A stretch of 64,000 bases of DNA, from assembly GCA_903843305.1 (NCBI GenBank), contig CAIMPI010000009.1, forward strand, positions 1 to 64,000. The letters are read 5' to 3'. Below are positions 1 through 64,000 of this stretch, in pieces. The stretch is from an uncultured Chlorobiaceae bacterium. Lineage in GTDB: Bacteria > Bacteroidota > Chlorobiia > Chlorobiales > Chlorobiaceae. The number at the start of each line of letters is the position of its first letter. Position 1 is the first letter of the stretch. Made by a program: the position numbers and the translations under genes. The notes below the pieces were generated by a model that did no database searches, was not told where the DNA came from, and saw nothing but the letters and a program-made list of their open reading frames with translations.

Positions 1-2180
1 CTCGGCTGCCATGCTTCAGGCGGAGCAGCTTCCGGTACTCCGGAGGGTGTGTAGCCTAAAGTTCTGCTTTTCGTTTGCGCATGGGGGAGGTAGCTGGCAG
101 CAGAGCGAAGCGGAGTTGCCAGTCGCCGGAAGGGGCGCAAGCTTGCTTTACATTGACGCTCTTGTAGCCAAGTGCGCCATGCTGGCTGCTGCGGCTGAGC
201 GTGCAGAAGCGAAGGCGGTACTCCGCTTTCGCGCAACCTGCTGGCCTGCTTGCTTTCAGCTACAATGAACCGCCCATGCCGCTGCGAGGGGAAGCTGTCA
301 TGCACTGAGCGAAGCGAAGCTGCTGGCTGCCATGCCCCGAAGCTTTGCGGCTGCCACTGGCCTGCCTGCTACTCGATTACTCTGCATTGCCCATGCCGCT
401 GCAAGGCGCCAAAGCAGCAGGCAGTGGAGCTTGCTGCTTTGGCGCTCTTGTACTCAAGGGCGCCATGCTGGCTGCGGCGGCGGTGCGTGCATGAGCGAAG
501 GCGGTACTCCGCTTTCGCGCCAGTCTGCTGGCCTGCTTGCTTGTCTCTTGCATCCTGCTGCCCCTGCCGCTTCAAGTCGCCGAAGCAGCAAGCAGCAGAG
601 CAAAGCGAAGTTGCGGGCTGCGGAGGCGATGAAGCAATGCGGCTGAGCGTGCAGAAGCGAAGGCGGTACCCCGCTTTCGCGCAAACCTGCTGGCCTGCTT
701 GCCTTGCTCTTGCACTATGCTCCCCTGCCGCTGCAAAGAGCCGCTGCAGCAGGCAGTGAAGCGGAGCGGAGTTGCGGGCTGCGGAGGCGGTGAGGCAATG
801 CGGCTTGCCGCTGGCCTGCTACTGAAAACCAAAGCGTTCTTGTACTCAAGTGCGCTTTTCTTCCCATACTGACAGTACTCTGACAAGGCGCTCTGCACGT
901 TCTGGAGCTGGAGCGGGGCGATTCATGGAGCAGCGTGTAGCGTAATCGCGGAGCAGCAGCGAAATGAAGCGAATTCTTCCCGCGCAGGCAGAAGAACGCA
1001 TGCAGTGCGCTGGTGTTGCAGAGGCATTTCGGGCCTGCTGGCAAGCAAAGCGCGCAGAAAGCTCTTCATGCGGCTTTGCGCGGTACTCCGTGCAGTGCGG
1101 CCATGCTATCATGCGGAGCAGCTTCCGGTACTCCGGAGGGTGCGGAGCTAAAGTTCTTCTCTTCGTTTGCGCATGGGGGAGGCGGCTGGCAGCAGAGCGA
1201 AGCGGAGTTGCCAGTCGCCGGAGGAGGCGCAAGCTTGCTTTATATTGGCGCTCTTGTACTCAAGTGCGCCATGCTGGATGGTGCTGCGGGCGTGCATGAG
1301 CGAAGGCGGCACTCCGCTTTCGCGGAAGATGTTGGCCTGCTTCTGCTTTGCTCTTGCTCCATGCAGCCCATGCCCGGAGCAGCATGCAGTGAAGCGAAGC
1401 GGAGTTGCAGGCTGCGGAGGCGGTGAGGCAATGCGGCTTGCCGATGGCCTGCTACTGAAAACCAAAGCGCTCTTGTACCCAAGGGCGCTTTTCTTCCCAT
1501 GCTTTCGGATCACTGATAAGGCGCTCTGCACGTTCTGGAGCCGGAGCGGGTCGATTCATGGAGCAGCGTGTAGCGTACTCGCGGAGCAGCAGCGGAATGA
1601 AGCGATATCTTCCCGCGCAGGCAGAAGAACGCATGCAGTGCGGCGGTTTTGCAGTGGCATTTCTGGCCTGCAGCAAGCGAAGCGCGCAGAAAGCTCATGC
1701 AGCGGTGCGCTGTACTCGGCGCTCGGCTGCCATGCTTCGGGCGGAGCAGCTTCCGGTACTCCGGAGGGTGCGGAGCTATAGTTCTTCTTTTCGTTTGCGC
1801 ATACGGGAGGCGGCGCAAGTTTCCTTTACATTGACGCTCTTGTACTCAAGGGCGGCATGGTGGGTGGTGCTGCTGGCGTGCAGAAGCGAAGGAGGTACTC
1901 CGCTTTCGCGCAACCTGCTGGCCTGCGCTTGCATGGCTCTTGCATCATGCTGCCCCTGCCGCTGCGAGTTGCCAAAGCAGCAAGCAGCAGAGCAAAGCGG
2001 AGTTGCTGGATGCGGAGGCGATGAGGCAAGGCGGCTGCAGATGGCCTGCTTGCAAGCGAAGCGCGGAGACGCTCTTCCTGCGGCTTTGCGCGGTACTCCG
2101 TGCAGTGCGGCCATGCTATCATGCGGAGCAGTGCAGTACTCGGCGCTGTGGAGCCAGAATAACTTCAGGTCGTTACAAAA
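1..2180. repeat. GC-rich block of imperfect hairpins with GTACTC apices
   Basis: I see no credible gene in this 2.2 kb. It is a mosaic of short phrases that recur with variation. Most phrases centre on an imperfect palindrome whose four-base loop is TACT flanked by a G-C, for example at 36-39, 219-222, 451-454, 505-508, 843-846, 1084-1087, 1129-1132, 1257-1260, 1757-1760, 1843-1846, 1896-1899, 2094-2097 and 2137-2140. The arms differ from copy to copy (CTTCCGG with CCGGAGG; GGCGCTCTTG with CAAGGGCGCC; GCGAAGGCGG with CCGCTTTCGC) but keep pairing, and many of the imperfect pairs are G-T. Long open frames here have Cys/Ala/Arg-rich translations unlike real proteins. Confidence 0.8.
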
Positions 2181-2252
2181 CCCTCATGGATGAACATATC
2201 AACCCCATTTCTCTGACGTTATTTTCGTAGATTTCGCTTTGCCAATCAACCG

Positions 2253-2792
2253 ATGAAAGTAATGAAGATCAAGGCTGCATTTATCGCGCTTTTGCTGCTT
2301 GCGCCCGTCCCTGTTATGGCTGAAAGCTTCAAAGCCAAGGGAACCGTGGATGTATATTTTTCTCCTCTTGGTGGTACCACTGTTGCGGTTGTCAAGGAGA
2401 TCAACGCGGCAAAGAGTGAGATACTCATTCAAGCGTATTCATTCACCTCAGCGCCAATTGCCAAGGCTCTCGTTAATGCGCAAAAAAGAGGGGTGAAGAT
2501 CGTTGCTGTACTCGACAAAAGCTAGCGCTCTGAAAAGTACACCGAAGCTGACTTTATCGCTCATGCCGGTATTCCGGTTTCCATCGATGCAGCGCACGCC
2601 ATAGCGCACAATAAGATTATCATCATCGACCGGGCAACGTTGATTTCGGGCTCGTTCAACTTTACAAAAGCAGCCGAGGAAAAGAACGCTGAGAACCTGC
2701 AGATTCTGAAGGGCAACGCTCCGCTGGTTGAGCGGTACATTCAGAACTTTGAAGAACACAAAGGGCACTCTCAAGAGTACAGTGGGAAGTGA
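2253..2792 (+). pseudogene. PLD-family nuclease interrupted by an in-frame TAG
   Basis: The gene opens with a signal peptide (hydrophobic residues about 6-23, ending VMA). The product would be a secreted or periplasmic single-HKD phospholipase D-type nuclease of the Nuc type. A TAG at 2523-2525 ends the first 90 codons. Reading through it, the same frame continues another 88 codons to TGA at 2790-2792 and carries the full HKD signature (HNKIIIID followed by SGSFNFTKAAEEKNAENL). Total length of about 180 residues fits small Nuc-type enzymes. A CAG (Gln) to TAG change explains it. Without suppression the truncated product lacks the catalytic motif, so I call it a pseudogene; a sequencing error or a young mutation is also possible. 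Confidence 0.8.
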
Positions 2793-2921
2793 CTTTTGAC
2801 GGCTTGCATTCCTTGCACGGCACAAAACCTTCCATTATTCCGTCTTCTCTTGAGTGGCTCTTCTTTACCTTTTTCGCATATTGTGATGCTACTATGATTT
2901 TGAAAACTATCACTCTTAACG

Positions 2922-3374
2922 ATGAGACTTTCCCGAATACATTCTAACGCTGTCCTGGAATTTTACACGGCTGATGAAACGACATCGCTTGAGCTGCCTT
3001 TGTTTGCTGCTGGGGTGGCTGCGGGTTTTCCTTCGCCTGCTGAGGATTATGTTGAGATTGCCCTGGATTTGAAAAAGGAGTTGGTGAAGCATCCTGCGGC
3101 GACGTTTTTCGCTCGGGTGAAAGGTAGCTCTATGATTGATGCTGGTATTGAGGATGGGGATTTACTGGTGATTGATAAGGCACTTGATGCCAAGGATGGT
3201 GATATTGCGGTGTGCTTTATTGATGGTGAATTTACGGTTAAGCGTCTTTCGGTGCGGGATGATGGCGTCTACCTCGTTCCGGCAAATGCTGAGTTTAAGC
3301 CGATACGGATTACTGAAGAGAATGACTTTTTGGTGTGGGGGATCGTCGCTTATGTGATCCACAAACCGCGATAG
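2922..3374 (+). CDS. umuD: UmuD-like SOS mutagenesis protease subunit
   Basis: This 150-residue protein resembles UmuD, the self-cleaving accessory subunit of DNA polymerase V. The cleavage region is Ala34-Gly35 followed by FPSPAEDY, matching the family pattern. The Ser/Lys dyad would be Ser70 in KGSSM and Lys107 in TVKRL; the 37-residue spacing equals that of E. coli Ser60/Lys97. The protein should bind RecA filaments after DNA damage, cleave itself and activate the polymerase encoded next. umuC starts 17 bases after its stop, so they form an operon. I could not identify a LexA site upstream with confidence. Confidence 0.93.
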   Translation: MRLSRIHSNAVLEFYTADETTSLELPLFAAGVAAGFPSPAEDYVEIALDLKKELVKHPAATFFARVKGSSMIDAGIEDGDLLVIDKALDAKDGDIAVCFIDGEFTVKRLSVRDDGVYLVPANAEFKPIRITEENDFLVWGIVAYVIHKPR

Positions 3375-3391
3375 CGTTGGAGGGCTCACCT

Positions 3392-4666
3392 GTGTTTGCT
3401 CTGGTTGACTGCAACAACTTTTATGCTTCTTGTGAGCGGGTGTTCGATCCGGCGTTGCGGACTCGTCCGGTGGTGGTGTTGTCGAACAATGACGGCTGCA
3501 TTATTGCCCGATCTGAGGAAGCCAAAGCGCTTGGCATCAAAATGGGCACTCCGGTGTTCAAATGCAGGGATGTGCTTCGTCGGTACAAGGTGGCGGTCTT
3601 TTCGTCGAACTATCAGTTGTATGGTGATATGTCGTCACGCGTGATGATGACGCTGGCGGCTCTTGCTCCTGACATTGAACTCTATTCCATTGATGAAGCC
3701 TTTCTCGACATGAGCAGTTTTGGGCGGTTTGACCTGGCAGAGTATGCGCGCCTTATCCGTCGGACAGTCAGGCAGCATACTGGCATTCCGGTTTGCGTCG
3801 GTATGGCGCCAACCAAGACGCTTGCCAAAGTTGCAAATCGCCTGGCGAAAAAGAATCCGCATTATCTGGGTGTTTGCCTTCTGAACAGCGATGAGGCCAT
3901 TCGCTCCGCGCTTGCCGCCACCAAGGTTGAGGATATCTGGGGTATTGGTCGGCAGTTAAGCAAGCTGCTGTATGCACGCAACATCAACACCGCTGCTGAT
4001 CTGGCGGCGGCCCCTGCGCCCTGGGTGCGCAAGCATCTGCACATCACCGGCGCAAAGGTGCAGGCGGAACTCAATGGCACTTCATGCTTGCCGATGGAGC
4101 TTGTCAGACCTGCAAAGCAAAGCATCTGCACATCACGATCTTTCGGAAAGAGTGTGACGACATGGGACGAGTTACATCAGGCGGTTGCAACCTTTGCGGG
4201 CAAGTGCGCGGTGAAGCTGCGCAAGGAACAGGCGGTTGCGTCGATGCTGACGCTCTTTATCGGCACAAGCCCGTTTGATGATCAACAGGCACGATACTGG
4301 GGCACGAAAACCATTTCTTTACAGTACCCGACTCAAGACACCATGACGCTGACTCGTGCGGCTCAATCGCTGCTGGATGTGCTCTTTCGGGGCGGCTATG
4401 CTTACAAGAAAGCAGGGGTTATTGTAAGTGAACTTTCGCCGGCTGCGTTGGCTGGCAAGACTCTTTCGCTCTTTGCTGATGAAGCGGCGGCTGACAGTGA
4501 GCAGAGCAAAAAGCTGATGCGGGTTATGGATGGCATTAATGAGCGGTATGGGCGCGGTGCGGTGCGCCTTGCTTCGGAAAATGCCGGGAGCTGGCAGCCT
4601 AATCAGGATAGGCTTTCGCCTTGCTATACGACGCGGTGGAGTGATATTATCGAGGTAACGGGGTGA
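3392..4666 (+). CDS. umuC: UmuC-like Y-family DNA polymerase (Pol V catalytic subunit)
   Basis: The 424-residue product is a Y-family translesion polymerase. The N-terminal palm has LVDCNNFYASCERVF with the first metal-binding Asp, and YSIDEAFLDM near residue 100 with the catalytic Asp-Glu pair. A helix-hairpin-helix (EDIWGIGRQLSKLL) and the UmuC-type little finger with RSFGKSVT follow. The open frame extends to an ATG at 3335 inside umuD, but I chose the GTG at 3392: it follows a GGAGG ribosome site by about 8 bases and gives the standard VFALVDCNNFYA start. With UmuD it bypasses lesions at the cost of mutation. Confidence 0.95.
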   Translation: MFALVDCNNFYASCERVFDPALRTRPVVVLSNNDGCIIARSEEAKALGIKMGTPVFKCRDVLRRYKVAVFSSNYQLYGDMSSRVMMTLAALAPDIELYSIDEAFLDMSSFGRFDLAEYARLIRRTVRQHTGIPVCVGMAPTKTLAKVANRLAKKNPHYLGVCLLNSDEAIRSALAATKVEDIWGIGRQLSKLLYARNINTAADLAAAPAPWVRKHLHITGAKVQAELNGTSCLPMELVRPAKQSICTSRSFGKSVTTWDELHQAVATFAGKCAVKLRKEQAVASMLTLFIGTSPFDDQQARYWGTKTISLQYPTQDTMTLTRAAQSLLDVLFRGGYAYKKAGVIVSELSPAALAGKTLSLFADEAAADSEQSKKLMRVMDGINERYGRGAVRLASENAGSWQPNQDRLSPCYTTRWSDIIEVTG

Positions 4667-5486
4667 TATGGTGGAGAGCGGGGGTGTGGTGGTCATGTGC
4701 GGTGTGGTGGGGATGGGCGTTGTTGAGGGAAGACGGTAGGCTGATTTGGCGGGAATATTCACCAATAACCTTATCTGGTTTATCATTCAAACAGCGAAGT
4801 GGCTGCCTTTTATTCGTTAAAAAAAGAAACTTGATGAGCCTTCTCTTTTTAAATCTTTCCTGAATTCACTCCGATTTATTCAGAATGAGAAATCTGCCTA
4901 ACTCGCCGTTCCACCATGATCGCAGCAATGGATTTGTATGACATATATTTCTGAAAGAAGAAGTGTTGTTTCTCGTTAATCCTAAAATCAATATCTGTAT
5001 TACCATAGGCTTCAGATATAGAAGACAGATTTGTCATACTGATAGTACGAAACCAGATCCTTTACATTTGCATGACTACTGAATACTCTATCGAGAAGGA
5101 TCTGATTGATAAAATTGTAATATCGAAAACATAATATTCATTTATCTTTTTTGAAATACACCGCGCGATGGGGCATTTTTAAGACCTAAATTGATCGATG
5201 AGCAATGAAAAAGAGCTTTAACCCAATGGGTTAAGAGCACTATGACAGATAATGCAAGCTATAACGATCACAAAAATAAACACTTAAGGTTTTTAATTTT
5301 TCAGCTAATCTTGGATGAATCGCTCAACTTAGGTAAAAATTTCTTTTCTTCTTTGGGTCGGGCTTGCAGGCTCTTTGACACAGCTTTGGTTTTAGTCTTG
5401 GCTTGTGGTGCTTTAGCAATGTGCCTGCAAATGCCTTGAGATTCATAGTTTTTAATCGTATTTGACTTCAATTTTATTCTTCTGCT
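4667..5486. other. 820-bp intergenic region between umuC and the R-M cassette
   Basis: The first 80 bases are G-rich on the plus strand; the rest is AT-rich. A 53-codon open frame lies on the minus strand (5037 down to 4876), but I recognise nothing in it and do not call it a gene. A perfect hairpin TTAACCC-AAT-GGGTTAA occupies 5218-5234 without a T-run on either side. Base composition changes here from the umuDC style to the AT-rich style of the following cassette, so this is probably an island boundary. Confidence 0.5.
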
Positions 5487-7256
5487 TCAAACAATCCATG
5501 TTGCGTATCTATTTTTTTTTACTTCATAAACTTTTGGTAATTCAACAGTACCCTCTGTTTCGGAGAAAAGTCTTGTCTTTCCCGTACAAAAAACTTTCCA
5601 ATTCGTTTGGTCGGATTTTATGAAAATGAAATAATCCAACTTGTCAATTTCAAGTTGTTGTATGTTCTCGATAGTAAATTTACTGTTAGCCCAAAAACCG
5701 ACTCCAATTTTGAAAACTTGAGGGGCTTCTTCGTCAAAGCGACTTAAAAATTTTTCAATTGATTCCTTATAAGGTTTTTCTGTTTTATATTTCGCAAGTT
5801 CTTTTATTTCTCCTTGTATTGAAGCAGTAGAAAATTTCCCTTTGTTTTCTTGCAATGCTGAATGAGATTTTGGCAAATAAGAAATAATGTCAATATATCT
5901 GCGCTGCTGCCGTCTTCCTGTTCCTGCTTCTGCTAAAACAACTCTATCGCCTTGTGCACCAGGGTAACTTACTGCAATAAGTTTGTAACCATTTTGGCGT
6001 AAAACATTGTGAACGGAAATATATGTAATATCATCTTCGTCAAAAACAGTCCTGTCTTGTATAGGGGTTATGGTAGGGAACTTTGAAAAATCATTTGATA
6101 CGCTAAATTTTTTCCAAATAAATTTTATTCGTGTTCTACCTTGGGTGTCAGTAATGTGTAATTGCTTTGAAAATTTAAAAACTGTCCGCAATGCTTTATT
6201 GAGTGTGAAGAAGTTTTCTTGCAAAAAATTGCTCAAATCAATTTCAATGGATTCGCTTTTACTGCCTTTGTATTGGTTGCTGAGTTCTACAAATTTTTCA
6301 TTTTTAATTGTTCCTGAACCAAGTAAAAAGCAATGCAAAAAATCGCTTGCGGTTTCTAACCCATTTTGTTTTAAGTAATCAGTAATCTCATTTTCTTTGG
6401 GTGTATCCTTATACCATGCAGTGTTCTTTTTATCAAACAACATTTTTGCAATTGTGTTGTCGCAAATTGTTCCATAATAAGCTAACATACCTCTTTCAGG
6501 GTCCATCGCATGACCGAAACGATTTATTTTTAAATGAAATTCTTTATTAACTTCTTTCCATTCTGTCCGAGAAGTATTTTGTTTTTTTATATCAGGAAGG
6601 GTAAATGATTTTAATTTTTCAAGCCATTCAGGGAACCCTTTTTCTTTTACCAATTCATTTTCAAAATCTACAAGCCATTTTGAAAAATTAATTTTTCCCG
6701 CCGAAACAAAATTTAAAAGTTGTTTCAAAAATGAAACCAGAGTTTTCACTTCGGCTGGACAACTCATAAAATTTGGATTTACAATAACATTTCCTTTCTC
6801 ATCACATGGCCAATCAAAATGAAAAGCAAGTTTGCCGAATTTATCATAAATGGCTTTGTAGGATGTTAGGTAATTAAATTTTGTGTTGCCACCGTGTGCA
6901 CTCTGCGAAGTTTTATTAATAGGTGAAAGTTTACCGTATATGCAATTATTTTCTGTTGATGCTACTATTCCATCAAAGCGTTGTAATTCGTGGTCTTCCG
7001 TAAATACTGCAGTTGACATTTCAAGTTGAAAAAGCGGGTACTCAATTGCGTCTTCAACTATGGTTATTAAAATGTCAGGGTCTTTGAGATAAACAACGGG
7101 TGCAATAAGTTTGGAGTATAAAGCAAAATTACCTGTTAGTTTAATAAGTTTGATTTCAAAAAGTTTCTTTTTGAAAGAATCTGTTTGTTCTAAAATAGGT
7201 TTGATAAAGTGAGCCGCTTGCTCTAAGCACTCAAAATATATTCTTACTTCTTTCAT
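5487..7256 (-). CDS. Probable restriction endonuclease of the R-M cassette (family not recognised)
   Basis: A 589-residue protein that I do not recognise by family. It is the last gene of a three-gene minus-strand run after two DNA methyltransferases and shares one base with the stop of the gene before it, which suggests translational coupling. A possible nuclease core is KDPDILITIVED (Asp61) followed by FQLEMS (Glu79), a loose PD-(D/E)xK-like arrangement with Ser in place of Lys. A second candidate, AEVKTL, lies further on. The frame is AT-rich and rich in Lys, Asn, Phe and Ile, like the methyltransferases and unlike the flanking chromosome, which points to transfer as a unit. The restriction role rests mainly on context. 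Confidence 0.55.
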   Translation of the reverse strand: MKEVRIYFECLEQAAHFIKPILEQTDSFKKKLFEIKLIKLTGNFALYSKLIAPVVYLKDPDILITIVEDAIEYPLFQLEMSTAVFTEDHELQRFDGIVASTENNCIYGKLSPINKTSQSAHGGNTKFNYLTSYKAIYDKFGKLAFHFDWPCDEKGNVIVNPNFMSCPAEVKTLVSFLKQLLNFVSAGKINFSKWLVDFENELVKEKGFPEWLEKLKSFTLPDIKKQNTSRTEWKEVNKEFHLKINRFGHAMDPERGMLAYYGTICDNTIAKMLFDKKNTAWYKDTPKENEITDYLKQNGLETASDFLHCFLLGSGTIKNEKFVELSNQYKGSKSESIEIDLSNFLQENFFTLNKALRTVFKFSKQLHITDTQGRTRIKFIWKKFSVSNDFSKFPTITPIQDRTVFDEDDITYISVHNVLRQNGYKLIAVSYPGAQGDRVVLAEAGTGRRQQRRYIDIISYLPKSHSALQENKGKFSTASIQGEIKELAKYKTEKPYKESIEKFLSRFDEEAPQVFKIGVGFWANSKFTIENIQQLEIDKLDYFIFIKSDQTNWKVFCTGKTRLFSETEGTVELPKVYEVKKNRYATWIV

Positions 7257-8386
7257 TATCCTTTTTGTAAAGTTATTAAATGTTCTTTCTTCCCTTTCTG
7301 TGCATATGAAGGGTTAAAAATCCTTGAATGACCTGATAAATCAGAGGATAAAATTTTATTCACTTTAAACCCAATTCTCGGTGCAAATTCGGAAATTTCC
7401 TTTTCAATTTTTATCAATTTTTTATTAATCACACTGTCGCCAATGACAATAAATGCAAGTTTATCGGGTTTTAAAACTCGGTGCATTTCTATAAAACACT
7501 TTGTTAAATCATCATTCCATTTTTCGGGTTTCTCTTTTAAGCTTGAATACTCACGCCTTGAACCTATTTCATTATATTGTGCAAACTTAACATCAAGGTC
7601 AAGCCAGCGTTTACGGAACTTATGATACAAATAGTAATCGTATGTATTCGCGTAAGGAGGTGAAGTAATAATTAAATCAATAGAATTGTCTGCGATGAAA
7701 TCTAAATTTCTACTGTCGGCATTGTAAATATTTAATTCTGTTTTGTCGCTAATGATCTTTGAGAACTCAACCATTCGCGAATTGTACTCTGTCGTTTTTT
7801 TGCAAAATTGTTCAAGAGTAAAACAGTTTTGAATATTTTTTTCTACTGCAGCAAATCTTGTATCACTGTCTTGATTTGAAACTCTAACAATTATGGATGA
7901 CAAAACAATTTTTAAAAAGTCAGCAATGTCTTTGTCTTTTTGTTTATGGATTTCATTTAAAAGAAATGTAATTTCTTCTGAAACATTTTTTTGAAACCAA
8001 TGGTCAGAACCTTCAATTTCTTTTATTTTAATTTCTGGTCGCTGCCCTAATTTCCATCTGAAAATTTCATCTTGAATGTTTTCAATAAATTTACCAATTG
8101 TCTTGAATTGTAATGGTGAAAGTGAAGTTGCCTTCACTTTTGAAAGTAAAGTTGATAACCCATTGACATCTACACCTATGGCGTTAACACCATAAATTCT
8201 TGCCTCAACAAGTGTAGTTCCTGATCCACAAAATGGGTCAAGGATTATTTGCCCTTTTACTGCGTATTGTTGTAAAATTCTTTTTGGTAATTGCGGTGGA
8301 AACTTTGCAGGATATGGATGCAAAGAGTGAGAGAGATACGAAGTATCTTCACCACCAAAATCAAATTCTGCTGCTGTCTTAATCAT
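7256..8386 (-). CDS. DNA methyltransferase (N4-cytosine/N6-adenine type)
   Basis: A 376-residue amino-methyltransferase. HPYPAKFPPQLPKRIL is followed by the SAM-binding motif DPFCGSGTTLVEA and an acidic IGVDVN turn near residues 50-80. The catalytic motif IV, ITSPPYANTYDYY, comes about 170 residues later, with VLKPDKLAFIVIGDS behind it. The SPPY form fits N4-cytosine or N6-adenine methylation of DNA. It overlaps the upstream methyltransferase by four bases (ATGA) and the downstream gene by one base. Two non-identical methyltransferases beside one nuclease are typical of systems that recognise an asymmetric site and need one enzyme per strand. Confidence 0.88.
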   Translation of the reverse strand: MIKTAAEFDFGGEDTSYLSHSLHPYPAKFPPQLPKRILQQYAVKGQIILDPFCGSGTTLVEARIYGVNAIGVDVNGLSTLLSKVKATSLSPLQFKTIGKFIENIQDEIFRWKLGQRPEIKIKEIEGSDHWFQKNVSEEITFLLNEIHKQKDKDIADFLKIVLSSIIVRVSNQDSDTRFAAVEKNIQNCFTLEQFCKKTTEYNSRMVEFSKIISDKTELNIYNADSRNLDFIADNSIDLIITSPPYANTYDYYLYHKFRKRWLDLDVKFAQYNEIGSRREYSSLKEKPEKWNDDLTKCFIEMHRVLKPDKLAFIVIGDSVINKKLIKIEKEISEFAPRIGFKVNKILSSDLSGHSRIFNPSYAQKGKKEHLITLQKG

Positions 8387-9522
8387 GCTTTTGATTTTCT
8401 AAAAACTACAATGAAAGAACAATTTTGATTTACATAAAATACAGATGGATAACCCAACAGAACTAAACGCCTTTGACCTGTTTGGTCCCAAATAATTAAG
8501 TCGTGATAAAGCCAACCTGCTTCTTGTCCAACTGATGCAAGGTCTGAATGAAAAGGTATATAGGGGATTTTGTTTTTTGTGTCACGGTAATCTTTTACAA
8601 CCCAACATGAGTATCCCCCTGGCTTTGTTATTTCAAAATTGTCTTGGAGAATTTTCTTTATGCCTTTCAGAAAATCTTTGTAAGGCAAATTTCCAAAGTC
8701 ATGTTCATGTTCACTATATTGTTTAACTGTGCTGTTGTTTTCGTGTTCAATAATAGATGTCTTGTGAACTGTGGCTCTATCCTTCAATGATTTTTGAATA
8801 AAATCTGCATACGGTGGCGAAGTTACAGTAAGTTGAATTATATCTTTACGAATATGCTGCAGCATATTTCGGCAATCATCATTTATAATTTTGTAACCCT
8901 TATCGTTTGTAAAAAGCCCTTGAACTTCATGCAACCATTGTTCAGCAAGTCGAGCAAATTTTGGATTTAATTCAATTCCTACTCCGTGTCTTTCATGAGC
9001 TTGTGCTGCGATTATTGTTGAACCAATTCCTAAAAATGGGTCAAACACTGTGTCGCCAATTGCTGAATACATTTTAATAAGTCGTTCCGCAAGTTTTATC
9101 GGATACACCGCACCATGTTCTAATTGATATTTGTTTCTCGGAGAAGAAAGGTCATTCCAAACTGTATTAAGAATTTCAGTTTCGTTAATAACATTCTTTG
9201 AAAGTAAAGCCCACTCGCTTGGTGTTAGATTGTTAAAACCTGGTTTTGATTTCTTTTCCTTTTTTTCAATTTCTCTGTTTACTAAATATGGAGCGTCAGG
9301 TTCCAAAACTACATTGGTTTTTCCGTTGTGTTCATGTCGGATTTTTTCAACGAAACTGTCCCAAATATCATTTTTAATTATTCGTCTTGCTCCACCAATT
9401 TTTACAGATGGAATAACATCTTTAGAAATGTATCTTTTTACAGAAACCTCAGAAACCTTTAAAAGCTCTGATGCTTCTTTTATAGTCAAGAGTTCTTCTT
9501 GAGAGTCAATTGTTTGTTTCAT
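8383..9522 (-). CDS. HTH-domain DNA methyltransferase, first gene of the R-M operon
   Basis: A 379-residue fusion. Residues about 10-58 form an excisionase/MerR-type helix-turn-helix (LLTIKEASELLKVSEVSVKRYI, then the VKIGGARRI wing). The methyltransferase part has the SAM motif VFDPFLGIGSTIIAAQA with GIELNPKFARLAEQW, and the catalytic VTSPPYADFIQ about 80 residues later. It would protect one strand of the recognition site. Because it carries its own DNA-binding domain and is transcribed first, it is a natural candidate for self-regulation of the operon: a symmetric array of four 7-bp boxes lies 14-61 bases upstream of its start codon. Confidence 0.88.
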   Translation of the reverse strand: MKQTIDSQEELLTIKEASELLKVSEVSVKRYISKDVIPSVKIGGARRIIKNDIWDSFVEKIRHEHNGKTNVVLEPDAPYLVNREIEKKEKKSKPGFNNLTPSEWALLSKNVINETEILNTVWNDLSSPRNKYQLEHGAVYPIKLAERLIKMYSAIGDTVFDPFLGIGSTIIAAQAHERHGVGIELNPKFARLAEQWLHEVQGLFTNDKGYKIINDDCRNMLQHIRKDIIQLTVTSPPYADFIQKSLKDRATVHKTSIIEHENNSTVKQYSEHEHDFGNLPYKDFLKGIKKILQDNFEITKPGGYSCWVVKDYRDTKNKIPYIPFHSDLASVGQEAGWLYHDLIIWDQTGQRRLVLLGYPSVFYVNQNCSFIVVFRKSKA

Positions 9523-9535
9523 ACAACATTAATTA

Positions 9536-9583
9536 AGTATCATTAAGTATCACTACCGCAAAGTTATGATACTAATTGATACT
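9536..9583. promoter_or_regulatory. Four-box symmetric operator upstream of the R-M operon
   Basis: Two copies of AGTATCA (9536-9542 and 9546-9552) face two copies of TGATACT (9567-9573 and 9577-9583). Within each arm the boxes start exactly 10 bp apart, about one helical turn, and the whole array is symmetric about 9559.5. It ends 14 bp before the first methyltransferase start codon. This is the geometry expected for cooperative binding of a dimeric regulator over a promoter. The HTH domain on the adjacent methyltransferase is the likeliest ligand; that is inference. Confidence 0.75.
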
Positions 9584-10219
9584 AACAAAATAATTTTAAT
9601 TTTTTTTGTTTCGGCAAAATTGCATCTCTTTGGCACGCTTTGGTTTGTGTGACTTCTTGTGCCGCTTGCCAATGTGCTGCATGTGGGTAGGCGGATATTT
9701 TTAAAAATGCGAAGGATCAGGATATTATTTTTTTCAATTCTATCATTTTGTTTCCGTATTTCGTTTCATTCTCAATGTGCCGGTTGTCTTTTAAGCATGA
9801 ACGCTAACACCAAGTGCAGTAACTTTGCGCGATCGTCTGTTAATAATTCTAACTGGCTTAGCTTCATAATGTAAAGGGGAATCTGATTGCTTTTCTGGCT
9901 GACCCTTATATTGCTCTTACCCCCCAAATACGCCCTCCCGGTTCCTTGCCCCACACCTTACCCCATAAGCAAAGGCTGTACTCAGCTTTTGCGCTACCGC
10001 CGTCCCGACGCTCTTCATGCAGCTTGGCGCGATACTTCGTGCCGTGCTGCCATGCTTTTGCGCGGAGCGGCTTCCGGTACTCCGGAGGCGGCGGAGCTGT
10101 AAGGTGCCCTCTCCCTTGCTTTTTATCTCAACTTTACCATAAAAGAGAAAGAATTGTTTTCTTTTTTATCTAATTTTATCTTTATTTTACCTAAAAAATT
10201 CTAAAAAGGAGATAAAGAT
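9584..10219. other. Intergenic region: AT-rich spacer, then hairpin repeats
   Basis: No gene is convincing here. About 9590-9950 is AT-rich and featureless to my eye. At 9960-10100 a short block of the GTACTC-apex hairpins appears. A pyrimidine/AT-rich stretch with an AAGGAG ribosome site (about 10205-10210) then leads into the phage cassette, so the promoter of that cassette probably lies in 10105-10200. Confidence 0.5.
9969..10091. repeat. Second block of GTACTC-apex hairpins
   Basis: Three hairpins of the family seen at 1-2180 stand here. Arms GCAAAGGCTG and CAGCTTTTGC flank TACT at 9979-9982. Arms GGCGCGA and TCGTGCC flank TACT at 10033-10036. Arms CTTCCGG and CCGGAGG flank TACT at 10078-10081. 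The arms are unrelated to each other, yet each pairs, with one G-T wobble. The block sits between the R-M cassette and the phage cassette. Confidence 0.75.
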
Positions 10220-10900
10220 ATGGCTGATGGAAGTGGGGATGGACAAGGCAAGACCTATTCACAGGCTGAACTAGATGCCGTAATACTGGCGCGGGTTGAC
10301 GCTGCGACTGCTGCGGCACAAGCAAAAATGGAAGCTGCTCTTGCCGCTGTAAAAGCTCCGTTTGACGGGGTTGATGTTGAAGAGTATAAACGGCTGAAGG
10401 AAGCAGAAACAAGACGGTCGGATGATGCTTTGCTGGCGAAGGGACAATTTGATCAGCTTCTCAACAATACGGTAAAGGAAAAAGATGCGGCTCTTCAAAA
10501 GATTCAAAAAGAGGCGGCTGATCAGCTCAAGGAACTCACGGCGCAACTTGAAAGAAGTGAAGTTGATGGCAAGCTGCTTGCTGCTGCACGCAAAGCCCAT
10601 CGCCCCGATCAGGTTGCGGCTCTTCTTCGCGGCTCGATCAGGTTTGATCCGAAGAAAGGCGTCATGGTGGTGGACTCTTCCGGAAATCCTGTAGCCAGGA
10701 ACGGCAAGCCGCTCACGATTGATGAACACGTATCTGACTTCCTTGAAGCCAATCCCCACTTTCTCCCTGCAACTCCGGGCGGTGCAGGAAGCCAGGGCTC
10801 TGTTGATGGTGGTTCCTCTGGCGCTGCTGCCGGTAGCGGTGACCCGGTTGCCGAGAAGCTGCGCGCACAGTTCGAGGCTCTTAAAGCGACACGAAAATAA
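10220..10900 (+). CDS. Probable phage capsid scaffolding protein
   Basis: A 226-residue, mostly helical protein. Residues about 15-125 are rich in Ala, Glu, Lys and Gln with heptad-like spacing, as in a coiled coil. A charged middle and a Gly/Ser/Ala-rich linker (about residues 180-205) come before a short basic helix (EKLRAQFEALKATRK). That shape, together with its place just ahead of the capsid gene, fits a scaffolding protein whose C-terminal helix docks on the coat. No protease motif is visible. A strong AAGGAG lies about 9 bases before the ATG. It is the first gene of the packed phage-type run. The call rests on shape and context, not on a family signature. Confidence 0.6.
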   Translation: MADGSGDGQGKTYSQAELDAVILARVDAATAAAQAKMEAALAAVKAPFDGVDVEEYKRLKEAETRRSDDALLAKGQFDQLLNNTVKEKDAALQKIQKEAADQLKELTAQLERSEVDGKLLAAARKAHRPDQVAALLRGSIRFDPKKGVMVVDSSGNPVARNGKPLTIDEHVSDFLEANPHFLPATPGGAGSQGSVDGGSSGAAAGSGDPVAEKLRAQFEALKATRK

Positions 10901-10923
10901 CCTAACACCAAACAATTACCACG

Positions 10924-11871
10924 ATGGGACTCATTTATGATGTATCTGCAAAAGACGAACTCTCGAAACTTGTGCTTGACAATGTGCGCAAAACTGCACC
11001 AATTCTGGACTATGTCCACTTCTTTTATCAGCCCGGCGGTTCGGCGCTGGTTCGCTCGGATGCTGATGTAAACGCCAATGCTCTTTTTCGTGCCATCGCC
11101 GCTGACTTTGCTTCAAAGGTTGATGCGGCGCCAAGCTACGCAACCTTTGCGCTGAAAATTCTCGGCAAGACGATGCGCCTCGACCGTGCTTATGAGGAGC
11201 GTGGTGGAGATATCCCCAGTGAAATGAAACGAGAGCTCGCCGCTTTTGGCCAGACACTTGGCCGCAACCTCAGCAATTACATCGTTAATGGTGATGCTAC
11301 GCTGACGCCTGCCCAGTTCAACGGACTGAAAAAGATTGTTGCCGCTCTTGGCGCCAGTCAAACACTCACCGCAACAGGCACAAATGGCCTTCAGGTGCTG
11401 ACAGGTGTGAGTGATACAGCGGTATCCAGCCAGCAGAAGTTTATTGAAGCGCTGCAGGTGTTAATCGGGAGTGTAGTAAATGGCGCTCAGCTTTTGGTGA
11501 TGAACAGCAGTATATGGGGCCGCTTGTCAACGGTCGCCGCTGCACAGTGTGACGTGACCATTGATCAGTTTGGCCGCAGGATTATGACTTTTGCGGGCGT
11601 CCCCGTTATTCATGCGGGTTTCAATTACGACGGCACTGAAGTACTCCCACAAACGGAGACAAAGGGCACCAGCACGGATTGTACCAGTATCTACGCTTTC
11701 CGATCTGATGAGCAGGCATACTTTTCATTGATGACCACCAAAAACGGCATGAAGGTCTATGACATGATTATGAACGGGAACTTCTACGAAGTCACCGTCG
11801 AGTTGCAGGCCGATTCTCAGGTTCTGAACAATCGCGCGATTGCGGTGCTTCCTGGTGTAAGACTCGGATAA
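10924..11871 (+). CDS. Probable phage major capsid protein
   Basis: A 315-residue protein following the scaffold by 23 bases. It has mixed alpha/beta character and the flow of HK97-type coat proteins: a helical N-terminus, a long central segment (KILGKTMRLDRAYEERGGDIPSEMKRELAAFGQ) resembling a spine helix, and a C-terminal half with IWGRLSTVAAAQCDVTIDQFGRRIMTFAGVPVIHAG and DEQAYFSLMTTKNGMKVYDM that looks like the A-domain. Position between scaffold and adaptor supports the call. I cannot name a close family. Confidence 0.65.
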   Translation: MGLIYDVSAKDELSKLVLDNVRKTAPILDYVHFFYQPGGSALVRSDADVNANALFRAIAADFASKVDAAPSYATFALKILGKTMRLDRAYEERGGDIPSEMKRELAAFGQTLGRNLSNYIVNGDATLTPAQFNGLKKIVAALGASQTLTATGTNGLQVLTGVSDTAVSSQQKFIEALQVLIGSVVNGAQLLVMNSSIWGRLSTVAAAQCDVTIDQFGRRIMTFAGVPVIHAGFNYDGTEVLPQTETKGTSTDCTSIYAFRSDEQAYFSLMTTKNGMKVYDMIMNGNFYEVTVELQADSQVLNNRAIAVLPGVRLG

Positions 11872-11912
11872 TGGAACTGATAACGCTTGAAAAGACAGGG
11901 GGAGGGTAAGAT

Positions 11913-12839
11913 ATGGCGATTGAAGATATGGGCACTCGCTGGAACCCATCGGCACCACAGATGCCTGCAGCGCCATCTATCATTGATCTTGCCGGCCTTA
12001 CTGCCGGGGCGTTGAACGCTGACTTGATTGCGGCGGTTGATGTCTCGGTATTTCGGGAGGTGACGGTACAGGTTGGAGGAACTTTTGTTGGCACACTTAC
12101 CCTTCAGGGGTCGCTTGATGGGGTGACTTTTTCCCCGGTGGTTGCAGTGCCTGTTGCCGGTGGGGTTTTGACGACTACCGTCACGGCTTCCGGAATGTGG
12201 ATTATCCCAGTGTCCTTCAAATGGCTTCGGGTCCGGATGACGGCTTACACGTCCGGGACGGCTACCGGATTGGCACGAGCAGCAACGATGCCTTTGCCGA
12301 TTGATGCTCTGGTTTCAACGGTCACGATCAATGGCACGGTGACGGCATCGGGCACCACGGGGAATGTGGCCCATGATGCGGTAGATAGTGGTAATCCGGT
12401 CAAAGTTGGAGGCATTGCGTATGCGGCTGATCCTGCGGCGGTGTCGGCTCTTGATCGAACAAATATGTACAGTGACCAGCTTGGAAAACTGGTGATTGTG
12501 CCGCTTGCCTGCCGGGCGCTGATTGTTCAGGCCACCGTAACGCTGACGACTACGACTGAGACCACGATATTGGCAGCGGCTGGGGCTGGAATCTATCTTG
12601 ATGTCTCGTGGATTATGCTGACCAATACCAGTGCTGCAGCGGTAAGGGTGGATATCAGGCCTGTAACGGGAGGGAGTGTGCTTTTGTCGCTGAATGTGGA
12701 GGCGTCAAAAACCTTGATTGTTGATCTGTCGGATATCCCGCTTTTACAGACAACAGCAAACAATAACTGGACACTGCAACTGAGCGCCGCTGTAACGGAT
12801 GTGCGTATTACCGCCGGTTCTCTCAAACGATCAGCATAA
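11913..12839 (+). CDS. Phage structural protein of unknown function
   Basis: A 308-residue protein dominated by Thr, Val, Ala and Gly in alternating beta-strand patterns (TVQVGGTFVGTLTLQGSLDG, TVTINGTVTASGTT). The composition suggests a beta-rich virion part such as a head decoration, a head fibre or a baseplate piece. It lies between the capsid and adaptor genes and is preceded by GGGGGAGGG. I do not recognise a family and do not assign a role beyond structural. Confidence 0.5.
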   Translation: MAIEDMGTRWNPSAPQMPAAPSIIDLAGLTAGALNADLIAAVDVSVFREVTVQVGGTFVGTLTLQGSLDGVTFSPVVAVPVAGGVLTTTVTASGMWIIPVSFKWLRVRMTAYTSGTATGLARAATMPLPIDALVSTVTINGTVTASGTTGNVAHDAVDSGNPVKVGGIAYAADPAAVSALDRTNMYSDQLGKLVIVPLACRALIVQATVTLTTTTETTILAAAGAGIYLDVSWIMLTNTSAAAVRVDIRPVTGGSVLLSLNVEASKTLIVDLSDIPLLQTTANNNWTLQLSAAVTDVRITAGSLKRSA

Positions 12840-12849
12840 AAGGACTCCG

Positions 12850-13302
12850 ATGGCTTTCTCTACCGATGCCGATTTACTGAAGTACCAGCCCTATGTTTTT
12901 GAGCATGGGGTTGCCGCTTTTGTGGCTTATCATGATGATGCCAAAGCTGACATTATCCGTGACATACAAACGTTCTGGCTTCCAGCTCAATTATACTTCT
13001 CAGCTCCTTCTCGCCCCTCTACCATTACAGGCACTCAGTCTGGCGCGCTTGATGAGGCGAAGCTGAACCCTGCCCAATGGCTGAAAGCTTCAGTCTATAA
13101 GGTGCTGGCGGCTTACGTGCTGCCCTCGCTTGCCGCATCTGTTGGCGGTGAGGGGTTTGTGTCGATGATCGCCTTCTATGAGCGGCAATACATCAAAGAG
13201 CTGCAAAACGTCTTTGCTGCTGGTGTCCAGTACCTGGAGGGCTCTCAATATGTCACCATCTACGCCCGACTTCAAGCTGAACCCCTTCGTATGCAACGAT
13301 GA
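12850..13302 (+). CDS. Probable phage head-tail adaptor
   Basis: A 150-residue protein starting MAFSTDADLLKYQPYVFEHG. The open frame reaches back to 12799 inside the previous gene, but the ATG at 12850 follows AAAAGGA and gives a natural start. The helical content, Tyr-rich sequence and phrases such as DIQTFWLP and LKASVYKVLAAYVLPSLA resemble gp6-like head-tail connectors. Its stop overlaps the start of the next gene by four bases (ATGA). The function is inferred from size and position. Confidence 0.5.
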   Translation: MAFSTDADLLKYQPYVFEHGVAAFVAYHDDAKADIIRDIQTFWLPAQLYFSAPSRPSTITGTQSGALDEAKLNPAQWLKASVYKVLAAYVLPSLAASVGGEGFVSMIAFYERQYIKELQNVFAAGVQYLEGSQYVTIYARLQAEPLRMQR

Positions 13303-14654
13303 GCCGCAGCAAAGGATTCAATGAAGCGCTCACCACGAAGAAAAGCAGAGGGTGGAACACCAAGGGGCAGCTTACGCCTGCAAACGCCTGGAACACTCGA
13401 CTGTACATGCGGCAACTGGTGGGCCTGTATTGGGATATTGAGTTACCCGGAAGCCGCACCTTGAACATTGTGGGAACTGGCGCCATCATTATCAACTGGG
13501 GAGCAGGATCAACGTATCAGGTGACGTTTGAATCTTTGGTCTATACGACCGTTTACTCTGACCTTGGCCGTTTCGATCTGGTGATCAAGGGGGATGTTCA
13601 CCGGATTACAAAATTTTCGAATGCTGGTTATCCTTCGCTTTGTGGCTCGGTCAAAGGGTTCGGGAATCTGGAAAGCCTGACTGAACTTGTGCTTGTTGGC
13701 GGCAACTTCACCGGTGAACTTTCTGTTGCCGGGTGCCCGCTGACGCGCCTTTCAATCCCCGGTTCTCCTGTGTCCGGTGATTTTGATACACTTCCCGCAA
13801 CGCTGACAGAGCTTGACCTTTCAGGCGCCACGGGTCTGACGGGTGAGCTGCTGCATATCACCCGCTTTGCCGGCTTGCGGAGACTTGATATTTCTGGAAG
13901 CAGTGTTGAGTTCAATGATCACAACATTCCCACTCTTACCACATGGAAGGATGGCGTTCATATTACCGTCTCCAATATGTCGCTGTCTGAAGCGGACGTT
14001 ATTGCTTTTCTTTCCCTCTGTTTCCTTGCTGCTGTCCAAAACGGTTATCTGGATATCGCGGGCAATAATGCAGGCTTGAGCGCTGAACATGCTCATTACG
14101 CCCAGGAGCTGCGGGATTCATTCCACTGGACGGTTTACTGTAACGTGGCGGCTCCGGTTGCCGGGCAGGCATGGCATGGCGGCATCATTGCCGCCATCTA
14201 TCAGGCGGGTGATGCAGGGTTTGTGGCTGGCGAGTTTCATGGCATTGTCATTACTCCGGCTGATGCTACGCCGATGCCATGGAGTAACGTTACTGATGCT
14301 TTCTCCGGAGCGACTGCGTTTGCTCTTGGGCAAGGCAACCCCAACACCAATGCCATTATCGGGCAGGCAGGGCACACCGGCAGCGCGGCAAAGTACTGCC
14401 ACGACTACGTTTCGCCTGACGGGTACACGGACTTCTGCTTGCCGACTCCCGACGATTGGGTAAAGATTGCAAGCAACTCGGCGGCCATTGGCGGCTTTAC
14501 GCATGGCTCATACTGGACTTCTGCCGAATCTGCCGATGCCGGCAGCGAATATGCGGCGTATATCTTTTACTTCCCTTACGATAGCTACCCCGCTTACGCT
14601 GATACAGAGTGGAAGAGCGAAGCCCGAAGCTTCAGGCCAATACGATACTTTTAA
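13299..14654 (+). CDS. Phage receptor-binding-type protein: LRR-like body with C-terminal C-type-lectin-like domain
   Basis: A 451-residue protein with three visible parts. The N-terminal 90 residues would attach to the particle. Residues about 105-215 are leucine-rich-repeat-like (LTELVLVGGNFTG, LTRLSIPGSPVSG, LTELDLSGATGLTG, LRRLDISGSSVEF). From about residue 290 a DUF1566/Fib_succ_major-like C-type-lectin-type domain runs to the end: DFCLPTPDDWVKIA, GSYWTSAES, then SFRPIRYF as the last eight residues. Between the last two lies a Tyr/Ser/Asp/Pro-rich stretch (about 14560-14610), the position that is variable in DGR-targeted lectin proteins such as Bordetella phage Mtd. It most likely binds the host surface. 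It overlaps the adaptor gene by four bases. Confidence 0.7.
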   Translation: MSRSKGFNEALTTKKSRGWNTKGQLTPANAWNTRLYMRQLVGLYWDIELPGSRTLNIVGTGAIIINWGAGSTYQVTFESLVYTTVYSDLGRFDLVIKGDVHRITKFSNAGYPSLCGSVKGFGNLESLTELVLVGGNFTGELSVAGCPLTRLSIPGSPVSGDFDTLPATLTELDLSGATGLTGELLHITRFAGLRRLDISGSSVEFNDHNIPTLTTWKDGVHITVSNMSLSEADVIAFLSLCFLAAVQNGYLDIAGNNAGLSAEHAHYAQELRDSFHWTVYCNVAAPVAGQAWHGGIIAAIYQAGDAGFVAGEFHGIVITPADATPMPWSNVTDAFSGATAFALGQGNPNTNAIIGQAGHTGSAAKYCHDYVSPDGYTDFCLPTPDDWVKIASNSAAIGGFTHGSYWTSAESADAGSEYAAYIFYFPYDSYPAYADTEWKSEARSFRPIRYF

Positions 14655-14665
14655 CGAAAAAGATT

Positions 14666-15001
14666 ATGGAACGGAACGACTTTTTTGGTCTTGTGGCATC
14701 GGGCATTATAGGCGCGCTCACCAACATTATTCATGCACTGTATCTGAAAACAGTTACCGGCAGTCGCGAGCTGCTGATTCGCCTGGGCGTGTCGCTGCTG
14801 GCAATATTTCCGGCTTACCTGCTTGTGGAATACCTCAAGATAGAAAGAAACCTCGCGTTTATCGTCGGCTATATCGCTGGTACGCTGGGAGATCGGGTTA
14901 TCAGTGAAATCTATCGACGGGAAGGGGACATTTTTAATTATTTCGTCGGCAAACCTGAAAACATTGAGGAAAACAATGATAACAATGGAGGTGAAGCATG
15001 A
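14666..15001 (+). CDS. Probable phage holin
   Basis: A 111-residue membrane protein. Hydrophobic segments cover about residues 5-25 (FFGLVASGIIGALTNIIHAL), 35-55 (LIRLGVSLLAIFPAYLLVEYL) and 62-75 (AFIVGYIAGTLG), followed by a charged, Asn/Glu-rich cytoplasmic tail. I chose the ATG at 14666 over upstream in-frame starts because it lies just after the previous stop and begins with the first helix. It overlaps the amidase gene by four bases, the classic holin-endolysin arrangement, and would permeabilise the inner membrane for lysis. Confidence 0.75.
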   Translation: MERNDFFGLVASGIIGALTNIIHALYLKTVTGSRELLIRLGVSLLAIFPAYLLVEYLKIERNLAFIVGYIAGTLGDRVISEIYRREGDIFNYFVGKPENIEENNDNNGGEA

Positions 15002-15600
15002 GTCGTCCGCTCTCTGTTTTTCTTGACAATGGCCATGGAAATGACACACCTGGCAAACGCTCTTCTTTCCCTGGCTTGAAAACGCTTTATGAGTATGAGT
15101 TCAATCGCGATATCGTCACGCTCATCACCCTGCTGCTTGAAAAAGCCGCTGTGCCCAGTGCTCGCATTGTGCCGGAGCTCTATGATGTTTCAATTTCAGA
15201 ACGAATCAGGAGAGTAAACCGGATGGTTTCGGCTGCAAGCAAAGATGGTTTTCAGACGGTGCTTGTTTCGGTTCATGCCAATGCGGGCAAAGGCAGCGGG
15301 TTTGAGGCATGGACGTCGAAAGGCAAGACACGCAGCGATCTCCTGGCGGAGCTGATACTTGATGCGGCTCCAAAGTACCTCAAGGGGTTTGCGGTACGCA
15401 AGGATGTAACAGACGGCGACGGTGACAAGGAAAGCAACGACTTTTCCCTGCTGACCAAAACGCTTTGCCCTGCCGTGCTGACTGAAAACCTGTTTATGGA
15501 TACGCTCAAAGATTACCAGTTCCTCTGCTCTCATGCCGGGCGCGTTGCCATTGCAGAGATGCACGTTGCCGCAATTCTCAACTACAAGGAAACACTATGA
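14998..15600 (+). CDS. N-acetylmuramoyl-L-alanine amidase (endolysin)
   Basis: A 200-residue single-domain Amidase_3 enzyme that cuts the amide bond between MurNAc and L-Ala. The zinc ligands are visible: His in FLDNGHGND near residue 13, Glu in the YEYEFNRD region, His in VLVSVHANAGKGSGFEAW, and the catalytic Glu in PAVLTENLFMD. There is no signal peptide, consistent with release through the holin encoded upstream. Its stop overlaps the next start (ATGA). Confidence 0.88.
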   Translation: MSRPLSVFLDNGHGNDTPGKRSSFPGLKTLYEYEFNRDIVTLITLLLEKAAVPSARIVPELYDVSISERIRRVNRMVSAASKDGFQTVLVSVHANAGKGSGFEAWTSKGKTRSDLLAELILDAAPKYLKGFAVRKDVTDGDGDKESNDFSLLTKTLCPAVLTENLFMDTLKDYQFLCSHAGRVAIAEMHVAAILNYKETL

Positions 15601-15983
15601 AAAAAATTGCTCTGCTTCTTGTGCTGCTCACCGCTGGCGGCTGCACTCTTGCACCGCAACTGAGCACGAAAAGCCCGACCGCTGACACCACTTCCGCGAC
15701 CTCAAGCACCGTGACTTTCAACAAGCTCTATGCCAGCGGCGTTGCTGCCTGCGGCTCGCTGTACACGCTGATTGAAGGCTGCTACAGGAGCGGCAAGATA
15801 AGCAAACCTGAAGCGGTTGAGCTGAAGGGCAAGGTTGACCATGCGCGGGCAGCGCTTGATGAGGCGCGGGTGTTGCAGGTAACCAATGCGCCCACTGCCC
15901 CAGGCAAGCTTTCTTCAGCACTCATTTCTCTGCAAACCATCCGTGAAAGCGTGATGAACCTCAAGCAGCGTACTGCTGCGTAA
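15597..15983 (+). CDS. Small lipoprotein of the lysis region (possible spanin component)
   Basis: A 128-residue protein with a lipoprotein signal: MKKIALLLVLLTAGGC, lipobox TAGGC, so Cys16 would be lipidated. The mature part is Ser/Thr/Ala-rich and then helical (SKPEAVELKGKVDHARAALDEARVL). Its place directly after holin and amidase suggests a lysis helper such as an outer-membrane spanin subunit, though it is longer and less Pro-rich than typical Rz1. Its start overlaps the amidase stop by four bases. The spanin role is a guess from context. Confidence 0.6.
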   Translation: MKKIALLLVLLTAGGCTLAPQLSTKSPTADTTSATSSTVTFNKLYASGVAACGSLYTLIEGCYRSGKISKPEAVELKGKVDHARAALDEARVLQVTNAPTAPGKLSSALISLQTIRESVMNLKQRTAA

Positions 15984-16001
15984 CAACAAGCCCAAACCAT
16001 C

Positions 16002-16202
16002 ATGAACATTGTCAAAGCTCTCGCCTCTCTTTCTGAAATTGTTACCACAATTGAGTCAGTGACGGCACAGGTGAACACTGCCGTTGAAGTTATCTCCACT
16101 GCCTCGAAAGAGAACAGGGACCTTACCGATGCTGAACTCAATCAGATTGTTGCCCGCGTTGACCTTTCCCGCCTTTCGCTTGAAGAGGCGCTGGCTGGGT
16201 GA
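16002..16202 (+). CDS. Small phage-cassette protein of unknown function
   Basis: A 66-residue helical protein (MNIVKALASLSEIVTTIESVTAQVNTAVEVISTASKEN in two pieces, then DLTDAELNQIVARVDLSRLSLEEALAG). It starts 18 bases after the lipoprotein gene, and its stop overlaps the terminase GTG (GTGA), so it is very probably translated. Size and position just before the large terminase would allow a small-terminase or regulatory role, but no DNA-binding motif is visible. Confidence 0.6.
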   Translation: MNIVKALASLSEIVTTIESVTAQVNTAVEVISTASKENRDLTDAELNQIVARVDLSRLSLEEALAG

Positions 16203-17437
16203 ATCAGCTCTTTTGTGTTGACAAGGGGCGGATGCTCCCCCATCAACGCGCCTTCTGGGAGCTTCCAAACTTCGTGAAGCTCCTGATTGGTGGCTATGGC
16301 AGCGGTAAAACCCGCATCGGCGCTCTTCGTTCCATCTATAACAGCTACATCAACGCGCCGATTCCGCACCTCTATGTTTCACCAACGTACAAACAGGCAC
16401 GTAAAACGGTTGTTGTTTCCATTGCCGGGCTGCTTGACAAGTCAAAGATTGAGTACGACTACAACAAGACAAATCACGAGTTCTTTATCCCCGGCTGGGC
16501 TGGTACCATCTGGATTGCATCAGGCGACGATCCGGACAGTTTGAAGGGGCCGAACCTCGGCACGGCTGGTATTGATGAACCGTTTATCATTGATGGCGAC
16601 ATTCTCAATGTGATTCTTTCGCGCCTTCGCCACCCTGAAGCGAAACTGCGGGAACTCTTCCTGACGGGTACACCCGAGCAACTCAACTGGGGCTATGAGC
16701 TGGCGCAAAACACTGAAGAGCGGCTTGACCTGGGCACGGTAGTGGCACGAACAGCGGATAATATCCATCTGCCTGCCCAATTCATCAACATGCTTGAGCG
16801 TGCATTCGATGAGAATCAGCGTGCTGCGTACATGAACGGGCAGTTTGTGAACCTGACCGCTGGCAGGGTTTACAAATACTTTGACACGAAGAGCTGCATT
16901 GTCATCAGGCCGAAGCTGGAAGGGTATCACTATCAGGCAGGTATAGATTTCAATGTTGACAATCTGACGGCTGAAATCTTCTCGGTGTTCCCTGATGGGA
17001 CGGTCCACTTTTTCGAGGAGATTCACCTCACCAACTCGACCACCTATGAGCTGGCCGATCTGCTGCATGAGAAGTATCATGGCATTACCGTTTACCCTGA
17101 CCCTGCCGGACGTGCACGCAAAACCTCATCGGATGCTACAGACTTCAACATCCTGAAAGGCAAGGGTTTTACGGTTGAAGCAAGGCAGACGCACCCGCCG
17201 GTGAAAAGCAGGGTGAATGCCGTGAACAAGCTGCTGCGTGAAGGCAAGCTCACGATTGGCAACTGCCCGAGGCTCATCAAAGATTTTGAGCTGGTAAGCT
17301 GGAAGGGCGGCGACATCGACAAAAGCAATGAGGCGCTTACTCATGCCTCTGATGCTGCAGGATATCCAATTGAAAAACTGTTTCCGGTCAAGCTGCCAAC
17401 ACGAAAATACACACAACCAACAAACTGGAGAGTATAA
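16199..17437 (+). CDS. Phage terminase large subunit
   Basis: A 412-residue DNA-packaging motor. The ATPase half has Walker A GGYGSGKT (residues 31-38), YVSPTYKQAR, and a Walker B-like segment LGTAGIDEPF with the catalytic acid, then LTGTP as the coupling motif. The nuclease half has the RNase H-type acidic residues in YQAGIDFNVDN, VYPDPAGRARK and THASDAAGYPIEKLF. The start is GTG at 16199, overlapping the previous stop. The portal gene follows after four bases. In most tailed phages terminase and portal precede scaffold and capsid; here they come last. Confidence 0.9.
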   Translation: MNQLFCVDKGRMLPHQRAFWELPNFVKLLIGGYGSGKTRIGALRSIYNSYINAPIPHLYVSPTYKQARKTVVVSIAGLLDKSKIEYDYNKTNHEFFIPGWAGTIWIASGDDPDSLKGPNLGTAGIDEPFIIDGDILNVILSRLRHPEAKLRELFLTGTPEQLNWGYELAQNTEERLDLGTVVARTADNIHLPAQFINMLERAFDENQRAAYMNGQFVNLTAGRVYKYFDTKSCIVIRPKLEGYHYQAGIDFNVDNLTAEIFSVFPDGTVHFFEEIHLTNSTTYELADLLHEKYHGITVYPDPAGRARKTSSDATDFNILKGKGFTVEARQTHPPVKSRVNAVNKLLREGKLTIGNCPRLIKDFELVSWKGGDIDKSNEALTHASDAAGYPIEKLFPVKLPTRKYTQPTNWRV

Positions 17438-17441
17438 GCCA

Positions 17442-18827
17442 ATGGCTACAGGTACTGATATCCTGAAGGTGACGAACAAAGTCTACCTTGCGAACATTGC
17501 AGGATGGCAACTGAACAGAGCTGCGTTTGATGGCGGGGAGGAGTGGAAGGCACAGAAGCTGTTGTACGAGTATGTTGCGGAAACAAGTCCTGAGTATGAG
17601 AAGAGGATTAAGCAGACTCCCCTTGAGAACCATTGTGAAGGTGTAATTACCACCTATTCGGGATTCATTTGGAGAGATCCACCAAAGCGCAACTTCGGGA
17701 AGCTGGTCAATAACCACAACCTGAATCGCCTTGCGGTTAATGCCGATATGGACGGTACTCCATTGAACGAGTTTATGAAGACTGTGCAGATATTTGGAGG
17801 CGTTTATGGCGTTGTGTGGGTGGTATTGGATAAGCCCTCTATCAGAGTTACAACCAAAGCCGATGAGATCAGCGGCGACCTGCGCCCGTATTTGCGGCTG
17901 TTCACTCCTGAGGATGTGATAGACTTCGAGTTCACCACTGCACTAAACGGGGCCACTTTGTTAAGCTATCTCAAGACGAAGACAGAGAGTGACACGCGCA
18001 AGGGCAGGGCTGTGACGGTTATTGAGTGGACGGCGGATGAGATTGTTACGACAAAGCTTCTGGAAGGCACGGTAATCAGCACGGAACCCAAACCAAACCC
18101 GTTAGGCTTGATTCCTGCTGTGCTCTACTCCAACCAAAAATCAACGGTTCGCGGGCAGGCAAGATCTGACATTGAAGACATTGTTGGAATGCAGGTTTCA
18201 ATCTACAACGATTATTCAGAGCTTACCCAAATGATCAGGGGAAGCAACCATAAAACATTGGTGAAGAATGCGGGAGACCAAGCCACTTCCGGCGCTGGCG
18301 GCGTTATTATCATGGATCCGGATGCTCCTTCAGGCAAGTTGCCCTATCTCTTGCAGGCGGACGCTGAAGCGCTTGCTGGTCTTCTTTCTTCTATCCAAGA
18401 GAAGACTGAGTCTATTAATCGCATGGCACATTTGACGCCAGTTCGAACATATCGGAAACAGGTCATCTCCGGGGTAGCCATGGAGACAGAGTTTCAGATC
18501 CTCAACACGCTGCTTGCTGGCAAGTCTGCACAGTTGCAGCTCTGTGAATATCAGCTCTTCAAAATATTTTGTGCATGGGAAGGCATAGACCCTGAAACGG
18601 CGGGGTATGAAGTTACCTACCCACTACGCTTTGAGCTGCGCGACCGCAAAGCAGACCTTGAGTTCCTTGCTTCAGCGCGTGACGTCGCGGAGAAGATCAA
18701 CTCGGCAACGCTCATCAAGGCGCTCAACAAGGAGCTGGCGCGGGTGAGCTTGCCGGATGATACGATGATTGAGAAGATTGATCGGGAGCTGAGCAGGAAG
18801 CCGGTTGCGGCTCCGGCGGCGGCGTAG
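17442..18827 (+). CDS. Phage portal protein
   Basis: A 461-residue protein that would form the dodecameric DNA gate at a capsid vertex and dock the terminase. The N-terminal part (WKAQKLLYEYVAETSPEYEKRIKQTPLENHCEGVITTYSGFIWR, broken here for length by its own motifs) resembles DUF4055-type portals. A long helix (ALAGLLSSIQEKTESINRMAHL) and the wing RKQVISGVAMETEF follow. The frame extends to 17328 inside the terminase gene, but the ATG at 17442 comes right after the terminase stop. It is the last gene of the phage run. Confidence 0.75.
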   Translation: MATGTDILKVTNKVYLANIAGWQLNRAAFDGGEEWKAQKLLYEYVAETSPEYEKRIKQTPLENHCEGVITTYSGFIWRDPPKRNFGKLVNNHNLNRLAVNADMDGTPLNEFMKTVQIFGGVYGVVWVVLDKPSIRVTTKADEISGDLRPYLRLFTPEDVIDFEFTTALNGATLLSYLKTKTESDTRKGRAVTVIEWTADEIVTTKLLEGTVISTEPKPNPLGLIPAVLYSNQKSTVRGQARSDIEDIVGMQVSIYNDYSELTQMIRGSNHKTLVKNAGDQATSGAGGVIIMDPDAPSGKLPYLLQADAEALAGLLSSIQEKTESINRMAHLTPVRTYRKQVISGVAMETEFQILNTLLAGKSAQLQLCEYQLFKIFCAWEGIDPETAGYEVTYPLRFELRDRKADLEFLASARDVAEKINSATLIKALNKELARVSLPDDTMIEKIDRELSRKPVAAPAAA

Positions 18828-18945
18828 AGCAAGTGACCCCACATTGTGGCGAGCGTATTTCTGGACAAGCTGGAGTTTTTCGATAGAGATGCATTGAGAT
18901 TCAATGAGCGTTCGATGCTATAGCGGAGAATTGTCACCAGGTTTC

Positions 18946-18966
18946 GGCCGCCAAAAGGCGGCCTTT
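18946..18966 (+). terminator. Hairpin after the phage cassette
   Basis: A perfect GGCCGCC-AAAA-GGCGGCC hairpin (18946-18963) is followed by TTTCT on the plus strand, about 120 bases after the portal stop. It looks like a rho-independent terminator for the cassette, although the T-run is short. It also lies downstream of the convergent sensor gene and could act for both directions. Confidence 0.6.
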
Positions 18967-18989
18967 CTGTGGTTCGTGCCAACCTGCTC

Positions 18990-19036
18990 GGTTGAGGTGT
19001 GCGGCGCTGCGTCCCTTGCTGCCGCTCTCCTCAACC
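18990..19036. repeat. Compound inverted repeat downstream of the sensor gene
   Basis: GGTTGAGG (18990-18997) pairs with CCTCAACC (19029-19036). Inside, after a symmetric three-base interruption, GCGGC (19001-19005) pairs with GCCGC (19021-19025). The structure starts about 55 bases after the stop codon of the minus-strand sensor gene. In diversity-generating retroelements a GC-rich hairpin just downstream of the variable repeat enhances retrohoming, so this is a candidate for such an element; a terminator is the alternative. Confidence 0.5.
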
Positions 19037-19090
19037 TTGTTCTTTGCTCCGCATAGCTCAAAAGCAAAGCCGGAATGAGCAGCCAACTGA

Positions 19091-19215
19091 CTACGGGACG
19101 AAGACCAGGCGGAAGCCAACATCGAGGTCCCCGTCGTCGGGCGCGCCGACGCCGCGATCCGCCGACCGACAGCCCCCGGCGAAGTCGTCCCAGCCCCCGC
19201 CACGAATCACACGGG
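19091..19215 (-). other. Candidate DGR variable repeat at the 3' end of the sensor gene
   Basis: The last 40 codons encode the lectin ligand face between SRVIRGGGW and GFRLVFVP. They are much richer in G and C than the rest of the gene. The positions that are variable in FGE-type DGR targets (after GGGW, after CRSA, and before GFRLV) carry mostly NNC or NNT codons such as GAC, GAC, TTC, GGC, GTC, CTC and GAT. That is the result expected when template AAC codons are randomised at A. No reverse transcriptase, Avd or template repeat is in this window, so the element would have to act from elsewhere or be lost. Confidence 0.5.
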
Positions 19216-22200
19216 ACGAACCAGTTTCAGGCCCGAAAGGATTAGTAAAAGTACCATCAGCTCCATACCAATCGCTGCACCACTCATAAACATTACCAGC
19301 CATATCATAAAGCCCTTCAGGTGTCGCGCCTTCGGGATAGGTACCAACTGGTGTTGTGGCTCCTATATTACTCTCGGAAAAATTAAGCAGTTTTGGATTC
19401 GCTTTACCCTTCTCTTCCGGCCACGGATATTCACGCACTTTCTGCCCGGTTGTGCCCTGTTTCCCGCCTGCCGCCCACTCCCACTCAACTTCATGCGCAA
19501 GACGATAATGTTTTGTGTTGTCTTCGAGCATCGAAAGCCACAGGCAATAGGCGCGTGCAGCATACCATGTGACACCAACAACCGGCTGATTCTCTCCATC
19601 GAATTTGCGATCCTCATCATTTTTTGAACGAAACAATTCGGCAAGATCACGTTCTGCCTTGAGATACTCTGCAAACTCTGGCCCCCATTCGTTGCTCTTC
19701 GCAATCCTGTTTAGTTCTGTACTGAATACCAAAACATGGTTCTTTCCTGAATCCTTTTTCTCCAACCATCCGATAAATGAACGATAAAGCTTGTTGGTAA
19801 CGGGATACTTGGCAACGTAACAATCAGCAACATCCACCGCGTTCTTCATCGCCGAATACCAGTAGTTTCCTCCCGGAATCAGGATATACTCGGCATTTTG
19901 CTCATTCGTGTTGCGAATCGACAAGGGTTTGCCGCTGATACTCTTTTCACTGACACGCTCCAGCGCTTTGCCGCCGAAAGCGATAATCACCTCTTCTGCC
20001 CGATCAAGAACATCATTGCTCTCTGTGCTCTTTTTATCAAGCTCTTGTACCCTGAACTGTTCCAGCACCGGGAGTGCCGAAGATTTGGCGATGGTTTTCA
20101 GGCAGTCGAGAATCACCCGCTGCCTACTGGATGTGGTATCAGCATCAAGCAGCTTTCGGCACAGGGAATCGACCTTTTGCCCTTTCGCCTCTTCAATAAT
20201 GGTCTGAAGCAGTAACTGCTGCTTGGTCGTCATGGCTTCACTGACCGGGGAATTGAAGAGCTTTTCCATGAACTTGTCGAAGACCTGTGCATCAACAGAG
20301 GCGATAAAAAAGCGTAGCGATTCTGTCCACCAATCCTCTCCAAAATTGCTCACAAGCATGGTGAGGTGCTCATAAGGGCGATCCTCCTTGAGCTGCACTC
20401 CGGCCAGATATTCCCGGAATGATTTGTGCCGGAAAAGGTACTCTTTGCCTCCAGTCTCAACCAGCAACCCGGCACGTTTGACCAGATAATCGCAAAATGA
20501 TGCGGCAGTTGGATGAGCATCTGAAGTATTAAGCGTATCAAGCCACTCCTGCATGGCAGTGTGCATATCTGCTTTGGTGGCTTCGTCTTTTTTCAGCGTT
20601 TCCTGCATCCAAAGAGAGACCGGCGCCAGCACCTGACGGGCTTGCATCGCCGGAATAAGTGGCTTGATACCACGCCGTTTATCACGGAATTCAAGCAGGT
20701 AATCGAGTGATGCCTCATAGAGCTTGAGACGGTTTTCAGGCATAAAATCCCTGTCCTTCCAGAGAATTGCCATAATCTGCAGAATCATGGGTATGGCTGC
20801 CAGTTGGCGCAATCCCTTGTTCTTTTCTGCGTTGAGATGGGCTACCATGGTTGTCGTTCGCGCCTCGGCTTCCTCCCGCTGCTGAAGTTCCCACTCCGTT
20901 TCATCAGCATCCTTTTCGCAGGGATCTTTCAGAAATGCGGCGGTGAACCAGTTCCTTAAAAAACGCACCTGCTGTGCTGGCGTGAAGTCCTGTACATCGG
21001 CCCGTTCGTGATCAACTTCAAGCTCTATCCCCTCCTCCTTGAGGTATCCGGTCGCACGGGATGTCACCACAAAAAAGGCCTTGCTGAAGCCAGTCCAGGC
21101 GCAGTCTATCCATCCGCAAACCTCTTTTCTCTCTTCGGTATTACTGATTTCATCGAGACCATCGAGTAAGAGAAGAGAGGCGCCGCTCTGAAGCCAGTTA
21201 TCGAATAATCGGGGAGCAATGGCTTGGTGGTGCTTTGCTGCCCAGCTTGCAAGGTTTGCCGGAAGAGAATCGTAATTGTTGGTGGCTTTATCGCGTACAA
21301 GGTCGCGAAGTGGCAGATAGAAGACGTTCGGTGGAGCGGGAAAGCCAACCCGGTTGCTCTCTTCGAGGGCGCACAAGGCATAATATTTGAGCAGGGTGGT
21401 TTTGCCTGCCCCAGGATCGCCAATAACCAGCAGCATCCTGCGCTTTTTGAATGCCCGTTTCATCACCTCATCAGGATAGAAGATATGGCCATCTCCTTCA
21501 TGCGTTTGAAAATCCTGTTCTTGTGATTTGGCGCCTCTCAACTGCTGGTCAGAGAGGCGCAACGGCACAAAGGTATCGTTATTCAGGTTCACCTTGATGC
21601 TTTCAACTCCCGGCATTCCAAGCATGCGGATGTAGCCCAGCTCATCTTTCAGCGCTACCTGATAGCGACGCAACTCCTCATCCTCCGGTATGGGCTTTTT
21701 GAGGGTAGGCGTTCCGGGGGTGCAGAACCACTGGCGAATCTGCTTGTCAAGGTGGCGGGAAAGAAGAGTTCGAAATGCCTCCAAACTATCGTATTCCCAA
21801 ATTAGTCCGTCAGCCTTCATCGTCTCCTTGAATGCCTCAAGCTTTGCTTTCTGCTGAACATCAATCTTGCTCCAAACAATTGGCATATCGGAAAAATAGA
21901 GCATCACCGGACGCTTCAGCACGGTCAGCATTCTCTGCACCTCTTCAACCGCTCCACCTTCAGCAAGTTTCGTCGGAGTGCCGATGCGATTCCAGAAAAT
22001 CCCGATGGCACAGTCGCAATCATCAACAAGCTGGCGGGTAATTGGCTCCTGAGACCCCTCTCCTTCTCCCCGGTTTTCCGGAGCCGCATGTTTTTCCCAC
22101 AGCACCGCTTCGAGAACCATCTTGTGCTCATCACCATTCCGAATGTTCCACTCTGCTATCACCTCCTCAACAATCTTCCGCTCCCTGTCAACATCACCGG

Positions 22201-22246
22201 GGGAGGCGACAAGTATTTTCTTTTTTGTTATTCCGTTGTCAGCCAT
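19091..22246 (-). CDS. DUF4062/TIR-like - NACHT - FGE (C-type lectin) sensor protein
   Basis: A 1051-residue multidomain protein. The N-terminus (KKKILVASPGDVDRERKIVEEVI to about residue 120) looks like a DUF4062 or TIR-like effector region. A NACHT-type STAND ATPase follows: Walker A GDPGAGKTTLL near 276-284 and Walker B LLLLDGLDE near 358-366. A helical region runs to about 780. The last 260 residues are an FGE-sulfatase/C-type-lectin fold with YPVTNKLY, VTWYAARAYCLWL, DMAGNVYEWCSDW, SRVIRGGGW and GFRLV. The architecture fits a bacterial NLR-like conflict sensor: ligand binding by the C-terminal domain, NACHT oligomerisation, effector output. It is convergent with the phage cassette. The function is inferred from domains. 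Confidence 0.85.
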   Translation of the reverse strand: MADNGITKKKILVASPGDVDRERKIVEEVIAEWNIRNGDEHKMVLEAVLWEKHAAPENRGEGEGSQEPITRQLVDDCDCAIGIFWNRIGTPTKLAEGGAVEEVQRMLTVLKRPVMLYFSDMPIVWSKIDVQQKAKLEAFKETMKADGLIWEYDSLEAFRTLLSRHLDKQIRQWFCTPGTPTLKKPIPEDEELRRYQVALKDELGYIRMLGMPGVESIKVNLNNDTFVPLRLSDQQLRGAKSQEQDFQTHEGDGHIFYPDEVMKRAFKKRRMLLVIGDPGAGKTTLLKYYALCALEESNRVGFPAPPNVFYLPLRDLVRDKATNNYDSLPANLASWAAKHHQAIAPRLFDNWLQSGASLLLLDGLDEISNTEERKEVCGWIDCAWTGFSKAFFVVTSRATGYLKEEGIELEVDHERADVQDFTPAQQVRFLRNWFTAAFLKDPCEKDADETEWELQQREEAEARTTTMVAHLNAEKNKGLRQLAAIPMILQIMAILWKDRDFMPENRLKLYEASLDYLLEFRDKRRGIKPLIPAMQARQVLAPVSLWMQETLKKDEATKADMHTAMQEWLDTLNTSDAHPTAASFCDYLVKRAGLLVETGGKEYLFRHKSFREYLAGVQLKEDRPYEHLTMLVSNFGEDWWTESLRFFIASVDAQVFDKFMEKLFNSPVSEAMTTKQQLLLQTIIEEAKGQKVDSLCRKLLDADTTSSRQRVILDCLKTIAKSSALPVLEQFRVQELDKKSTESNDVLDRAEEVIIAFGGKALERVSEKSISGKPLSIRNTNEQNAEYILIPGGNYWYSAMKNAVDVADCYVAKYPVTNKLYRSFIGWLEKKDSGKNHVLVFSTELNRIAKSNEWGPEFAEYLKAERDLAELFRSKNDEDRKFDGENQPVVGVTWYAARAYCLWLSMLEDNTKHYRLAHEVEWEWAAGGKQGTTGQKVREYPWPEEKGKANPKLLNFSESNIGATTPVGTYPEGATPEGLYDMAGNVYEWCSDWYGADGTFTNPFGPETGSSRVIRGGGWDDFAGGCRSADRGVGAPDDGDLDVGFRLVFVP

Positions 22247-22666
22247 AGCGCTTGCCTGTTGATGTTTTGGCGGCGATGTAACCGCCTCATGAAGGAATTG
22301 AATGGGTTAACCGGAATGAAAATGAAGCACTTGCAATATAGTGTATTCTTTGGGAAATGGGCAAGCGACGCGCCACCGCGCCCCGCTCTTCATTCGCTTT
22401 GCCTTTACGCTTTAGCTCTTCTTGCTCTGGCGCAAAGCAAGCAATCAAAGCCGCCTGGCGCCATGGCAAGAGGAGCGGAGGGGCTTTGAGGTACTCCTTG
22501 TTCCGTGGCACAATGCTTTGTTCCGTGGTACAATACCTTGTTCCGTGGTACAAAAATTCAGCCGTTGCTTTGTTCCATTGAACATGCCGCCCGCCCCTGC
22601 TGCATAATGCGAAGTTCGACAAGTGCATCAGCTTTGCCCTGCACGCGATCCCCGAACACTTTGCTT
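22247..22666. other. Intergenic region with three tandem quasi-palindromes
   Basis: This 420-bp gap lies upstream of the minus-strand sensor gene and downstream of the LuxR-type gene. I see no protein gene. It holds low-complexity GC-rich phrases related to the 1-2180 block (about 22360-22500, including an AGGTACTCCT apex near 22490) and, at 22494-22553, a threefold tandem repeat. The promoter of the sensor gene is presumably here. Confidence 0.5.
22494..22553. repeat. Three tandem 20-bp repeats with a hyphenated palindrome
   Basis: The units start at 22494, 22514 and 22534 and share TTGTTCCGTGG(T/C)ACAA. Each unit is a broken palindrome (TTGT, CC, GG, ACAA). A partial fourth piece, TGTTCCATTGAACA, near 22569 is itself a perfect inverted repeat with a CATT loop, and a related TTTGTCCCAGGGTACAA stands near 23364. 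The tandem array, with two-turn spacing 250 bp upstream of the sensor start, resembles an operator cluster. Confidence 0.6.
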
Positions 22667-23167
22667 TCAGGCAACAGCAAGCTGTGTCAGGTAGCTTTTG
22701 ATTGACTCATGCTTCCCAAGCCCAAGTTTGTTATGCAACCTGTACCGTATGCTTTCCAAACCCCTTGCGGATATTCCGATCATACGTGCAATCTCTGCGT
22801 TATCATAGTTCAGCTTGATCAGCAGGCATATTCTAAGCTCACGATTATTGAGATTGAGATGCTTCTTCTCGAATTTCGATACAAAAAGGGCGTCACTCTC
22901 AGTCAGTTCTATTCCCAGACGCTTAACCAAGGCATCTTTTTCAATCAACCGTAAACAAATATCAGTCATGCCTCTTTTTTGTACCGGATCAATTTCAAGA
23001 ACATAGATCAGATCAAGAAGTTTTCGCAATATCTCTGCCCCGTCTTCGTTTGCTGTTGCTCCTTTGGTCAGTTGTCTATCATTTTCAACGATCTGTGCCT
23101 TAAGTGCTTCTATCTCCTTTTGTAGCTCTATAGTTAAAGCTTTGCTCTGTTTTACTGTGGTAGTCAT
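22667..23167 (-). CDS. LuxR/GerE-type HTH transcriptional regulator
   Basis: A 166-residue protein. Residues 1-45 are a likely coiled coil (ALTIELQKEIEALKAQIVENDRQL). The C-terminal 60 residues form a LuxR-type four-helix HTH: NLNNRELRICLLIKLNYDN, AEIARMIGISARGLESIRYRL, HNKLGLGKHESI. There is no receiver or sensor domain, so input must come through the middle helices or a partner. Upstream on the same strand is only repeat-like DNA, and the next minus-strand gene is the NACHT sensor, so it may control that gene; this is inference. Confidence 0.75.
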   Translation of the reverse strand: MTTTVKQSKALTIELQKEIEALKAQIVENDRQLTKGATANEDGAEILRKLLDLIYVLEIDPVQKRGMTDICLRLIEKDALVKRLGIELTESDALFVSKFEKKHLNLNNRELRICLLIKLNYDNAEIARMIGISARGLESIRYRLHNKLGLGKHESIKSYLTQLAVA

Positions 23168-23490
23168 GGTTCATTTTGGTTATCGTAAGAAAAAAACAAT
23201 CTTGTAAAAATAACGAATATAAAACCATAATAAAAAGTAATAAGAGATGATCGAAGGCGGTATGCCGATTTCGCGCGAGCTGCTTGCCTGCTTGCTCTGT
23301 TACACTGAACCAGACATGCCGGAAGCGATGCTATGAAGGGAAGGGGCAAGGCGCTTTATTACTTTGTCCCAGGGTACAAGGCACTGAATCACAATATTTT
23401 GAATAATTGTTCCATATTTGTTCCTCAACAAACTTTATGATTATTTAAATCGTTTTAAATAAACCAATTAAATAGATTTAAGGCAATTAC
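23168..23490. other. Intergenic region: repeat remnant and breakpoint of the exoprotein gene
   Basis: About 23240-23310 is a diverged copy of a phrase from the 1-2180 block (compare 211-285): AAGGCGGTATGCCGATTTCGCGC, shown here only by its parts AAGGCGG, TATG and CCGATTTCGC, followed by CTGCTTGCCTGCTTGCT. An AT-rich stretch then leads to about 23481, where the repeat sequence of the exoprotein gene begins abruptly. I see no gene. Confidence 0.5.
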
Positions 23491-26400
23491 GTGGTCTCAT
23501 CTTCGCTTTGGGACAATGGAGTGACTACCAACGTCGGCGCAGTGACTTGGGGAAATGGACTCGGCGGAACTATTGGAGCAATAAGCGCTGCAAACAGTCT
23601 GGTAGGTTCCAAACCCGGAGATAATGTAGGTATTATCCTCACGCCCCTAAGCAATGGTAATTACGTCATCGGCTCGCCAAATTGGGATAATGGTGTAATC
23701 ATAAACGCTGGTGCTGCAACTTGGGTGAATGGAATTACCGGAGCTATCGGTACAATTAATGCCACAAACAGTCTGATCGGCTCTAAAGCCAATGACAAGG
23801 TCGGCTTCAGTATAACTGCACTCACCAACGGGAATTACGTGATAAATTCACCAACATGGGATAATGGAGCTATCATTGATACAGGTGCCGTGACCTGGGG
23901 AGCTGGATCTGGTGGCACTGTTGGATTGGTAAGCACAGCAAACAGCTTGGTTGGTTCTGCGGCCAATGATGCTTTATCATCGAATGTAACGGCTCTGACA
24001 AATGGTAATTACGTGGTAAGTTCGCCAAATTGGGACAATGGTTTACTGGCTAATGCCGGTGCCGTAACATGGGGGAATGGTACCATCGGAACAGTCGGTA
24101 CGATAAGTACAACCAACAGTCTGGTCGGCTCTACAGCCAATGATGGTATATCCTACATTATAACAGCTCTGACGAATGGTAATTATGTCGTGGGCTCGCC
24201 ACATTGGGACAACGGAGCAATCATCGATGTGGGGGCGGTAACCTGGGGAAATGGGGTTGGTGGTACAGTAGGGGCAATAAACGAGACAAACAGTTTAGTG
24301 GGTTCGACCACGAATGACGGCTCAGTCTATAATATAACACCTCTCTCAAACGGTAATTATGTGGTGGGTTCTCCCAATTGGGACAATGGAGCTGCCACCG
24401 AAGCAGGAGCAGTGACCTGGGGAAATGGAAACGGAGGCACGTTCGGAACAATAAGCGCAGTCAATAGTCTGGTCGGTTCAGTTAAAAATGATTACGCAGG
24501 ATCAGACAACACCACCTCAAACAGAATAACTGCACTAACCAACGGCAATTACGTTATTTCCTCAACAGGTTGGGACAAAGGCAGCACAATCAATGCTGGC
24601 GCTGTAACCTGGGGAGATGGTCTCAGGGGTACTGCTGGAGAGATAAGCCCAACCAACAGCCTGGTTGGTTCTAAAACCGGTGATCAGGTAGGTGCCATAA
24701 CAGTAGCCCTGCCGAACGGTAATTATGTAACAGCCTCCTCCACTATAGACAATGGGTCTCTTTCAAATGTTGGAGCTGTGACGATGGGAAATGGATCGGG
24801 GACTCTTGTCGGCGCGGTGACTTCAGCCAACAGCCTTCTGGGCTCATTAAAAGATGATCAATTGAGTTCTGGTGGTATTACACCTCTCACTATAGGCCGC
24901 ATGAACGGCAGTTTCGTCGTCAGTTCAATGAACTGGTCAAACAATACCGGTAAAGTAGAGATTTTCACACCTCAACTTATACAGGATTCTGTGCTGCCCA
25001 ATAATTACTCCTTTAATCCCGGCACGGACAACATCTTCAAACCTGCCCAGATCACCGAGCTGCTCAATGCCGGTAACCATGTAATGCTTAAGGCCAACAA
25101 CAACCTTACCGTCAATTCAGCTATCGTGACAGATAACCCTCTTGGTATTGGTGGTAATCTTGACCTTTATGCTGGCCAAAGCATACTGATCAACGCCAAT
25201 ATCACTACTGATAACGGAAACCTGACACTTGTTTCCAATGAAACGCTGGCGAACGGCGTCGTTGATACCTGGCGATCGGCAGGTAACGCTGTCGTCACGA
25301 TGGCTACAGGGACATCTATCGACGCCGGTAAAGGTAACGTAACCATCGAACTCCGTGACGGAGCAGGACGTACCAACAGGGAGAGTGGTGATATCACCCT
25401 GCGCAATATCTCCGCAGGCAGCATCAGCGTGCTGAACAATGGAACAACGGCAGGGTCCGGCATAACCCTCGCTTCAGGCGCGCTTGCGGCAAGCGCAAGC
25501 AGTGGCAACAGTATCGTGCTTGCAGGTATGGATTTCAACAACAGCGCCAGTATGACGCTTTCAACTGCAGGAACCGCACGATGGCTGGTCTATTCCGCCA
25601 ATCCTGGCGCAACCGCCAAAGGGGGACTAAGCTCTGACTTCCGTCACTACAACGCGACATACGCCAGCTATGCCCCCGTTGACGTGAACGAATCAGGCAA
25701 CGGCTTCATCTACACCAGTGTTCCTGGACAACTTTCCGTCAATACAACTCTGGCCAACGGCAAAGCCAGCAGTTACTATGGAGACCAGCCAGACGCCACT
25801 TACAGCTATACCCTTACAGGTTTTTCCGATAACGAGGATAATGCCCAAAATATTGGACTGACAGGCACTATGCGGGTCAACGGTTCACCGACAGCTACAT
25901 CAAACACTGGCAGTTACACCATAACGTATGCTGATGGTTTATCGAGCAGCGCTGGCTTCACCTTTGCTGCTGGTAACGGACTCGCCTACACCGTTAAACC
26001 GCAACCGATAAATATTTCAGCCGATGACCAGAATAAAACCTACGACGAGAACGATCCACCATTGACATGGGATACTGAAACACAAAGTAATGGGCGCGGC
26101 CTCATTGTGGGTGATATCTTCAGCGGTGAACTTGCACGAGTGCCAGGAGAAAACGTGGGCAGCTATGCTATCACCCTGAATACACTGAACAACAGCAACT
26201 ATGCGATCAACTACACAGGCGCACACCTGACCATCAATCAGCGACCAATCAATATTTCAGCCAACCCTCTAAGCAAAACTTATGGCAACTCCGACCCAGC
26301 GCTGACCTGGTCATCTGAAGTCCAAAGCAGCGGACGCGGTCTTGTTGCAGGTGACAGCTTTACCGGCGAACTCAGCCGGACAGAAGGTGAAAATGTAAAC

Positions 26401-27357
26401 AACTACCCAATCGCTCAGAATACACTGAACAACAGCAACTATGCGATCAACTACACAAGCGCCAACCTGACCATCAATCAGCGTCCGATTACTTTGAAAG
26501 CCACATCGGCAGGAACAACTTATGGTGAAATGGATCCTGCGCTTGCTGTCACCATTACCAGTGGCAGCCTCGGAAGCGTGACGGTAAGTGATGCATTAAG
26601 CGACGTCACAGGCCTCCTGAGTCGACAGACAGGCTCAAATGTCGGCAGTTACGATATCTACCTCGGCTCCGGCAGTAAGGCTGGCAATTATAACATTACT
26701 TTTGTTGCAGACAATAATGCCTTCTCTATCACTAAACGCCCGATAAACATTTCGGCAAACGATCTCACGAAAACCTACGGTGAACTTGATCCAATGCTGA
26801 CATGGCAGGCTGAAGCTCAGAGCAGCGGACAGGGATTACTTGCCAGCCAGACACTCTTCCGCAGCTTTTATCAAACAGCCAGTGCTATCGATGAAAACTA
26901 TGCAAATCCAAACAACAGCCTCGACATGATCTCCCAGACAGGTGAAACTGCTCAAAACAGATCCGATCTGCTGACCATAAACAATCAGAGCGACGAAACA
27001 AAGTCAACAACCGGACCTCTTCTGGTCTCTTTAGCCACCCCATCCGGCAACACGGCAGTTACAAAGGGTTTTATGGCGGTTAACCCGATAGAAGTACCTG
27101 TACCCGCTGAAAAATTCTTCATGTATTCTTTACCAGAAGACATGTTCAGTCACCATAATCCAGATGCTGTAATCTCTCTTGAAGTGGGCTCTGTTAATGG
27201 TTCATCAATACCATTATGGATGTCTTTTGACCCTGTAAAGAAGATTATAAGCGGAACACCACCGAAAGATGCCATAGGAGAATACCGAATTGAGCTTATC
27301 GCCAAGGACCAGTTTGGTGGCGAAGTGCGAACAGTGGTACTGGTTAAAATCGGATAA
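23482..27357 (+). pseudogene. 5'-truncated two-partner-secretion exoprotein (TpsA-like, MBG repeats)
   Basis: The frame encodes about 1290 residues. The first 470 consist of eight 55-65-residue repeats marked by NSLVGS, LTNGNYVV, WDNG and AVTWGNG. A filamentous-haemagglutinin-like beta region follows, then at least four MBG-type domains (KTYGELDPMLTW, GENVGSYAITLNTLNNSNYAINYT) and a C-terminal He_PIG-like Ig domain (FDPVKKIISGTPPKDAIGEYRIEL). There is no signal peptide and no N-terminal TPS domain, both needed for export by the partner encoded next. Coding similarity starts inside a repeat (GNYVV) at 23482, right after an in-frame TAA at 23479-23481. No ribosome site precedes the GTG at 23491, so the 5' part has been lost. 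An intact version was probably a large secreted adhesin. Confidence 0.75.
26170..26490 (+). repeat. Near-identical MBG-domain DNA repeats, about 240-bp period
   Basis: A stretch of about 65 bases beginning AATACACTGAACAACAGCAA near 26187 recurs near 26421 with very few differences. It encodes NTLNNSNYAINYT and the following TINQRPI linker. Such similarity at the DNA level points to recent duplication or gene conversion among the MBG modules of the exoprotein gene. Confidence 0.7.
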
Positions 27358-27416
27358 ACTTCAGGAAGTGCTTCTTTGAATGTCCATTATCCATTGATTG
27401 GAGGGATTTTGCTTCT

Positions 27417-29102
27417 ATGGCAACATTATTGTACATCCTTTTGTTTCTCGTAACTTTAACAGCCAGCACAGCTTTTGCCACTAATCTTCCCGATTCTGGC
27501 CGACTGCTCAAGGAAAGTGCCATATCGCCTTCTTTTATGCCTCCGCCAGTTCCATCTGATCTTAAGAAACAGGCTGAAACAGGAAAACCAGCCACAGGTG
27601 GTAAAAGCATCAATGTTTCAGGTTTTACTTTTACCGGAAATACCCTTTTTTCCGACAGTGAGCTTGCTGAATTAATGGCCAACTATAGAGGACAGACACT
27701 GACTCTCGCTGAACTGGACAAAGCTGCCACAACAATCACCAATGCCTACCGGAAAAAAGGGTATTTTCTGGCTTCAGTCTTTTTTCCGCCTCAAACGCTG
27801 GCTCCAGGCACTCCTCTTGTCATCGAAGTTATGGAAGGCATTCTCGAAAAAATACACGTTGAAACAAATCCGGCTCAAACAAGAACTCAGAAATCTCTTC
27901 TGGAATACTATGCAAATCAGATACCCACCAAGAAACCTTTAGAAAATGGCTCACTTACGGCCATGATCATGAGAACCAATGAACTACCAAATATCTCTTC
28001 GCGTCTTCTGTTGGAACCGGGTTCAAGACCCGGCACAACAAAAGCAACTCTTGAAGTCATTGAAGGCAAGCCCTACAGCTACTCAGTGAATATTGACAAC
28101 TATGGAAACAAAACAACCGGAACGAATCACTTCAGCGGAAATATGGAGCTTTATTCACCTCTTCATCTCGGGGATCAATTCAATCTGGGCATACAAACAT
28201 CAACAACCGGCGAGTTGCAGAATGTGCAATCCGGATATACGATACCCATGACACCTTACGGAACAAAAATCGGACTTAACTACAACTACGTCACCTATCA
28301 GATGGGAGGATTATTTAAGGCATTGCATGCACATGGCAATGCACATAACCTGAGCTTTTCACTTACCCAGCCCATTATAAGAAACAGAACTCTGATCATG
28401 AATGCAACATTTGCCGGGGAAGGAAGAGTGCTGGACGATCGAATTGAAAGTACACAATACAGAAATCAGCGTCTTACGGCATCTTGTCAGACAGGTATCA
28501 GCGGGATAGAGATGGATACTATGCTTGGCGGTGGTTCCACCTCACTCTCCCTTGGTTTTATCGGTGGACAATTGATGATCAACAATTCAGAAACACTGGT
28601 AATTGACCAATCATCAAACGGATTGCACACCAACGGCGGTTATTCCAAGCTTACTATGAGTCTTGCCCGCACCCAGACAATTTCTGATGGATGGAGCCTC
28701 TATGCTGGCGCTTACGGTCAGTGGAGTAATAAAAACCTGGACAGTTCAGAAGAACTCGCCCTGACCGGGCCAAGCGCGGTACGTTCATGGCAGACAAGTG
28801 AATTCTGTGCCGACAAAGGTGTTATCGCGACGGCTGAACTGCACTACCTTTTTAGTTCAACCGGAGAACTCCCTGGCAAACTGGAACTCTCTGCATTTAT
28901 TGACCATGGTTACGCCACACTTCATAACAACCCACTCCTTGATGCAGGCAATAACATCCACAACCTGACGGGTGCTGGATTTGGTGTAAAATGGTTTGAT
29001 ACCAAAAACTATAGCCTGCAATCGACAGCCGCATGGAAAATCTCAGAAGCAAACACCCCCGAAAGCCCCATGGTATATGCCCAGGCAATAAAAAAATTTT
29101 AG
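27417..29102 (+). CDS. TpsB-type outer-membrane transporter (ShlB/FhaC family)
   Basis: A 561-residue outer-membrane protein that would secrete the partner exoprotein. It has a signal peptide (MATLLYILLFLVTLTASTAF), a Pro-rich linker, and a POTRA domain (INVSGFTFTGNTLFSDSELAELM, then AYRKKGYFLASVFFPPQTL). A second POTRA-like part ends in LEVIEGKPYSYSVNIDNYG. The rest is a beta-barrel, with ALTGPSAVRSWQ near the family's conserved VRGY position and a terminal Phe. It starts 59 bases after the exoprotein stop. It looks intact although its substrate gene is truncated. Confidence 0.87.
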   Translation: MATLLYILLFLVTLTASTAFATNLPDSGRLLKESAISPSFMPPPVPSDLKKQAETGKPATGGKSINVSGFTFTGNTLFSDSELAELMANYRGQTLTLAELDKAATTITNAYRKKGYFLASVFFPPQTLAPGTPLVIEVMEGILEKIHVETNPAQTRTQKSLLEYYANQIPTKKPLENGSLTAMIMRTNELPNISSRLLLEPGSRPGTTKATLEVIEGKPYSYSVNIDNYGNKTTGTNHFSGNMELYSPLHLGDQFNLGIQTSTTGELQNVQSGYTIPMTPYGTKIGLNYNYVTYQMGGLFKALHAHGNAHNLSFSLTQPIIRNRTLIMNATFAGEGRVLDDRIESTQYRNQRLTASCQTGISGIEMDTMLGGGSTSLSLGFIGGQLMINNSETLVIDQSSNGLHTNGGYSKLTMSLARTQTISDGWSLYAGAYGQWSNKNLDSSEELALTGPSAVRSWQTSEFCADKGVIATAELHYLFSSTGELPGKLELSAFIDHGYATLHNNPLLDAGNNIHNLTGAGFGVKWFDTKNYSLQSTAAWKISEANTPESPMVYAQAIKKF

Positions 29103-29240
29103 TGAAGTTATTTTTTTGGTTGTACACAGGTCAGACATCATTGACAAGGAAAACCGGAAATTCGCGAAACCATAATTTTTTGCGTACACTTTGCTTGCCA
29201 CAGGCAACAAGAGAGGCGGAAACAAGAACTTTTTACATCC

Positions 29241-29669
29241 ATGCGCATTTCACGAAAAATCGAGATTGATTACGGCCATACACTTCCGAACAGCTTTTCC
29301 TTCTGCAATCAACTGCACGGTCATCGCGGGGTGGTTGTCGCCACCGTCGAAGGTGAACTGAATGAGCAAAAAGGTGACCATGAAGAGGGAATGGTGATGG
29401 ATTTCAAGTTTTTGAAGGAGATCATGATGGAGCACATTCACGACAAGCTTGATCACGGTTTTGCTGTCTGGAAGGATGATCATGAAGATCTTGACTTTAT
29501 CATGAAGCGCAATTCCCGGGTACTGGTGACTAATGAACCGCCAACAGCCGAATGTCTTGCCAAGTGGGCGTTTAACCAGATCTGCCAACATTTACCTGAA
29601 GGGCTAAAACTAAAACAGCTCCGCTGGTATGAGACACCAAACAATTGGGCAGAGTACGAAAACGTCTAA
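29241..29669 (+). CDS. queD: QueD/PTPS-family 6-carboxytetrahydropterin synthase-like protein
   Basis: A 142-residue tunnelling-fold enzyme. The zinc-binding His residues are in DYGHTLP and in HGH of CNQLHGHRG; the Cys of CNQLHGH sits at the usual catalytic position. The later DKLDHGFAVW and NEPPTAECLAKW match the family His and Glu positions. It should convert dihydroneopterin triphosphate to 6-carboxytetrahydropterin for queuosine, or act as a related pterin enzyme. It stands alone, 139 bases after the secretion transporter. Length is slightly above the usual 120 residues. Confidence 0.85.
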   Translation: MRISRKIEIDYGHTLPNSFSFCNQLHGHRGVVVATVEGELNEQKGDHEEGMVMDFKFLKEIMMEHIHDKLDHGFAVWKDDHEDLDFIMKRNSRVLVTNEPPTAECLAKWAFNQICQHLPEGLKLKQLRWYETPNNWAEYENV

Positions 29670-29766
29670 AAAAACTTTTTTACTTCTTCCTCATTTTTTA
29701 TAGACACTATAAACACTTATTTATTACTTTTAAGGTATTTATTTCATAGCAATAAAACCTGAAAAA

Positions 29767-30435
29767 ATGCGACTCCATGATTTTGACCCTGAAAACAGGC
29801 CGAGAGAGAGATTTCTCAATAGTGGCCCAGCCTCACTAAGTCCGGCTGAACTGCTGGCAATTATTTTGCGCATTGGCTCAAGAAAACTCAACATTCTTGA
29901 TACCTGTAACGAAATTATTGCCCGCTTCACTCTTGAAAAGCTCGTCGATGTCACAATCGGGGAACTTCAGGAAATTAAGGGAATCGGAGAGACCAAAGCT
30001 ATGCAGATTGTTGCTATCTTTGAATTAAACAAGCGGTTGCACTACAGACGGAACATCAATAAAAAAATTCAGGCTGCAAGGGATATTTTTGAATACATGG
30101 CTGGCCGTATCCCTGATGAAACAAAGGAGCACCTTTTTGTGCTGCACCTGAACACCAAAAACCAGATCATTAAGCCAGAGCTTATATCGGTGGGCACGCT
30201 CAACGCGGCACTCATTCACCCCCGTGAAGTGTTCAAAGCTGCTATCAAAGAAAGCTCACACGCCATTATCCTTGTACACAACCACCCTTCCGGTGATGTT
30301 GAACCAAGCAATGCCGACAAACAGGTCACAGAACTCCTGAAAAAGGCAAGCGCCCTCATCCAGATCGACCTGCTTGACCATGTTATTACAGGAAAAACAG
30401 AATGGTTCAGCTTTCGGGAAAGTGGACTTCTCTGA
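29767..30435 (+). CDS. radC: RadC family protein (JAMM domain)
   Basis: A 222-residue RadC/YsxA-type protein. The N-terminal helix-hairpin-helix is [21 protein letters not shown]. The C-terminal JAMM metalloprotease-like core ends in [14 protein letters not shown], with the conserved Glu in [13 protein letters not shown]. It starts [37 protein letters not shown] in the usual way, quoted here only to show the conserved start (parts RERFLNSG and [12 protein letters not shown]). Its biochemical role is still unsettled in the family. Confidence 0.92.
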
Positions 30436-30546
30436 CAATAATCACCATCCGAACAAGGCAAAAGCTCTTGTAATTGTGGGAAAGCAGGGTTTTTTCCTGT
30501 ATTTTCAGGTTCTTCTTCAATAAAACAATTTTGAGACTACACTATC

Positions 30547-31005
30547 ATGAGTCTGAAAGAAAAAATAGATCTGGATCTGAAAAATTCGATGAAAAGTGGC
30601 AACAAAACCCGCCTAAACGCAATTCGCTCTATTCGTGCTGGACTGCTTGAAAAAGAGGTATCCATCCGTGTTGGCGGCATCGCCGTGCTGACGGAAGAGC
30701 AGGAACTTGAAGTGCTGTTGAGTCTCGCCAAAAAACGGCGTGATGCCATTGAACAATTTACCGCTGGCAATCGTCTCGACCTTGCTGAAACTGAGCAGGC
30801 AGAGTTGACTGTGCTTGAGGAGTATCTTCCAGCACCTGTCTCTGACGAGGAAGTAACGGTAGTAATACAGGATATTATCACGAAAACAGGCGCTGCATCC
30901 ATGAAAGAGATGGGCAAGGTGATGGCCGAAGCCATGAAAGCACTGAAGGGAAAAGCTGATGGCACGAAGGTTCAGCAAATCGTCAAGTCACTGCTTTCAG
31001 CATAA
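30547..31005 (+). CDS. yqeY: GatB/YqeY domain protein
   Basis: A 152-residue protein with the YqeY pattern: MSLKEKIDLDLKNSMKSG, NAIRSIRAGLLEKE, KKRRDAIEQFTAGNR, EQAELTVLEEYLP, then the helical tail GKVMAEAMKALKGKADG and VQQIVKSLL. The fold is shared with the tRNA-binding tail of GatB, so it is thought to bind RNA or tRNA-related partners. It sits 21 bases before serS on the same strand, and the two are probably co-transcribed. Confidence 0.92.
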   Translation: MSLKEKIDLDLKNSMKSGNKTRLNAIRSIRAGLLEKEVSIRVGGIAVLTEEQELEVLLSLAKKRRDAIEQFTAGNRLDLAETEQAELTVLEEYLPAPVSDEEVTVVIQDIITKTGAASMKEMGKVMAEAMKALKGKADGTKVQQIVKSLLSA

Positions 31006-31026
31006 CCCATATTCTCACTCACCATC

Positions 31027-32307
31027 ATGCTTGATATCAACTATATCCGCCAGAATCCGGACGAGGTTGTTGCCATGCTGCACAACAGGCAGCTCTCTGT
31101 GGAAGAACCGAAACTGCAGCAGTTGCTTGCCTGCGATAAGGAGAGAAAACAACTGGTACAGCACTCGGATGAACAAAAAGCCCTGCGTAATAAAGTTTCA
31201 AAAGAGATTGCCGACATAAAAAAAAGAGGCGCTGGCTCCCCGGAAGAACTGATCATCCAGATGAAATCAGTTTCCGAAAACATTACCAGAATGGATACCT
31301 CGCTTAGCCTTCTTGAAGAAGAGATGGAGAATATCCTTCTTGCCCTTCCCAACAAACTGCACCCATCGGTTCCAGTCGGACGAAGCGCGGCTGACAACCA
31401 GATTTTCGGAGAGCCGATAAGCTTTGTTCACGACCTTGACTTTCCGGTTAAAAACCACCTTGAACTGGGCAAATCCCTCGGAATTCTCGATTTCGAGCGT
31501 GGTGCAAAGGTGAGCGGAGCCGGGTTCCCTGCATACATTGGCAAAGGTGCCCGTCTGGAACGCGCCCTGATCAACTTCATGCTCGACACGCATAGCGAAC
31601 GTCATGGCTATACCGAGGTCTTCCCGCCATTTCTTGTAAACCAGGAGTCGCTGAGAGGAACTGGACAATGGCCAAAATTTGCTGACCAGGTCTACCATAT
31701 CGGTGAAGATGACCTTTATGCCATACCGACCGCTGAGGTACCGGTCACCAACCTCCACAGGGGAGAGATGCTTGATACCGCAAGTCTGCCAATCTCTTAT
31801 GCTGCCTATTCAGCCTGTTTTCGTCGCGAAGCAGGAAGTTATGGCAAAGATACCAGGGGATTCCTCAGAGTACACCAGTTTAACAAGGTCGAAATGGTGA
31901 AGTTTACCCGCCCTGAAACCTCTTATGCGGCTCTTGAGGAGATTCGCTCCCATGCCGAAGCAATTCTTGTAGCACTGAAGATCCCCTACAGGGTACTGTT
32001 GCTCTGCAGTGGGGACATCAGCGCCAACGCAACGAAATGTTACGATATTGAGGTCTGGTCACCGGCCGAACAAAAATATCTTGAAGCATCAAGCTGCTCA
32101 AACTTTGAGGATTACCAGGGAAGAAGATCGAATATCCGTTTCAAGCCCGACAGCAAGTCAAAACCGGAGTTTGTGCACACGCTGAACGGTTCAGGCCTCG
32201 CAACCTCACGGCTCATGGTCTCCCTTCTTGAGCACTACCAGACAGCGGAGGGACATATTAAGGTGCCGGAGGTGTTGCAACGCTACACCGGATTTGAGGA
32301 GATATAA
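31027..32307 (+). CDS. serS: Seryl-tRNA synthetase
   Basis: The 426-residue class II synthetase charges tRNA-Ser with serine. The N-terminal coiled-coil arm (about residues 30-100, [15 protein letters not shown] to [16 protein letters not shown]) binds the long variable arm of the tRNA. The catalytic core has motif 2 in [19 protein letters not shown] and motif 3 in [19 protein letters not shown]. Length is normal. It converges on metX with a long inverted repeat between them. Confidence 0.97.
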
Positions 32308-32309
32308 AA

Positions 32310-32381
32310 CCTGGAAGCGCCAAGCTCCAGCTCGGCATCGTATCCTTTTTTTCTGCCGAGCTGGAGCTCGGCGCTCCCAGG
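32310..32381. repeat. 28-bp inverted repeat between serS and metX
   Basis: The arms 32310-32337 and 32354-32381 pair over 28 positions with two mismatches around a 16-base T-rich loop. The core is AGCTCCAGCTCGGCA against TGCCGAGCTGGAGCT. A further partial copy (CCTCGGCGTTCCCA) follows at about 32382-32395. It can serve as a bidirectional terminator for the convergent genes. The reiterated GAGCTGGAGCTCGGCGCTCCC theme also suggests a REP-type dispersed element. Confidence 0.75.
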
Positions 32382-32403
32382 CCTCGGCGTTCCCAAGCCA
32401 AAA

Positions 32404-33474
32404 TCATGGTTCAAGACGATCAAGAAAATTCCTCACCATGCTGCTAACTGTTTCTACATCGATAAGAAAAGCGTCATGGCCATAAGGTTCATCCAGGTAG
32501 AGAATGCTTGAATTCGGCATGAGTCGGGCAAGCTCTTCCTGTTCCTCTTTCGGATAAAGAATGTCGGAATTGATAGAGAGAATCTCCACAGGAAGCCGTA
32601 TGGAACGCAATACCTCTTCGTACTCTCCCCTTCCTCTGGAAAGATCGTGCAAGTCCATTGCTTTGGTGAGGGTAATATAGGTGTTGGCATCAAACCGCTC
32701 AACCAGCTTCCGGCCCTGATGGCGCAAATAGCTCTCGACCTTGAAGGTTTTTCCCTCCTGCTGATACTCACGACCAAAGCGCGACTGAAAGTTTTCAAAA
32801 CTCCGGTAGGTACACATGGCCATCATCCTTGCTGCCGCAAGACCTTTTGCTGGCGGATGACCCTCTTTGTACCAGCCACCATTCCAGTCACAATCGGCAT
32901 AGATCGCCTGCCGCTGCGCCTCGCTCTGCCCAATACACCATGAAGAGTGACGCCCTGAAGCACCCATCGGCATAAGCGCCTGAACAACGTCAGGATAGAG
33001 AAATCCCCATTCAAGCACCTGCATCCCGCCAAGAGAGGCTCCTACCACAAGCTTTACCTGCACAATGCCCAGCCCGGCAAGCAGCCTGCGCTGCACGTGT
33101 ACCATATCCCTGATGGTGATTGGCGGAAAATCAGGGCCATAATGGCTGCCTGTAAGGGGATTAATGGAAATCGGTCCAGTGGTGCCATAACAGCTCCCAA
33201 GCACATTCGTGCAGATAATAAAATCTCTGCTCTCGTCGAATGCTCCTCCGTTGGAAAACATCCCTTCCCACCAGGCATCCGCATCAGCAGAACCTGTGAG
33301 AGCCTGACAGATGAGAATCACATTATCTTTCCTGGCATTCAACGTGCCCCATGTCCTGTAGGCCACTCTCAACGAAGGAAGTAAACCGCCTAACTCGGTA
33401 GTAAAAGGTTCTTTTGAATCGAAATAGTGCGTTTTTTCTGAAATGATTTCAGTATATGCTCTCATGCGCTTCAT
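32404..33474 (-). CDS. metX: Homoserine O-acetyltransferase
   Basis: A 356-residue alpha/beta-hydrolase-fold enzyme that transfers acetyl from acetyl-CoA to L-homoserine, the first committed step of methionine synthesis by direct sulfhydrylation. The oxyanion region is ALTGSADADAWW, the nucleophile Ser is in VVGASLGGMQVLEWG, the acid is Asp in INSDILYPKEEQ, and the His is in YGHDAFLID. I kept the ATG at 33474; a second ATG at 33465 is also possible, and neither has a strong ribosome site. Expression is under a SAM-I riboswitch with a terminator just upstream. No metY is adjacent. Confidence 0.95.
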   Translation of the reverse strand: MKRMRAYTEIISEKTHYFDSKEPFTTELGGLLPSLRVAYRTWGTLNARKDNVILICQALTGSADADAWWEGMFSNGGAFDESRDFIICTNVLGSCYGTTGPISINPLTGSHYGPDFPPITIRDMVHVQRRLLAGLGIVQVKLVVGASLGGMQVLEWGFLYPDVVQALMPMGASGRHSSWCIGQSEAQRQAIYADCDWNGGWYKEGHPPAKGLAAARMMAMCTYRSFENFQSRFGREYQQEGKTFKVESYLRHQGRKLVERFDANTYITLTKAMDLHDLSRGRGEYEEVLRSIRLPVEILSINSDILYPKEEQEELARLMPNSSILYLDEPYGHDAFLIDVETVSSMVRNFLDRLEP

Positions 33475-33497
33475 GTCAGTTTTGCAAAAGCTTGTTC

Positions 33498-33517
33498 AAA
33501 AACCACCTTCTGGGTGG
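33498..33517 (-). terminator. Terminator of the SAM riboswitch expression platform
   Basis: On the minus strand CCACC-CAGAA-GGTGG (33517 to 33503) is followed by five T (33502-33498), ending 24 bases before the metX start codon and about 95 bases after the aptamer. This is the standard OFF-switch layout: with SAM bound the terminator forms and metX is not transcribed. Confidence 0.8.
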
Positions 33518-33611
33518 CACTATCGCTCCGGGAGTACAAAAATAACCCTGATACAACGGATTACAGGAAAATGTCTGAAGAGAGGTATGAACCTGCAGAA
33601 AGGCATACATA

Positions 33612-33720
33612 CCATCATCATTCCCGGTCTTTATTCCGGGATGGAATTGGCACCGATCATCGTGCAATGACGGTTGCCAAGGCTTCTCTGGGCCAGTCCC
33701 TCCACCTTTCTGGATGATAG
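33612..33720 (-). ncRNA. SAM-I (S-box) riboswitch upstream of metX
   Basis: Reading the minus strand from 33720, the conserved blocks of the SAM-I aptamer appear in order: P1 strand CTATCATC, AGAAAGGTGGAGGGACTGGC, GAAGCC, TTGGCAACC, then GGTGCCAATTCC, a P4 hairpin CCCGG-loop-CCGGG, and the closing P1 strand GATGATGG. The core GGTGGAGGGACTGGCCC and GGCAACC are near-invariant in this class. It senses S-adenosylmethionine and controls the downstream methionine gene by attenuation. Confidence 0.95.
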
Positions 33721-33829
33721 CTTGAAATCTTGAAAAGAACATTTTGTCTGACTAATCTACAACAGGGATTAGTATTTTACAAACAGACTGAAGAAGCGAA
33801 TGCACTTAAATGATTATTAATTCTTTTCC

Positions 33830-35119
33830 ATGACCACTGCACGAGAACTGGCTTTGAATGTTTTGCAGTCACTTGAAACCGGAAAACAGCGATCTGACCA
33901 GATTCTGCACAGGGTACTGCAACACTCCGCACTGAACCGCATCGACCGGGCGCTCTCCACAGGACTGGTCAACGGAGTTCTGCGCTACCGTCTTCAGCTT
34001 GATTTTATTATCGGACACTTTTATCACCACAATTTCGAAAAAGCTGCGCCTGTCCTGAAAAACATTCTTCGACTCGGCGTCTATCAGATCCTCTATCTCA
34101 ACAAGGTTCCCGACTGGGCTGCTGTGAACGAATGCGTGAAACTGGCAAGAAAGTACAAGGGCGAACGTATGTCAAAATTAGTCAACGGTGTTTTGAGAAA
34201 GATCACTCCGGAGAGTGTAACCCTTGACAAGTGGCTGAAGGATAAAAAAATTGAAGAACAGCTCGCCATACAATACTCGCACCCACAATGGCTGGTTAAA
34301 CGCTGGATTGAGGCTTTCGGAAAGGAAAAAACTCAGTCCATCCTTGTCTATAATAACCTTTTTCCGCTTTTTGGATTCAGAATCAACCGATTAAAAACTT
34401 CGGCAGAACAGCTCTTTTCTGATCCTGCATTTGCCGTCGAGCATGAAGAGTGCTACCTTGAAAACTTCTTTCTTTCAAAGAATTTTAACCGCTTTGAACC
34501 TGCTGTGTCCGATGGACGTCTCACGGTTCAGAACCCAACTCAAGGACTTGCCTGCCTGCTGCTGAATCCGGCTCCAGAAAGTGTTGTGCTTGACTTGTGC
34601 TCAGCGCCAGGCGGAAAGGCCACCTTCATGGCGGAACTGATGCAAAACAGCGGGCAGATTATCGCTGTTGATCGTTATGAACAAAAACTTTTGAAAATGA
34701 AAGTCCATGCTGCCGCTCTCGGTATTACCATCATCAAACCCGCAGCCGCCGATGCCCGGAACTTTGTACCTGACATTCAGCCCGAAGCTATTCTGCTTGA
34801 CGCTCCCTGTTCGGGAACAGGAGTTCTTGGCCGACGCGCAGAACTGCGCTGGAAACTAAGCCCTGACATGCTTCTGGAGCTCCAGACGCTGCAGGCTGAG
34901 CTTCTTGATCATGCGGCAGAAATAATTCACAAAGATGGTGTTCTGGTCTATGCGACCTGCTCTATTGAGCATGAAGAAAACAGCGGGCAGATTGAGACGT
35001 TTCTTCAGAGACATCCCGAATTTATTGCCGATCCAGAAGGCCCCATCCTCACTCTCCCGGGTGAGCATCCTGGCTTTGACGGCGGTTTCTGCCAGCGGTT
35101 GTATAAAATCAGACAGTAG
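33830..35119 (+). CDS. rsmB: 16S rRNA m5C967 methyltransferase
   Basis: A 429-residue RsmB. The N-terminal NusB-like RNA-binding domain ([21 protein letters not shown] to about residue 130) is followed by the SAM-dependent domain. Motif I is [18 protein letters not shown]. The two functional cysteines are in [15 protein letters not shown] and [15 protein letters not shown]; the latter is the usual catalytic one. It methylates C967 in the decoding region of small-subunit rRNA. The next gene starts four bases after its stop. Confidence 0.94.
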
Positions 35120-35123
35120 AGGC

Positions 35124-36038
35124 ATGAGCAGGCTTGACAAACGCTACCAGAGAGATCTTGAAAGTTTTCTGAACTATATGCTTGTCGAGCGCAACTTTTC
35201 GGCAAACACCAGGGAGTCGTACAACAACGATCTCACGCGCTACCTGCTCTTCATGCAGCAGAACTCCAGACCGATCGAGGCCATAACGACTCCTCATATT
35301 GAGGAATTCATTACCGAACTTTACACCATAGGTCTCGAGGCAAGTTCAATGGCCCGAAACATTTCCGCGATCCGTTCCTTTCATAAATTTCTGGTAAACG
35401 AACGCACTCTCAACACAAACCCGGCGGAAAACCTTCATCAACCAAAACAGGCCCGATACCTGCCGAACGTCCTGACTGTTGATGAAACCCTGCGACTGCT
35501 TGAGGCTCCACAAACTCTCATTCCGCCCGGAAAATATGTTCTGCGAGACAAGGCAATACTTGAACTTCTGTACGCAACCGGAGTCAGAGTAAGTGAACTT
35601 ATCAACATTCAGCAGCAAAGTCTGTATCTCGATGCAGGTTTTATCAGGATTTTCGGCAAGGGCTCAAAAGAGAGACTTGTACCTGTTGGTAACTCAGCCA
35701 TTGCATGGGTCAAACGGTACCAGACTGAACTTCGAATTTCGCTGGTACAGCAGAACTCTGATGACTATCTGTTTCTTAATTCACGGGGAATAAAACTGAC
35801 ACGCATGGCACTCTTTGCAATGGTGCGAAAATATGCCGTCATGGCTGGCATAGAAAAAAGTATCAGTCCGCACACCTTCCGTCATACCTTCGCAACACAT
35901 CTTCTTGAAGGTGGTGCCGATCTCCGCGCAGTTCAGGAAATGCTCGGCCACAGCTCGATTGTCACCACCCAGATCTACACGCATATCGACCGATCATTTA
36001 TCAAGGAGGTACATAAAACCTTTCACCCGAGAGGATGA
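35124..36038 (+). CDS. xerD: XerC/XerD-type tyrosine recombinase
   Basis: A 304-residue site-specific recombinase. The SAM-like core-binding domain ([23 protein letters not shown]) comes before a catalytic domain with Arg in [12 protein letters not shown], Lys in [38 protein letters not shown] in two adjoining pieces giving His-x-x-Arg and His, and the nucleophile Tyr in TTQIYTHID. Length and lack of phage features fit the chromosome-dimer resolvase at dif rather than an integrase. I took the ATG at 35124, after AGAGGC and four bases from the rsmB stop, not the frame opening inside rsmB. Xer C or D cannot be told apart here. Confidence 0.9.
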
Positions 36039-36045
36039 GAAGGCT

Positions 36046-36531
36046 TTACTTGTAATATCCCTTTGTTTCAATAATGAGCCTTTTCTTGTCATGACTCTCC
36101 ATTTCAATTTTAAAGGCCGAAAGGGTCATATTGACATCAATAAAGAAAAAGAGCAAGGAAAAACTCAGGCAGAGCATACTGAAAATAAAAATCCCCGACA
36201 ATAACATCGGCAAATCAAGATTGACAAGTGCGCTGAGAAAGAGCATGATAATAAGCCAGCTCGCGCCAATACAGGTCATACAAGCCAAGAGAATCGATGT
36301 ACGGATATAGCGTGCCCGTTTCCAGAGAATGGCCACCTCCTGATTGATTCTCAGAATATAGGATTCCGGATAGGATTCAAGATCATCAAGAAGCGAGCGT
36401 GAACGGTCAATAACACGACCAAGTCTGTTGGTCATGGTAAGAAACAGCAGACCGAGGCCCGAGATGAGAATCATCGGGCCAATGGCTGTTTGAAGAATAG
36501 GGACAAGTTCCCTGAATGAAGTATTTACCAT
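36046..36531 (-). CDS. DUF2721 family membrane protein
   Basis: A 161-residue inner-membrane protein with three hydrophobic segments: about residues 12-33 (LQTAIGPMILISGLGLLFLTM), 80-103 (SILLACMTCIGASWLIIMLFLSAL) and 108-132 (LPMLLSGIFIFSMLCLSFSLLFFF). The loop TNRLGRVIDRSRSL and the segment INQEVAILWKRARYIRTSI are typical of DUF2721. Function is unknown for the family. It converges with xerD, whose stop is seven bases away. Confidence 0.8.
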   Translation of the reverse strand: MVNTSFRELVPILQTAIGPMILISGLGLLFLTMTNRLGRVIDRSRSLLDDLESYPESYILRINQEVAILWKRARYIRTSILLACMTCIGASWLIIMLFLSALVNLDLPMLLSGIFIFSMLCLSFSLLFFFIDVNMTLSAFKIEMESHDKKRLIIETKGYYK

Positions 36532-36551
36532 AATATTTTTTGTCGGAGAGC

Positions 36552-38345
36552 CTACCCTTTACGTTTCTTTTTGTTGCCTGTAAAAAATGAGGTCTCTTTT
36601 CCTGCCACTGCCGGTTTATAAGGTTTTTTAAAACTCTTTTTTGGTGCGTAAGGTGACTCACGCTCCTGCTCTTCCATTTTGGTAAGCCTCAACTGACGAC
36701 CACATACCCTCACTTTTCTCAGCTCATGAAAGATATTATCAGGCATCCCCTGGGGCAATTCGACAGTACTGTAACTATCATTGATAGAAATATGGCCGAC
36801 TGATTCCGGATCAAGTCCAACCTCGTTAAGGATTGCGCCAAGAATATTGCCAGCCTTGACACCATGTTCACTGCCTACCTCAAGGCGGTACTTCTCCTTG
36901 CCTTCTTCGCCATAAGCCTCGCCCTTGCTTCTCCTTTTGACAGGCCCACGATCCCTGTCGCCCCCCCGCTCTCTGCCCGATCCTTCTCTCTCATCATGAA
37001 ACTTTGACTTCTCGGGCTTGTTGGATAAAAGAAGCGGCGTTTCACCCTGAACCATTGAGGCAAGAGCTGCAGCAGCTTCAAGTTCCGGGACATCATGCTC
37101 GTGACAGTACTGTTCAATAAGCTTGGTAAAAAATCCAAGATCTTCTGCTGCAATCGTATCAGTGATACGCTGATTGAACTTTGCAATCCTCTTGTTATTG
37201 ATGACTTCAGTGGTTGGCAGTTCCATCAGCTCAATACGGCTATGCGTTGCACGTTCAATGGAGTAAAGCATGTTTTTCTCTCTGGGAGAGACAAACAGAA
37301 TGGCATCGCCAGCACGCCCAGCACGCCCGGTACGTCCAATACGGTGCACATAGGATTCTGTATCAGAAGGAATGTCGTAGTTGATAACATGGCTGATACG
37401 ATCAACATCAAGTCCGCGTGCAGCAACATCGGTAGCAATAACAATACTCAACACTCCATTCTTCAGTTGCTCGACGGTACGTTCACGCTGACTCTGGGGC
37501 ATATCTCCGTTGAGAGCGGCGGCACCATATCCTCTGGCCTGAAGCTTTTCAGCAAGTTCAATCGTCATGGTTTTGGTACGTACAAAAATGAGCATTCCAT
37601 CAAACGACTCAACTTCGAGAATTCTGGTCAGGATGTCGATCTTGTGGCTACCACCGACAATCCAGTACCGCTGCCGAGTGGTATCAACCGTCGTGGTTTT
37701 TGTCTGTATCGTAACCTCTGCAGGATTAGTAAGATACTTTTGGGCAATACGGCGGATCACCGGAGGCATGGTTGCCGAGAAAAGGGCAATCTGCCGGCCT
37801 TTTGGTGTCTGCTCAAGAATCCATTCGACGTCGTCGATAAATCCCATGCGAAGCATTTCGTCAGCCTCATCAAGCACAAGGCACTTCAGCGAAGAAAGAT
37901 TGAGTGAGCCGCGCCGCATATGATCCATAACACGACCTGGTGTTCCAACTACAATATGCACTCCGCGTCTCAACATGCGAAGCTGAATGCCGTAATCCTG
38001 CCCGCCATAAATAGGTACGACATGAAAACCCTTGAGGTATTCAGCATAACGCTGAAAGGCCTCGGCAACCTGAATAGCAAGCTCCCTTGTCGGAGCGAGC
38101 ACAAGCGCCTGAGGTTCAGCTTGTTCAAGGTTGATATTGGAGAGTATCGGCAGTGCAAAGGCAGCGGTTTTTCCTGTCCCTGTCTGTGCCTGCCCGAGAA
38201 CGTCACGTCCTTCGAGAATCAATGGAATTGTCTGAGCCTGAATTGGTGTGGGGCTTTCGTAGCCAACCTCCGCAAGCGCCCTCATTAACGGTTCGGCAAG
38301 CTGAAGGGTGTGAAAATCCGTCGGCAATAATTGCTGGTCTTTCAT
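36552..38345 (-). CDS. deaD: DEAD-box ATP-dependent RNA helicase (DeaD/CsdA-like)
   Basis: A 597-residue helicase: Q-motif ESPTPIQAQTIPL, Walker A AQTGTGKTAAFALP, VLAPTRELAIQ, VGTPGRVMDHM, DEADEMLRMGF, SAT, then ATDVAARGLDVDRISHVINYD and HRIGRTGRAGRAGDA. A charged linker and a DbpA-type RNA-binding domain (GNILGAILNEVGLDPESVGHI) with a Lys-rich tail finish it. It should unwind structured RNA in ribosome assembly and mRNA decay, especially in the cold. I chose the ATG at 38345 (MKDQQLLPTDF): the upstream in-frame extension crosses a terminator hairpin and reads MLPLLPRTRLFFIN, which is not family-like. Confidence 0.93.
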   Translation of the reverse strand: MKDQQLLPTDFHTLQLAEPLMRALAEVGYESPTPIQAQTIPLILEGRDVLGQAQTGTGKTAAFALPILSNINLEQAEPQALVLAPTRELAIQVAEAFQRYAEYLKGFHVVPIYGGQDYGIQLRMLRRGVHIVVGTPGRVMDHMRRGSLNLSSLKCLVLDEADEMLRMGFIDDVEWILEQTPKGRQIALFSATMPPVIRRIAQKYLTNPAEVTIQTKTTTVDTTRQRYWIVGGSHKIDILTRILEVESFDGMLIFVRTKTMTIELAEKLQARGYGAAALNGDMPQSQRERTVEQLKNGVLSIVIATDVAARGLDVDRISHVINYDIPSDTESYVHRIGRTGRAGRAGDAILFVSPREKNMLYSIERATHSRIELMELPTTEVINNKRIAKFNQRITDTIAAEDLGFFTKLIEQYCHEHDVPELEAAAALASMVQGETPLLLSNKPEKSKFHDEREGSGRERGGDRDRGPVKRRSKGEAYGEEGKEKYRLEVGSEHGVKAGNILGAILNEVGLDPESVGHISINDSYSTVELPQGMPDNIFHELRKVRVCGRQLRLTKMEEQERESPYAPKKSFKKPYKPAVAGKETSFFTGNKKKRKG

Positions 38346-38372
38346 TTGTGTATTCGTTTCCAGATCATTGAT

Positions 38373-38394
38373 AAAAAAAAGCCTCGTGCGAGGC
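38373..38394 (-). terminator. Leader terminator (attenuator) ahead of the helicase gene
   Basis: On the minus strand a perfect GCCTCG-CA-CGAGGC hairpin (38394-38381) is followed by eight T (38380-38373). It ends only 27 bases before the helicase start codon, too close to hold a promoter in between. No minus-strand gene lies upstream, since waaA is divergent, so this intrinsic terminator must sit in the helicase's own leader and implies attenuation. Confidence 0.75.
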
Positions 38395-38408
38395 AAGAGT
38401 GGCAGCAA

Positions 38409-38726
38409 TGCAGGAAAGAAAAAAATGAAGAAGAGTTCTCATCAACCGAAAACATCGGGGCAGCCTAAAACAAAGCCAAGCGCCATCGAATCGTCACAAA
38501 CGCTGGAAATTTATACTTGATAATACTATAAATTTTTCAGCGTCCTTTCTTAGCATATTCACCACGCATTATAAACTTCAGGATGATAACATTTTTTTTT
38601 GTAAAAGGCGAATTTATTTTATATGCCTTAAAACAGTTGAACGGCTTGACTCATCCACTATTCATTCAGCTTTTTGTGTTACCTTCAAAGTCATCTAAAC
38701 ATTTTTGAGTGAGGAAAAATGTCGTT
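38409..38726. other. Divergent intergenic region between helicase and waaA
   Basis: This 318-bp AT-rich gap must hold promoters for both divergent genes and a long 5' leader for the helicase. I can point to the leader terminator below 38394 and an AGTGAGG ribosome-site-like motif before waaA, but not to a definite -35/-10 pair. Confidence 0.4.
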
Positions 38727-40013
38727 ATGAACAGTCCTGCTTTTTTATTCTATACCATACTTTTCCCCATTTTTCTCGGAATTGCAAGGCTCTTCAGTTT
38801 TCTCCACCCCAAGCTTCGGACTTTTTTCACGGTACGAAAAGGAATGTTCGATGAACTGGAACAAAAAATCAGCAAGCTCCCCTCTTCTCCTTTCAAATTA
38901 TGGGTCCATGCAGCCTCAGTAGGCGAATTCGAACAGGCGCGTCCTATCATTGCTGCGCTGAAAAAGAGTCACCCGGAGATAACTCTTTTTATCTCTTTTC
39001 TTTCAGATTCCGGATATAACTCCAGAAAAAACTTCCCTGAGGCGTCCGCTGTCTTTTACCTGCCAACAGACACGCAGAGCAATGCAAGAAAACTGATCTC
39101 GCTGATCAAACCAGATGTACTTCTTCTCATGCGTTACGATTTCTGGCCAAACCATCTCCTCGAAGCAAAAAAAAGCGGAGCAAAGCTGATTCTTGCAGCA
39201 GCCGTACTGCAAAAGAACGCTCCATACTTCAAACCCTTTCTAAAAAGCTTCTACAAGAACATTTTTCATCTCTTTGATCATCTTTATACGGTCTCATCAA
39301 ATGATACGCTTGCTTTCAGACAGACATTCAATTGCCAAAAGGCTGAAAGCGCAGGGGATCCAAGGTTTGACCAGGTCTTTCTGCGCAGCCAAAACTGTAC
39401 GAAGGTTAATTACCTCAAACCTTTTTTTGCAAACCATACCGTACTGGTGGCCGGAAGCGTATGGGATCGAGACGTAAACATACTCCTTCCTGCATGGCAA
39501 GAGCTTGAAAAACGGCCATCACTTATTCTTGTCCCGCATGAAGTATGCCCCGAAAACATGGCTCACCTTTATCAGGAGCTTCAAAAGCGTTCTTTGGCCT
39601 ATACCCCGGTATCAACACTGAATGGCACATTCGATCCTGAAAGGGAGATTCTGGTTGTCGACCAAACTGGCTATCTTGTTGAACTCTATTCACTCGCATC
39701 AATAGCTTATGTCGGAGGAGGATTCGGTGTTAATGTGCATAACACGCTCGAACCCGCAGTCTATAACATCCCTGTACTCTTCGGTCCCCGCTACCATAAC
39801 TCCCCCGAAGCGGAAGGTCTTGTTGCTGCAGGCGGTGCAACAGTCATTCACAATCAAAAGGAACTCGCCTTTACATTAAAAACCATGACTACCGATGCTA
39901 CAAAAATAAAAAAGAGCGGGATGGCCGCCGGAAAATTCGTTCAAGCACGTACTGGAGCCACGGGGATAATAGCACAATGCATTGAACACTACTATGATAC
40001 CCGGGCACACTAA
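38727..40013 (+). CDS. waaA: 3-deoxy-D-manno-octulosonic acid (Kdo) transferase
   Basis: A 428-residue GT30 glycosyltransferase that adds Kdo from CMP-Kdo to lipid A precursor at the inner membrane, an essential early LPS step and a mark of a Gram-negative envelope. It has one N-terminal membrane anchor (FLFYTILFPIFLGIARLF). The catalytic Glu is in VHAASVGEFEQARP. The nucleotide-sugar site is YVGGGFGVNVHNTLEPAVYNIPVLFGP, in two adjoining parts. I chose the ATG at 38727 over the GTG at 38709, whose extra residues MRKNVV look unnatural and overlap the ribosome-site-like GAGG. Confidence 0.92.
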   Translation: MNSPAFLFYTILFPIFLGIARLFSFLHPKLRTFFTVRKGMFDELEQKISKLPSSPFKLWVHAASVGEFEQARPIIAALKKSHPEITLFISFLSDSGYNSRKNFPEASAVFYLPTDTQSNARKLISLIKPDVLLLMRYDFWPNHLLEAKKSGAKLILAAAVLQKNAPYFKPFLKSFYKNIFHLFDHLYTVSSNDTLAFRQTFNCQKAESAGDPRFDQVFLRSQNCTKVNYLKPFFANHTVLVAGSVWDRDVNILLPAWQELEKRPSLILVPHEVCPENMAHLYQELQKRSLAYTPVSTLNGTFDPEREILVVDQTGYLVELYSLASIAYVGGGFGVNVHNTLEPAVYNIPVLFGPRYHNSPEAEGLVAAGGATVIHNQKELAFTLKTMTTDATKIKKSGMAAGKFVQARTGATGIIAQCIEHYYDTRAH

Positions 40014-40074
40014 AACCTGCGTGGTGATGTGGAACCGAAAATAGCCATTCTCAAAAGCAAATACACAATATCAC

Positions 40075-40839
40075 CTACGTCCCCTTTTCTGGCTTGAGGG
40101 GCAGGGGTTTACGTTTGTGATACTTCTTTTCCCAACCCTGTATTGCTATTGCCTCAAAGGTTCGCTTGCCGGTTATTATGCCGGTAATTTTCAGATATCT
40201 GCCGGGAGTAATCTGTGTCTTTGGACGCACTTCGGCCTTACTAATGTCAACTCGCCATAGAGCTTTACCAAAGTCTTTCAGAACAAGAGAATGGTGAATC
40301 GTGTCGACCTGAATGACCTTTCCTCCAAGTAATCCTTTTTGTGAATTGGTCCAGCGCTGTTCATTGGCGTTTATAAGATTGTTGTAAACATGAACATTTT
40401 CTATGAGATAACGGTGAATGTAGCCTCCAATATCAACCGTGTTCAGACCAACGCTGAGCAAAAGACTTGCAAAGAGTGAAGCTGCAATAACCTTTGTTGC
40501 TGAATAACGGTAACCTTTTTTTGTGTGCCGAAATCCAAAAAATGCAACCAGGGTAAAGAGGACAAGAGCCGCCAGCCAAATATAGGGAATGCTTGATATA
40601 ACCTCGGCCACAAAAGGGCGCTCAATTAAAAAACGGTTTATATAATCGTGATCCTCAATGAAATCGTTATCAAGGAACACATAAATCGCCGTTGCCATAG
40701 ACAATGCGCCTGTTAAAACCGAAATTGCAGCAAGCAACCAAAAGCCTAACCGCTTGACAAGAAAACGCCAGCGAGGAATGAGCTCGACATGTCTTTTTTC
40801 AATTTCATCCAGGATAAACTTTGATCTGTCCTTTTGCAT
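40075..40839 (-). CDS. Membrane protein downstream of an ECF sigma factor (candidate anti-sigma factor)
   Basis: A 254-residue protein. An N-terminal cytoplasmic helix (MQKDRSKFILDEIEKRHVELIP) precedes three membrane segments: about residues 33-56 (FWLLAAISVLTGALSMATAIYVF), 88-105 (IWLAALVLFTLVAFFGF) and 120-138 (VIAASLFASLLLSVGL). The C-terminal 100 residues look like a small beta-barrel or OB-type fold (GKVIQVDTIHHSLVLKDFG, GRYLKITGIITGKRTF). I chose the ATG at 40839, seven bases after the sigma stop; the longer frame overlaps the sigma gene. No zinc-binding anti-sigma motif is present. An anti-sigma role is inferred from operon position only. Confidence 0.6.
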   Translation of the reverse strand: MQKDRSKFILDEIEKRHVELIPRWRFLVKRLGFWLLAAISVLTGALSMATAIYVFLDNDFIEDHDYINRFLIERPFVAEVISSIPYIWLAALVLFTLVAFFGFRHTKKGYRYSATKVIAASLFASLLLSVGLNTVDIGGYIHRYLIENVHVYNNLINANEQRWTNSQKGLLGGKVIQVDTIHHSLVLKDFGKALWRVDISKAEVRPKTQITPGRYLKITGIITGKRTFEAIAIQGWEKKYHKRKPLPLKPEKGT

Positions 40840-40846
40840 GAGGCCC

Positions 40847-41434
40847 TTACTGCTTACTCTTTTCCAAAAAAAATCTGATTTTTTTCTTTGCCCGATTAAC
40901 CAACGTAGCAACTGTTCCTTGAGGGATCTGCAAAATATCAGATATCTCCTCATAACTTTTTTCTTCAAAAAATTTCAGAACAATGACGTCACGATACTTT
41001 GTTTCAAGCCTGTCAACGGCAGCCTGAATTTCCGCTGAAGTATAGCGTTGACCCTCTAACTCTGTCAAGCCTGCGTCATCAACAATGTTTTCAAAAATAA
41101 AAGTTGTGTCCGGTGTTACTAATACGCTTGGACGACTCTTTTCCTTTCGGAAATAAGTTATTATTTCATTATGTGCGATTCTATAAATCCACGATGAAAA
41201 TTGGAGAGAAGTATCGTAATCGTTGAGATGGACAAACGTTTTGATAAATACTTCCTGAAGCAAATCCTCGGCTGCAGAGATATCCTTGCATCCCAAACGG
41301 AGAATATATCTCAAAAGAGGAGCCTCATAGCGTTGAACAATGGCGGCAAATGCCTGTTTATTTTCAATCGCTCTGGCAACCAGCTCCTGATCGATATCGT
41401 GCGACTGTTCTCGACGTATGGAAGTATGGGCCAT
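40847..41434 (-). CDS. ECF-type RNA polymerase sigma factor
   Basis: A 195-residue sigma-70-family protein with regions 2 and 4 only. Region 2: AFAAIVQRYEAPLLRYILRLG, then AEDLLQEVFIKTFVHLNDYD and FSSWIYRIAHNEIITYFRK. Region 4: VDRLETKYRDVIVLKFFEEKSYEEISDILQIPQGTVATLVNRAKKK, given by its parts RDVIVLKFFEEKSYEEIS and IPQGTVATLVNRA. It would direct polymerase to a stress regulon and is probably held inactive by a partner, for which the next membrane gene is the candidate. Confidence 0.92.
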   Translation of the reverse strand: MAHTSIRREQSHDIDQELVARAIENKQAFAAIVQRYEAPLLRYILRLGCKDISAAEDLLQEVFIKTFVHLNDYDTSLQFSSWIYRIAHNEIITYFRKEKSRPSVLVTPDTTFIFENIVDDAGLTELEGQRYTSAEIQAAVDRLETKYRDVIVLKFFEEKSYEEISDILQIPQGTVATLVNRAKKKIRFFLEKSKQ

Positions 41435-41496
41435 ATCTTGTTAAAAATCCTGAAGCGTCCTGTTGTCGATCCTCAAATACAACTCGTGATCCCGGC

Positions 41497-41697
41497 TTAT
41501 CCATTCACTCTCCGGGCTTCTTTGGCTTCAATATATAACCTCAAATGAGGATCATCAAAATCATTTCCCCGAAACGGTGAATGCTGCCGTCTCAGTCTTT
41601 TGAATTCCGGTTCGGATTCATGAGCTTTGTCGATTTGCGAGAGCCTGGCTTTTTTCGGCAGAACAACTTTTTCAAGAAGCACTTTCAGTGCACGCAA
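41497..41697 (-). CDS. Possible small protein with TTG start
   Basis: A 66-residue basic frame between the EamA transporter gene and the sigma gene, all on the minus strand. It has a TTG start at 41697 with AGGAG nine bases upstream, and starts 12 bases after the transporter stop. The sequence (RALKVLLEKVVLPKKARLSQI, then DFDDPHLRLYIEAKEARRV) is low in odd residues and could be real. I recognise no family. Ribosome site and spacing are the only support. Confidence 0.4.
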   Translation of the reverse strand: MRALKVLLEKVVLPKKARLSQIDKAHESEPEFKRLRRQHSPFRGNDFDDPHLRLYIEAKEARRVNG

Positions 41698-41709
41698 CAG
41701 CGTTAGCTC

Positions 41710-42123
41710 CTATAAAATAATCAGAACCGAGCCGCCGATAATGAGCAGCGCACCCATCAGGATTTTCCAGGTAAGTATTTCATGCAGAAGCACTGCCGAC
41801 AGGATAATGGCAATGGCTACGCTCATTTTATCGACAGGTGCAACCTGTGATACTTTGCCCAACTGCAGAGCCTTGAAATAGAATATCCACGACAAACCTG
41901 TCGCAACGCCCGACAGGCCAAGAAAGAGCCAGTTCTGTTTCGACAACAGGTTTATGCCCTCCACCTCTTTTCGGGCAAAGACAATACCCCATGCAATCAC
42001 CAATATAAACAGTGTTCGTATGGCGGTCGCAAGATCGGAGTTTATCCCTTTAATGCCGACCTTTGCAAGAATTGCTGTAAAGGCAGCAAAGAGAGCTGAC
42101 AGTAACGCGTAGAACCACCACAT
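41710..42123 (-). CDS. EamA/DMT-family transporter, half-size
   Basis: A 137-residue inner-membrane protein with about five hydrophobic segments (WFYALLSALFAAFTAILAKVG, TLFILVIAWGIVFA, WLFLGLSGVATGLSWIFYF, MSVAIAIILSAVLLHEI, ILMGALLIIGGSVLIIL). The LSWIFYFKALQLGKVSQVAPVDK stretch is the EamA signature, with parts FYFKALQLG and VSQVAPVDK. Standard DMT exporters have ten helices; this is a single repeat that would function as a dimer. Substrate is unknown. Confidence 0.85.
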   Translation of the reverse strand: MWWFYALLSALFAAFTAILAKVGIKGINSDLATAIRTLFILVIAWGIVFARKEVEGINLLSKQNWLFLGLSGVATGLSWIFYFKALQLGKVSQVAPVDKMSVAIAIILSAVLLHEILTWKILMGALLIIGGSVLIIL

Positions 42124-42185
42124 ATTTCCTCCTGTATAATTTTTTCCAATATTTCCCCTCTGCTATAGTGCTGTGAGCAGCTCAA

Positions 42186-44162
42186 CTATTCGTAGCGGAG
42201 TGCTTCGAGCGGCTTGAGCTCAGCGGCTTTGCGGGCTGGCCAAAGACCGAAAAATATGCCGATGAGGGCAGAGAATGCTGTTGCAACCACGACCGAGACA
42301 ATGGATGTTTTTACCGCCCAATCGGCAAAATATGCGAGCAAGAACGAGACACCGACACCGGCAATGATCCCGATCACACCTCCACTGATTGTGAGTCCAA
42401 CCGATTCGACCAGAAACTGCAGCATGATATCTCCTTTTCTTGCGCCGATAGCCTTGCGAAGCCCGATTTCCCGTGTCCGTTCGGTCACAGAGACAAGCAT
42501 GATGTTCATAATGCCGATCCCCCCCACAACCAGCGATATGGCGGCTATGGAGCCAAGCAGCAGGCTCATGGTCTGCGTGGTGCTGCTCAGCATCTTCTGT
42601 ATCTCGGTCATGTCCCTGATATTGAAGGAGTCATCATCCGATTTCAGCCGATGCCGTTTGCGGATCTGTTCGTCGATCGCACTCTTGGCGGGATCAATCA
42701 GCGCAGGCTGCGATACCTCCACAAAAATGCCGCTGAGGAAATTCTTTCCGAGTACCCTGTACATGGCCGTCGTTACCGGTATGAGCACAATATCATCCTC
42801 ATCCTGCGGCCCTGAAAACCCTTTTGCCGGAGCAATTCCTATCACTGTAAAGTTGATCCGGTTGATCTTGATGGTTCTGCCAAGAGGGTTGCTGTTTCCA
42901 AAGAGCTCCTTGACGACTGTCACGCCGATAATGGCCACCTTGTCGCGTTTCCGGATCTCTTCCTCTGTAAACCACCGGCCGACGGTGGGGATTGTAGCCC
43001 GCATGTCGCCATACTCATAGCCGACACCGGAGAGGCTCGAACTCCAGTTTTTGTTGCCGTACACAATCCGCCCGGCACCGTTTACTACTCCGCTGGCGCT
43101 TTTTACCAGCGATTTGAGGGTAGCGATGTCGTCCACATCGGTAAAGGTGAATCGGGCAACCGCACCGGCACCCTGTGCAGCACCCCTGATTTTGGCCGAT
43201 CCGCCCCTGATCGAGAGCATGTTGGAGCCCATCGATTTGAGTTGCTCCTGCATGGACGCTTTGGCGCCCTCACCGAGGGCCATCATGGCTATCACCGAGG
43301 CAACGCCGACAAAGATGCCGAGCACAGAGAGAAATGAGCGCAGCTTGTTGGCAAGTATGGCCTGAAAAGCCTGCGCCATAAAGCCGATAAAGCGCCCATC
43401 CTGCCATAACGAAACATGTTTTGCGCCATGCACGTCAAACCTCCGGTCCGCTGCTGCTGGTACAACGGGCTCCGTTCCAGCACGGCGTTCATCGGATATA
43501 ATGACTCCATCCCTCATGGTAATGACCCTGTCTGCATAGGCCGCGATATCGTTTTCATGGGTAACCATGACGATGGTTTTTCCCGCTTCATGAAGCTCTT
43601 TGAAGATCTTCATGATCTCGGACGAGTTCTTCGTATCGAGGTTGCCGGTCGGTTCGTCGGCAAAGATGATCAGCGGATCGCGTAACAAAGCTCTCGCTAT
43701 GGCCACACGCTGCTGCTCGCCACCGGAGAGCTGGTTCGGTGTGTGGTCCATTCGTTTGTCAAGGCCGACCTGCCGAAGCCGCTCAATCGCCTCCTGGCGG
43801 AATTCTCCTTTGAGGCCGCTGTAGATGTGCGGCAACCGGACGTTCTCCACGATGGTCATGCGCTTGAGCAGGTGAAACTGCTGAAACACAAATCCGGCAA
43901 TATTGTTGCGCACGCCAGCCTGTTCATCTTCCGTCATGGTGTTGACATTCTGGCCGAGCAGCAGGTAGTCACCCTTGTCTGGCGTGTCGAGCAGACCGAG
44001 TATCTGCATAAGCGAGGATTTGCCTGATCCGGAAGCACCCATGATGGCCACAAAGTCGCCCCGCTCTATCTGCACCGAAACACCGCGCAGCGCCTGAACG
44101 GTACTCTCCCCGATCTGGTAGGTGCGGTGCACATCGACCAACTGAAGCAGTGGCGTTGTCAT
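42186..44162 (-). CDS. macB: MacB-type ABC transporter, ATPase-permease fusion
   Basis: A 658-residue protein. Residues 1-225 are a LolD/MacB-type ATPase: [41 protein letters not shown] membrane helix ([30 protein letters not shown]) precedes the large periplasmic domain, and three C-terminal helices follow ([22 protein letters not shown], then the last two near residues 590-645). It works as a mechanotransmission pump with the adaptor and TolC-like proteins encoded upstream, extruding macrolides, peptides or envelope molecules. It overlaps the adaptor gene by four bases. Confidence 0.92.
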
Positions 44163-45130
44163 TCTCTCCTTCGGTTACGCTGGGGGGAAAAGGGGTTGCT
44201 ACCTCCGCTGTTTTTCGGCAGCACAAAGGTTGAATCCGGAAGCAGCACCACGGAACTGTCCGTCAACCCCTCAACAATTTCGACATTGCCTTCATCCTGC
44301 AGACCGGTTTTCACCGGACGGAAATGAGGCCTAACTCCTCTCTCTTCGCTTCTCTGAAGCACTCCGGTGCGGCCTCGTCTGCTCAGTACTGCCCTCAGTG
44401 GCAGGAGCAGTGCATTGCGCTTTTCCTGTACAATGATGCGGATGTTGGCGCTCATGCCGGAGCGGAAAACATCAGGAATGCGATCAGGCATCACATCGAC
44501 GTTGTAGATGTTCACGTTGTTCTGCAGATGGGACTCGTAGTATATATGGCCGACAACACCGTTCACCCGGATATCAGGATAAGCATCGAGGCCGATCACC
44601 GCCTTCTGGCCTGTTTTAACCCGTCCGATATCAGTTTCGTCAACGTAGGCTTTGACAATCAGATGGTCGGAGAGGACAAAAAGTGAGTCGTTCATCGTTA
44701 CGGTCTGGCCGGGATCGACGCTGCGTACAATGACCTGACCGTCCATTGGTGCGAGGACGGTGGTTCTTTTGTAGACATTGTTCCAGTAACTCTGCTCACT
44801 TTTTCCCTGCAGTTTCGCGGCATCGAGCAGCGCAGCTCGCTCTGTCGAGCTGAGCAAGGCAAGTACCGTTCCTTTTTTTACAACTGCGCCCTCTTGAACA
44901 AGAATCTCCTCAACTCTGCCGCCGACCGATGACTGTATTTTTACCCGGTTCTGCGGCTCTACCGCTCCGGTGGTCGATACCGATAAGCTTATGGTACCCC
45001 TGCTCGGACGAACCTTGTCAAAGCGTTTTTCCGTGCTCCTGCCACTTTTGAAAACAAAAAAACCTGCCACGCCAAGAATAATTGAGGCGACAACAATAGT
45101 GATAACAATTTTATTCCTGCTGACTTTCAA
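44159..45130 (-). CDS. macA: MacA-type periplasmic adaptor protein
   Basis: A 323-residue membrane-fusion protein. It has an N-terminal anchor ([20 protein letters not shown]), lipoyl half-motifs ([31 protein letters not shown], and [20 protein letters not shown] later), and beta-barrel and membrane-proximal domains. The helical hairpin between the lipoyl halves is very short ([21 protein letters not shown]), so it spans little of the periplasm itself. I chose the TTG at 45130 because an AAGGAGG ribosome site lies five bases upstream and it gives [14 protein letters not shown]. Upstream in-frame ATGs would put that site inside the coding region. It overlaps tolC by 20 bases. Confidence 0.87.
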
Positions 45131-46382
45131 GTCCGCCTCCTTTTGCATGAATCCATTGAGCCTCGGCAATCAAAAGATTTGCCCCGGCATTGAGATACTC
45201 TTTTTTAGCACTGACAAGATTATTTTCGATAATAATCCACTCGTTGAAGCTCAAAAGTCCGTTTGAGTACTGCGCGTTGGCGATGGTCGAGCGTTCAACG
45301 GCTGCATCAAGAAACTTTTTACGCACCAGAACCAACTGTCGCGCATCGAGAAAGCCCTTCCAGCTCTCTTCGAGGCTGTCGTAGAGCTGCAGATAGCCGC
45401 TCTTTTCACGGGCGTCATCCTGGCTCAGCACCGCCATGGCCCGCGATACCCGTGCCCGACCGGTTCCCCCTCCATAGATCGGTACGGAGACCGTAACACC
45501 GCCGTTCCAGTCCAGCGGATTGGCCGAGAGCTGGTCAATGGCGCTGCGCCCGACCGATGCGGTGAGATAGAGCTGCGGTGCGAATGCGCTTCGGGAGGCA
45601 TCGAGCTCGTAACGGGCGGCCCTACTTTGTGCATCAAGCTCTTGAAAGAGCGGGTTTTGTTTGGCAAGCAGCGCAATGTCAGGCGTTACCGCAGAGAGCT
45701 CTGTGGCCTTGAACGCTCCCTCAACACTCAGCGGAGTATGCTGGTCACGGCCTATTGCCGACGCGAGTTTTGCCTGGGCGAGCGAAAGGCCGCGCTCAGC
45801 CTGCGATACTTCAAACGTTGCTGAAGCAAGATCGGCTTCGGCCTGGCGAAGCGAACCGATATGTTCACGGCCGCCCTGATAACGAAGATTGATCAGCCGT
45901 TTGTTGTTACTGCGCCGGGCAGCAATCTCGCGGGAAAGAGCGACAAGATCCTGCGCTTTGAGCAGCTCGGTGAATGCCGAGCGGAGGGAAAATCGGACGT
46001 CGGCAGAGACTGCGCTGTAGTTCTGCTGGGCAGCTTTGATCGACTCTTCATTGCTCGACACCAGATTTGCAGTTTTGTGGCCATCAAAAAGCAGTTGACT
46101 AGCCGAAATCGAGTAGCTGAAGCGCGATGAGACGCTGCCTCCCTTTGCTGTGCTGCCGCTCTCCTGTGAGCTTGCCCCGATACTTAGCTGCGGAAGCAGT
46201 GCGCCTTTGGTGATGCGTTTGTCCGATTCAGCCTGCTGCAGAACCGCCAGGGCGCTGTAGAGGTCGGGGTGAGCCCGACGAGCCTCACTGGCGCACTGCT
46301 CCCAAGTCAATCGCTCGGCTGCGTGAACCGGCTGAGCAGTGACAAGAAGCAGTAACACTATTGAATATTTTTTTGCTCTCAT
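45111..46382 (-). CDS. TolC-family outer-membrane efflux protein
   Basis: A 423-residue protein with a signal peptide (KKYSIVLLLLVTAQPVHAAERLTWEQC). Two TolC/OEP repeats follow, each of long helices around a short beta-strand pair (QLSIGASSQES and PQLYLTASVGRS). It would form the trimeric outer-membrane channel for the MacAB pump encoded directly downstream and overlapping. It ends GGGLESQQE and lacks a long C-terminal tail. Confidence 0.9.
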   Translation of the reverse strand: MRAKKYSIVLLLLVTAQPVHAAERLTWEQCASEARRAHPDLYSALAVLQQAESDKRITKGALLPQLSIGASSQESGSTAKGGSVSSRFSYSISASQLLFDGHKTANLVSSNEESIKAAQQNYSAVSADVRFSLRSAFTELLKAQDLVALSREIAARRSNNKRLINLRYQGGREHIGSLRQAEADLASATFEVSQAERGLSLAQAKLASAIGRDQHTPLSVEGAFKATELSAVTPDIALLAKQNPLFQELDAQSRAARYELDASRSAFAPQLYLTASVGRSAIDQLSANPLDWNGGVTVSVPIYGGGTGRARVSRAMAVLSQDDAREKSGYLQLYDSLEESWKGFLDARQLVLVRKKFLDAAVERSTIANAQYSNGLLSFNEWIIIENNLVSAKKEYLNAGANLLIAEAQWIHAKGGGLESQQE

Positions 46383-46548
46383 AGTAGTGCTTGTTCCCTC
46401 AAAAATTGAATTCCTGGCAGCTCTGCTTTATTTGTCACGTCAATAAACCTTTTCCGCAATTTTACGTTTTTTCTGGATTGGGCGAAACTCGAAATCCTTT
46501 ATGAAGCCTGAATAACTGGTTATAACATAATATAATAATGGACAAGTT

Positions 46549-46593
46549 CAGTAACACAATAACGGTAATTTGCATACCGTTATTGTGTTACTG
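46549..46593. terminator. Perfect 19-bp inverted repeat after the exporter operon
   Basis: CAGTAACACAATAACGGTA (46549-46567) is perfectly repeated in inverse at 46575-46593 with a seven-base loop. It begins two bases after the stop of the minus-strand exporter gene and lies upstream of tolC. It probably ends exporter transcription. There is no T-run on the minus strand, so it may instead stabilise the 3' end or be a protein site. Confidence 0.65.
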
Positions 46594-46595
46594 GA

Positions 46596-48458
46596 CTACC
46601 CTACATGATCATATTTCAGTTTCCCGTTTCCAGTATGAGTTACCAGTCCTTTGAACTGGCTCAGGTAAAGGTTACTGTATATCCCCTTCTGCTGGAGCAG
46701 TTCATGGTGTGTTCCTTTTTCTGCAATGGTACCATTATCGATCACCAGTACCTGATCTGCATCGCGAATGGTGCTGAGCCGATGCGCAATTACAAAGCTT
46801 GTCCTTCCCTTCATGAGTCTCAAAAGCGCCTTCTGAATACGAAGTTCGGTCCGTGTATCGACGCTGCTGGTTGCTTCATCAAGTATAAGGATATCTGGAT
46901 TTGCCAAAATAACTCTGGTAATGGCCAGCAACTGACGCTGCCCCTGACTCAGATTCCCTGCCCGTTCTGAGAGATTGGTCTTATAGCCCAGCGGCAACTG
47001 CCGGATAAACTCGTCAGCTTCGGCAAGTTCAGCGGCTTGACGACACTCTTCATCGGTAGCGTCAAGGCGACCAAAACGGATATTTTCCATCACGGTGCCA
47101 GAAAACAAAAAGGTATCCTGAAGCACCAATCCAAGCCTGCTGCGCAATGCCGCTTTGCCAAACTCACGGATATCACGGCCATCGATGGTGATAATGCCGC
47201 TGGTGGTCTCATAAAAACGGGTCAGCAGATTGATAATAGTCGTTTTGCCTGCCCCTGTGGGGCCAACAAGCGCAATTGTTTTTCCAGGCTCTGCAACAAA
47301 GGTCATATCGCTGACAATCGGAGCACCCTTCTCATAGGCAAACGTTACATGATCAAAACTGATCGTCCCGGCGATAGTTGAAGGCACTGTTTCCTGTGAG
47401 CTGTCAACCTCAGAGGGAATATCAAGAATTTCAAATATTCTTTCGCTTCCTGCAAGCGCAGATTGTATCGTGTTATACATGTTCGCAAGCTGACGAAGAG
47501 GCTGGATAAAATTCTGCCCGTAAATGATAAATGTCGCTATGACCCCAACGGTGACCAGCCCCTTCAGGGCAATCCATCCACCTGCAGAGGCAATGACAAT
47601 CACAAACAGATTTCCAAGAACATTGCCAAGTGGCATGAGAAGCATGGAATAGCTGTTGGCATAGACGGCCGCTTTGAAAACCTGCTCATTTTGACGCTGA
47701 AACCGCTCAATGACCTCCTCACTCCTTCGGAATGCCTTTATCACCTTCAAACCGCTGATGGACTCTTCCATAACACCGTACATTTCACCCAACTGTTTCT
47801 GAAGCTTTCTGAAGCCTATACGCGTGTAACGGGCAATATACTGTGTTAACCAAAGCATCACTGGAATAACAAGCAATGTTGTCAATGCGAGCCACGCATC
47901 AAGCAGAAACATGGCTATAACAATACCTCCCAAAGAGAGCAGGCTCGCCACAAGGGAGGTTACATTCTGGGATACCGCCTGATTGATTGCATCAATATCA
48001 TTCGTCAGCCTGCTCATCAGACCACCTGAAGAGTTATGATCGAAATAACTGACAGGCAGCGTCTGAATATGGGTAAAGAGATCCCCGCTCAACTGCTTTA
48101 GGGCTGTTTGCGAGACCTTAGCCATTATCCAGCCTGCGATGAGTTGAAAAAGATTATAAAAGAGGTAGACTAAAAACAGAAGAAGTGAGATTTTTTTAAG
48201 CCCCGCTACATTGTGCTGCACAATAAAACGATCTATGGCAACCCCGATAAGATAAGGACCGGCAAGGCCAAGCAGGGAGTAGAGAACGACCAGAAGAGCA
48301 ACGACAATGAGCTTGATTTTGAAAGGAAAAAGGTATTCAACCAATCGGCTGGAGGCTGCTGCAGAATTCCGTGGTTTTTCAATTATGCCAGGTTTAGCAA
48401 CGTTGCCGAGTCCGATCGGTTTATGACGATCCCGCAAGTGATCATATTGACGACTCAC
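46596..48458 (-). CDS. ABC exporter half-transporter with canonical ATPase
   Basis: A 620-residue type IV ABC exporter half: six membrane helices (residues about 45-350), then the ATPase with GPTGAGKTTIINLL, NLSQGQRQLLAITRVIL and ILILDEATSSVDTRTE, including the catalytic Glu, and AHRLSTIR. It overlaps the upstream partner by four bases. Together they form a heterodimer of the TM287/288 or BmrCD type, expected to pump lipids or drugs outward. Confidence 0.92.
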   Translation of the reverse strand: MSRQYDHLRDRHKPIGLGNVAKPGIIEKPRNSAAASSRLVEYLFPFKIKLIVVALLVVLYSLLGLAGPYLIGVAIDRFIVQHNVAGLKKISLLLFLVYLFYNLFQLIAGWIMAKVSQTALKQLSGDLFTHIQTLPVSYFDHNSSGGLMSRLTNDIDAINQAVSQNVTSLVASLLSLGGIVIAMFLLDAWLALTTLLVIPVMLWLTQYIARYTRIGFRKLQKQLGEMYGVMEESISGLKVIKAFRRSEEVIERFQRQNEQVFKAAVYANSYSMLLMPLGNVLGNLFVIVIASAGGWIALKGLVTVGVIATFIIYGQNFIQPLRQLANMYNTIQSALAGSERIFEILDIPSEVDSSQETVPSTIAGTISFDHVTFAYEKGAPIVSDMTFVAEPGKTIALVGPTGAGKTTIINLLTRFYETTSGIITIDGRDIREFGKAALRSRLGLVLQDTFLFSGTVMENIRFGRLDATDEECRQAAELAEADEFIRQLPLGYKTNLSERAGNLSQGQRQLLAITRVILANPDILILDEATSSVDTRTELRIQKALLRLMKGRTSFVIAHRLSTIRDADQVLVIDNGTIAEKGTHHELLQQKGIYSNLYLSQFKGLVTHTGNGKLKYDHVG

Positions 48459-50245
48459 TGTAATTCCTCCTTCACTTCCACTACTGTATTATTAAGCGCT
48501 TCATGAGTGGTTTGTACGCCCAACTGTGAAGCATAGATCTCCTGGTAAACAGCACTGCTCTGCATAAGCGAAAAGTGATTGCCTTGCCCTGCGATGTGCC
48601 CCTTGTCGAGCACTATTATGTTATCGGCATTGAGTACCGAACTGACCCGCTGGGCAACAATAAGCAAAGTGCATTTGCTGCTTTTCTTCTCAAGAGCGTC
48701 CTGTATCCTCGATTCCGTATCGATATCAACAGCACTGGTGCTGTCATCAAAAATCAAAATTTCAGCAGAAGCAAGCATCGCCCTCGCTATTGCGATGCGC
48801 TGTTTCTGACCGCCTGACAGATTTACGCCCCGTTCTTCAACTCTGGTATCATACCCTTGTGGCAATCGGATAATGAAATCATGAGCCTGAGCTGCCCTGG
48901 CAGCTTCAATCACCTCTTCTTCGGTTGCATCCGGAACGCCATAGCGGATATTGTCACGAATTGTGCCCGAAAAAAGAACCGTTTCCTGGGGAACAATTGC
49001 AATCCTCGAAAGCAGAGAGTCCTCGGTAACCGACCTGATATCGATGCCGTCGATGAGTATTCTGCCGGACGAAACATCGTAAAATCTTGGGATGAGGTTC
49101 ACAAGTGCCGATTTACCTGCACCTGTTGAACCAAGAATAGCAAGAGTCTTTCCCTTCTCTGCAACAAAACTTATCTCCTCAAGTACAAGGGCATCTGATT
49201 CTTTGTTGAATCGAAAAGAGACGTTCTCGAAAACAATCCGTCCTTTCTCCGATAGCGGAGGCATCGCAATTGCCTGAGACTGAAACTGAATATCAGGAAT
49301 GATGTCCAGCACTTCGGCAACACGCTTTGATGAGGCTATGCCTCCTGCCCATACATTCGTTAAATTCGCCATAAAAATCAGTGGTGCCATGGTTGTCAAA
49401 AGGTAATTCGTAAATGCTACGACCTGTCCGATACTCAACTCCCCATGAACAGCATCAAGCCCTCCAACCCAAATCACCAAAACCATACCCGCATTGATAC
49501 ACATGGTTAACAGCGGCGGCATGCTCGCCATAAACTTCATGACACTGATTGAATCTTTCGCAAATGCCTGATTGGCTTTATTAAAACGAGTGAATTCAAA
49601 ATCAGCCCTTACAAATGCCTTGATCAGACGTATCCCTGCGATATTTTCCTGCAGTACGCTACTCAGCCGGTCGAGCTGTCGCTGCACTGAGCTCCAGAGC
49701 GGCTCCATTTTTACGACAAAAAAGATAATTAGGGCACTTGTTATAAGTAGTAAGGGGAGAATAGTCAATGCAAGTGAGCTGCTGGTTTTGATCATCAGGG
49801 TAAGACTGCCGATCATCAGCAAGGTTGATCGCGTACCAATTCTGAGAGAAACCTGGGCAACACGCTGCACAGCCGATGTGTCGCTCGAAAGACGCACCAT
49901 GAGCTGCCCGGTATTCAACCTGTCAATGTTTCCAAATGAAAAGGATTGAATTTTGAGAAACAAGGCTTCACGAATATCGCGGGCAACGCTCTCACCTACC
50001 CTGACCGATAAAATGTGTGAACCTACTGCAAAAAAAACACTCAGGAGAGTGATCCCGAGCATCAGCAGACCTGTATCAATAACCACCTGTTGATTGTGCT
50101 GATGAATGCCCTGATCAATGATTTTCTGGATCAAACGGGGAATGCTGAGATCCATGCCCACCACTGCTGTAAGCAGCAACAGCGAGACTAATGCCTGTTT
50201 TCGATAGGGTTTTACAAAAGCAGTAAGTCGGAAAATATTACGCAT
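48455..50245 (-). CDS. ABC exporter half-transporter with degenerate ATPase site
   Basis: A 596-residue partner of the downstream exporter gene. It has six membrane helices, then LGSTGAGKSALVNLIPRF, NLSGGQKQRIAIARAML and Walker B ILIFDDSTSAVDIDTE. The residue after Walker B is Asp rather than the catalytic Glu, and the H-loop reads AQRVSSVL, with Gln in place of His. This marks the non-hydrolysing half of a heterodimeric exporter. Translation is coupled to the other half through a four-base overlap. Confidence 0.92.
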   Translation of the reverse strand: MRNIFRLTAFVKPYRKQALVSLLLLTAVVGMDLSIPRLIQKIIDQGIHQHNQQVVIDTGLLMLGITLLSVFFAVGSHILSVRVGESVARDIREALFLKIQSFSFGNIDRLNTGQLMVRLSSDTSAVQRVAQVSLRIGTRSTLLMIGSLTLMIKTSSSLALTILPLLLITSALIIFFVVKMEPLWSSVQRQLDRLSSVLQENIAGIRLIKAFVRADFEFTRFNKANQAFAKDSISVMKFMASMPPLLTMCINAGMVLVIWVGGLDAVHGELSIGQVVAFTNYLLTTMAPLIFMANLTNVWAGGIASSKRVAEVLDIIPDIQFQSQAIAMPPLSEKGRIVFENVSFRFNKESDALVLEEISFVAEKGKTLAILGSTGAGKSALVNLIPRFYDVSSGRILIDGIDIRSVTEDSLLSRIAIVPQETVLFSGTIRDNIRYGVPDATEEEVIEAARAAQAHDFIIRLPQGYDTRVEERGVNLSGGQKQRIAIARAMLASAEILIFDDSTSAVDIDTESRIQDALEKKSSKCTLLIVAQRVSSVLNADNIIVLDKGHIAGQGNHFSLMQSSAVYQEIYASQLGVQTTHEALNNTVVEVKEELQ

Positions 50246-50299
50246 AAGGTTCTCGTCCCATAAGATTGTATGAGGGTTACAAGGAGTTTGATAACTCTC

Positions 50300-50440
50300 T
50301 ATTTTAAGCGGTTAATTTCCTTGTCCTCAACCGATGGGCGATTTTGTATGCATAAACCGGCAGACCTGTCAGCGAAATCAAAGAGAGTGCAAGAGCAGTG
50401 AGGAGCACCTGATGAACGTACTGTTATTTCCATTTCTTGA
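50300..50440 (-). pseudogene. Possible remnant of a PepSY-type membrane protein
   Basis: The minus strand carries a short frame ending near 50306 that reads YVHQVLLTALALSLISLTGL, continuing PVYAYKIAHRLRTRK. One hydrophobic helix followed by a basic end resembles the C-terminal helix of PepSY-associated membrane proteins. An in-frame stop lies a few codons before it and there is no start. If real, it is the tail of a deleted gene. Confidence 0.3.
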
Positions 50441-50521
50441 AACATCTCCCGGTAAATAAATCCTGATTTCAACTCTTAGAGAATAAAAGGACAATGATGT
50501 CTCTATGCCATAACACAAGGG

Positions 50522-51301
50522 TCAGATAGCATAAGCGAATGTATATTCCGTCCCGAGATGAAACTCTTCGAGTATCTCGGCTTTTATCTGCATAAACTCG
50601 GAACTTGCCCTGTCACGAGGCCGCGAAGATGAGACATCAATAATTTGTTTAATAATACCTGGACGTGAAGACATAATAACAACCTTGTCACTCAGGTATA
50701 TCGCTTCCTCAATATCATGAGTGACCATAATCATGGTGATTTTTTCAAGCTGCCATAATCTTTCAAGTTCTTTCTGCATATACATTCTCGTCAACGCATC
50801 AAGAGCTCCAAGCGGCTCATCGAGCAGAAGCATTTCCGGTTTGTTTGCCAATGCTCTTGCGATTGCTACCCTCTGCGCCATTCCGCCTGAAAGCTGCGAA
50901 GGATAGACGCTCTCAAACCCAATGAGACCAACAAGCTGAAGATGTTCATCAACAAGGAGTTTTTTCTCTTTCCGATTCAGCTTGTCCAATCCGAACGCAA
51001 CATTCTCTCCCACGGTAAGCCAGGGAAGAAGACGATGATCCTGAAAAACAATACCACGGTTAGTGCCTGGTCCAACAATCTGTTTCCCATCCATCAATGC
51101 TTCACCATCATAATGATTCTCAAGCCCAAGTATGATCCGCAGTAGAGTTGTCTTCCCGCACCCGCTGGAACCAACAATAGAGACAAATGAACCAGATGTA
51201 ACTGTCAGGTTGATGTTATTAAGAATCTGCAATGGACTATTGTCAACAATAAAACTTTTGCTGAGATTCCTGATTTCAAGAGTGCCTTTGTTATTTGACA
51301 T
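50522..51301 (-). CDS. SsuB/TauB-type ABC transporter ATPase
   Basis: A 259-residue importer ATPase of the nitrate/sulfonate/taurine family: GSSGCGKTTLLRIILGLE, Q-loop [53 protein letters not shown], with parts LSGGMAQRVA and LLLDEPLGALD, and TMIMVTHDIEEAIYLSD. It powers uptake with the two permeases encoded upstream and the SsuA-type binding protein further up the same strand. The substrate cannot be read from the sequence. Confidence 0.92.
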   Translation of the reverse strand: MSNNKGTLEIRNLSKSFIVDNSPLQILNNINLTVTSGSFVSIVGSSGCGKTTLLRIILGLENHYDGEALMDGKQIVGPGTNRGIVFQDHRLLPWLTVGENVAFGLDKLNRKEKKLLVDEHLQLVGLIGFESVYPSQLSGGMAQRVAIARALANKPEMLLLDEPLGALDALTRMYMQKELERLWQLEKITMIMVTHDIEEAIYLSDKVVIMSSRPGIIKQIIDVSSSRPRDRASSEFMQIKAEILEEFHLGTEYTFAYAI

Positions 51302-51318
51302 TTTCTTTTCGATTAAAT

Positions 51319-52107
51319 TTACTTATCAGCGCTGATGACTTGTCCCCGTTCTACTGCTTTCACTATTTTCTGAACCAGAAGGGTCATGGAATACCCCAAT
51401 ACCCCGACGGTAATAATTCCTGCAATAACCAGCGCTATATCAAAACGATCCCGTCCCCTCTGAATCTGCGTACCAATACCAAAAGCAGTTTGGATAAATA
51501 TTTCTGCAACCATCAAAACAGACCATGACATGGCAAGCCCCAGACTAATACCGGTGGCAATTGAGGGTAATGCTGCCGGTATAATAATTTTTCTGATCAG
51601 CGTCAATCCCTTGTATCCATAAACAGAAGCAAGTTCCAGATACTCTCTTGGCACATTTCTTACTCCGGAGAATGTATTCAGGGTTATCGGATAAAACGCT
51701 GCAACAGAAATGATCAGAACTCGTGGCAGTTCATTCATTCCAAACAACATAATGATCAGCGGGATCCAGCCGATCATCGGAACCTGGCGTACTGCATGAA
51801 AAAATGGAGCAAAAATCTTTTCTGCAGTTTTTGATAATCCCATGAGCAATCCGAAAATAAAACCAGCCAGAGTACCAATAAAAAAACCGATCATGACCCG
51901 CTGTAAACTGACCGCGATATTATGAGAATAGGTCGGATCAGAAAAAAGAATCACAAATTTTTGTAATACTTTATAAGGGGATGGAAGAAATCGTGCGGAT
52001 GGAAACCCTGCAAGAATAAATAACTGCCAAAAGGCAATAAAAACGATCGGAAAAGCAATAGCTCCCAGTATTCCTTTCGTTTTTTTGCTGATGAGGAGTT
52101 TTTTCAT
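51319..52107 (-). CDS. SsuC-type ABC transporter permease, copy 1
   Basis: A 262-residue inner-membrane permease with six hydrophobic segments and the BPD_transp_1 loop (YPITLNTFSGVRNVPREYLELASVYG, including EYLELASVYGYKG). Its start overlaps the stop of the upstream permease gene by four bases. It is clearly related to, but different from, that neighbour, so the pore is probably a heterodimer, unlike the usual SsuC homodimer. Confidence 0.9.
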   Translation of the reverse strand: MKKLLISKKTKGILGAIAFPIVFIAFWQLFILAGFPSARFLPSPYKVLQKFVILFSDPTYSHNIAVSLQRVMIGFFIGTLAGFIFGLLMGLSKTAEKIFAPFFHAVRQVPMIGWIPLIIMLFGMNELPRVLIISVAAFYPITLNTFSGVRNVPREYLELASVYGYKGLTLIRKIIIPAALPSIATGISLGLAMSWSVLMVAEIFIQTAFGIGTQIQRGRDRFDIALVIAGIITVGVLGYSMTLLVQKIVKAVERGQVISADK

Positions 52108-52898
52108 GCAGGCCTCCCGTCAACAGGCTCACGCCATAGTAAAAACTGCTTCTCGGCTCGTTCAAGAAGAAAATTCATTGCAAATCCAATCACTCCTACA
52201 AGAATCAAGCCCGCCATTACAAGATCAATCTGAAATACAGCACGTCCCCAGGTCATCAAATAGCCAACACCTGAATCCGATCCAAAAAGCTCTGCTCCAA
52301 CAACAAACATCCATGACAAGCCAAGACTGAGACGAATACCGGTGATTATCGAAGGCAATGCGCTTGGAATAATAACTTTAAAGAGGTAACGAAAACTCTT
52401 GTAATCGAAAACCCTGGCAAGTTCGTGATATTTTTCAGGAACACCGCTGACACCCTGATAGGTATTCAAGACCATCGGGTAAAACGCTCCGATTGCCACG
52501 AAAAAATATTTTGCAAATTCATCAATACCCAGAAACATTATGATCAGCGGCATCCAGGCAAACTCCGGAACCTGTTGGAGCGCTTTTATTAACGGACCAA
52601 AAATTCTGTTCAAAAACGGGGAGAGCGCCATGAGAATTCCAATAACAAACCCGGATGTTCCGCCAAGCAAAAATCCGATCATAACTCTTTTAAGGCTTGC
52701 CAGAATATTCAGAGTTAGGTCTCCTGATTGAGCAAGTTCGAGAAGCGTGTTCAAAAGGGTTAATGGCGGTGTCAGAATAAGTTCTGAACATAATTTCTGA
52801 GATACCGCACCCTGCCATGCTGCAAGCACCAGAAGCGGGACAATTATTGCCAGAAGTTTATCTTTTAATCCCAATCGTTGTAAGAATTTCTTTGCCAT
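52104..52898 (-). CDS. SsuC-type ABC transporter permease, copy 2
   Basis: A 264-residue permease paralogous to copy 1, with the EAA-type loop GVSGVPEKYHELARVFDYKS and the same spacing of helices (LLAIIVPLLVLAAWQG at the start). It comes 28 bases after the 16-codon scar of a dehydratase-family gene, which ties the transport genes to that enzyme operon. Confidence 0.9.
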   Translation of the reverse strand: MAKKFLQRLGLKDKLLAIIVPLLVLAAWQGAVSQKLCSELILTPPLTLLNTLLELAQSGDLTLNILASLKRVMIGFLLGGTSGFVIGILMALSPFLNRIFGPLIKALQQVPEFAWMPLIIMFLGIDEFAKYFFVAIGAFYPMVLNTYQGVSGVPEKYHELARVFDYKSFRYLFKVIIPSALPSIITGIRLSLGLSWMFVVGAELFGSDSGVGYLMTWGRAVFQIDLVMAGLILVGVIGFAMNFLLERAEKQFLLWREPVDGRPA

Positions 52899-52925
52899 AC
52901 TTTTTAGATTTATTAAACAGGGATC

Positions 52926-52976
52926 CTATACCATCTCGATGAATGCCTCGACCCGGTTGGTCGACTGTTCGGTTGC
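52926..52976 (-). pseudogene. 16-codon scar of a deleted dehydratase-subunit gene
   Basis: Immediately after the TAA of the upstream gene, in the same frame, 16 codons read ATEQSTNRVEAFIEMV and then TAG. This is identical to the last 16 residues of the subunit gene at 58011-59399, with third-base differences in the DNA. The rest of that gene is missing here, so a deletion has fused its tail to the stop codon of the neighbouring gene. In the second gene set the same two genes stand in the same order and both are complete. Confidence 0.85.
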
Positions 52977-54155
52977 TTATACGAGTTCAGCAATCTCTTT
53001 TTTACTCTTTATCATTTCAATGAAGGCTTCCACTCTTGTACGAATGGCTTCAAAATCAGATCCGGAGTATTCCGTGTGGATCTCCAGAAACGGCAGCTTA
53101 CCCAGAACTTCTTTGGTTTCACCTGCTTTAAAGGTGAATGCATCGCAATAGCGAAGGGTGTGGTAGATTATTCCGTCAGCGCCGAACTCTTGTAGCTGAT
53201 GTTTCAGATTAGCAAGCCGGCCATCGCTCTTCAAATCGAGATAGGGAAGAGAGCCATGCGGAACCCTGTCGAGATAGGCATCGGCTACACCATAGGGGGT
53301 TGGCTCTTTTATTTCAAGATTGAGGAAGAAATTGAGTCCGCTCCATAGGTCATCTCCCACTATCCGTCCGCCCAATTGCTCAATGATATCGACAAGCTTG
53401 GTATCGCCCGGAGGAATAAGGCTGCCGGAAAGGAATATTCTGGCCTCTACTTCCCGCCTTCTGGACGGCTCCGAAAGTTTAGCCTCTGCTTCCACAATCA
53501 GCTCTTTCAGCAGTTCAAGATAGTGCGCTCTGTCAAGATTATAACCCGCATTGATAACGCTTGAGACTTCCCGCCAGCTTAAAGGCGCATTATCAAGACT
53601 TTGATACTTGTAAAGTGTCTTGATCGCTTCCCTGATTCCATCGTATATGTCTATTGCTTCCTCAAGTTTCGACTGTTCCAGAGTGACTCCGGCAAACTCT
53701 TCAAGTTTCTTTGTAAAGAATTCAACCTCTTTTCTGAAATACTCATGCCCCTCTTTGGTAGCAAAATTGCGCGGGACTCCAAGGACTACCGTTTTATAGC
53801 CGAAATAGAAGTTGATAAGCTCTTCAAGCCGGTAGAGCTGAATGCAGGTAGCATCAATAGCAACCAGATCGAGCTGTTGTATGTACGGATCGGTTTTCTC
53901 TGCAAATTGGCCAAGAGCCTGACGCACAAAGACACAATTCTTGGTCGAAATATGACGCGCACCGACTTCAACAAGCCGTCCATCGCCACCCTGCCCCACT
54001 CGTATTGGAATCAGTCCAAGCGCATAGATGATCTCTTCCGGAATGTTATAGGCAAGCCATCCAACAACTTTTTTACCCTCTTTGCGCAGTTGTTCAAGTT
54101 CAAGGGGACGGCTTTGTAATGCCGCCGATATTTTATCAAGAGTCTTCAAGCCCAT
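52977..54155 (-). CDS. 2-hydroxyacyl-CoA dehydratase-family subunit (HgdB-like), copy 1
   Basis: A 392-residue protein of the HGD-D family. Members carry a [4Fe-4S] cluster, receive an electron from an ATP-driven activase, and reduce or dehydrate a substrate by radical chemistry. Three Cys stand at cluster-ligand positions: STKNCVF, DATCIQLY and LRYCDAFTFK. GWLAYNIPEEIIYALGLIP is the typical N-terminal motif and SGSLIPPGDTKL starts the second domain. It overlaps the activase gene upstream by 10 bases. Its larger partner subunit is missing from this gene set, with only a scar after the stop, so it may pair with the copy at 58011 or work alone. Substrate unknown. Confidence 0.85.
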   Translation of the reverse strand: MGLKTLDKISAALQSRPLELEQLRKEGKKVVGWLAYNIPEEIIYALGLIPIRVGQGGDGRLVEVGARHISTKNCVFVRQALGQFAEKTDPYIQQLDLVAIDATCIQLYRLEELINFYFGYKTVVLGVPRNFATKEGHEYFRKEVEFFTKKLEEFAGVTLEQSKLEEAIDIYDGIREAIKTLYKYQSLDNAPLSWREVSSVINAGYNLDRAHYLELLKELIVEAEAKLSEPSRRREVEARIFLSGSLIPPGDTKLVDIIEQLGGRIVGDDLWSGLNFFLNLEIKEPTPYGVADAYLDRVPHGSLPYLDLKSDGRLANLKHQLQEFGADGIIYHTLRYCDAFTFKAGETKEVLGKLPFLEIHTEYSGSDFEAIRTRVEAFIEMIKSKKEIAELV

Positions 54156-54955
54156 AGTCCCTCCTTTTTAGCAAAACTGCGGGCAATAACGGCAGCACCC
54201 AAAGCGCCGATAAGCTGGGGATCAATTTCGGGACGAACAATGGTGACTTTCAGCGCCTGTTCGATCGCACTCTTCATGCCGGTGTTCTTTGCAACACCAC
54301 CTGAAAAAAAGACATCACTTGCTATGCCGACTCTTGAGAAAAGTCCGGCAATACGATTGGCAATCGAATGATGAATGCCGTTAAGAATGTTTTCAGGCTT
54401 TTCACCTCTTGCTACGAGAGAGATCGTTTCCGACTCGGCAAAAACCGTACAGGTGCTGCTCATCGGGACGGTATCGGTTGCCGAAAGAGCTATAGCCCCC
54501 AAGTCATCAAGTTTTACCTTGAACACCTCTGCCATCACCTCAAGAAAACGACCGGTACCTGCTGCACATTTATCGTTCATGGCAAAATCAACTACAGCTC
54601 CATCCTCATCTATTCGTATAGCCTTGCAATCCTGGCCGCCCATATCAATGATAGTGCGAACGGTCGGATGCAGATAGTTTGCGCCTTTGGCATGGCAGGT
54701 AATTTCAGTTACGGCCTTGTTGGCATAGGGTGCAGAAACGCGACCGTAGCCGGTTCCGACGATATAGGTGAGATCTTCCTTTTTTAGTCCGGCTGCATCC
54801 AGTGCGAGGTTCAAGGCACTTAAACCGCTTTCGACCGAATTCACACCACTCTTCAGAAGACCAGTGGCAAAGATATCGCCATCCTTCAAAATCACTGCTT
54901 TTGCAGCCAGGGAACCGACATCAACACCAGCAAAATAATTATAGCTAAAAGACAT
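54146..54955 (-). CDS. ATP-dependent activase of the HgdC/BadF family, copy 1
   Basis: A 269-residue ASKHA-fold ATPase. It uses ATP hydrolysis to drive a low-potential electron from its inter-subunit [4Fe-4S] cluster into a dehydratase or reductase. Motifs: GVDVGSLAAKAVIL (phosphate 1), GTGYGR, IDMGGQDCK (phosphate 2), and the two cluster cysteines in NDKCAAGTGRFLE and MSSTCTVFAESE, as in HgdC of Acidaminococcus. FFSGGVAKN completes the nucleotide site. About 20 of 269 residues differ from copy 2, a recent duplication. It lies between the SsuA-type gene and the subunit gene. Confidence 0.93.
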   Translation of the reverse strand: MSFSYNYFAGVDVGSLAAKAVILKDGDIFATGLLKSGVNSVESGLSALNLALDAAGLKKEDLTYIVGTGYGRVSAPYANKAVTEITCHAKGANYLHPTVRTIIDMGGQDCKAIRIDEDGAVVDFAMNDKCAAGTGRFLEVMAEVFKVKLDDLGAIALSATDTVPMSSTCTVFAESETISLVARGEKPENILNGIHHSIANRIAGLFSRVGIASDVFFSGGVAKNTGMKSAIEQALKVTIVRPEIDPQLIGALGAAVIARSFAKKEGLWA

Positions 54956-55015
54956 TTTATACTCCAGATTTCAGGTTATTTCAGAATTTCAACTAATCAT
55001 GTCATTATTGTACAA

Positions 55016-55045
55016 CAGGAGCAAAACAAACGCGTTGCCCCTGTA
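55016..55045. repeat. Inverted repeat between the binding-protein and activase genes
   Basis: ACAGGAGCAA (55016-55025) and TTGCCCCTGT (55036-55045) pair with one mismatch around ten bases. The repeat lies just after the stop of the minus-strand binding-protein gene. No T-run follows. It may trim expression of the downstream enzyme genes relative to the abundant binding protein. Confidence 0.5.
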
Positions 55046-55076
55046 ACTTCTCTTTTATCAAACAGTTGGGTACCTG

Positions 55077-56108
55077 TTAATGCACCCAGTATTTATCATA
55101 GCCGAGTTCTTTTAAAACAGGTGCCTGAAAACGGAGATCAAATAACTCACTGACATTATAGTGCCTCCTGATGATGCCGCGTTTAAAGGCAAAATCAATG
55201 ATCTCCTGATAATCTTTCAGCACTTTGGGGGTGACGGTGGGGTCATACCTCTCTTTTGGAGGAAGAGCACCAATAAGATCTGCTTTGATATGCTTGTAGG
55301 TTCCCCCGAGTTTAACGGATGACTGAATAATGGCCTCCTGGTTCTCAGGTTTTGATGCCCAGTAATATCCTTTAAGAAGAGTCTTCAGAACTCTCTTGGT
55401 GATTTCAGGATACTTGTTGGCAAAGGCTTCGGTTACAAAAATTGAACCCGGACCACTTTTAAACTGAGGATACTTGCGAGTATCGAAGAGTAACGTTGCA
55501 ACTCCCTGGTCAACAAGAGGGCGGTCAGAACTACTCACAATGGCATCAACACTGTTTGTAGCAAGTGCAGCCTGTGCGTCAGCATTAACCAAATTCACAC
55601 CCCTGATGTCTTTCTCAGTCAAACCGACCGCTTCAAGAACTCTGTTGAAGGCGAGGTGAAGATAGGTGCCCTTTTGATAGCCGATCCTCTTTCCTTTGAG
55701 ATCCTTCAATGATTTGATACCTGATGCCGGATTAACTTGGATATAGATATTACTGCCGCCAGCTCCGCTCGTACTGATAATTTTGTACGGCAACCCTCCA
55801 GCTCTGCCAACAACGGTAACGAGATCACCCGCGGATCCAAAATCGATCAATCCTGAAGCAATAGCCTCATTCTGACCGGGACCCATAGCAGTGTAATAGG
55901 TGCGCTCTATCTTGATACCATCTTTTGCAAACTCCTTTTCCAAAAGCCCCTGATCATTAACCCAGCCTGAAGCTCCGCTAGCGGCAGGGATTTTAAGAGA
56001 ATTTCCTCCACCGCCAATCCGAATCACTTTTGGTTTTTCTTCTGCCTGTGCCACCACTGTCATAAACAACAGCGCTACAATTGGTAAAGCTTTTATCCAC
56101 TTTTTCAT
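55077..56108 (-). CDS. SsuA-type periplasmic substrate-binding protein
   Basis: A 343-residue nitrate/sulfonate/taurine-type binding protein. It has a signal peptide (KKWIKALPIVALLFMTVVAQA) and a bilobed NMT1-like fold with the hinge phrases GLIDFGSAGDLVTV, LKDLKGKRIGYQKGTYLHLA and NSVDAIVSSSDRPLV. A Gly/Ser-rich stretch (RIGGGGNSLKIPAASG) lines the expected ligand entry. I chose the ATG at 56108, since GGAG lies at proper distance and the upstream ATGs at 56126 and 56111 crowd it. It delivers the unknown ligand to the two permeases. The enzyme genes lie between it and the permeases in the same run. Confidence 0.9.
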   Translation of the reverse strand: MKKWIKALPIVALLFMTVVAQAEEKPKVIRIGGGGNSLKIPAASGASGWVNDQGLLEKEFAKDGIKIERTYYTAMGPGQNEAIASGLIDFGSAGDLVTVVGRAGGLPYKIISTSGAGGSNIYIQVNPASGIKSLKDLKGKRIGYQKGTYLHLAFNRVLEAVGLTEKDIRGVNLVNADAQAALATNSVDAIVSSSDRPLVDQGVATLLFDTRKYPQFKSGPGSIFVTEAFANKYPEITKRVLKTLLKGYYWASKPENQEAIIQSSVKLGGTYKHIKADLIGALPPKERYDPTVTPKVLKDYQEIIDFAFKRGIIRRHYNVSELFDLRFQAPVLKELGYDKYWVH

Positions 56109-56137
56109 GTCCATTCTCCTTATCATGTTTAGGTCAA

Positions 56138-57493
56138 TTAAAATCCAAATTGGAATTGTGCTGCAAACGTGTTCTGTTTCAGGTTTACTGCCTTATCATC
56201 ACTTATACTGTAATTCAACTGAAACTTGGTTGTCTCAGCAAAGAAAACATTGAAGCCCAGCGTTGTAATATTTGATTCATTACTTGCAACCGCTGTGTCC
56301 GGATCCCAATGATCATAACGAAGAAAAGGTTGAAATGTTGTGGGCCACCAGTCGTCATTTCTGGACTGATTTCTTGAATTCTTGTAGAACTGCTCACCCC
56401 ATTCATAGAAGAGTGTTACCGTATAACCCTTGCTTTCCGTAGTTGCTCTTACTGCGTTGGCAAGCGTCAATCCGGAAAGTGCTTTTTCATCTTTGCCAAT
56501 AACATACTCAGCAGTAAATCCGAATGGGGCACTGACATAAGAGAGATCCGTTCCATAGCGAATTTTTTTTGCTTCTCCCTCTCCTTTGGTAATGAGAGTG
56601 GTACCCTTGTAAAGATCCTGCTTGCCTCTATAAAAAGAGCCACCAAGAGCCAAACCACGATATGGTGAATAATAACCTGCCGGTGCATTGATGACAATCC
56701 TGCCCTCAATATCTTTATCCTGGTTGGTATCCGCTGTATTCGGGCCAGAACCATTATAAAGACCTAATGAATACTCAATAAGGGGAATGCGATAATTGTA
56801 CCCAAGATCTACGACCGGAAATAAATCTCCGTAAAACCGAATACCAATATCTCGTGCAGAGAGACCAAGTTTTGAAGCAAACTGTGCCAAATTGATTGCT
56901 GGCTGTTTATCTTCTGTCGTTGTTGCTTCAAGGCCAAAATTCTTTTTCTGTTGACCGATATTCACATTTAAATATGGCTTATCGATATCAAGAGACTGGC
57001 CAATGGAGTATTGCAGATAGGCGTCAGTTGGCTGAAGATTATATGATGTATTACTCCCCAAGCCAAGCGTATAAGAGATACTTTTACCTTCCTCATAATC
57101 TCTTTTCAGGTATCCTTTCAGGGAAAGAATCGCCGAATTGAAAAGAAATCCATTTTTATTGGGAGAGGTAGAGACTGAATAGCGGGTCTGTGTGGAACCG
57201 CTGATACTGAGCGATCGCTTTGAATTGGCAATAGTCTTGTCAAGCCTCTGGGTTAACTGATCTCTGAGTGTCGCAATTTCGGCTCTCACTCCGTCCAGCT
57301 CGGCTTGTGACACATTGCCGCCAGCTTCTGAAGTATCCTTTTCAGAAAGATCTTCAGAACCGAACGGCACTGCTGTAGAATCGCTCACTGGTTGCTGTCG
57401 CGGTTCTGTCTCTGCAGTCTCGGCTGCCCGCAGATTGGCGTTACCAATCAAAAGAGCACCAAGAACAAGAATAGTCAACTTTCTTTTACTCAT
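56138..57493 (-). CDS. Outer-membrane porin (phosphate-selective porin O/P type)
   Basis: A 451-residue beta-barrel protein with a signal peptide (KRKLTILVLGALLIGNANLRAA). A coiled-coil-like segment (VSQAELDGVRAEIATLRDQLTQRLDKTI, with core GVRAEIATLRDQL) may form a trimer stalk. About sixteen amphipathic strands follow, ending in QNTFAAQFQFGF with terminal Phe for BAM recognition. It resembles OprP/OprO-type porins, so an anionic substrate is plausible. It is the first gene before the binding protein, 29 bases apart, and probably the outer entry route of the same uptake system. Confidence 0.85.
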   Translation of the reverse strand: MSKRKLTILVLGALLIGNANLRAAETAETEPRQQPVSDSTAVPFGSEDLSEKDTSEAGGNVSQAELDGVRAEIATLRDQLTQRLDKTIANSKRSLSISGSTQTRYSVSTSPNKNGFLFNSAILSLKGYLKRDYEEGKSISYTLGLGSNTSYNLQPTDAYLQYSIGQSLDIDKPYLNVNIGQQKKNFGLEATTTEDKQPAINLAQFASKLGLSARDIGIRFYGDLFPVVDLGYNYRIPLIEYSLGLYNGSGPNTADTNQDKDIEGRIVINAPAGYYSPYRGLALGGSFYRGKQDLYKGTTLITKGEGEAKKIRYGTDLSYVSAPFGFTAEYVIGKDEKALSGLTLANAVRATTESKGYTVTLFYEWGEQFYKNSRNQSRNDDWWPTTFQPFLRYDHWDPDTAVASNESNITTLGFNVFFAETTKFQLNYSISDDKAVNLKQNTFAAQFQFGF

Positions 57494-58010
57494 TATTTCC
57501 CTTTGATTATTTGACGCGTTGAGTTCAAATTCTTTAACTATGATTATTCAATAATGTTGTGTGTAATTAATAAAACTTGTCCAGGCACAACATCGAAAAG
57601 CGCTATTTAGATACATTTTCTGCATATTTTTTTTAAAATCTCGACAACAATCATGAAAAGAAAACGCCAATCCCCTGAAAGCATGAATTGGCTTTCTTAT
57701 ACGCTTTTTTGTTTAATAAATGCTATAAAAGGAGCAAAAACTATTGCATCAGAGAGCTATAAAGCGGCAACAACAAGGAGGATTTAAAATTACAATTACA
57801 TTCATGACAATAGCTTTACTAAAAGTTCTTTTATTGATTACATAATATTCTATATCATTAATTATGTAAATATCAATAATCTAAATGGATTAAAAAATCC
57901 CTTCTATGCGGTGTATTACGTACCATAAATAAGCTACCCTTGATAATTAAAAAATCAAATTGATATTATAAATAACTGACACTGCAGCAGAGTACAAGGA
58001 CTTAAACAAA
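57494..58010. other. 517-bp intergenic region upstream of the porin
   Basis: AT-rich, no gene seen. At 57655-57692 the minus strand has GCCAAT and ATTGGC arms around 15 bases followed by a T-rich run, a likely weak terminator for the gene set upstream. The porin-transport-enzyme operon promoter should lie between there and 57493. Confidence 0.5.
57655..57692 (-). terminator. Probable terminator after the second dehydratase gene set
   Basis: On the minus strand GCCAAT (57692-57687) and ATTGGC (57671-57666) form a hairpin followed by GTTTTCTTTTC. It lies about 320 bases after the end of the 58011 gene and before the porin. The stem is short, so strength is uncertain. Confidence 0.4.
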
Positions 58011-59399
58011 CTATACCATTTCTATAAACGCCTCGACGCGATTTGTTGACTGTTCGGTTGCTTCTGAACGTCCCAATTCACCAACTTCAACAAATGTTGT
58101 CACGACTCCAGCCCTTTGTTTTACTATATCCGAGATCATCCGTGCCACACCGCTCTGATAATTGCAACCCCATTGGTACATAAAAATAACACCATCAGCG
58201 CGGGATCTCTTCACCATATCGGCTGTCCATTCAGCACGTTTTTCGGTGCGCTGTTCATAAGGATAAGCGAGCATTGATTTGGCAATATTGAGATAGGGAT
58301 CACCTTCTTCTTCGACTGGCACAGAAATGCAACTCCAGCTATCGTCACGGCCTACAAAAACAGCGCCTGCGGTTTGCGCATGATGGGCATTCGGCCCGAC
58401 GCAGGAACCGCAAATAAACAGTCGTTTTGCATGATCCGGAACACCAAATCCCTTGATATTATTCTGAATCCGTTCCTCAATCTCCTTTTTGCTCTGCTCA
58501 AGCAGATCGACTGATGCAACAGGATCCCCTACAAAATCATTGGCAAGAAAGGCAATGCCAAAAAAATCGGTACTGTTCGTAGGCGGATTTTCAGCTCCCC
58601 ACCATAAATCAGCAATTTCGGTAGCAATCCTGCGGCCCCGATTCTCAAGTTTTATCTCATCAAAGAGCACTTCATCAGTGATTTTTCTGCCGGAAAGCGC
58701 GGCAATTTTGTCGATGAGTTCGCGCAACTCAGCAGCAATGTACTCTGCCGCCCACGGCTTGTTTTCATGGTCGACTGGATAATCAACAAGGTAACGGGGA
58801 ATATCGTGAACCCGGTTGCGATGCGTTTCAACCAGAAATGACATATCAGAACAACGCAGGCAAAGAAATGGGGCAATCAAATCAATCGGCACAACCTTAT
58901 TGTCAATTGCAGCATGCGCTGCAATCTGATTGCATGCATCGATACTGATTTTGCGTCGTCCGGATTCGAGGATATTGAGGCCCAGCGTTTCTGACTGGCG
59001 AAGAGAGAGCCCCTCCTCCATATTCCGAGCCCATTGCATGACCAAACCCGGTCGCACAGGTATTCCGCCTGCGGCGTAGTAAGCATCCATCGCCTGTCCA
59101 CCCTGAACCAACACTGTTGGTGTTCCGGCTGCGTGTTGTTTCATCACCCGATCCTTCAGAGTAAGAGTCAGGTAACCTCTTTTAATACCCGAAAGAAAGT
59201 GAACATCGTCTGAAAACCGGCCCATGTTATTGGCTCCGGCATCAAACGCATAGGGGAAGCGTTTAGGGGCTTCTTTAGTCATGAAATCCCAAATTTCAGC
59301 AGAACTGACCGTGGAGCCGTCCTTAAATTTCAAACCCGGTGTTGCTACAAATTTATCCTTGATCTCTTCTGGATAGCTGAACGGTGAAATAATCGCCAT
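58011..59399 (-). CDS. 2-hydroxyacyl-CoA dehydratase-family subunit (HgdA-like), complete copy A'
   Basis: A 462-residue HGD-D family protein. Cysteines shared with the paralogue at 60708 are in SIDACNQ, LRCSDM, GSCVGPN and QWGCNYQSG, enough for an iron-sulfur cluster. Other shared phrases are VLVQGGQAMDAYYAA, ADLWWGAENPPTNS, EEEGDPYLNIAKSMLAYPYEQ and the tail RVEAFIEMV. It is the last gene of the run activase - A - B - A'. Its last 16 residues are exactly those of the scar at 52926. With the B subunit upstream it probably forms the two-subunit catalytic part. Confidence 0.83.
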   Translation of the reverse strand: MAIISPFSYPEEIKDKFVATPGLKFKDGSTVSSAEIWDFMTKEAPKRFPYAFDAGANNMGRFSDDVHFLSGIKRGYLTLTLKDRVMKQHAAGTPTVLVQGGQAMDAYYAAGGIPVRPGLVMQWARNMEEGLSLRQSETLGLNILESGRRKISIDACNQIAAHAAIDNKVVPIDLIAPFLCLRCSDMSFLVETHRNRVHDIPRYLVDYPVDHENKPWAAEYIAAELRELIDKIAALSGRKITDEVLFDEIKLENRGRRIATEIADLWWGAENPPTNSTDFFGIAFLANDFVGDPVASVDLLEQSKKEIEERIQNNIKGFGVPDHAKRLFICGSCVGPNAHHAQTAGAVFVGRDDSWSCISVPVEEEGDPYLNIAKSMLAYPYEQRTEKRAEWTADMVKRSRADGVIFMYQWGCNYQSGVARMISDIVKQRAGVVTTFVEVGELGRSEATEQSTNRVEAFIEMV

Positions 59400-59456
59400 G
59401 ATCTCTTTCTATGTTTATGTGTTATATAAAATCAACAGATATCTTGCATCCTCATT

Positions 59457-60662
59457 TCAGGCATCCACCAGAACACTTTGCTCCTCGGCAATCTCTGATT
59501 TGATCTTGATCATTTCAACAAATGCCTCGACCCTGGTTTTCATCGCTTCATAATCAGATCCTGCGTATTCGGTATGAATCTCCAGCAGAGGAATGCCGGA
59601 CTTCGCCAATACATTCTTGGTCTCCTTGGCTTTGAAGGTAAATGGATCACAATAGCGCAACGTGTGGTAGATAACTCCCTGTGCCTTGAACTGGCTCAAA
59701 CACTCCTGCAACTTCTTCAGTCGTCTGTCGCTCTCCAGATCAAGGTACGGCAGTGCCGCATGAGGAGTCCGATTCAGATAACCAAGAGCAACTCCTGCCG
59801 GTGAAATCTCTTTGATATCAAGGTCAAGATGCGGAAGGATCCCGGACCAGAGATCGTCTCCCACAATCCGGCCCCCAACCGACTTGATGATGCTGATCAG
59901 TTTCCGGTCTCCTCGCGGAATAAGGCTTCCTGATAAAAAAATCCTGCTGTCACCATCATCGGAAGCAATCACGGGATAGTGCTGACGCTCCTTCAACTCA
60001 TCCAGTGTCTGGGTGAGCAGGGAAAGATACTCCCTTTTGTCAAGCAGTTCACCGGCCTGAATAAGGTCGTAGACCTCCTCCCATGAGATCACGTTATTTT
60101 TGGACGCCTGGAAGGTGTAGATACTTTTCAGGGTCTTGCGGATGTCGTTGTACAATGCTACCGATTCAGCCAGTCTGGCTGAATCCAGAGGAGCTCCGGC
60201 CCGTTCTTCCAGAAGACGGGTAAACTCATTGGCCTCATGGGCAAAGTATTCCTTGGCCTCGTCCAAATGAAAGTTGCGCGGCACTGCCAGTACGACCACA
60301 TCTTTTTTAAAGAAATACTCGATAACTTCAGCCGCCCGATAATTCTGCAGACAGGTAGCATCGAAAGCAAGTATGTCCGTTTGCTGAATATAGGGATCCT
60401 TGTTTTCGGCAAATGCCCCCACAATTTCACGAATAAAAACACAGGTTTTGCTCGATGCATATCTTGCACCGATTTCAACCAGTCGGTCATCTCCTCCAAC
60501 GGCAATTCTCACCGGTATAAAACCCAGTGCATGGATAATCTCCTCGGGGACATTATAACCAACCCACCCTACAACCTTCAGGCCATTCTCACGAGCTCGC
60601 CTCAACTCATCAGGGCGCTCCTCAAGCCGTTTTCTAATGACGTCCAGTGTCTTGACAGACAT
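59457..60662 (-). CDS. 2-hydroxyacyl-CoA dehydratase-family subunit (HgdB-like), copy 2
   Basis: A 401-residue paralogue of the 52977 gene, alignable throughout: VGWVGYNVPEEIIHALGFIP, SSKTCVFIREI, FDATCLQNYR, SGSLIPRGDRKL, GGRIVGDDLWSG, and HTLRYCDPFTFKAKET. The same three Cys are kept. The C-terminus is longer (EEQSVLVDA). I chose the ATG at 60662 (MSVKTLDVI), which follows AGGAG by seven bases and matches the start of the paralogue; an upstream in-frame ATG at 60680 would overlap the ribosome site. Confidence 0.85.
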   Translation of the reverse strand: MSVKTLDVIRKRLEERPDELRRARENGLKVVGWVGYNVPEEIIHALGFIPVRIAVGGDDRLVEIGARYASSKTCVFIREIVGAFAENKDPYIQQTDILAFDATCLQNYRAAEVIEYFFKKDVVVLAVPRNFHLDEAKEYFAHEANEFTRLLEERAGAPLDSARLAESVALYNDIRKTLKSIYTFQASKNNVISWEEVYDLIQAGELLDKREYLSLLTQTLDELKERQHYPVIASDDGDSRIFLSGSLIPRGDRKLISIIKSVGGRIVGDDLWSGILPHLDLDIKEISPAGVALGYLNRTPHAALPYLDLESDRRLKKLQECLSQFKAQGVIYHTLRYCDPFTFKAKETKNVLAKSGIPLLEIHTEYAGSDYEAMKTRVEAFVEMIKIKSEIAEEQSVLVDA

Positions 60663-60707
60663 AATTCCGCTCCTATTCATTTTAGATCAGTTGAGAAAAT
60701 TTTAATT

Positions 60708-62093
60708 TCAGAGCATTTCAACAAAAGCGTTTACTCGATTCTGCTCCTGCTCGTCCCGCAATCCGTGAAGGTCACGCTCATGGATATAGGTGGGAATCCC
60801 TGTTTCACGCTTGATGATATCAACAATGGGCCGGGAGATGGCAGCCTGTGTATTGCAGCCCCAGTTATGAATAAAAATAACCCCGTCAGCCCTCGATTTT
60901 TTGATCTGTTCAATTGTCCATTGCGCTCTTTTTTCGATGCTTTGCTCGTAAGGATATTCAAGAGTGGCTTTGGCCAGATTATAATAGGGATCGCCCTCCT
61001 CTTCAACCAGTGAAGAGCAATGACTCCATTGATCATCCCTGCCAACAACAATCGCACCGGCATCTTCACTTCTGGATCCGTTTATTCCTACACAAGAGCC
61101 AAGAATAAAAAGCCTTTTCGGATTATCGGCTACCGCATGTCCTTTGACACCATTCTTTACCCGTTCGGCTATAAATTTTTTTGCCTCTTTAAGAACGCTC
61201 AAAGATGCCTGCACGTCTCCATGAACTTCCAGATTTCCAAGCGAGACCATGGATGCGCGGTCATCGCTGTTGGTTGGCGGAACATCGGCCGACCACCATA
61301 ATTCAGCCAATTCCGTCCCAAGTCTTCTCCCTGTGTTATGCAGCTTTATCGCTTTCAACAAATCATCTTCACTGGTTTTTCTGCCAGTTACTTCATCCAG
61401 GGTATTTACCAGTCTCCGCAGATTCTGAGCGAAATATTCAATGGCCCATGGCTTGTCGGCCTGATATCGCAGAGGATAATCAACGTTCAGCAGTTTGACA
61501 TTTTTTTTGGGGCCATGCCGGTGAGCCTCAACTCCGTAGGAAATATCTGAACAGCGAAGAACGGTATAGGGAGCGATGACATCAATACGTAAATCTCCAG
61601 CCTGTACATGCTCATACCCGCCTGTTTGACATGCCTCAAAGCTCATATCATGAAACGCTTTCTCTTTCGATTTTTTGCGTCTCAAGTTCTCTTTATTTAT
61701 ATCATTACCATATTCAAGACCGTTGTTCCACTGGTTAACAAGTCCGGGCCTCAGTGCAATGGTATCGGCAGCGGTATAAGGGTCTACTGCTTGTCCTCCC
61801 TGAATAAAGGCTATGCTTTTGCCATTGTCTTTTGCCTTCTCCATCCGCGCACTGAAGGTGAGTCCCAGATAGCGGGTCTTCAGCGATGTAGGCAAGGTCT
61901 CATCCCTGCTGCCACGATTTCCCTGATAGAGATTAACTTCAAAGGCGCTCGGGTATTTCACCGGCGCTTCTTCAGTCAAATAATGCCAAATCTCCTCTGG
62001 AGAGACCGTGCTCCCGTCATTAAACGTGATGTTGTCACTCTCCAGAAACTTTTCCTTGTTTGCTTCCGAATATCTGAATAACTGCTTACCCAT
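60708..62093 (-). CDS. 2-hydroxyacyl-CoA dehydratase-family subunit (HgdA-like), copy A
   Basis: A 461-residue protein, about the size of A' and sharing its layout: FNDGSTVSPEEIWHYLTEEAP, IAFIQGGQAVDPYTAAD, FEACQTGG, VLRCSDISYGVEAHRHG, AELWWSADVPPTNS, ILGSCVGING, EEEGDPYYNLAKATLEYPYEQ, HNWGCNTQAAISRPIVDIIKRE and RVNAFVEML. It is closer to the partial gene at the window end than to A'. It lies between the activase and copy 2 of the B subunit. Two different A-type genes in one set suggest two enzymes sharing an activase and a B subunit, or a three-part complex. Confidence 0.83.
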   Translation of the reverse strand: MGKQLFRYSEANKEKFLESDNITFNDGSTVSPEEIWHYLTEEAPVKYPSAFEVNLYQGNRGSRDETLPTSLKTRYLGLTFSARMEKAKDNGKSIAFIQGGQAVDPYTAADTIALRPGLVNQWNNGLEYGNDINKENLRRKKSKEKAFHDMSFEACQTGGYEHVQAGDLRIDVIAPYTVLRCSDISYGVEAHRHGPKKNVKLLNVDYPLRYQADKPWAIEYFAQNLRRLVNTLDEVTGRKTSEDDLLKAIKLHNTGRRLGTELAELWWSADVPPTNSDDRASMVSLGNLEVHGDVQASLSVLKEAKKFIAERVKNGVKGHAVADNPKRLFILGSCVGINGSRSEDAGAIVVGRDDQWSHCSSLVEEEGDPYYNLAKATLEYPYEQSIEKRAQWTIEQIKKSRADGVIFIHNWGCNTQAAISRPIVDIIKRETGIPTYIHERDLHGLRDEQEQNRVNAFVEML

Positions 62094-62187
62094 GAATGCG
62101 TCCCTCCTTGAGGAGTTTATTTTTGATCATTTCTTTTAAATGCAATGAGCGTGCTCTAAAGGAGCATCATACTTTACCTGTGTGTTG

Positions 62188-62997
62188 TCAGGCCCATAGC
62201 CCCTCTTTTTTGGCAAAGTTGCGCGCTATAACTGCGGCGCCAAGGGCTCCGATAAGCTGAGGATCAATTTCCGGCTTGACGATGGTGACTTTCAGCGCTT
62301 GTTCGATGGCATTTTTCATGCCGCTGTTCTTGGCTACGCCACCGGAAAAAAAGACGTCGCTTTCAATTCCTACTCTTGAGAAGAGGCCGGCAATTCGATT
62401 GGCAATGGAGTGGTGGATACCATTCAGAATATTTTCAGGCTTTTCGCCTCTGGCTACCAGCGAGATCGTTTCAGACTCTGCAAAGACTGTGCAGGTACTG
62501 CTCATGGGTACCGTATCGGTGGCAGACAAGGCTATAGCTCCAAGATCTTTAAGCTCAACTTTAAAGACACCAGCCATTACTTCAAGAAAACGGCCGGTAC
62601 CTGCGGCGCATTTATCGTTCATGGCAAAATCGACGACTGCTCCATCCTGATCTATCCGTATAGCTTTACAGTCCTGACCACCCATATCAATGATCGTCCG
62701 AACAGTCGGATGCAGGTAGTTTGCGCCTTTGGCGTGGCAGGTTATTTCCGTCACAGCCTTATTGGCGTAAGGGGCAGAAACTCGTCCATACCCTGTTCCT
62801 ACAATATAAGTCAGCTCTTCCTGCTTGAGTCCCGCCGACTCCAAAGCTATATTCAACGCATTCAACCCGCTTTCCACAGAATTGACTCCACTCGGAACAA
62901 GTCCTGTAGCGAAAATATCGCCATCTTTCAGAATCACAGATTTTGCTGCCAGTGAACCGACATCAACACCAGCAAAATAATTTCCACTTAACGACAT
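62188..62997 (-). CDS. ATP-dependent activase of the HgdC/BadF family, copy 2
   Basis: A 269-residue near-duplicate of the activase at 54146, with the same ATP motifs (GVDVGSLAAKSVIL, IDMGGQDCK, SGGVAKN) and cluster cysteines (NDKCAAGTGRFLE, SSTCTVFAES). Most differences are conservative and lie in the first 60 residues. I chose the ATG at 62997 (MSLSGNYFAGVDVG) to match the other copy; the frame opens at 63009. It heads the run activase - A - B - A' and should energise those subunits. Confidence 0.93.
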   Translation of the reverse strand: MSLSGNYFAGVDVGSLAAKSVILKDGDIFATGLVPSGVNSVESGLNALNIALESAGLKQEELTYIVGTGYGRVSAPYANKAVTEITCHAKGANYLHPTVRTIIDMGGQDCKAIRIDQDGAVVDFAMNDKCAAGTGRFLEVMAGVFKVELKDLGAIALSATDTVPMSSTCTVFAESETISLVARGEKPENILNGIHHSIANRIAGLFSRVGIESDVFFSGGVAKNSGMKNAIEQALKVTIVKPEIDPQLIGALGAAVIARNFAKKEGLWA

Positions 62998-63009
62998 CGC
63001 ATACTCCAA

Positions 63010-63574
63010 TTGTTGAGTTATATAAATTTTTTCTTGTCAGGATATTTTGCAATCACATTTTCTACGTTCTCTTGCTATTGTTCAATTGATTTGAATTTTT
63101 AACATAAAAAAAGCCAAATCTTTGACCATAAGAATCGGCTTCCATATAAACTTGCCTGCATTTTCAAGTACTATGTCGGAACGATAATAATGGCTTTTTG
63201 ATTCTCTTGAAAGCAACAACAATAAAGAAAGCTGTCTGATATCTTGCTCTTTGTCATAATAAATCAACCGGATTAATTGTTTTCATTCCCATCATACGTT
63301 AATCAAAAAGATATAATCCAACCTTACTTCTTAATATGATGAATAAACAGATAGTTACAAATCCCTGTTAAAAGGTATATTTTATCCCGCAAATAGGTTA
63401 TGACTAGATATCAAATTTTTCAATGGAATATCTATGAATTATCCTGCAAGCAGCATAGGATCTGCAGCGCTGCACAACAAATAATTGCAGATCATTTTGC
63501 ACAAAGATTATCCATTAAGACTGGCAAGAAATGAATCGTTTTTCTCTCTTCGAAAATAAAGTATTACCCGAAAT
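63010..63574. other. 565-bp AT-rich intergenic region
   Basis: No gene is visible. A terminator for the minus strand lies at 63105-63141, about 430 bases after the upstream partial gene. The promoter for activase copy 2 should be between that terminator and 62997. Confidence 0.5.
63105..63141 (-). terminator. Rho-independent terminator upstream of activase copy 2
   Basis: On the minus strand AAGCCGATTCTT (63141-63130) pairs with AAGATTTGGCTT (63122-63111), with one mismatch and one G-U, around a seven-base loop. A run of T continues to 63106. It separates the partial dehydratase gene from the activase copy 2 operon. Confidence 0.75.
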
Positions 63575-64000
63575 TCAGAGCATTTCTATGAAGGCGCTGA
63601 CACGATTATGTTCCTGTTCATGCTGTAACCCGAATTCGCTTTCATGAATGTAGGTCGGTATTCCTGTCTCGCGCTTGATAACATCAACAACGGCTCTCGA
63701 AATTGAGGCCTGTGTATTGCAGCCCCATCTATGGATAAAAATAACACCCTCGGCTCTTGATCTCCTGATCTGTTCGATTGTCCACTGGGCTCTTTCCTCG
63801 ATTCCCTGCTCATAGGGATAGTTAAGAGTGGCTTTGGCCAGATTGTAGAAGGGGTCGCCCTCTTCATCAACAAGGGAGTTGATGGTGCTCCAGCCATCGT
63901 CCTTCCCGACAACTATTGCGCCATCGACTTCGCTTCTGGCATTGTTCACCCCGACACAGGAACCGAGAATAAACAACCTCTTCGGATTATCCGGAACGCC
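63575..64000 (-). CDS. 2-hydroxyacyl-CoA dehydratase-family subunit (HgdA-like), partial, runs off the window
   Basis: The last 141 codons of a third A-type gene; the 5' part lies beyond 64000 and the frame is open to the edge. It reads PDNPKRLFILGSCVGVNNARS, DEEGDPFYNLAKATLNYPYEQ, HRWGCNTQASISRAVVDVIKRE and RVSAFIEML, closely matching the end of the 60708 gene. Two conserved Cys (GSCVG, WGCN) are visible. The cluster therefore continues past the window. Confidence 0.85.
   Translation of the reverse strand, partial: GVPDNPKRLFILGSCVGVNNARSEVDGAIVVGKDDGWSTINSLVDEEGDPFYNLAKATLNYPYEQGIEERAQWTIEQIRRSRAEGVIFIHRWGCNTQASISRAVVDVIKRETGIPTYIHESEFGLQHEQEHNRVSAFIEML

Follow-up and report, generated by a model that had tools for sequence, protein, structure and literature searches.

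Gene content and layout of the locus

The window, meaning the whole 64,000-nucleotide stretch of DNA from a green sulfur bacterium that was analyzed, ends within a gene module that couples importer genes to a reductase-like enzyme. Annotation of the open reading frames with Pfam and NCBIfam models showed that the minus strand from 50522 to 64954 encodes two sets of an activase and BCR/HAD/DCCP-superfamily subunits, with the importer genes interspersed. None of the genes that had been named is missing or broken, and all are encoded on the minus strand; they are given here from low to high coordinate. An SsuB/TauB-type importer ATPase (50522-51301; PF00005; top NCBIfam match SaoA at 266.6 bits, below the cutoff of 360) is followed by two SsuC-type permeases, the first at 51319-52107 (PF00528; SaoP and SsuC models below cutoff) and the second at 52104-52898 (PF00528; 42% identity to the first). 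Next are B1, the probable catalytic subunit with three invariant cluster cysteines (52977-54155; PF06050, 250.7 bits; closest in sequence to DCCP among PDB entries), and activase-1, an ATP-driven electron activator (54146-54955; PF01869; TIGR00241, 271 bits, above the cutoff of 125; nearest solved relatives MbdQ, HadI, and HgdC). An SsuA/NMT1-type binding protein (55077-56126; PF09084; TIGR01728, 144 bits, below the cutoff of 163.5; nearest solved relative 3UIF) and an outer membrane porin of the Porin_O_P type (56138-57493; PF07396) come before A3, the likely B1 partner (58011-59399; PF06050, 158 bits).

The remaining genes are B2 (59457-60680; PF06050, 255.6 bits), A1 with conserved C155, C181, C334, and C413 (60708-62093; PF06050, 139 bits; model pLDDT 88.2; TM 0.63-0.68 to MbdN, HadB, and DCCP), activase-2 (62188-63009; PF01869; TIGR00241, 269.5 bits; 93% identity to activase-1), and A2 (63575-64954; PF06050, 119 bits; 74% identity to A1). 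The C-terminal part of A2 (63575-64000) is inside the window, and the gene is complete in locus L001 (575-1954, 459 amino acids). The activases of both sets are of the BcrAD/BadFG type. A heterodimeric ABC exporter pair (46596-50245, minus strand; ABC_membrane/ABC_tran) follows the module here and in other Chlorobiaceae (synteny at L078 and L079), and an HMA-domain protein is encoded near the module.

A sequence-only reading of this DNA had described one operon at 52926-64000. All of its genes are real and on the minus strand, but the two permeases and the ATPase are at 50522-52898, below that start. The genes are interleaved as described, but the gene run contains intergenic gaps of 517 bp and 565 bp, which suggests that transcription is divided among as many as three units. 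Related operons at L028, L029, and L034 have the order porin-SsuA-activase-B-A-permease-permease-ATPase, and the A3 counterpart sits between B and the permease in these three and in L032. The gene order in L028, L029, and L034 makes it probable that A3 belongs with B1 and has been displaced from it.

Recurrence of the importer-enzyme pairing

We compared 38 loci of this A subfamily with 32 loci of other HGD-D proteins, using a distance limit of 8 kb. An SsuC-type permease was found within 8 kb of A at 33 of the 38 family loci and at 0 of the 32 others (Fisher p = 5e-15, with related genomes not independent). An SsuA-type protein was beside A at 30/38 family loci compared to 0/32 controls (Fisher p = 1e-12, with the same dependence among related genomes). 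The 38 loci span seven lineages (Chlorobiota, Bacillota, Pseudomonadota, Margulisiibacteriota, Spirochaetota, and two archaeal), and a porin orthologue adjoins the module in Margulisiibacteriota too. Gene order was identical at L088, a random-genome match outside the first set. In Ruminiclostridium hungatei, an SBP_bac_1/MalK-type ABC importer replaces SsuABC at the equivalent place in the operon. The proposal that importer and ATP-driven enzyme form a unit is thus well supported by this recurrence; the coupling is conserved across phyla and is not a local accident. The contrary outcome, with transporter and enzymes always apart in relatives, did not appear. In the literature searched, we found no paper describing the pairing of an importer with such a reductase, an absence that is not proof of novelty.

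Module carriers made up 13/86 Chlorobiaceae and 2/398, 1/396, and 1/348 genomes in other samples, query genomes included. Surveys of the phylum that contains L015, of the family to which Paenibacillus forsythiae belongs, and of one alphaproteobacterial order yielded only one new locus, so prevalence of the module is low outside Chlorobiaceae.

As the sequence-only reading had stated for the run itself, no CoA ligase or CoA transferase was recognized beside any module among the annotated neighbors of the window and the family loci, although such a gene could be encoded elsewhere in a genome. A scan for the AMP-binding motif of CoA ligases, run without a working positive control, gave no matches in family or control loci and is given no weight here.

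Subunit cysteines and family assignment

Membership in the broad BCR/HAD/DCCP superfamily is indicated by PF06050 and PF01869 scores over their cutoffs, by the fold, and by the activase cluster cysteines, with C130 and C169 invariant in the alignment. The predicted B2 model (pLDDT 85.9) matched DCCP in Foldseek at TM 0.84 and 23% identity, and the top 20 Foldseek matches all belong to this superfamily. Of the BzdN cysteines C36, C73, C100, C263, C293, and C327, only the equivalents of C73, C100, and C327 are kept in B, and these are invariant in the 37 aligned B rows. The proximal-cluster trio is therefore retained, and an invariant Trp occupies a former distal-cluster Cys position. BzdO presents a comparable three-Cys cluster situation (PMC11971306).

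B resembles the double-cubane cluster proteins (PDB 6ENO and 7YYL) in its fold and in having a BadF-type activase partner (TIGR00241 over cutoff; MbdQ/HgdC-like). However, each chain of the DCCP homodimer has six cluster cysteines, whereas B has three and is accompanied by a distinct A subunit. The NF040772 double-cubane model scored 199 bits for B1, 192 for B2, and 69-71 for A against a cutoff of 350, and the double-cubane identity floated earlier was rejected for B. HadBC/HadI and HgdAB/HgdC also combine an activase with two related iron-sulfur subunits, but the A subunit of the module is longer by about 90 residues at its N terminus and conserves a fourth Cys, and an importer replaces the CoA-transferase. 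A standard 2-hydroxyacyl-CoA dehydratase was rejected, as the dehydratase models were far under their cutoffs (HadC equivalog NF052456, 94 and 87 bits compared to 700).

Class I benzoyl-CoA reductases (BzdNOPQ and MbdONQP) share a heterodimeric active-site module plus activase, with MbdQ the nearest solved activase, and the three-Cys open-site [4Fe-4S] cluster of BzdO is like the one that the B sequence suggests. This class is defined by a six-Cys N subunit, a three-Cys O subunit, and two activase subunits. In contrast, B has three Cys, A has four, the six-Cys pattern of BzdN is absent from both, each set has one activase gene, and the module context is without CoA chemistry. With the BCR models also far under cutoff, this assignment was rejected. 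Two deep B clades carry the importer pairing, and the two such enzymes of the window derive from two ancient clades.

Importer specificity

The match of the window SsuA to the SsuA_fam model (144.2 bits) covers nearly the whole model but is under the cutoff of 163.5. In Xanthomonas citri SsuA, sulfonate is contacted by Gln36, Gly68, Gly86, and Ser141, the glycines via their backbone (PMC3839906). Gly68 and Gly86 are kept in the window protein, Ser141 is replaced by Tyr, and Gln36 is outside the aligned part. A Sao selenocysteine-assisted system was rejected in a comparison that rests on NCBIfam models, as every Sao equivalog scored under its cutoff (SaoA, 267 of 360 bits; SaoP, 165-174 of 295; SaoX, 21 of 300).

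Sulfur context and a nitrogenase-like neighbor

Two modules, one in Bacillota and one archaeal, are located among cysteine and methionine genes. In L015, metC/metB-type, cysK, and cysE genes precede or follow the module together with a CymR-like regulator, and SAM riboswitch-metA lies across from them on the opposite flank. The L026 module is bordered by CysKM-like and siroheme sulfite/nitrite reductase genes at one end and by metY-metX at the opposite end. Among the loci examined, only these two had clear neighbors of this kind; the 32 control loci had none except one weak CysN-like match. No SAM riboswitch precedes the module, the sole matches being ahead of metX (window 33612-33720) and metA (L015). 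CysD was present in 13/13 Chlorobiaceae carriers compared to 43/73 noncarriers (p = 0.002, in a test that ignores shared ancestry). We rejected sulfide independence, under which carriers were expected to be without dsrA. Since 10/13 carriers (and 46/73 noncarriers) have dsrA, carriers are not generally unable to use sulfide.

Just past 64000, where a CoA pathway had been named as the contrary finding, L001 instead encodes nitrogenase-like NflHDK with its own SsuABC, about 10 kb from the module. NflD has two cysteines, of which C76 is cluster-type and C249 falls outside the cluster region; NflK has three of the cluster type, C67, C92, and C155. In cysteine pattern, this agrees with one NifD-type plus three NifK-type cluster cysteines, as in the isethionate reductase IsrD/IsrK, which operates with SsuCAB (PMC11423573). 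The nearest solved relative of NflD is MarD (9FMG). An Nfl gene was found in 9/13 module carriers compared to 14/73 other Chlorobiaceae, by a test that ignores shared ancestry. With two reductases plus a third, nitrogenase-like system of the isethionate reductase pattern, the region looks like an organosulfur-scavenging island.

Proposed function and alternatives

We propose that the module imports a non-CoA organosulfur compound, probably a sulfonate, and uses ATP to cleave it reductively so that its sulfur can be assimilated, a reading that we believe and doubt in about equal measure. From the gene content, the porin and SsuABC would bring the ligand into the cytoplasm, with uptake and reduction dedicated to a small non-CoA anion. 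By homology and conserved cysteines, an activase dimer would hydrolyze ATP and pass low-potential electrons to an A/B heterodimer. There, A with its four cysteines is likely the electron relay and B the likely catalytic subunit, with a putative single open-site [4Fe-4S] cluster on three cysteines. The most likely reaction would be a reductive cut through the C-S bond, in a sulfonate or a similar organosulfur compound, to give sulfite, which could then enter the genome's assimilatory sulfite reductase. Of the ligands suggested previously (a sulfonate, a nitrogen compound, or a small anion), a sulfonate is the best supported; nothing in the analysis points to acetylene, azide, or hydrazine, also named as candidates.

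The same importer-coupled, ATP-driven reductase could instead deoxygenate, dehydrate, or dearomatize a sulfur-free substrate (a sugar-like, aromatic, or nitrogen compound) and the product be exported, which we consider rather unlikely. L017, L020, and L088 adjoin LacI-type regulators (54-76% identical), and R. hungatei has a CUT1-like, carbohydrate-type importer; both hint at a ligand resembling a sugar and run counter to the sulfonate reading. Six type II loci have a fumarate reductase-like flavoprotein, exporters (MFS, MATE, EamA, and ABC) adjoin many modules, and the NMT1/SsuA fold binds many ligand classes. The cysteine/methionine context of L015 and L026 and the Isr-like neighbor argue for sulfur instead.

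It is improbable that the enzyme works in a fermentative or aromatic pathway as a CoA-dependent 2-hydroxyacyl-CoA dehydratase or benzoyl-CoA reductase, the importer being an unrelated neighbor. Activase, A, and B are homologous to those enzymes, but their models scored far too low, no CoA ligase or transferase was seen among the neighbors examined or past 64000, and the importer is retained across phyla. Still less probable is a double-cubane small-molecule reductase or Sao relative whose substrate is an organometal or a small inorganic molecule. The top NCBIfam matches (double_cubane for B, SaoA, and SaoP) and the nearby HMA-domain protein fit this idea, but all of those scores are under cutoff and three of the six double-cubane cysteines are absent from B in every row. 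The very patchy distribution would also fit neighbors without common function co-carried on a mobile island. We disfavor this as very improbable, given that importer subfamilies and gene orders differ among the several phyla and two deep B clades that share the pairing.

Solved ATP-dependent BCR/HAD enzymes of known catabolic role act on CoA-thioester substrates, and double-cubane proteins have no known physiological role (PMC11971306). A lineage tied to an importer of its own would form a non-CoA branch whose physiological role can be read, and the importer offers a handle for substrate discovery via ligand screening that is missing for most orphan BCR-like enzymes. Should that substrate be a sulfonate, Isr would be joined by a second chemistry for ATP-driven anaerobic desulfonation, which would suggest a sulfur source for anaerobes in sulfur-poor habitats. 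IsrBHDK with SsuCAB of Rhodobacter capsulatus (PMC11423573) is likewise an ATP-driven, oxygen-independent reductase with its own SsuABC importer, but Isr is a nitrogenase-like enzyme that has a radical SAM partner, whereas the present enzyme is paired with a BadF-type activase and belongs to an unrelated superfamily, BCR/HAD/DCCP. Tentatively, and with somewhat more doubt than belief, we suggest that oxygen-free C-S cutting evolved independently a second time, with BadF-type activases and a non-CoA BCR-superfamily heterodimer desulfonating imported sulfonates (possibly sulfosugars, e.g., sulfoquinovose) in parallel to Isr and encoded beside an Isr-like system in one organosulfur island. The binding protein, permease, and ATPase families are those of the SsuABC/TauABC alkanesulfonate importers, and 3UIF is annotated as SsuA. 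The module differs from those systems in having two permeases and a porin, and in that an anaerobic reductase takes the place of the SsuD/TauD oxygenases.

Gene layout of the module

The sequence-only reading had placed an operon joining dedicated uptake to ATP-driven HgdC/HgdAB-type enzymes at 52926-64000. The genes it named are all real, intact, and on the minus strand, but the extent had to be widened, as two permeases and an ATPase lie below that start (50522-52898). The module spans 50522-64954 (-) on a contig of 112,570 bases. By Pfam assignment it comprises the ATPase (50522-51301), the two BPD_transp_1 permeases (51319-52898), HGD-D subunit B1 (52977-54155), the BcrAD_BadFG activase-1 (54146-54955), an NMT1/SsuA-type binding protein (55077-56126), a Porin_O_P porin (56138-57493), HGD-D subunits A3, B2, and A1 (58011-62093), activase-2 (62188-63009), and A2 (63575-64954), all on the minus strand. 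The porin-A3 and activase-2-A2 intervals, 517 and 565 bp long, suggest that these genes are split over several transcripts. The genome has no HGD-D matches other than the five in the module.

An importer-reductase unit conserved across phyla

A gene unit combining an importer with an ATP-driven reductase is conserved in several phyla and fits no curated family tested. Scanning 84,980 species genomes with an A/B alignment, we found 38 loci with the same A subfamily in Chlorobiaceae, Bacillota (Ruminiclostridium hungatei, Paenibacillus forsythiae, and MAGs), Pseudomonadota, Margulisiibacteriota, Spirochaetota, Bathyarchaeota, and Methanosarcinales/Methanoperedens. In nearly all, activase, B, and A are accompanied by relatives of SsuA, SsuC, and SsuB, in three orders: porin-SsuA-act-B-A-perm-perm-ATPase, ATPase-perm-act-B-A-SsuA, and act-B-A-ATPase-perm-SsuA. 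HgdC/HgdAB-type genes do recur beside SsuABC-type genes: a permease lay within 8 kb at 33/38 family loci versus 0/32 control loci of other HGD-D proteins from the same scan, and an SsuA-type protein at 30/38 versus 0/32, several family loci lacking an importer match being contig ends. A telling exception was R. hungatei, where an SBP_bac_1/MalK-type importer replaces the SsuABC type (B-A-A-act-SBP-SBP-A-B-A-ATPase-ATPase-SBP-perm-perm). Another genome, picked up in the Bacillota sample, repeats the importer-coupled order and adds a regulator of LacI type as well as an MFS-like exporter. B1 and B2 fall in different parts of the B tree (B2 group support, 100/100), and both lineages have importer-linked members in several phyla.

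The module occurs in 13/86 Chlorobiaceae genomes and in 2/398, 1/396, and 1/348 genomes of other samples (query genomes counted), a rare and patchy distribution that points to horizontal transfer.

At a locus in another genome (L019:17057-20511), SsuA-permease-permease-ATPase genes are directly followed by a third activase-B-A lineage that is very divergent (identity 41% for B and 29% for A), so the survey does not cover the whole importer-coupled family. The module genes of a Methanoperedens MAG are interleaved with several class I SAM methyltransferases that are paralogs of one another (L039:6988-18548).

Subunits and cysteine patterns

B has exactly three invariant cysteines (37 sequences), and A has four conserved cysteines, one with a single exception (60 sequences). 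The nearest solved relatives of B are DCCP (double-cubane cluster protein), HadC, and BzdN, and its model matches DCCP with a TM of 0.84. Reading the alignment by eye, B retains equivalents of BzdN C73, C100, and C327 and lacks those of C36, C263 (now Trp), and C293. BzdO holds a catalytic aqua-[4Fe-4S] cluster on three cysteines, with Trp46 and the substrate ring occupying the space of the lost sub-cluster (PMC11971306). B likewise has three cluster cysteines and, by analogy, would carry one open-site cluster and act as the catalytic subunit. The A model (pLDDT 88) shows the same fold (TM, 0.63-0.68 to MbdN, HadB, and DCCP) plus an N-terminal extension, and its fourth Cys lies where DCCP has none; A is a putative four-Cys electron relay. 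The activase keeps C130 and C169 and is nearest MbdQ, HadI, and HgdC.

By curated score or cysteine pattern, the enzyme fits none of four families: double-cubane, dehydratase, benzoyl-CoA reductase, and Sao (selenocysteine-assisted). The double-cubane identity previously entertained is thus not supported. We infer that the enzyme needs no CoA.

A nitrogenase-like gene set beyond the window

No CoA-dependent gene set, which would have refuted the sequence-only reading, lies past 64000. The genes there include a radical SAM gene linked to tatD and ABC exporters. There is also a second set of importer genes (two for SsuA, one for a permease, and one for an ATPase) adjoining nitrogenase-like NflH, NflD, and NflK (L001:6968-14579, contig 69968-77579), a radical SAM protein of variant type, and a small protein, flavin-binding in appearance. 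At L002:386-6491 (contig 83386-89491), a third set of SsuABC genes adjoins those for a PNPOx-like protein and two additional radical SAM-like proteins and may be a system for another substrate.

Of the cluster-type cysteines, one is in NflD (C76) and three are in NflK (C67, C92, and C155). This matches the one-plus-three pattern of the isethionate reductase subunits IsrD/IsrK, an enzyme used with SsuCAB for anaerobic sulfur assimilation in R. capsulatus (PMC11423573). Methylthio-alkane reductase has three plus three instead (PMC12552129), even though NflD is nearest to MarD among solved sequences. An Nfl gene is present in 9/13 module carriers versus 14/73 other Chlorobiaceae. The Isr-patterned NflHDK here is in a Chlorobium; Chlorobi are unmentioned in the Isr paper (PMC11423573).

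Candidate substrates

At the Bacillota locus L015, the module has metC/metB-type, cysK, and cysE genes plus a CymR-like regulator on one flank; on the opposite flank are a SAM riboswitch and metA. At the Bathyarchaeota locus L026, the module comes after a gene of the cysteine synthase family and a siroheme sulfite/nitrite reductase, and before metY-metX. In the window's own genome, cysH-, cysD-, and cysN-like genes come after an assimilatory siroheme reductase (CysH and CysN were recognized by eye), and CysD is present in 13/13 carriers against 43/73 other Chlorobiaceae (p = 0.002, shared ancestry ignored). Together with the Nfl/Isr pattern, these observations lead us to favor sulfur assimilation from an organic sulfonate as the role of the module, and reductive C-S cleavage of the sulfonate as the most likely, if unproven, reaction.

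Several observations point against this or elsewhere: sulfur genes beside the module are absent at most loci, dsrA is present in 10/13 carriers, a fumarate-reductase-like flavoprotein occurs in six type-II loci, and exporters stand alongside many modules. LacI-type regulators (54-76% identical to each other) adjoin three Bacillota modules, and the R. hungatei importer is of carbohydrate type; both are hints of a sugar-like ligand. These hints and the sulfur context would be reconciled by a sulfosugar, although this is speculation. SsuA pocket residues fit no one ligand class over another.

About 32-34 kb separate the module from genes for assimilatory sulfite reductase and CysD in two Chlorobiaceae genomes (G033:C2 and G084:C4). 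The window, from a Chlorobium, also holds metX (32404-33474) with a SAM riboswitch (33612-33720 [-], 86 bits) immediately upstream of it. Elsewhere in the window, 19091-22246 (-) encodes a 1,051-aa protein that resembles a NACHT-type NTPase with a C-terminal formylglycine-generating-enzyme-like part, possibly a defense gene, and 23491-29102 (+) encodes a large exported protein with repeats and, after it, a transporter of the two-partner-secretion type (both by eye).
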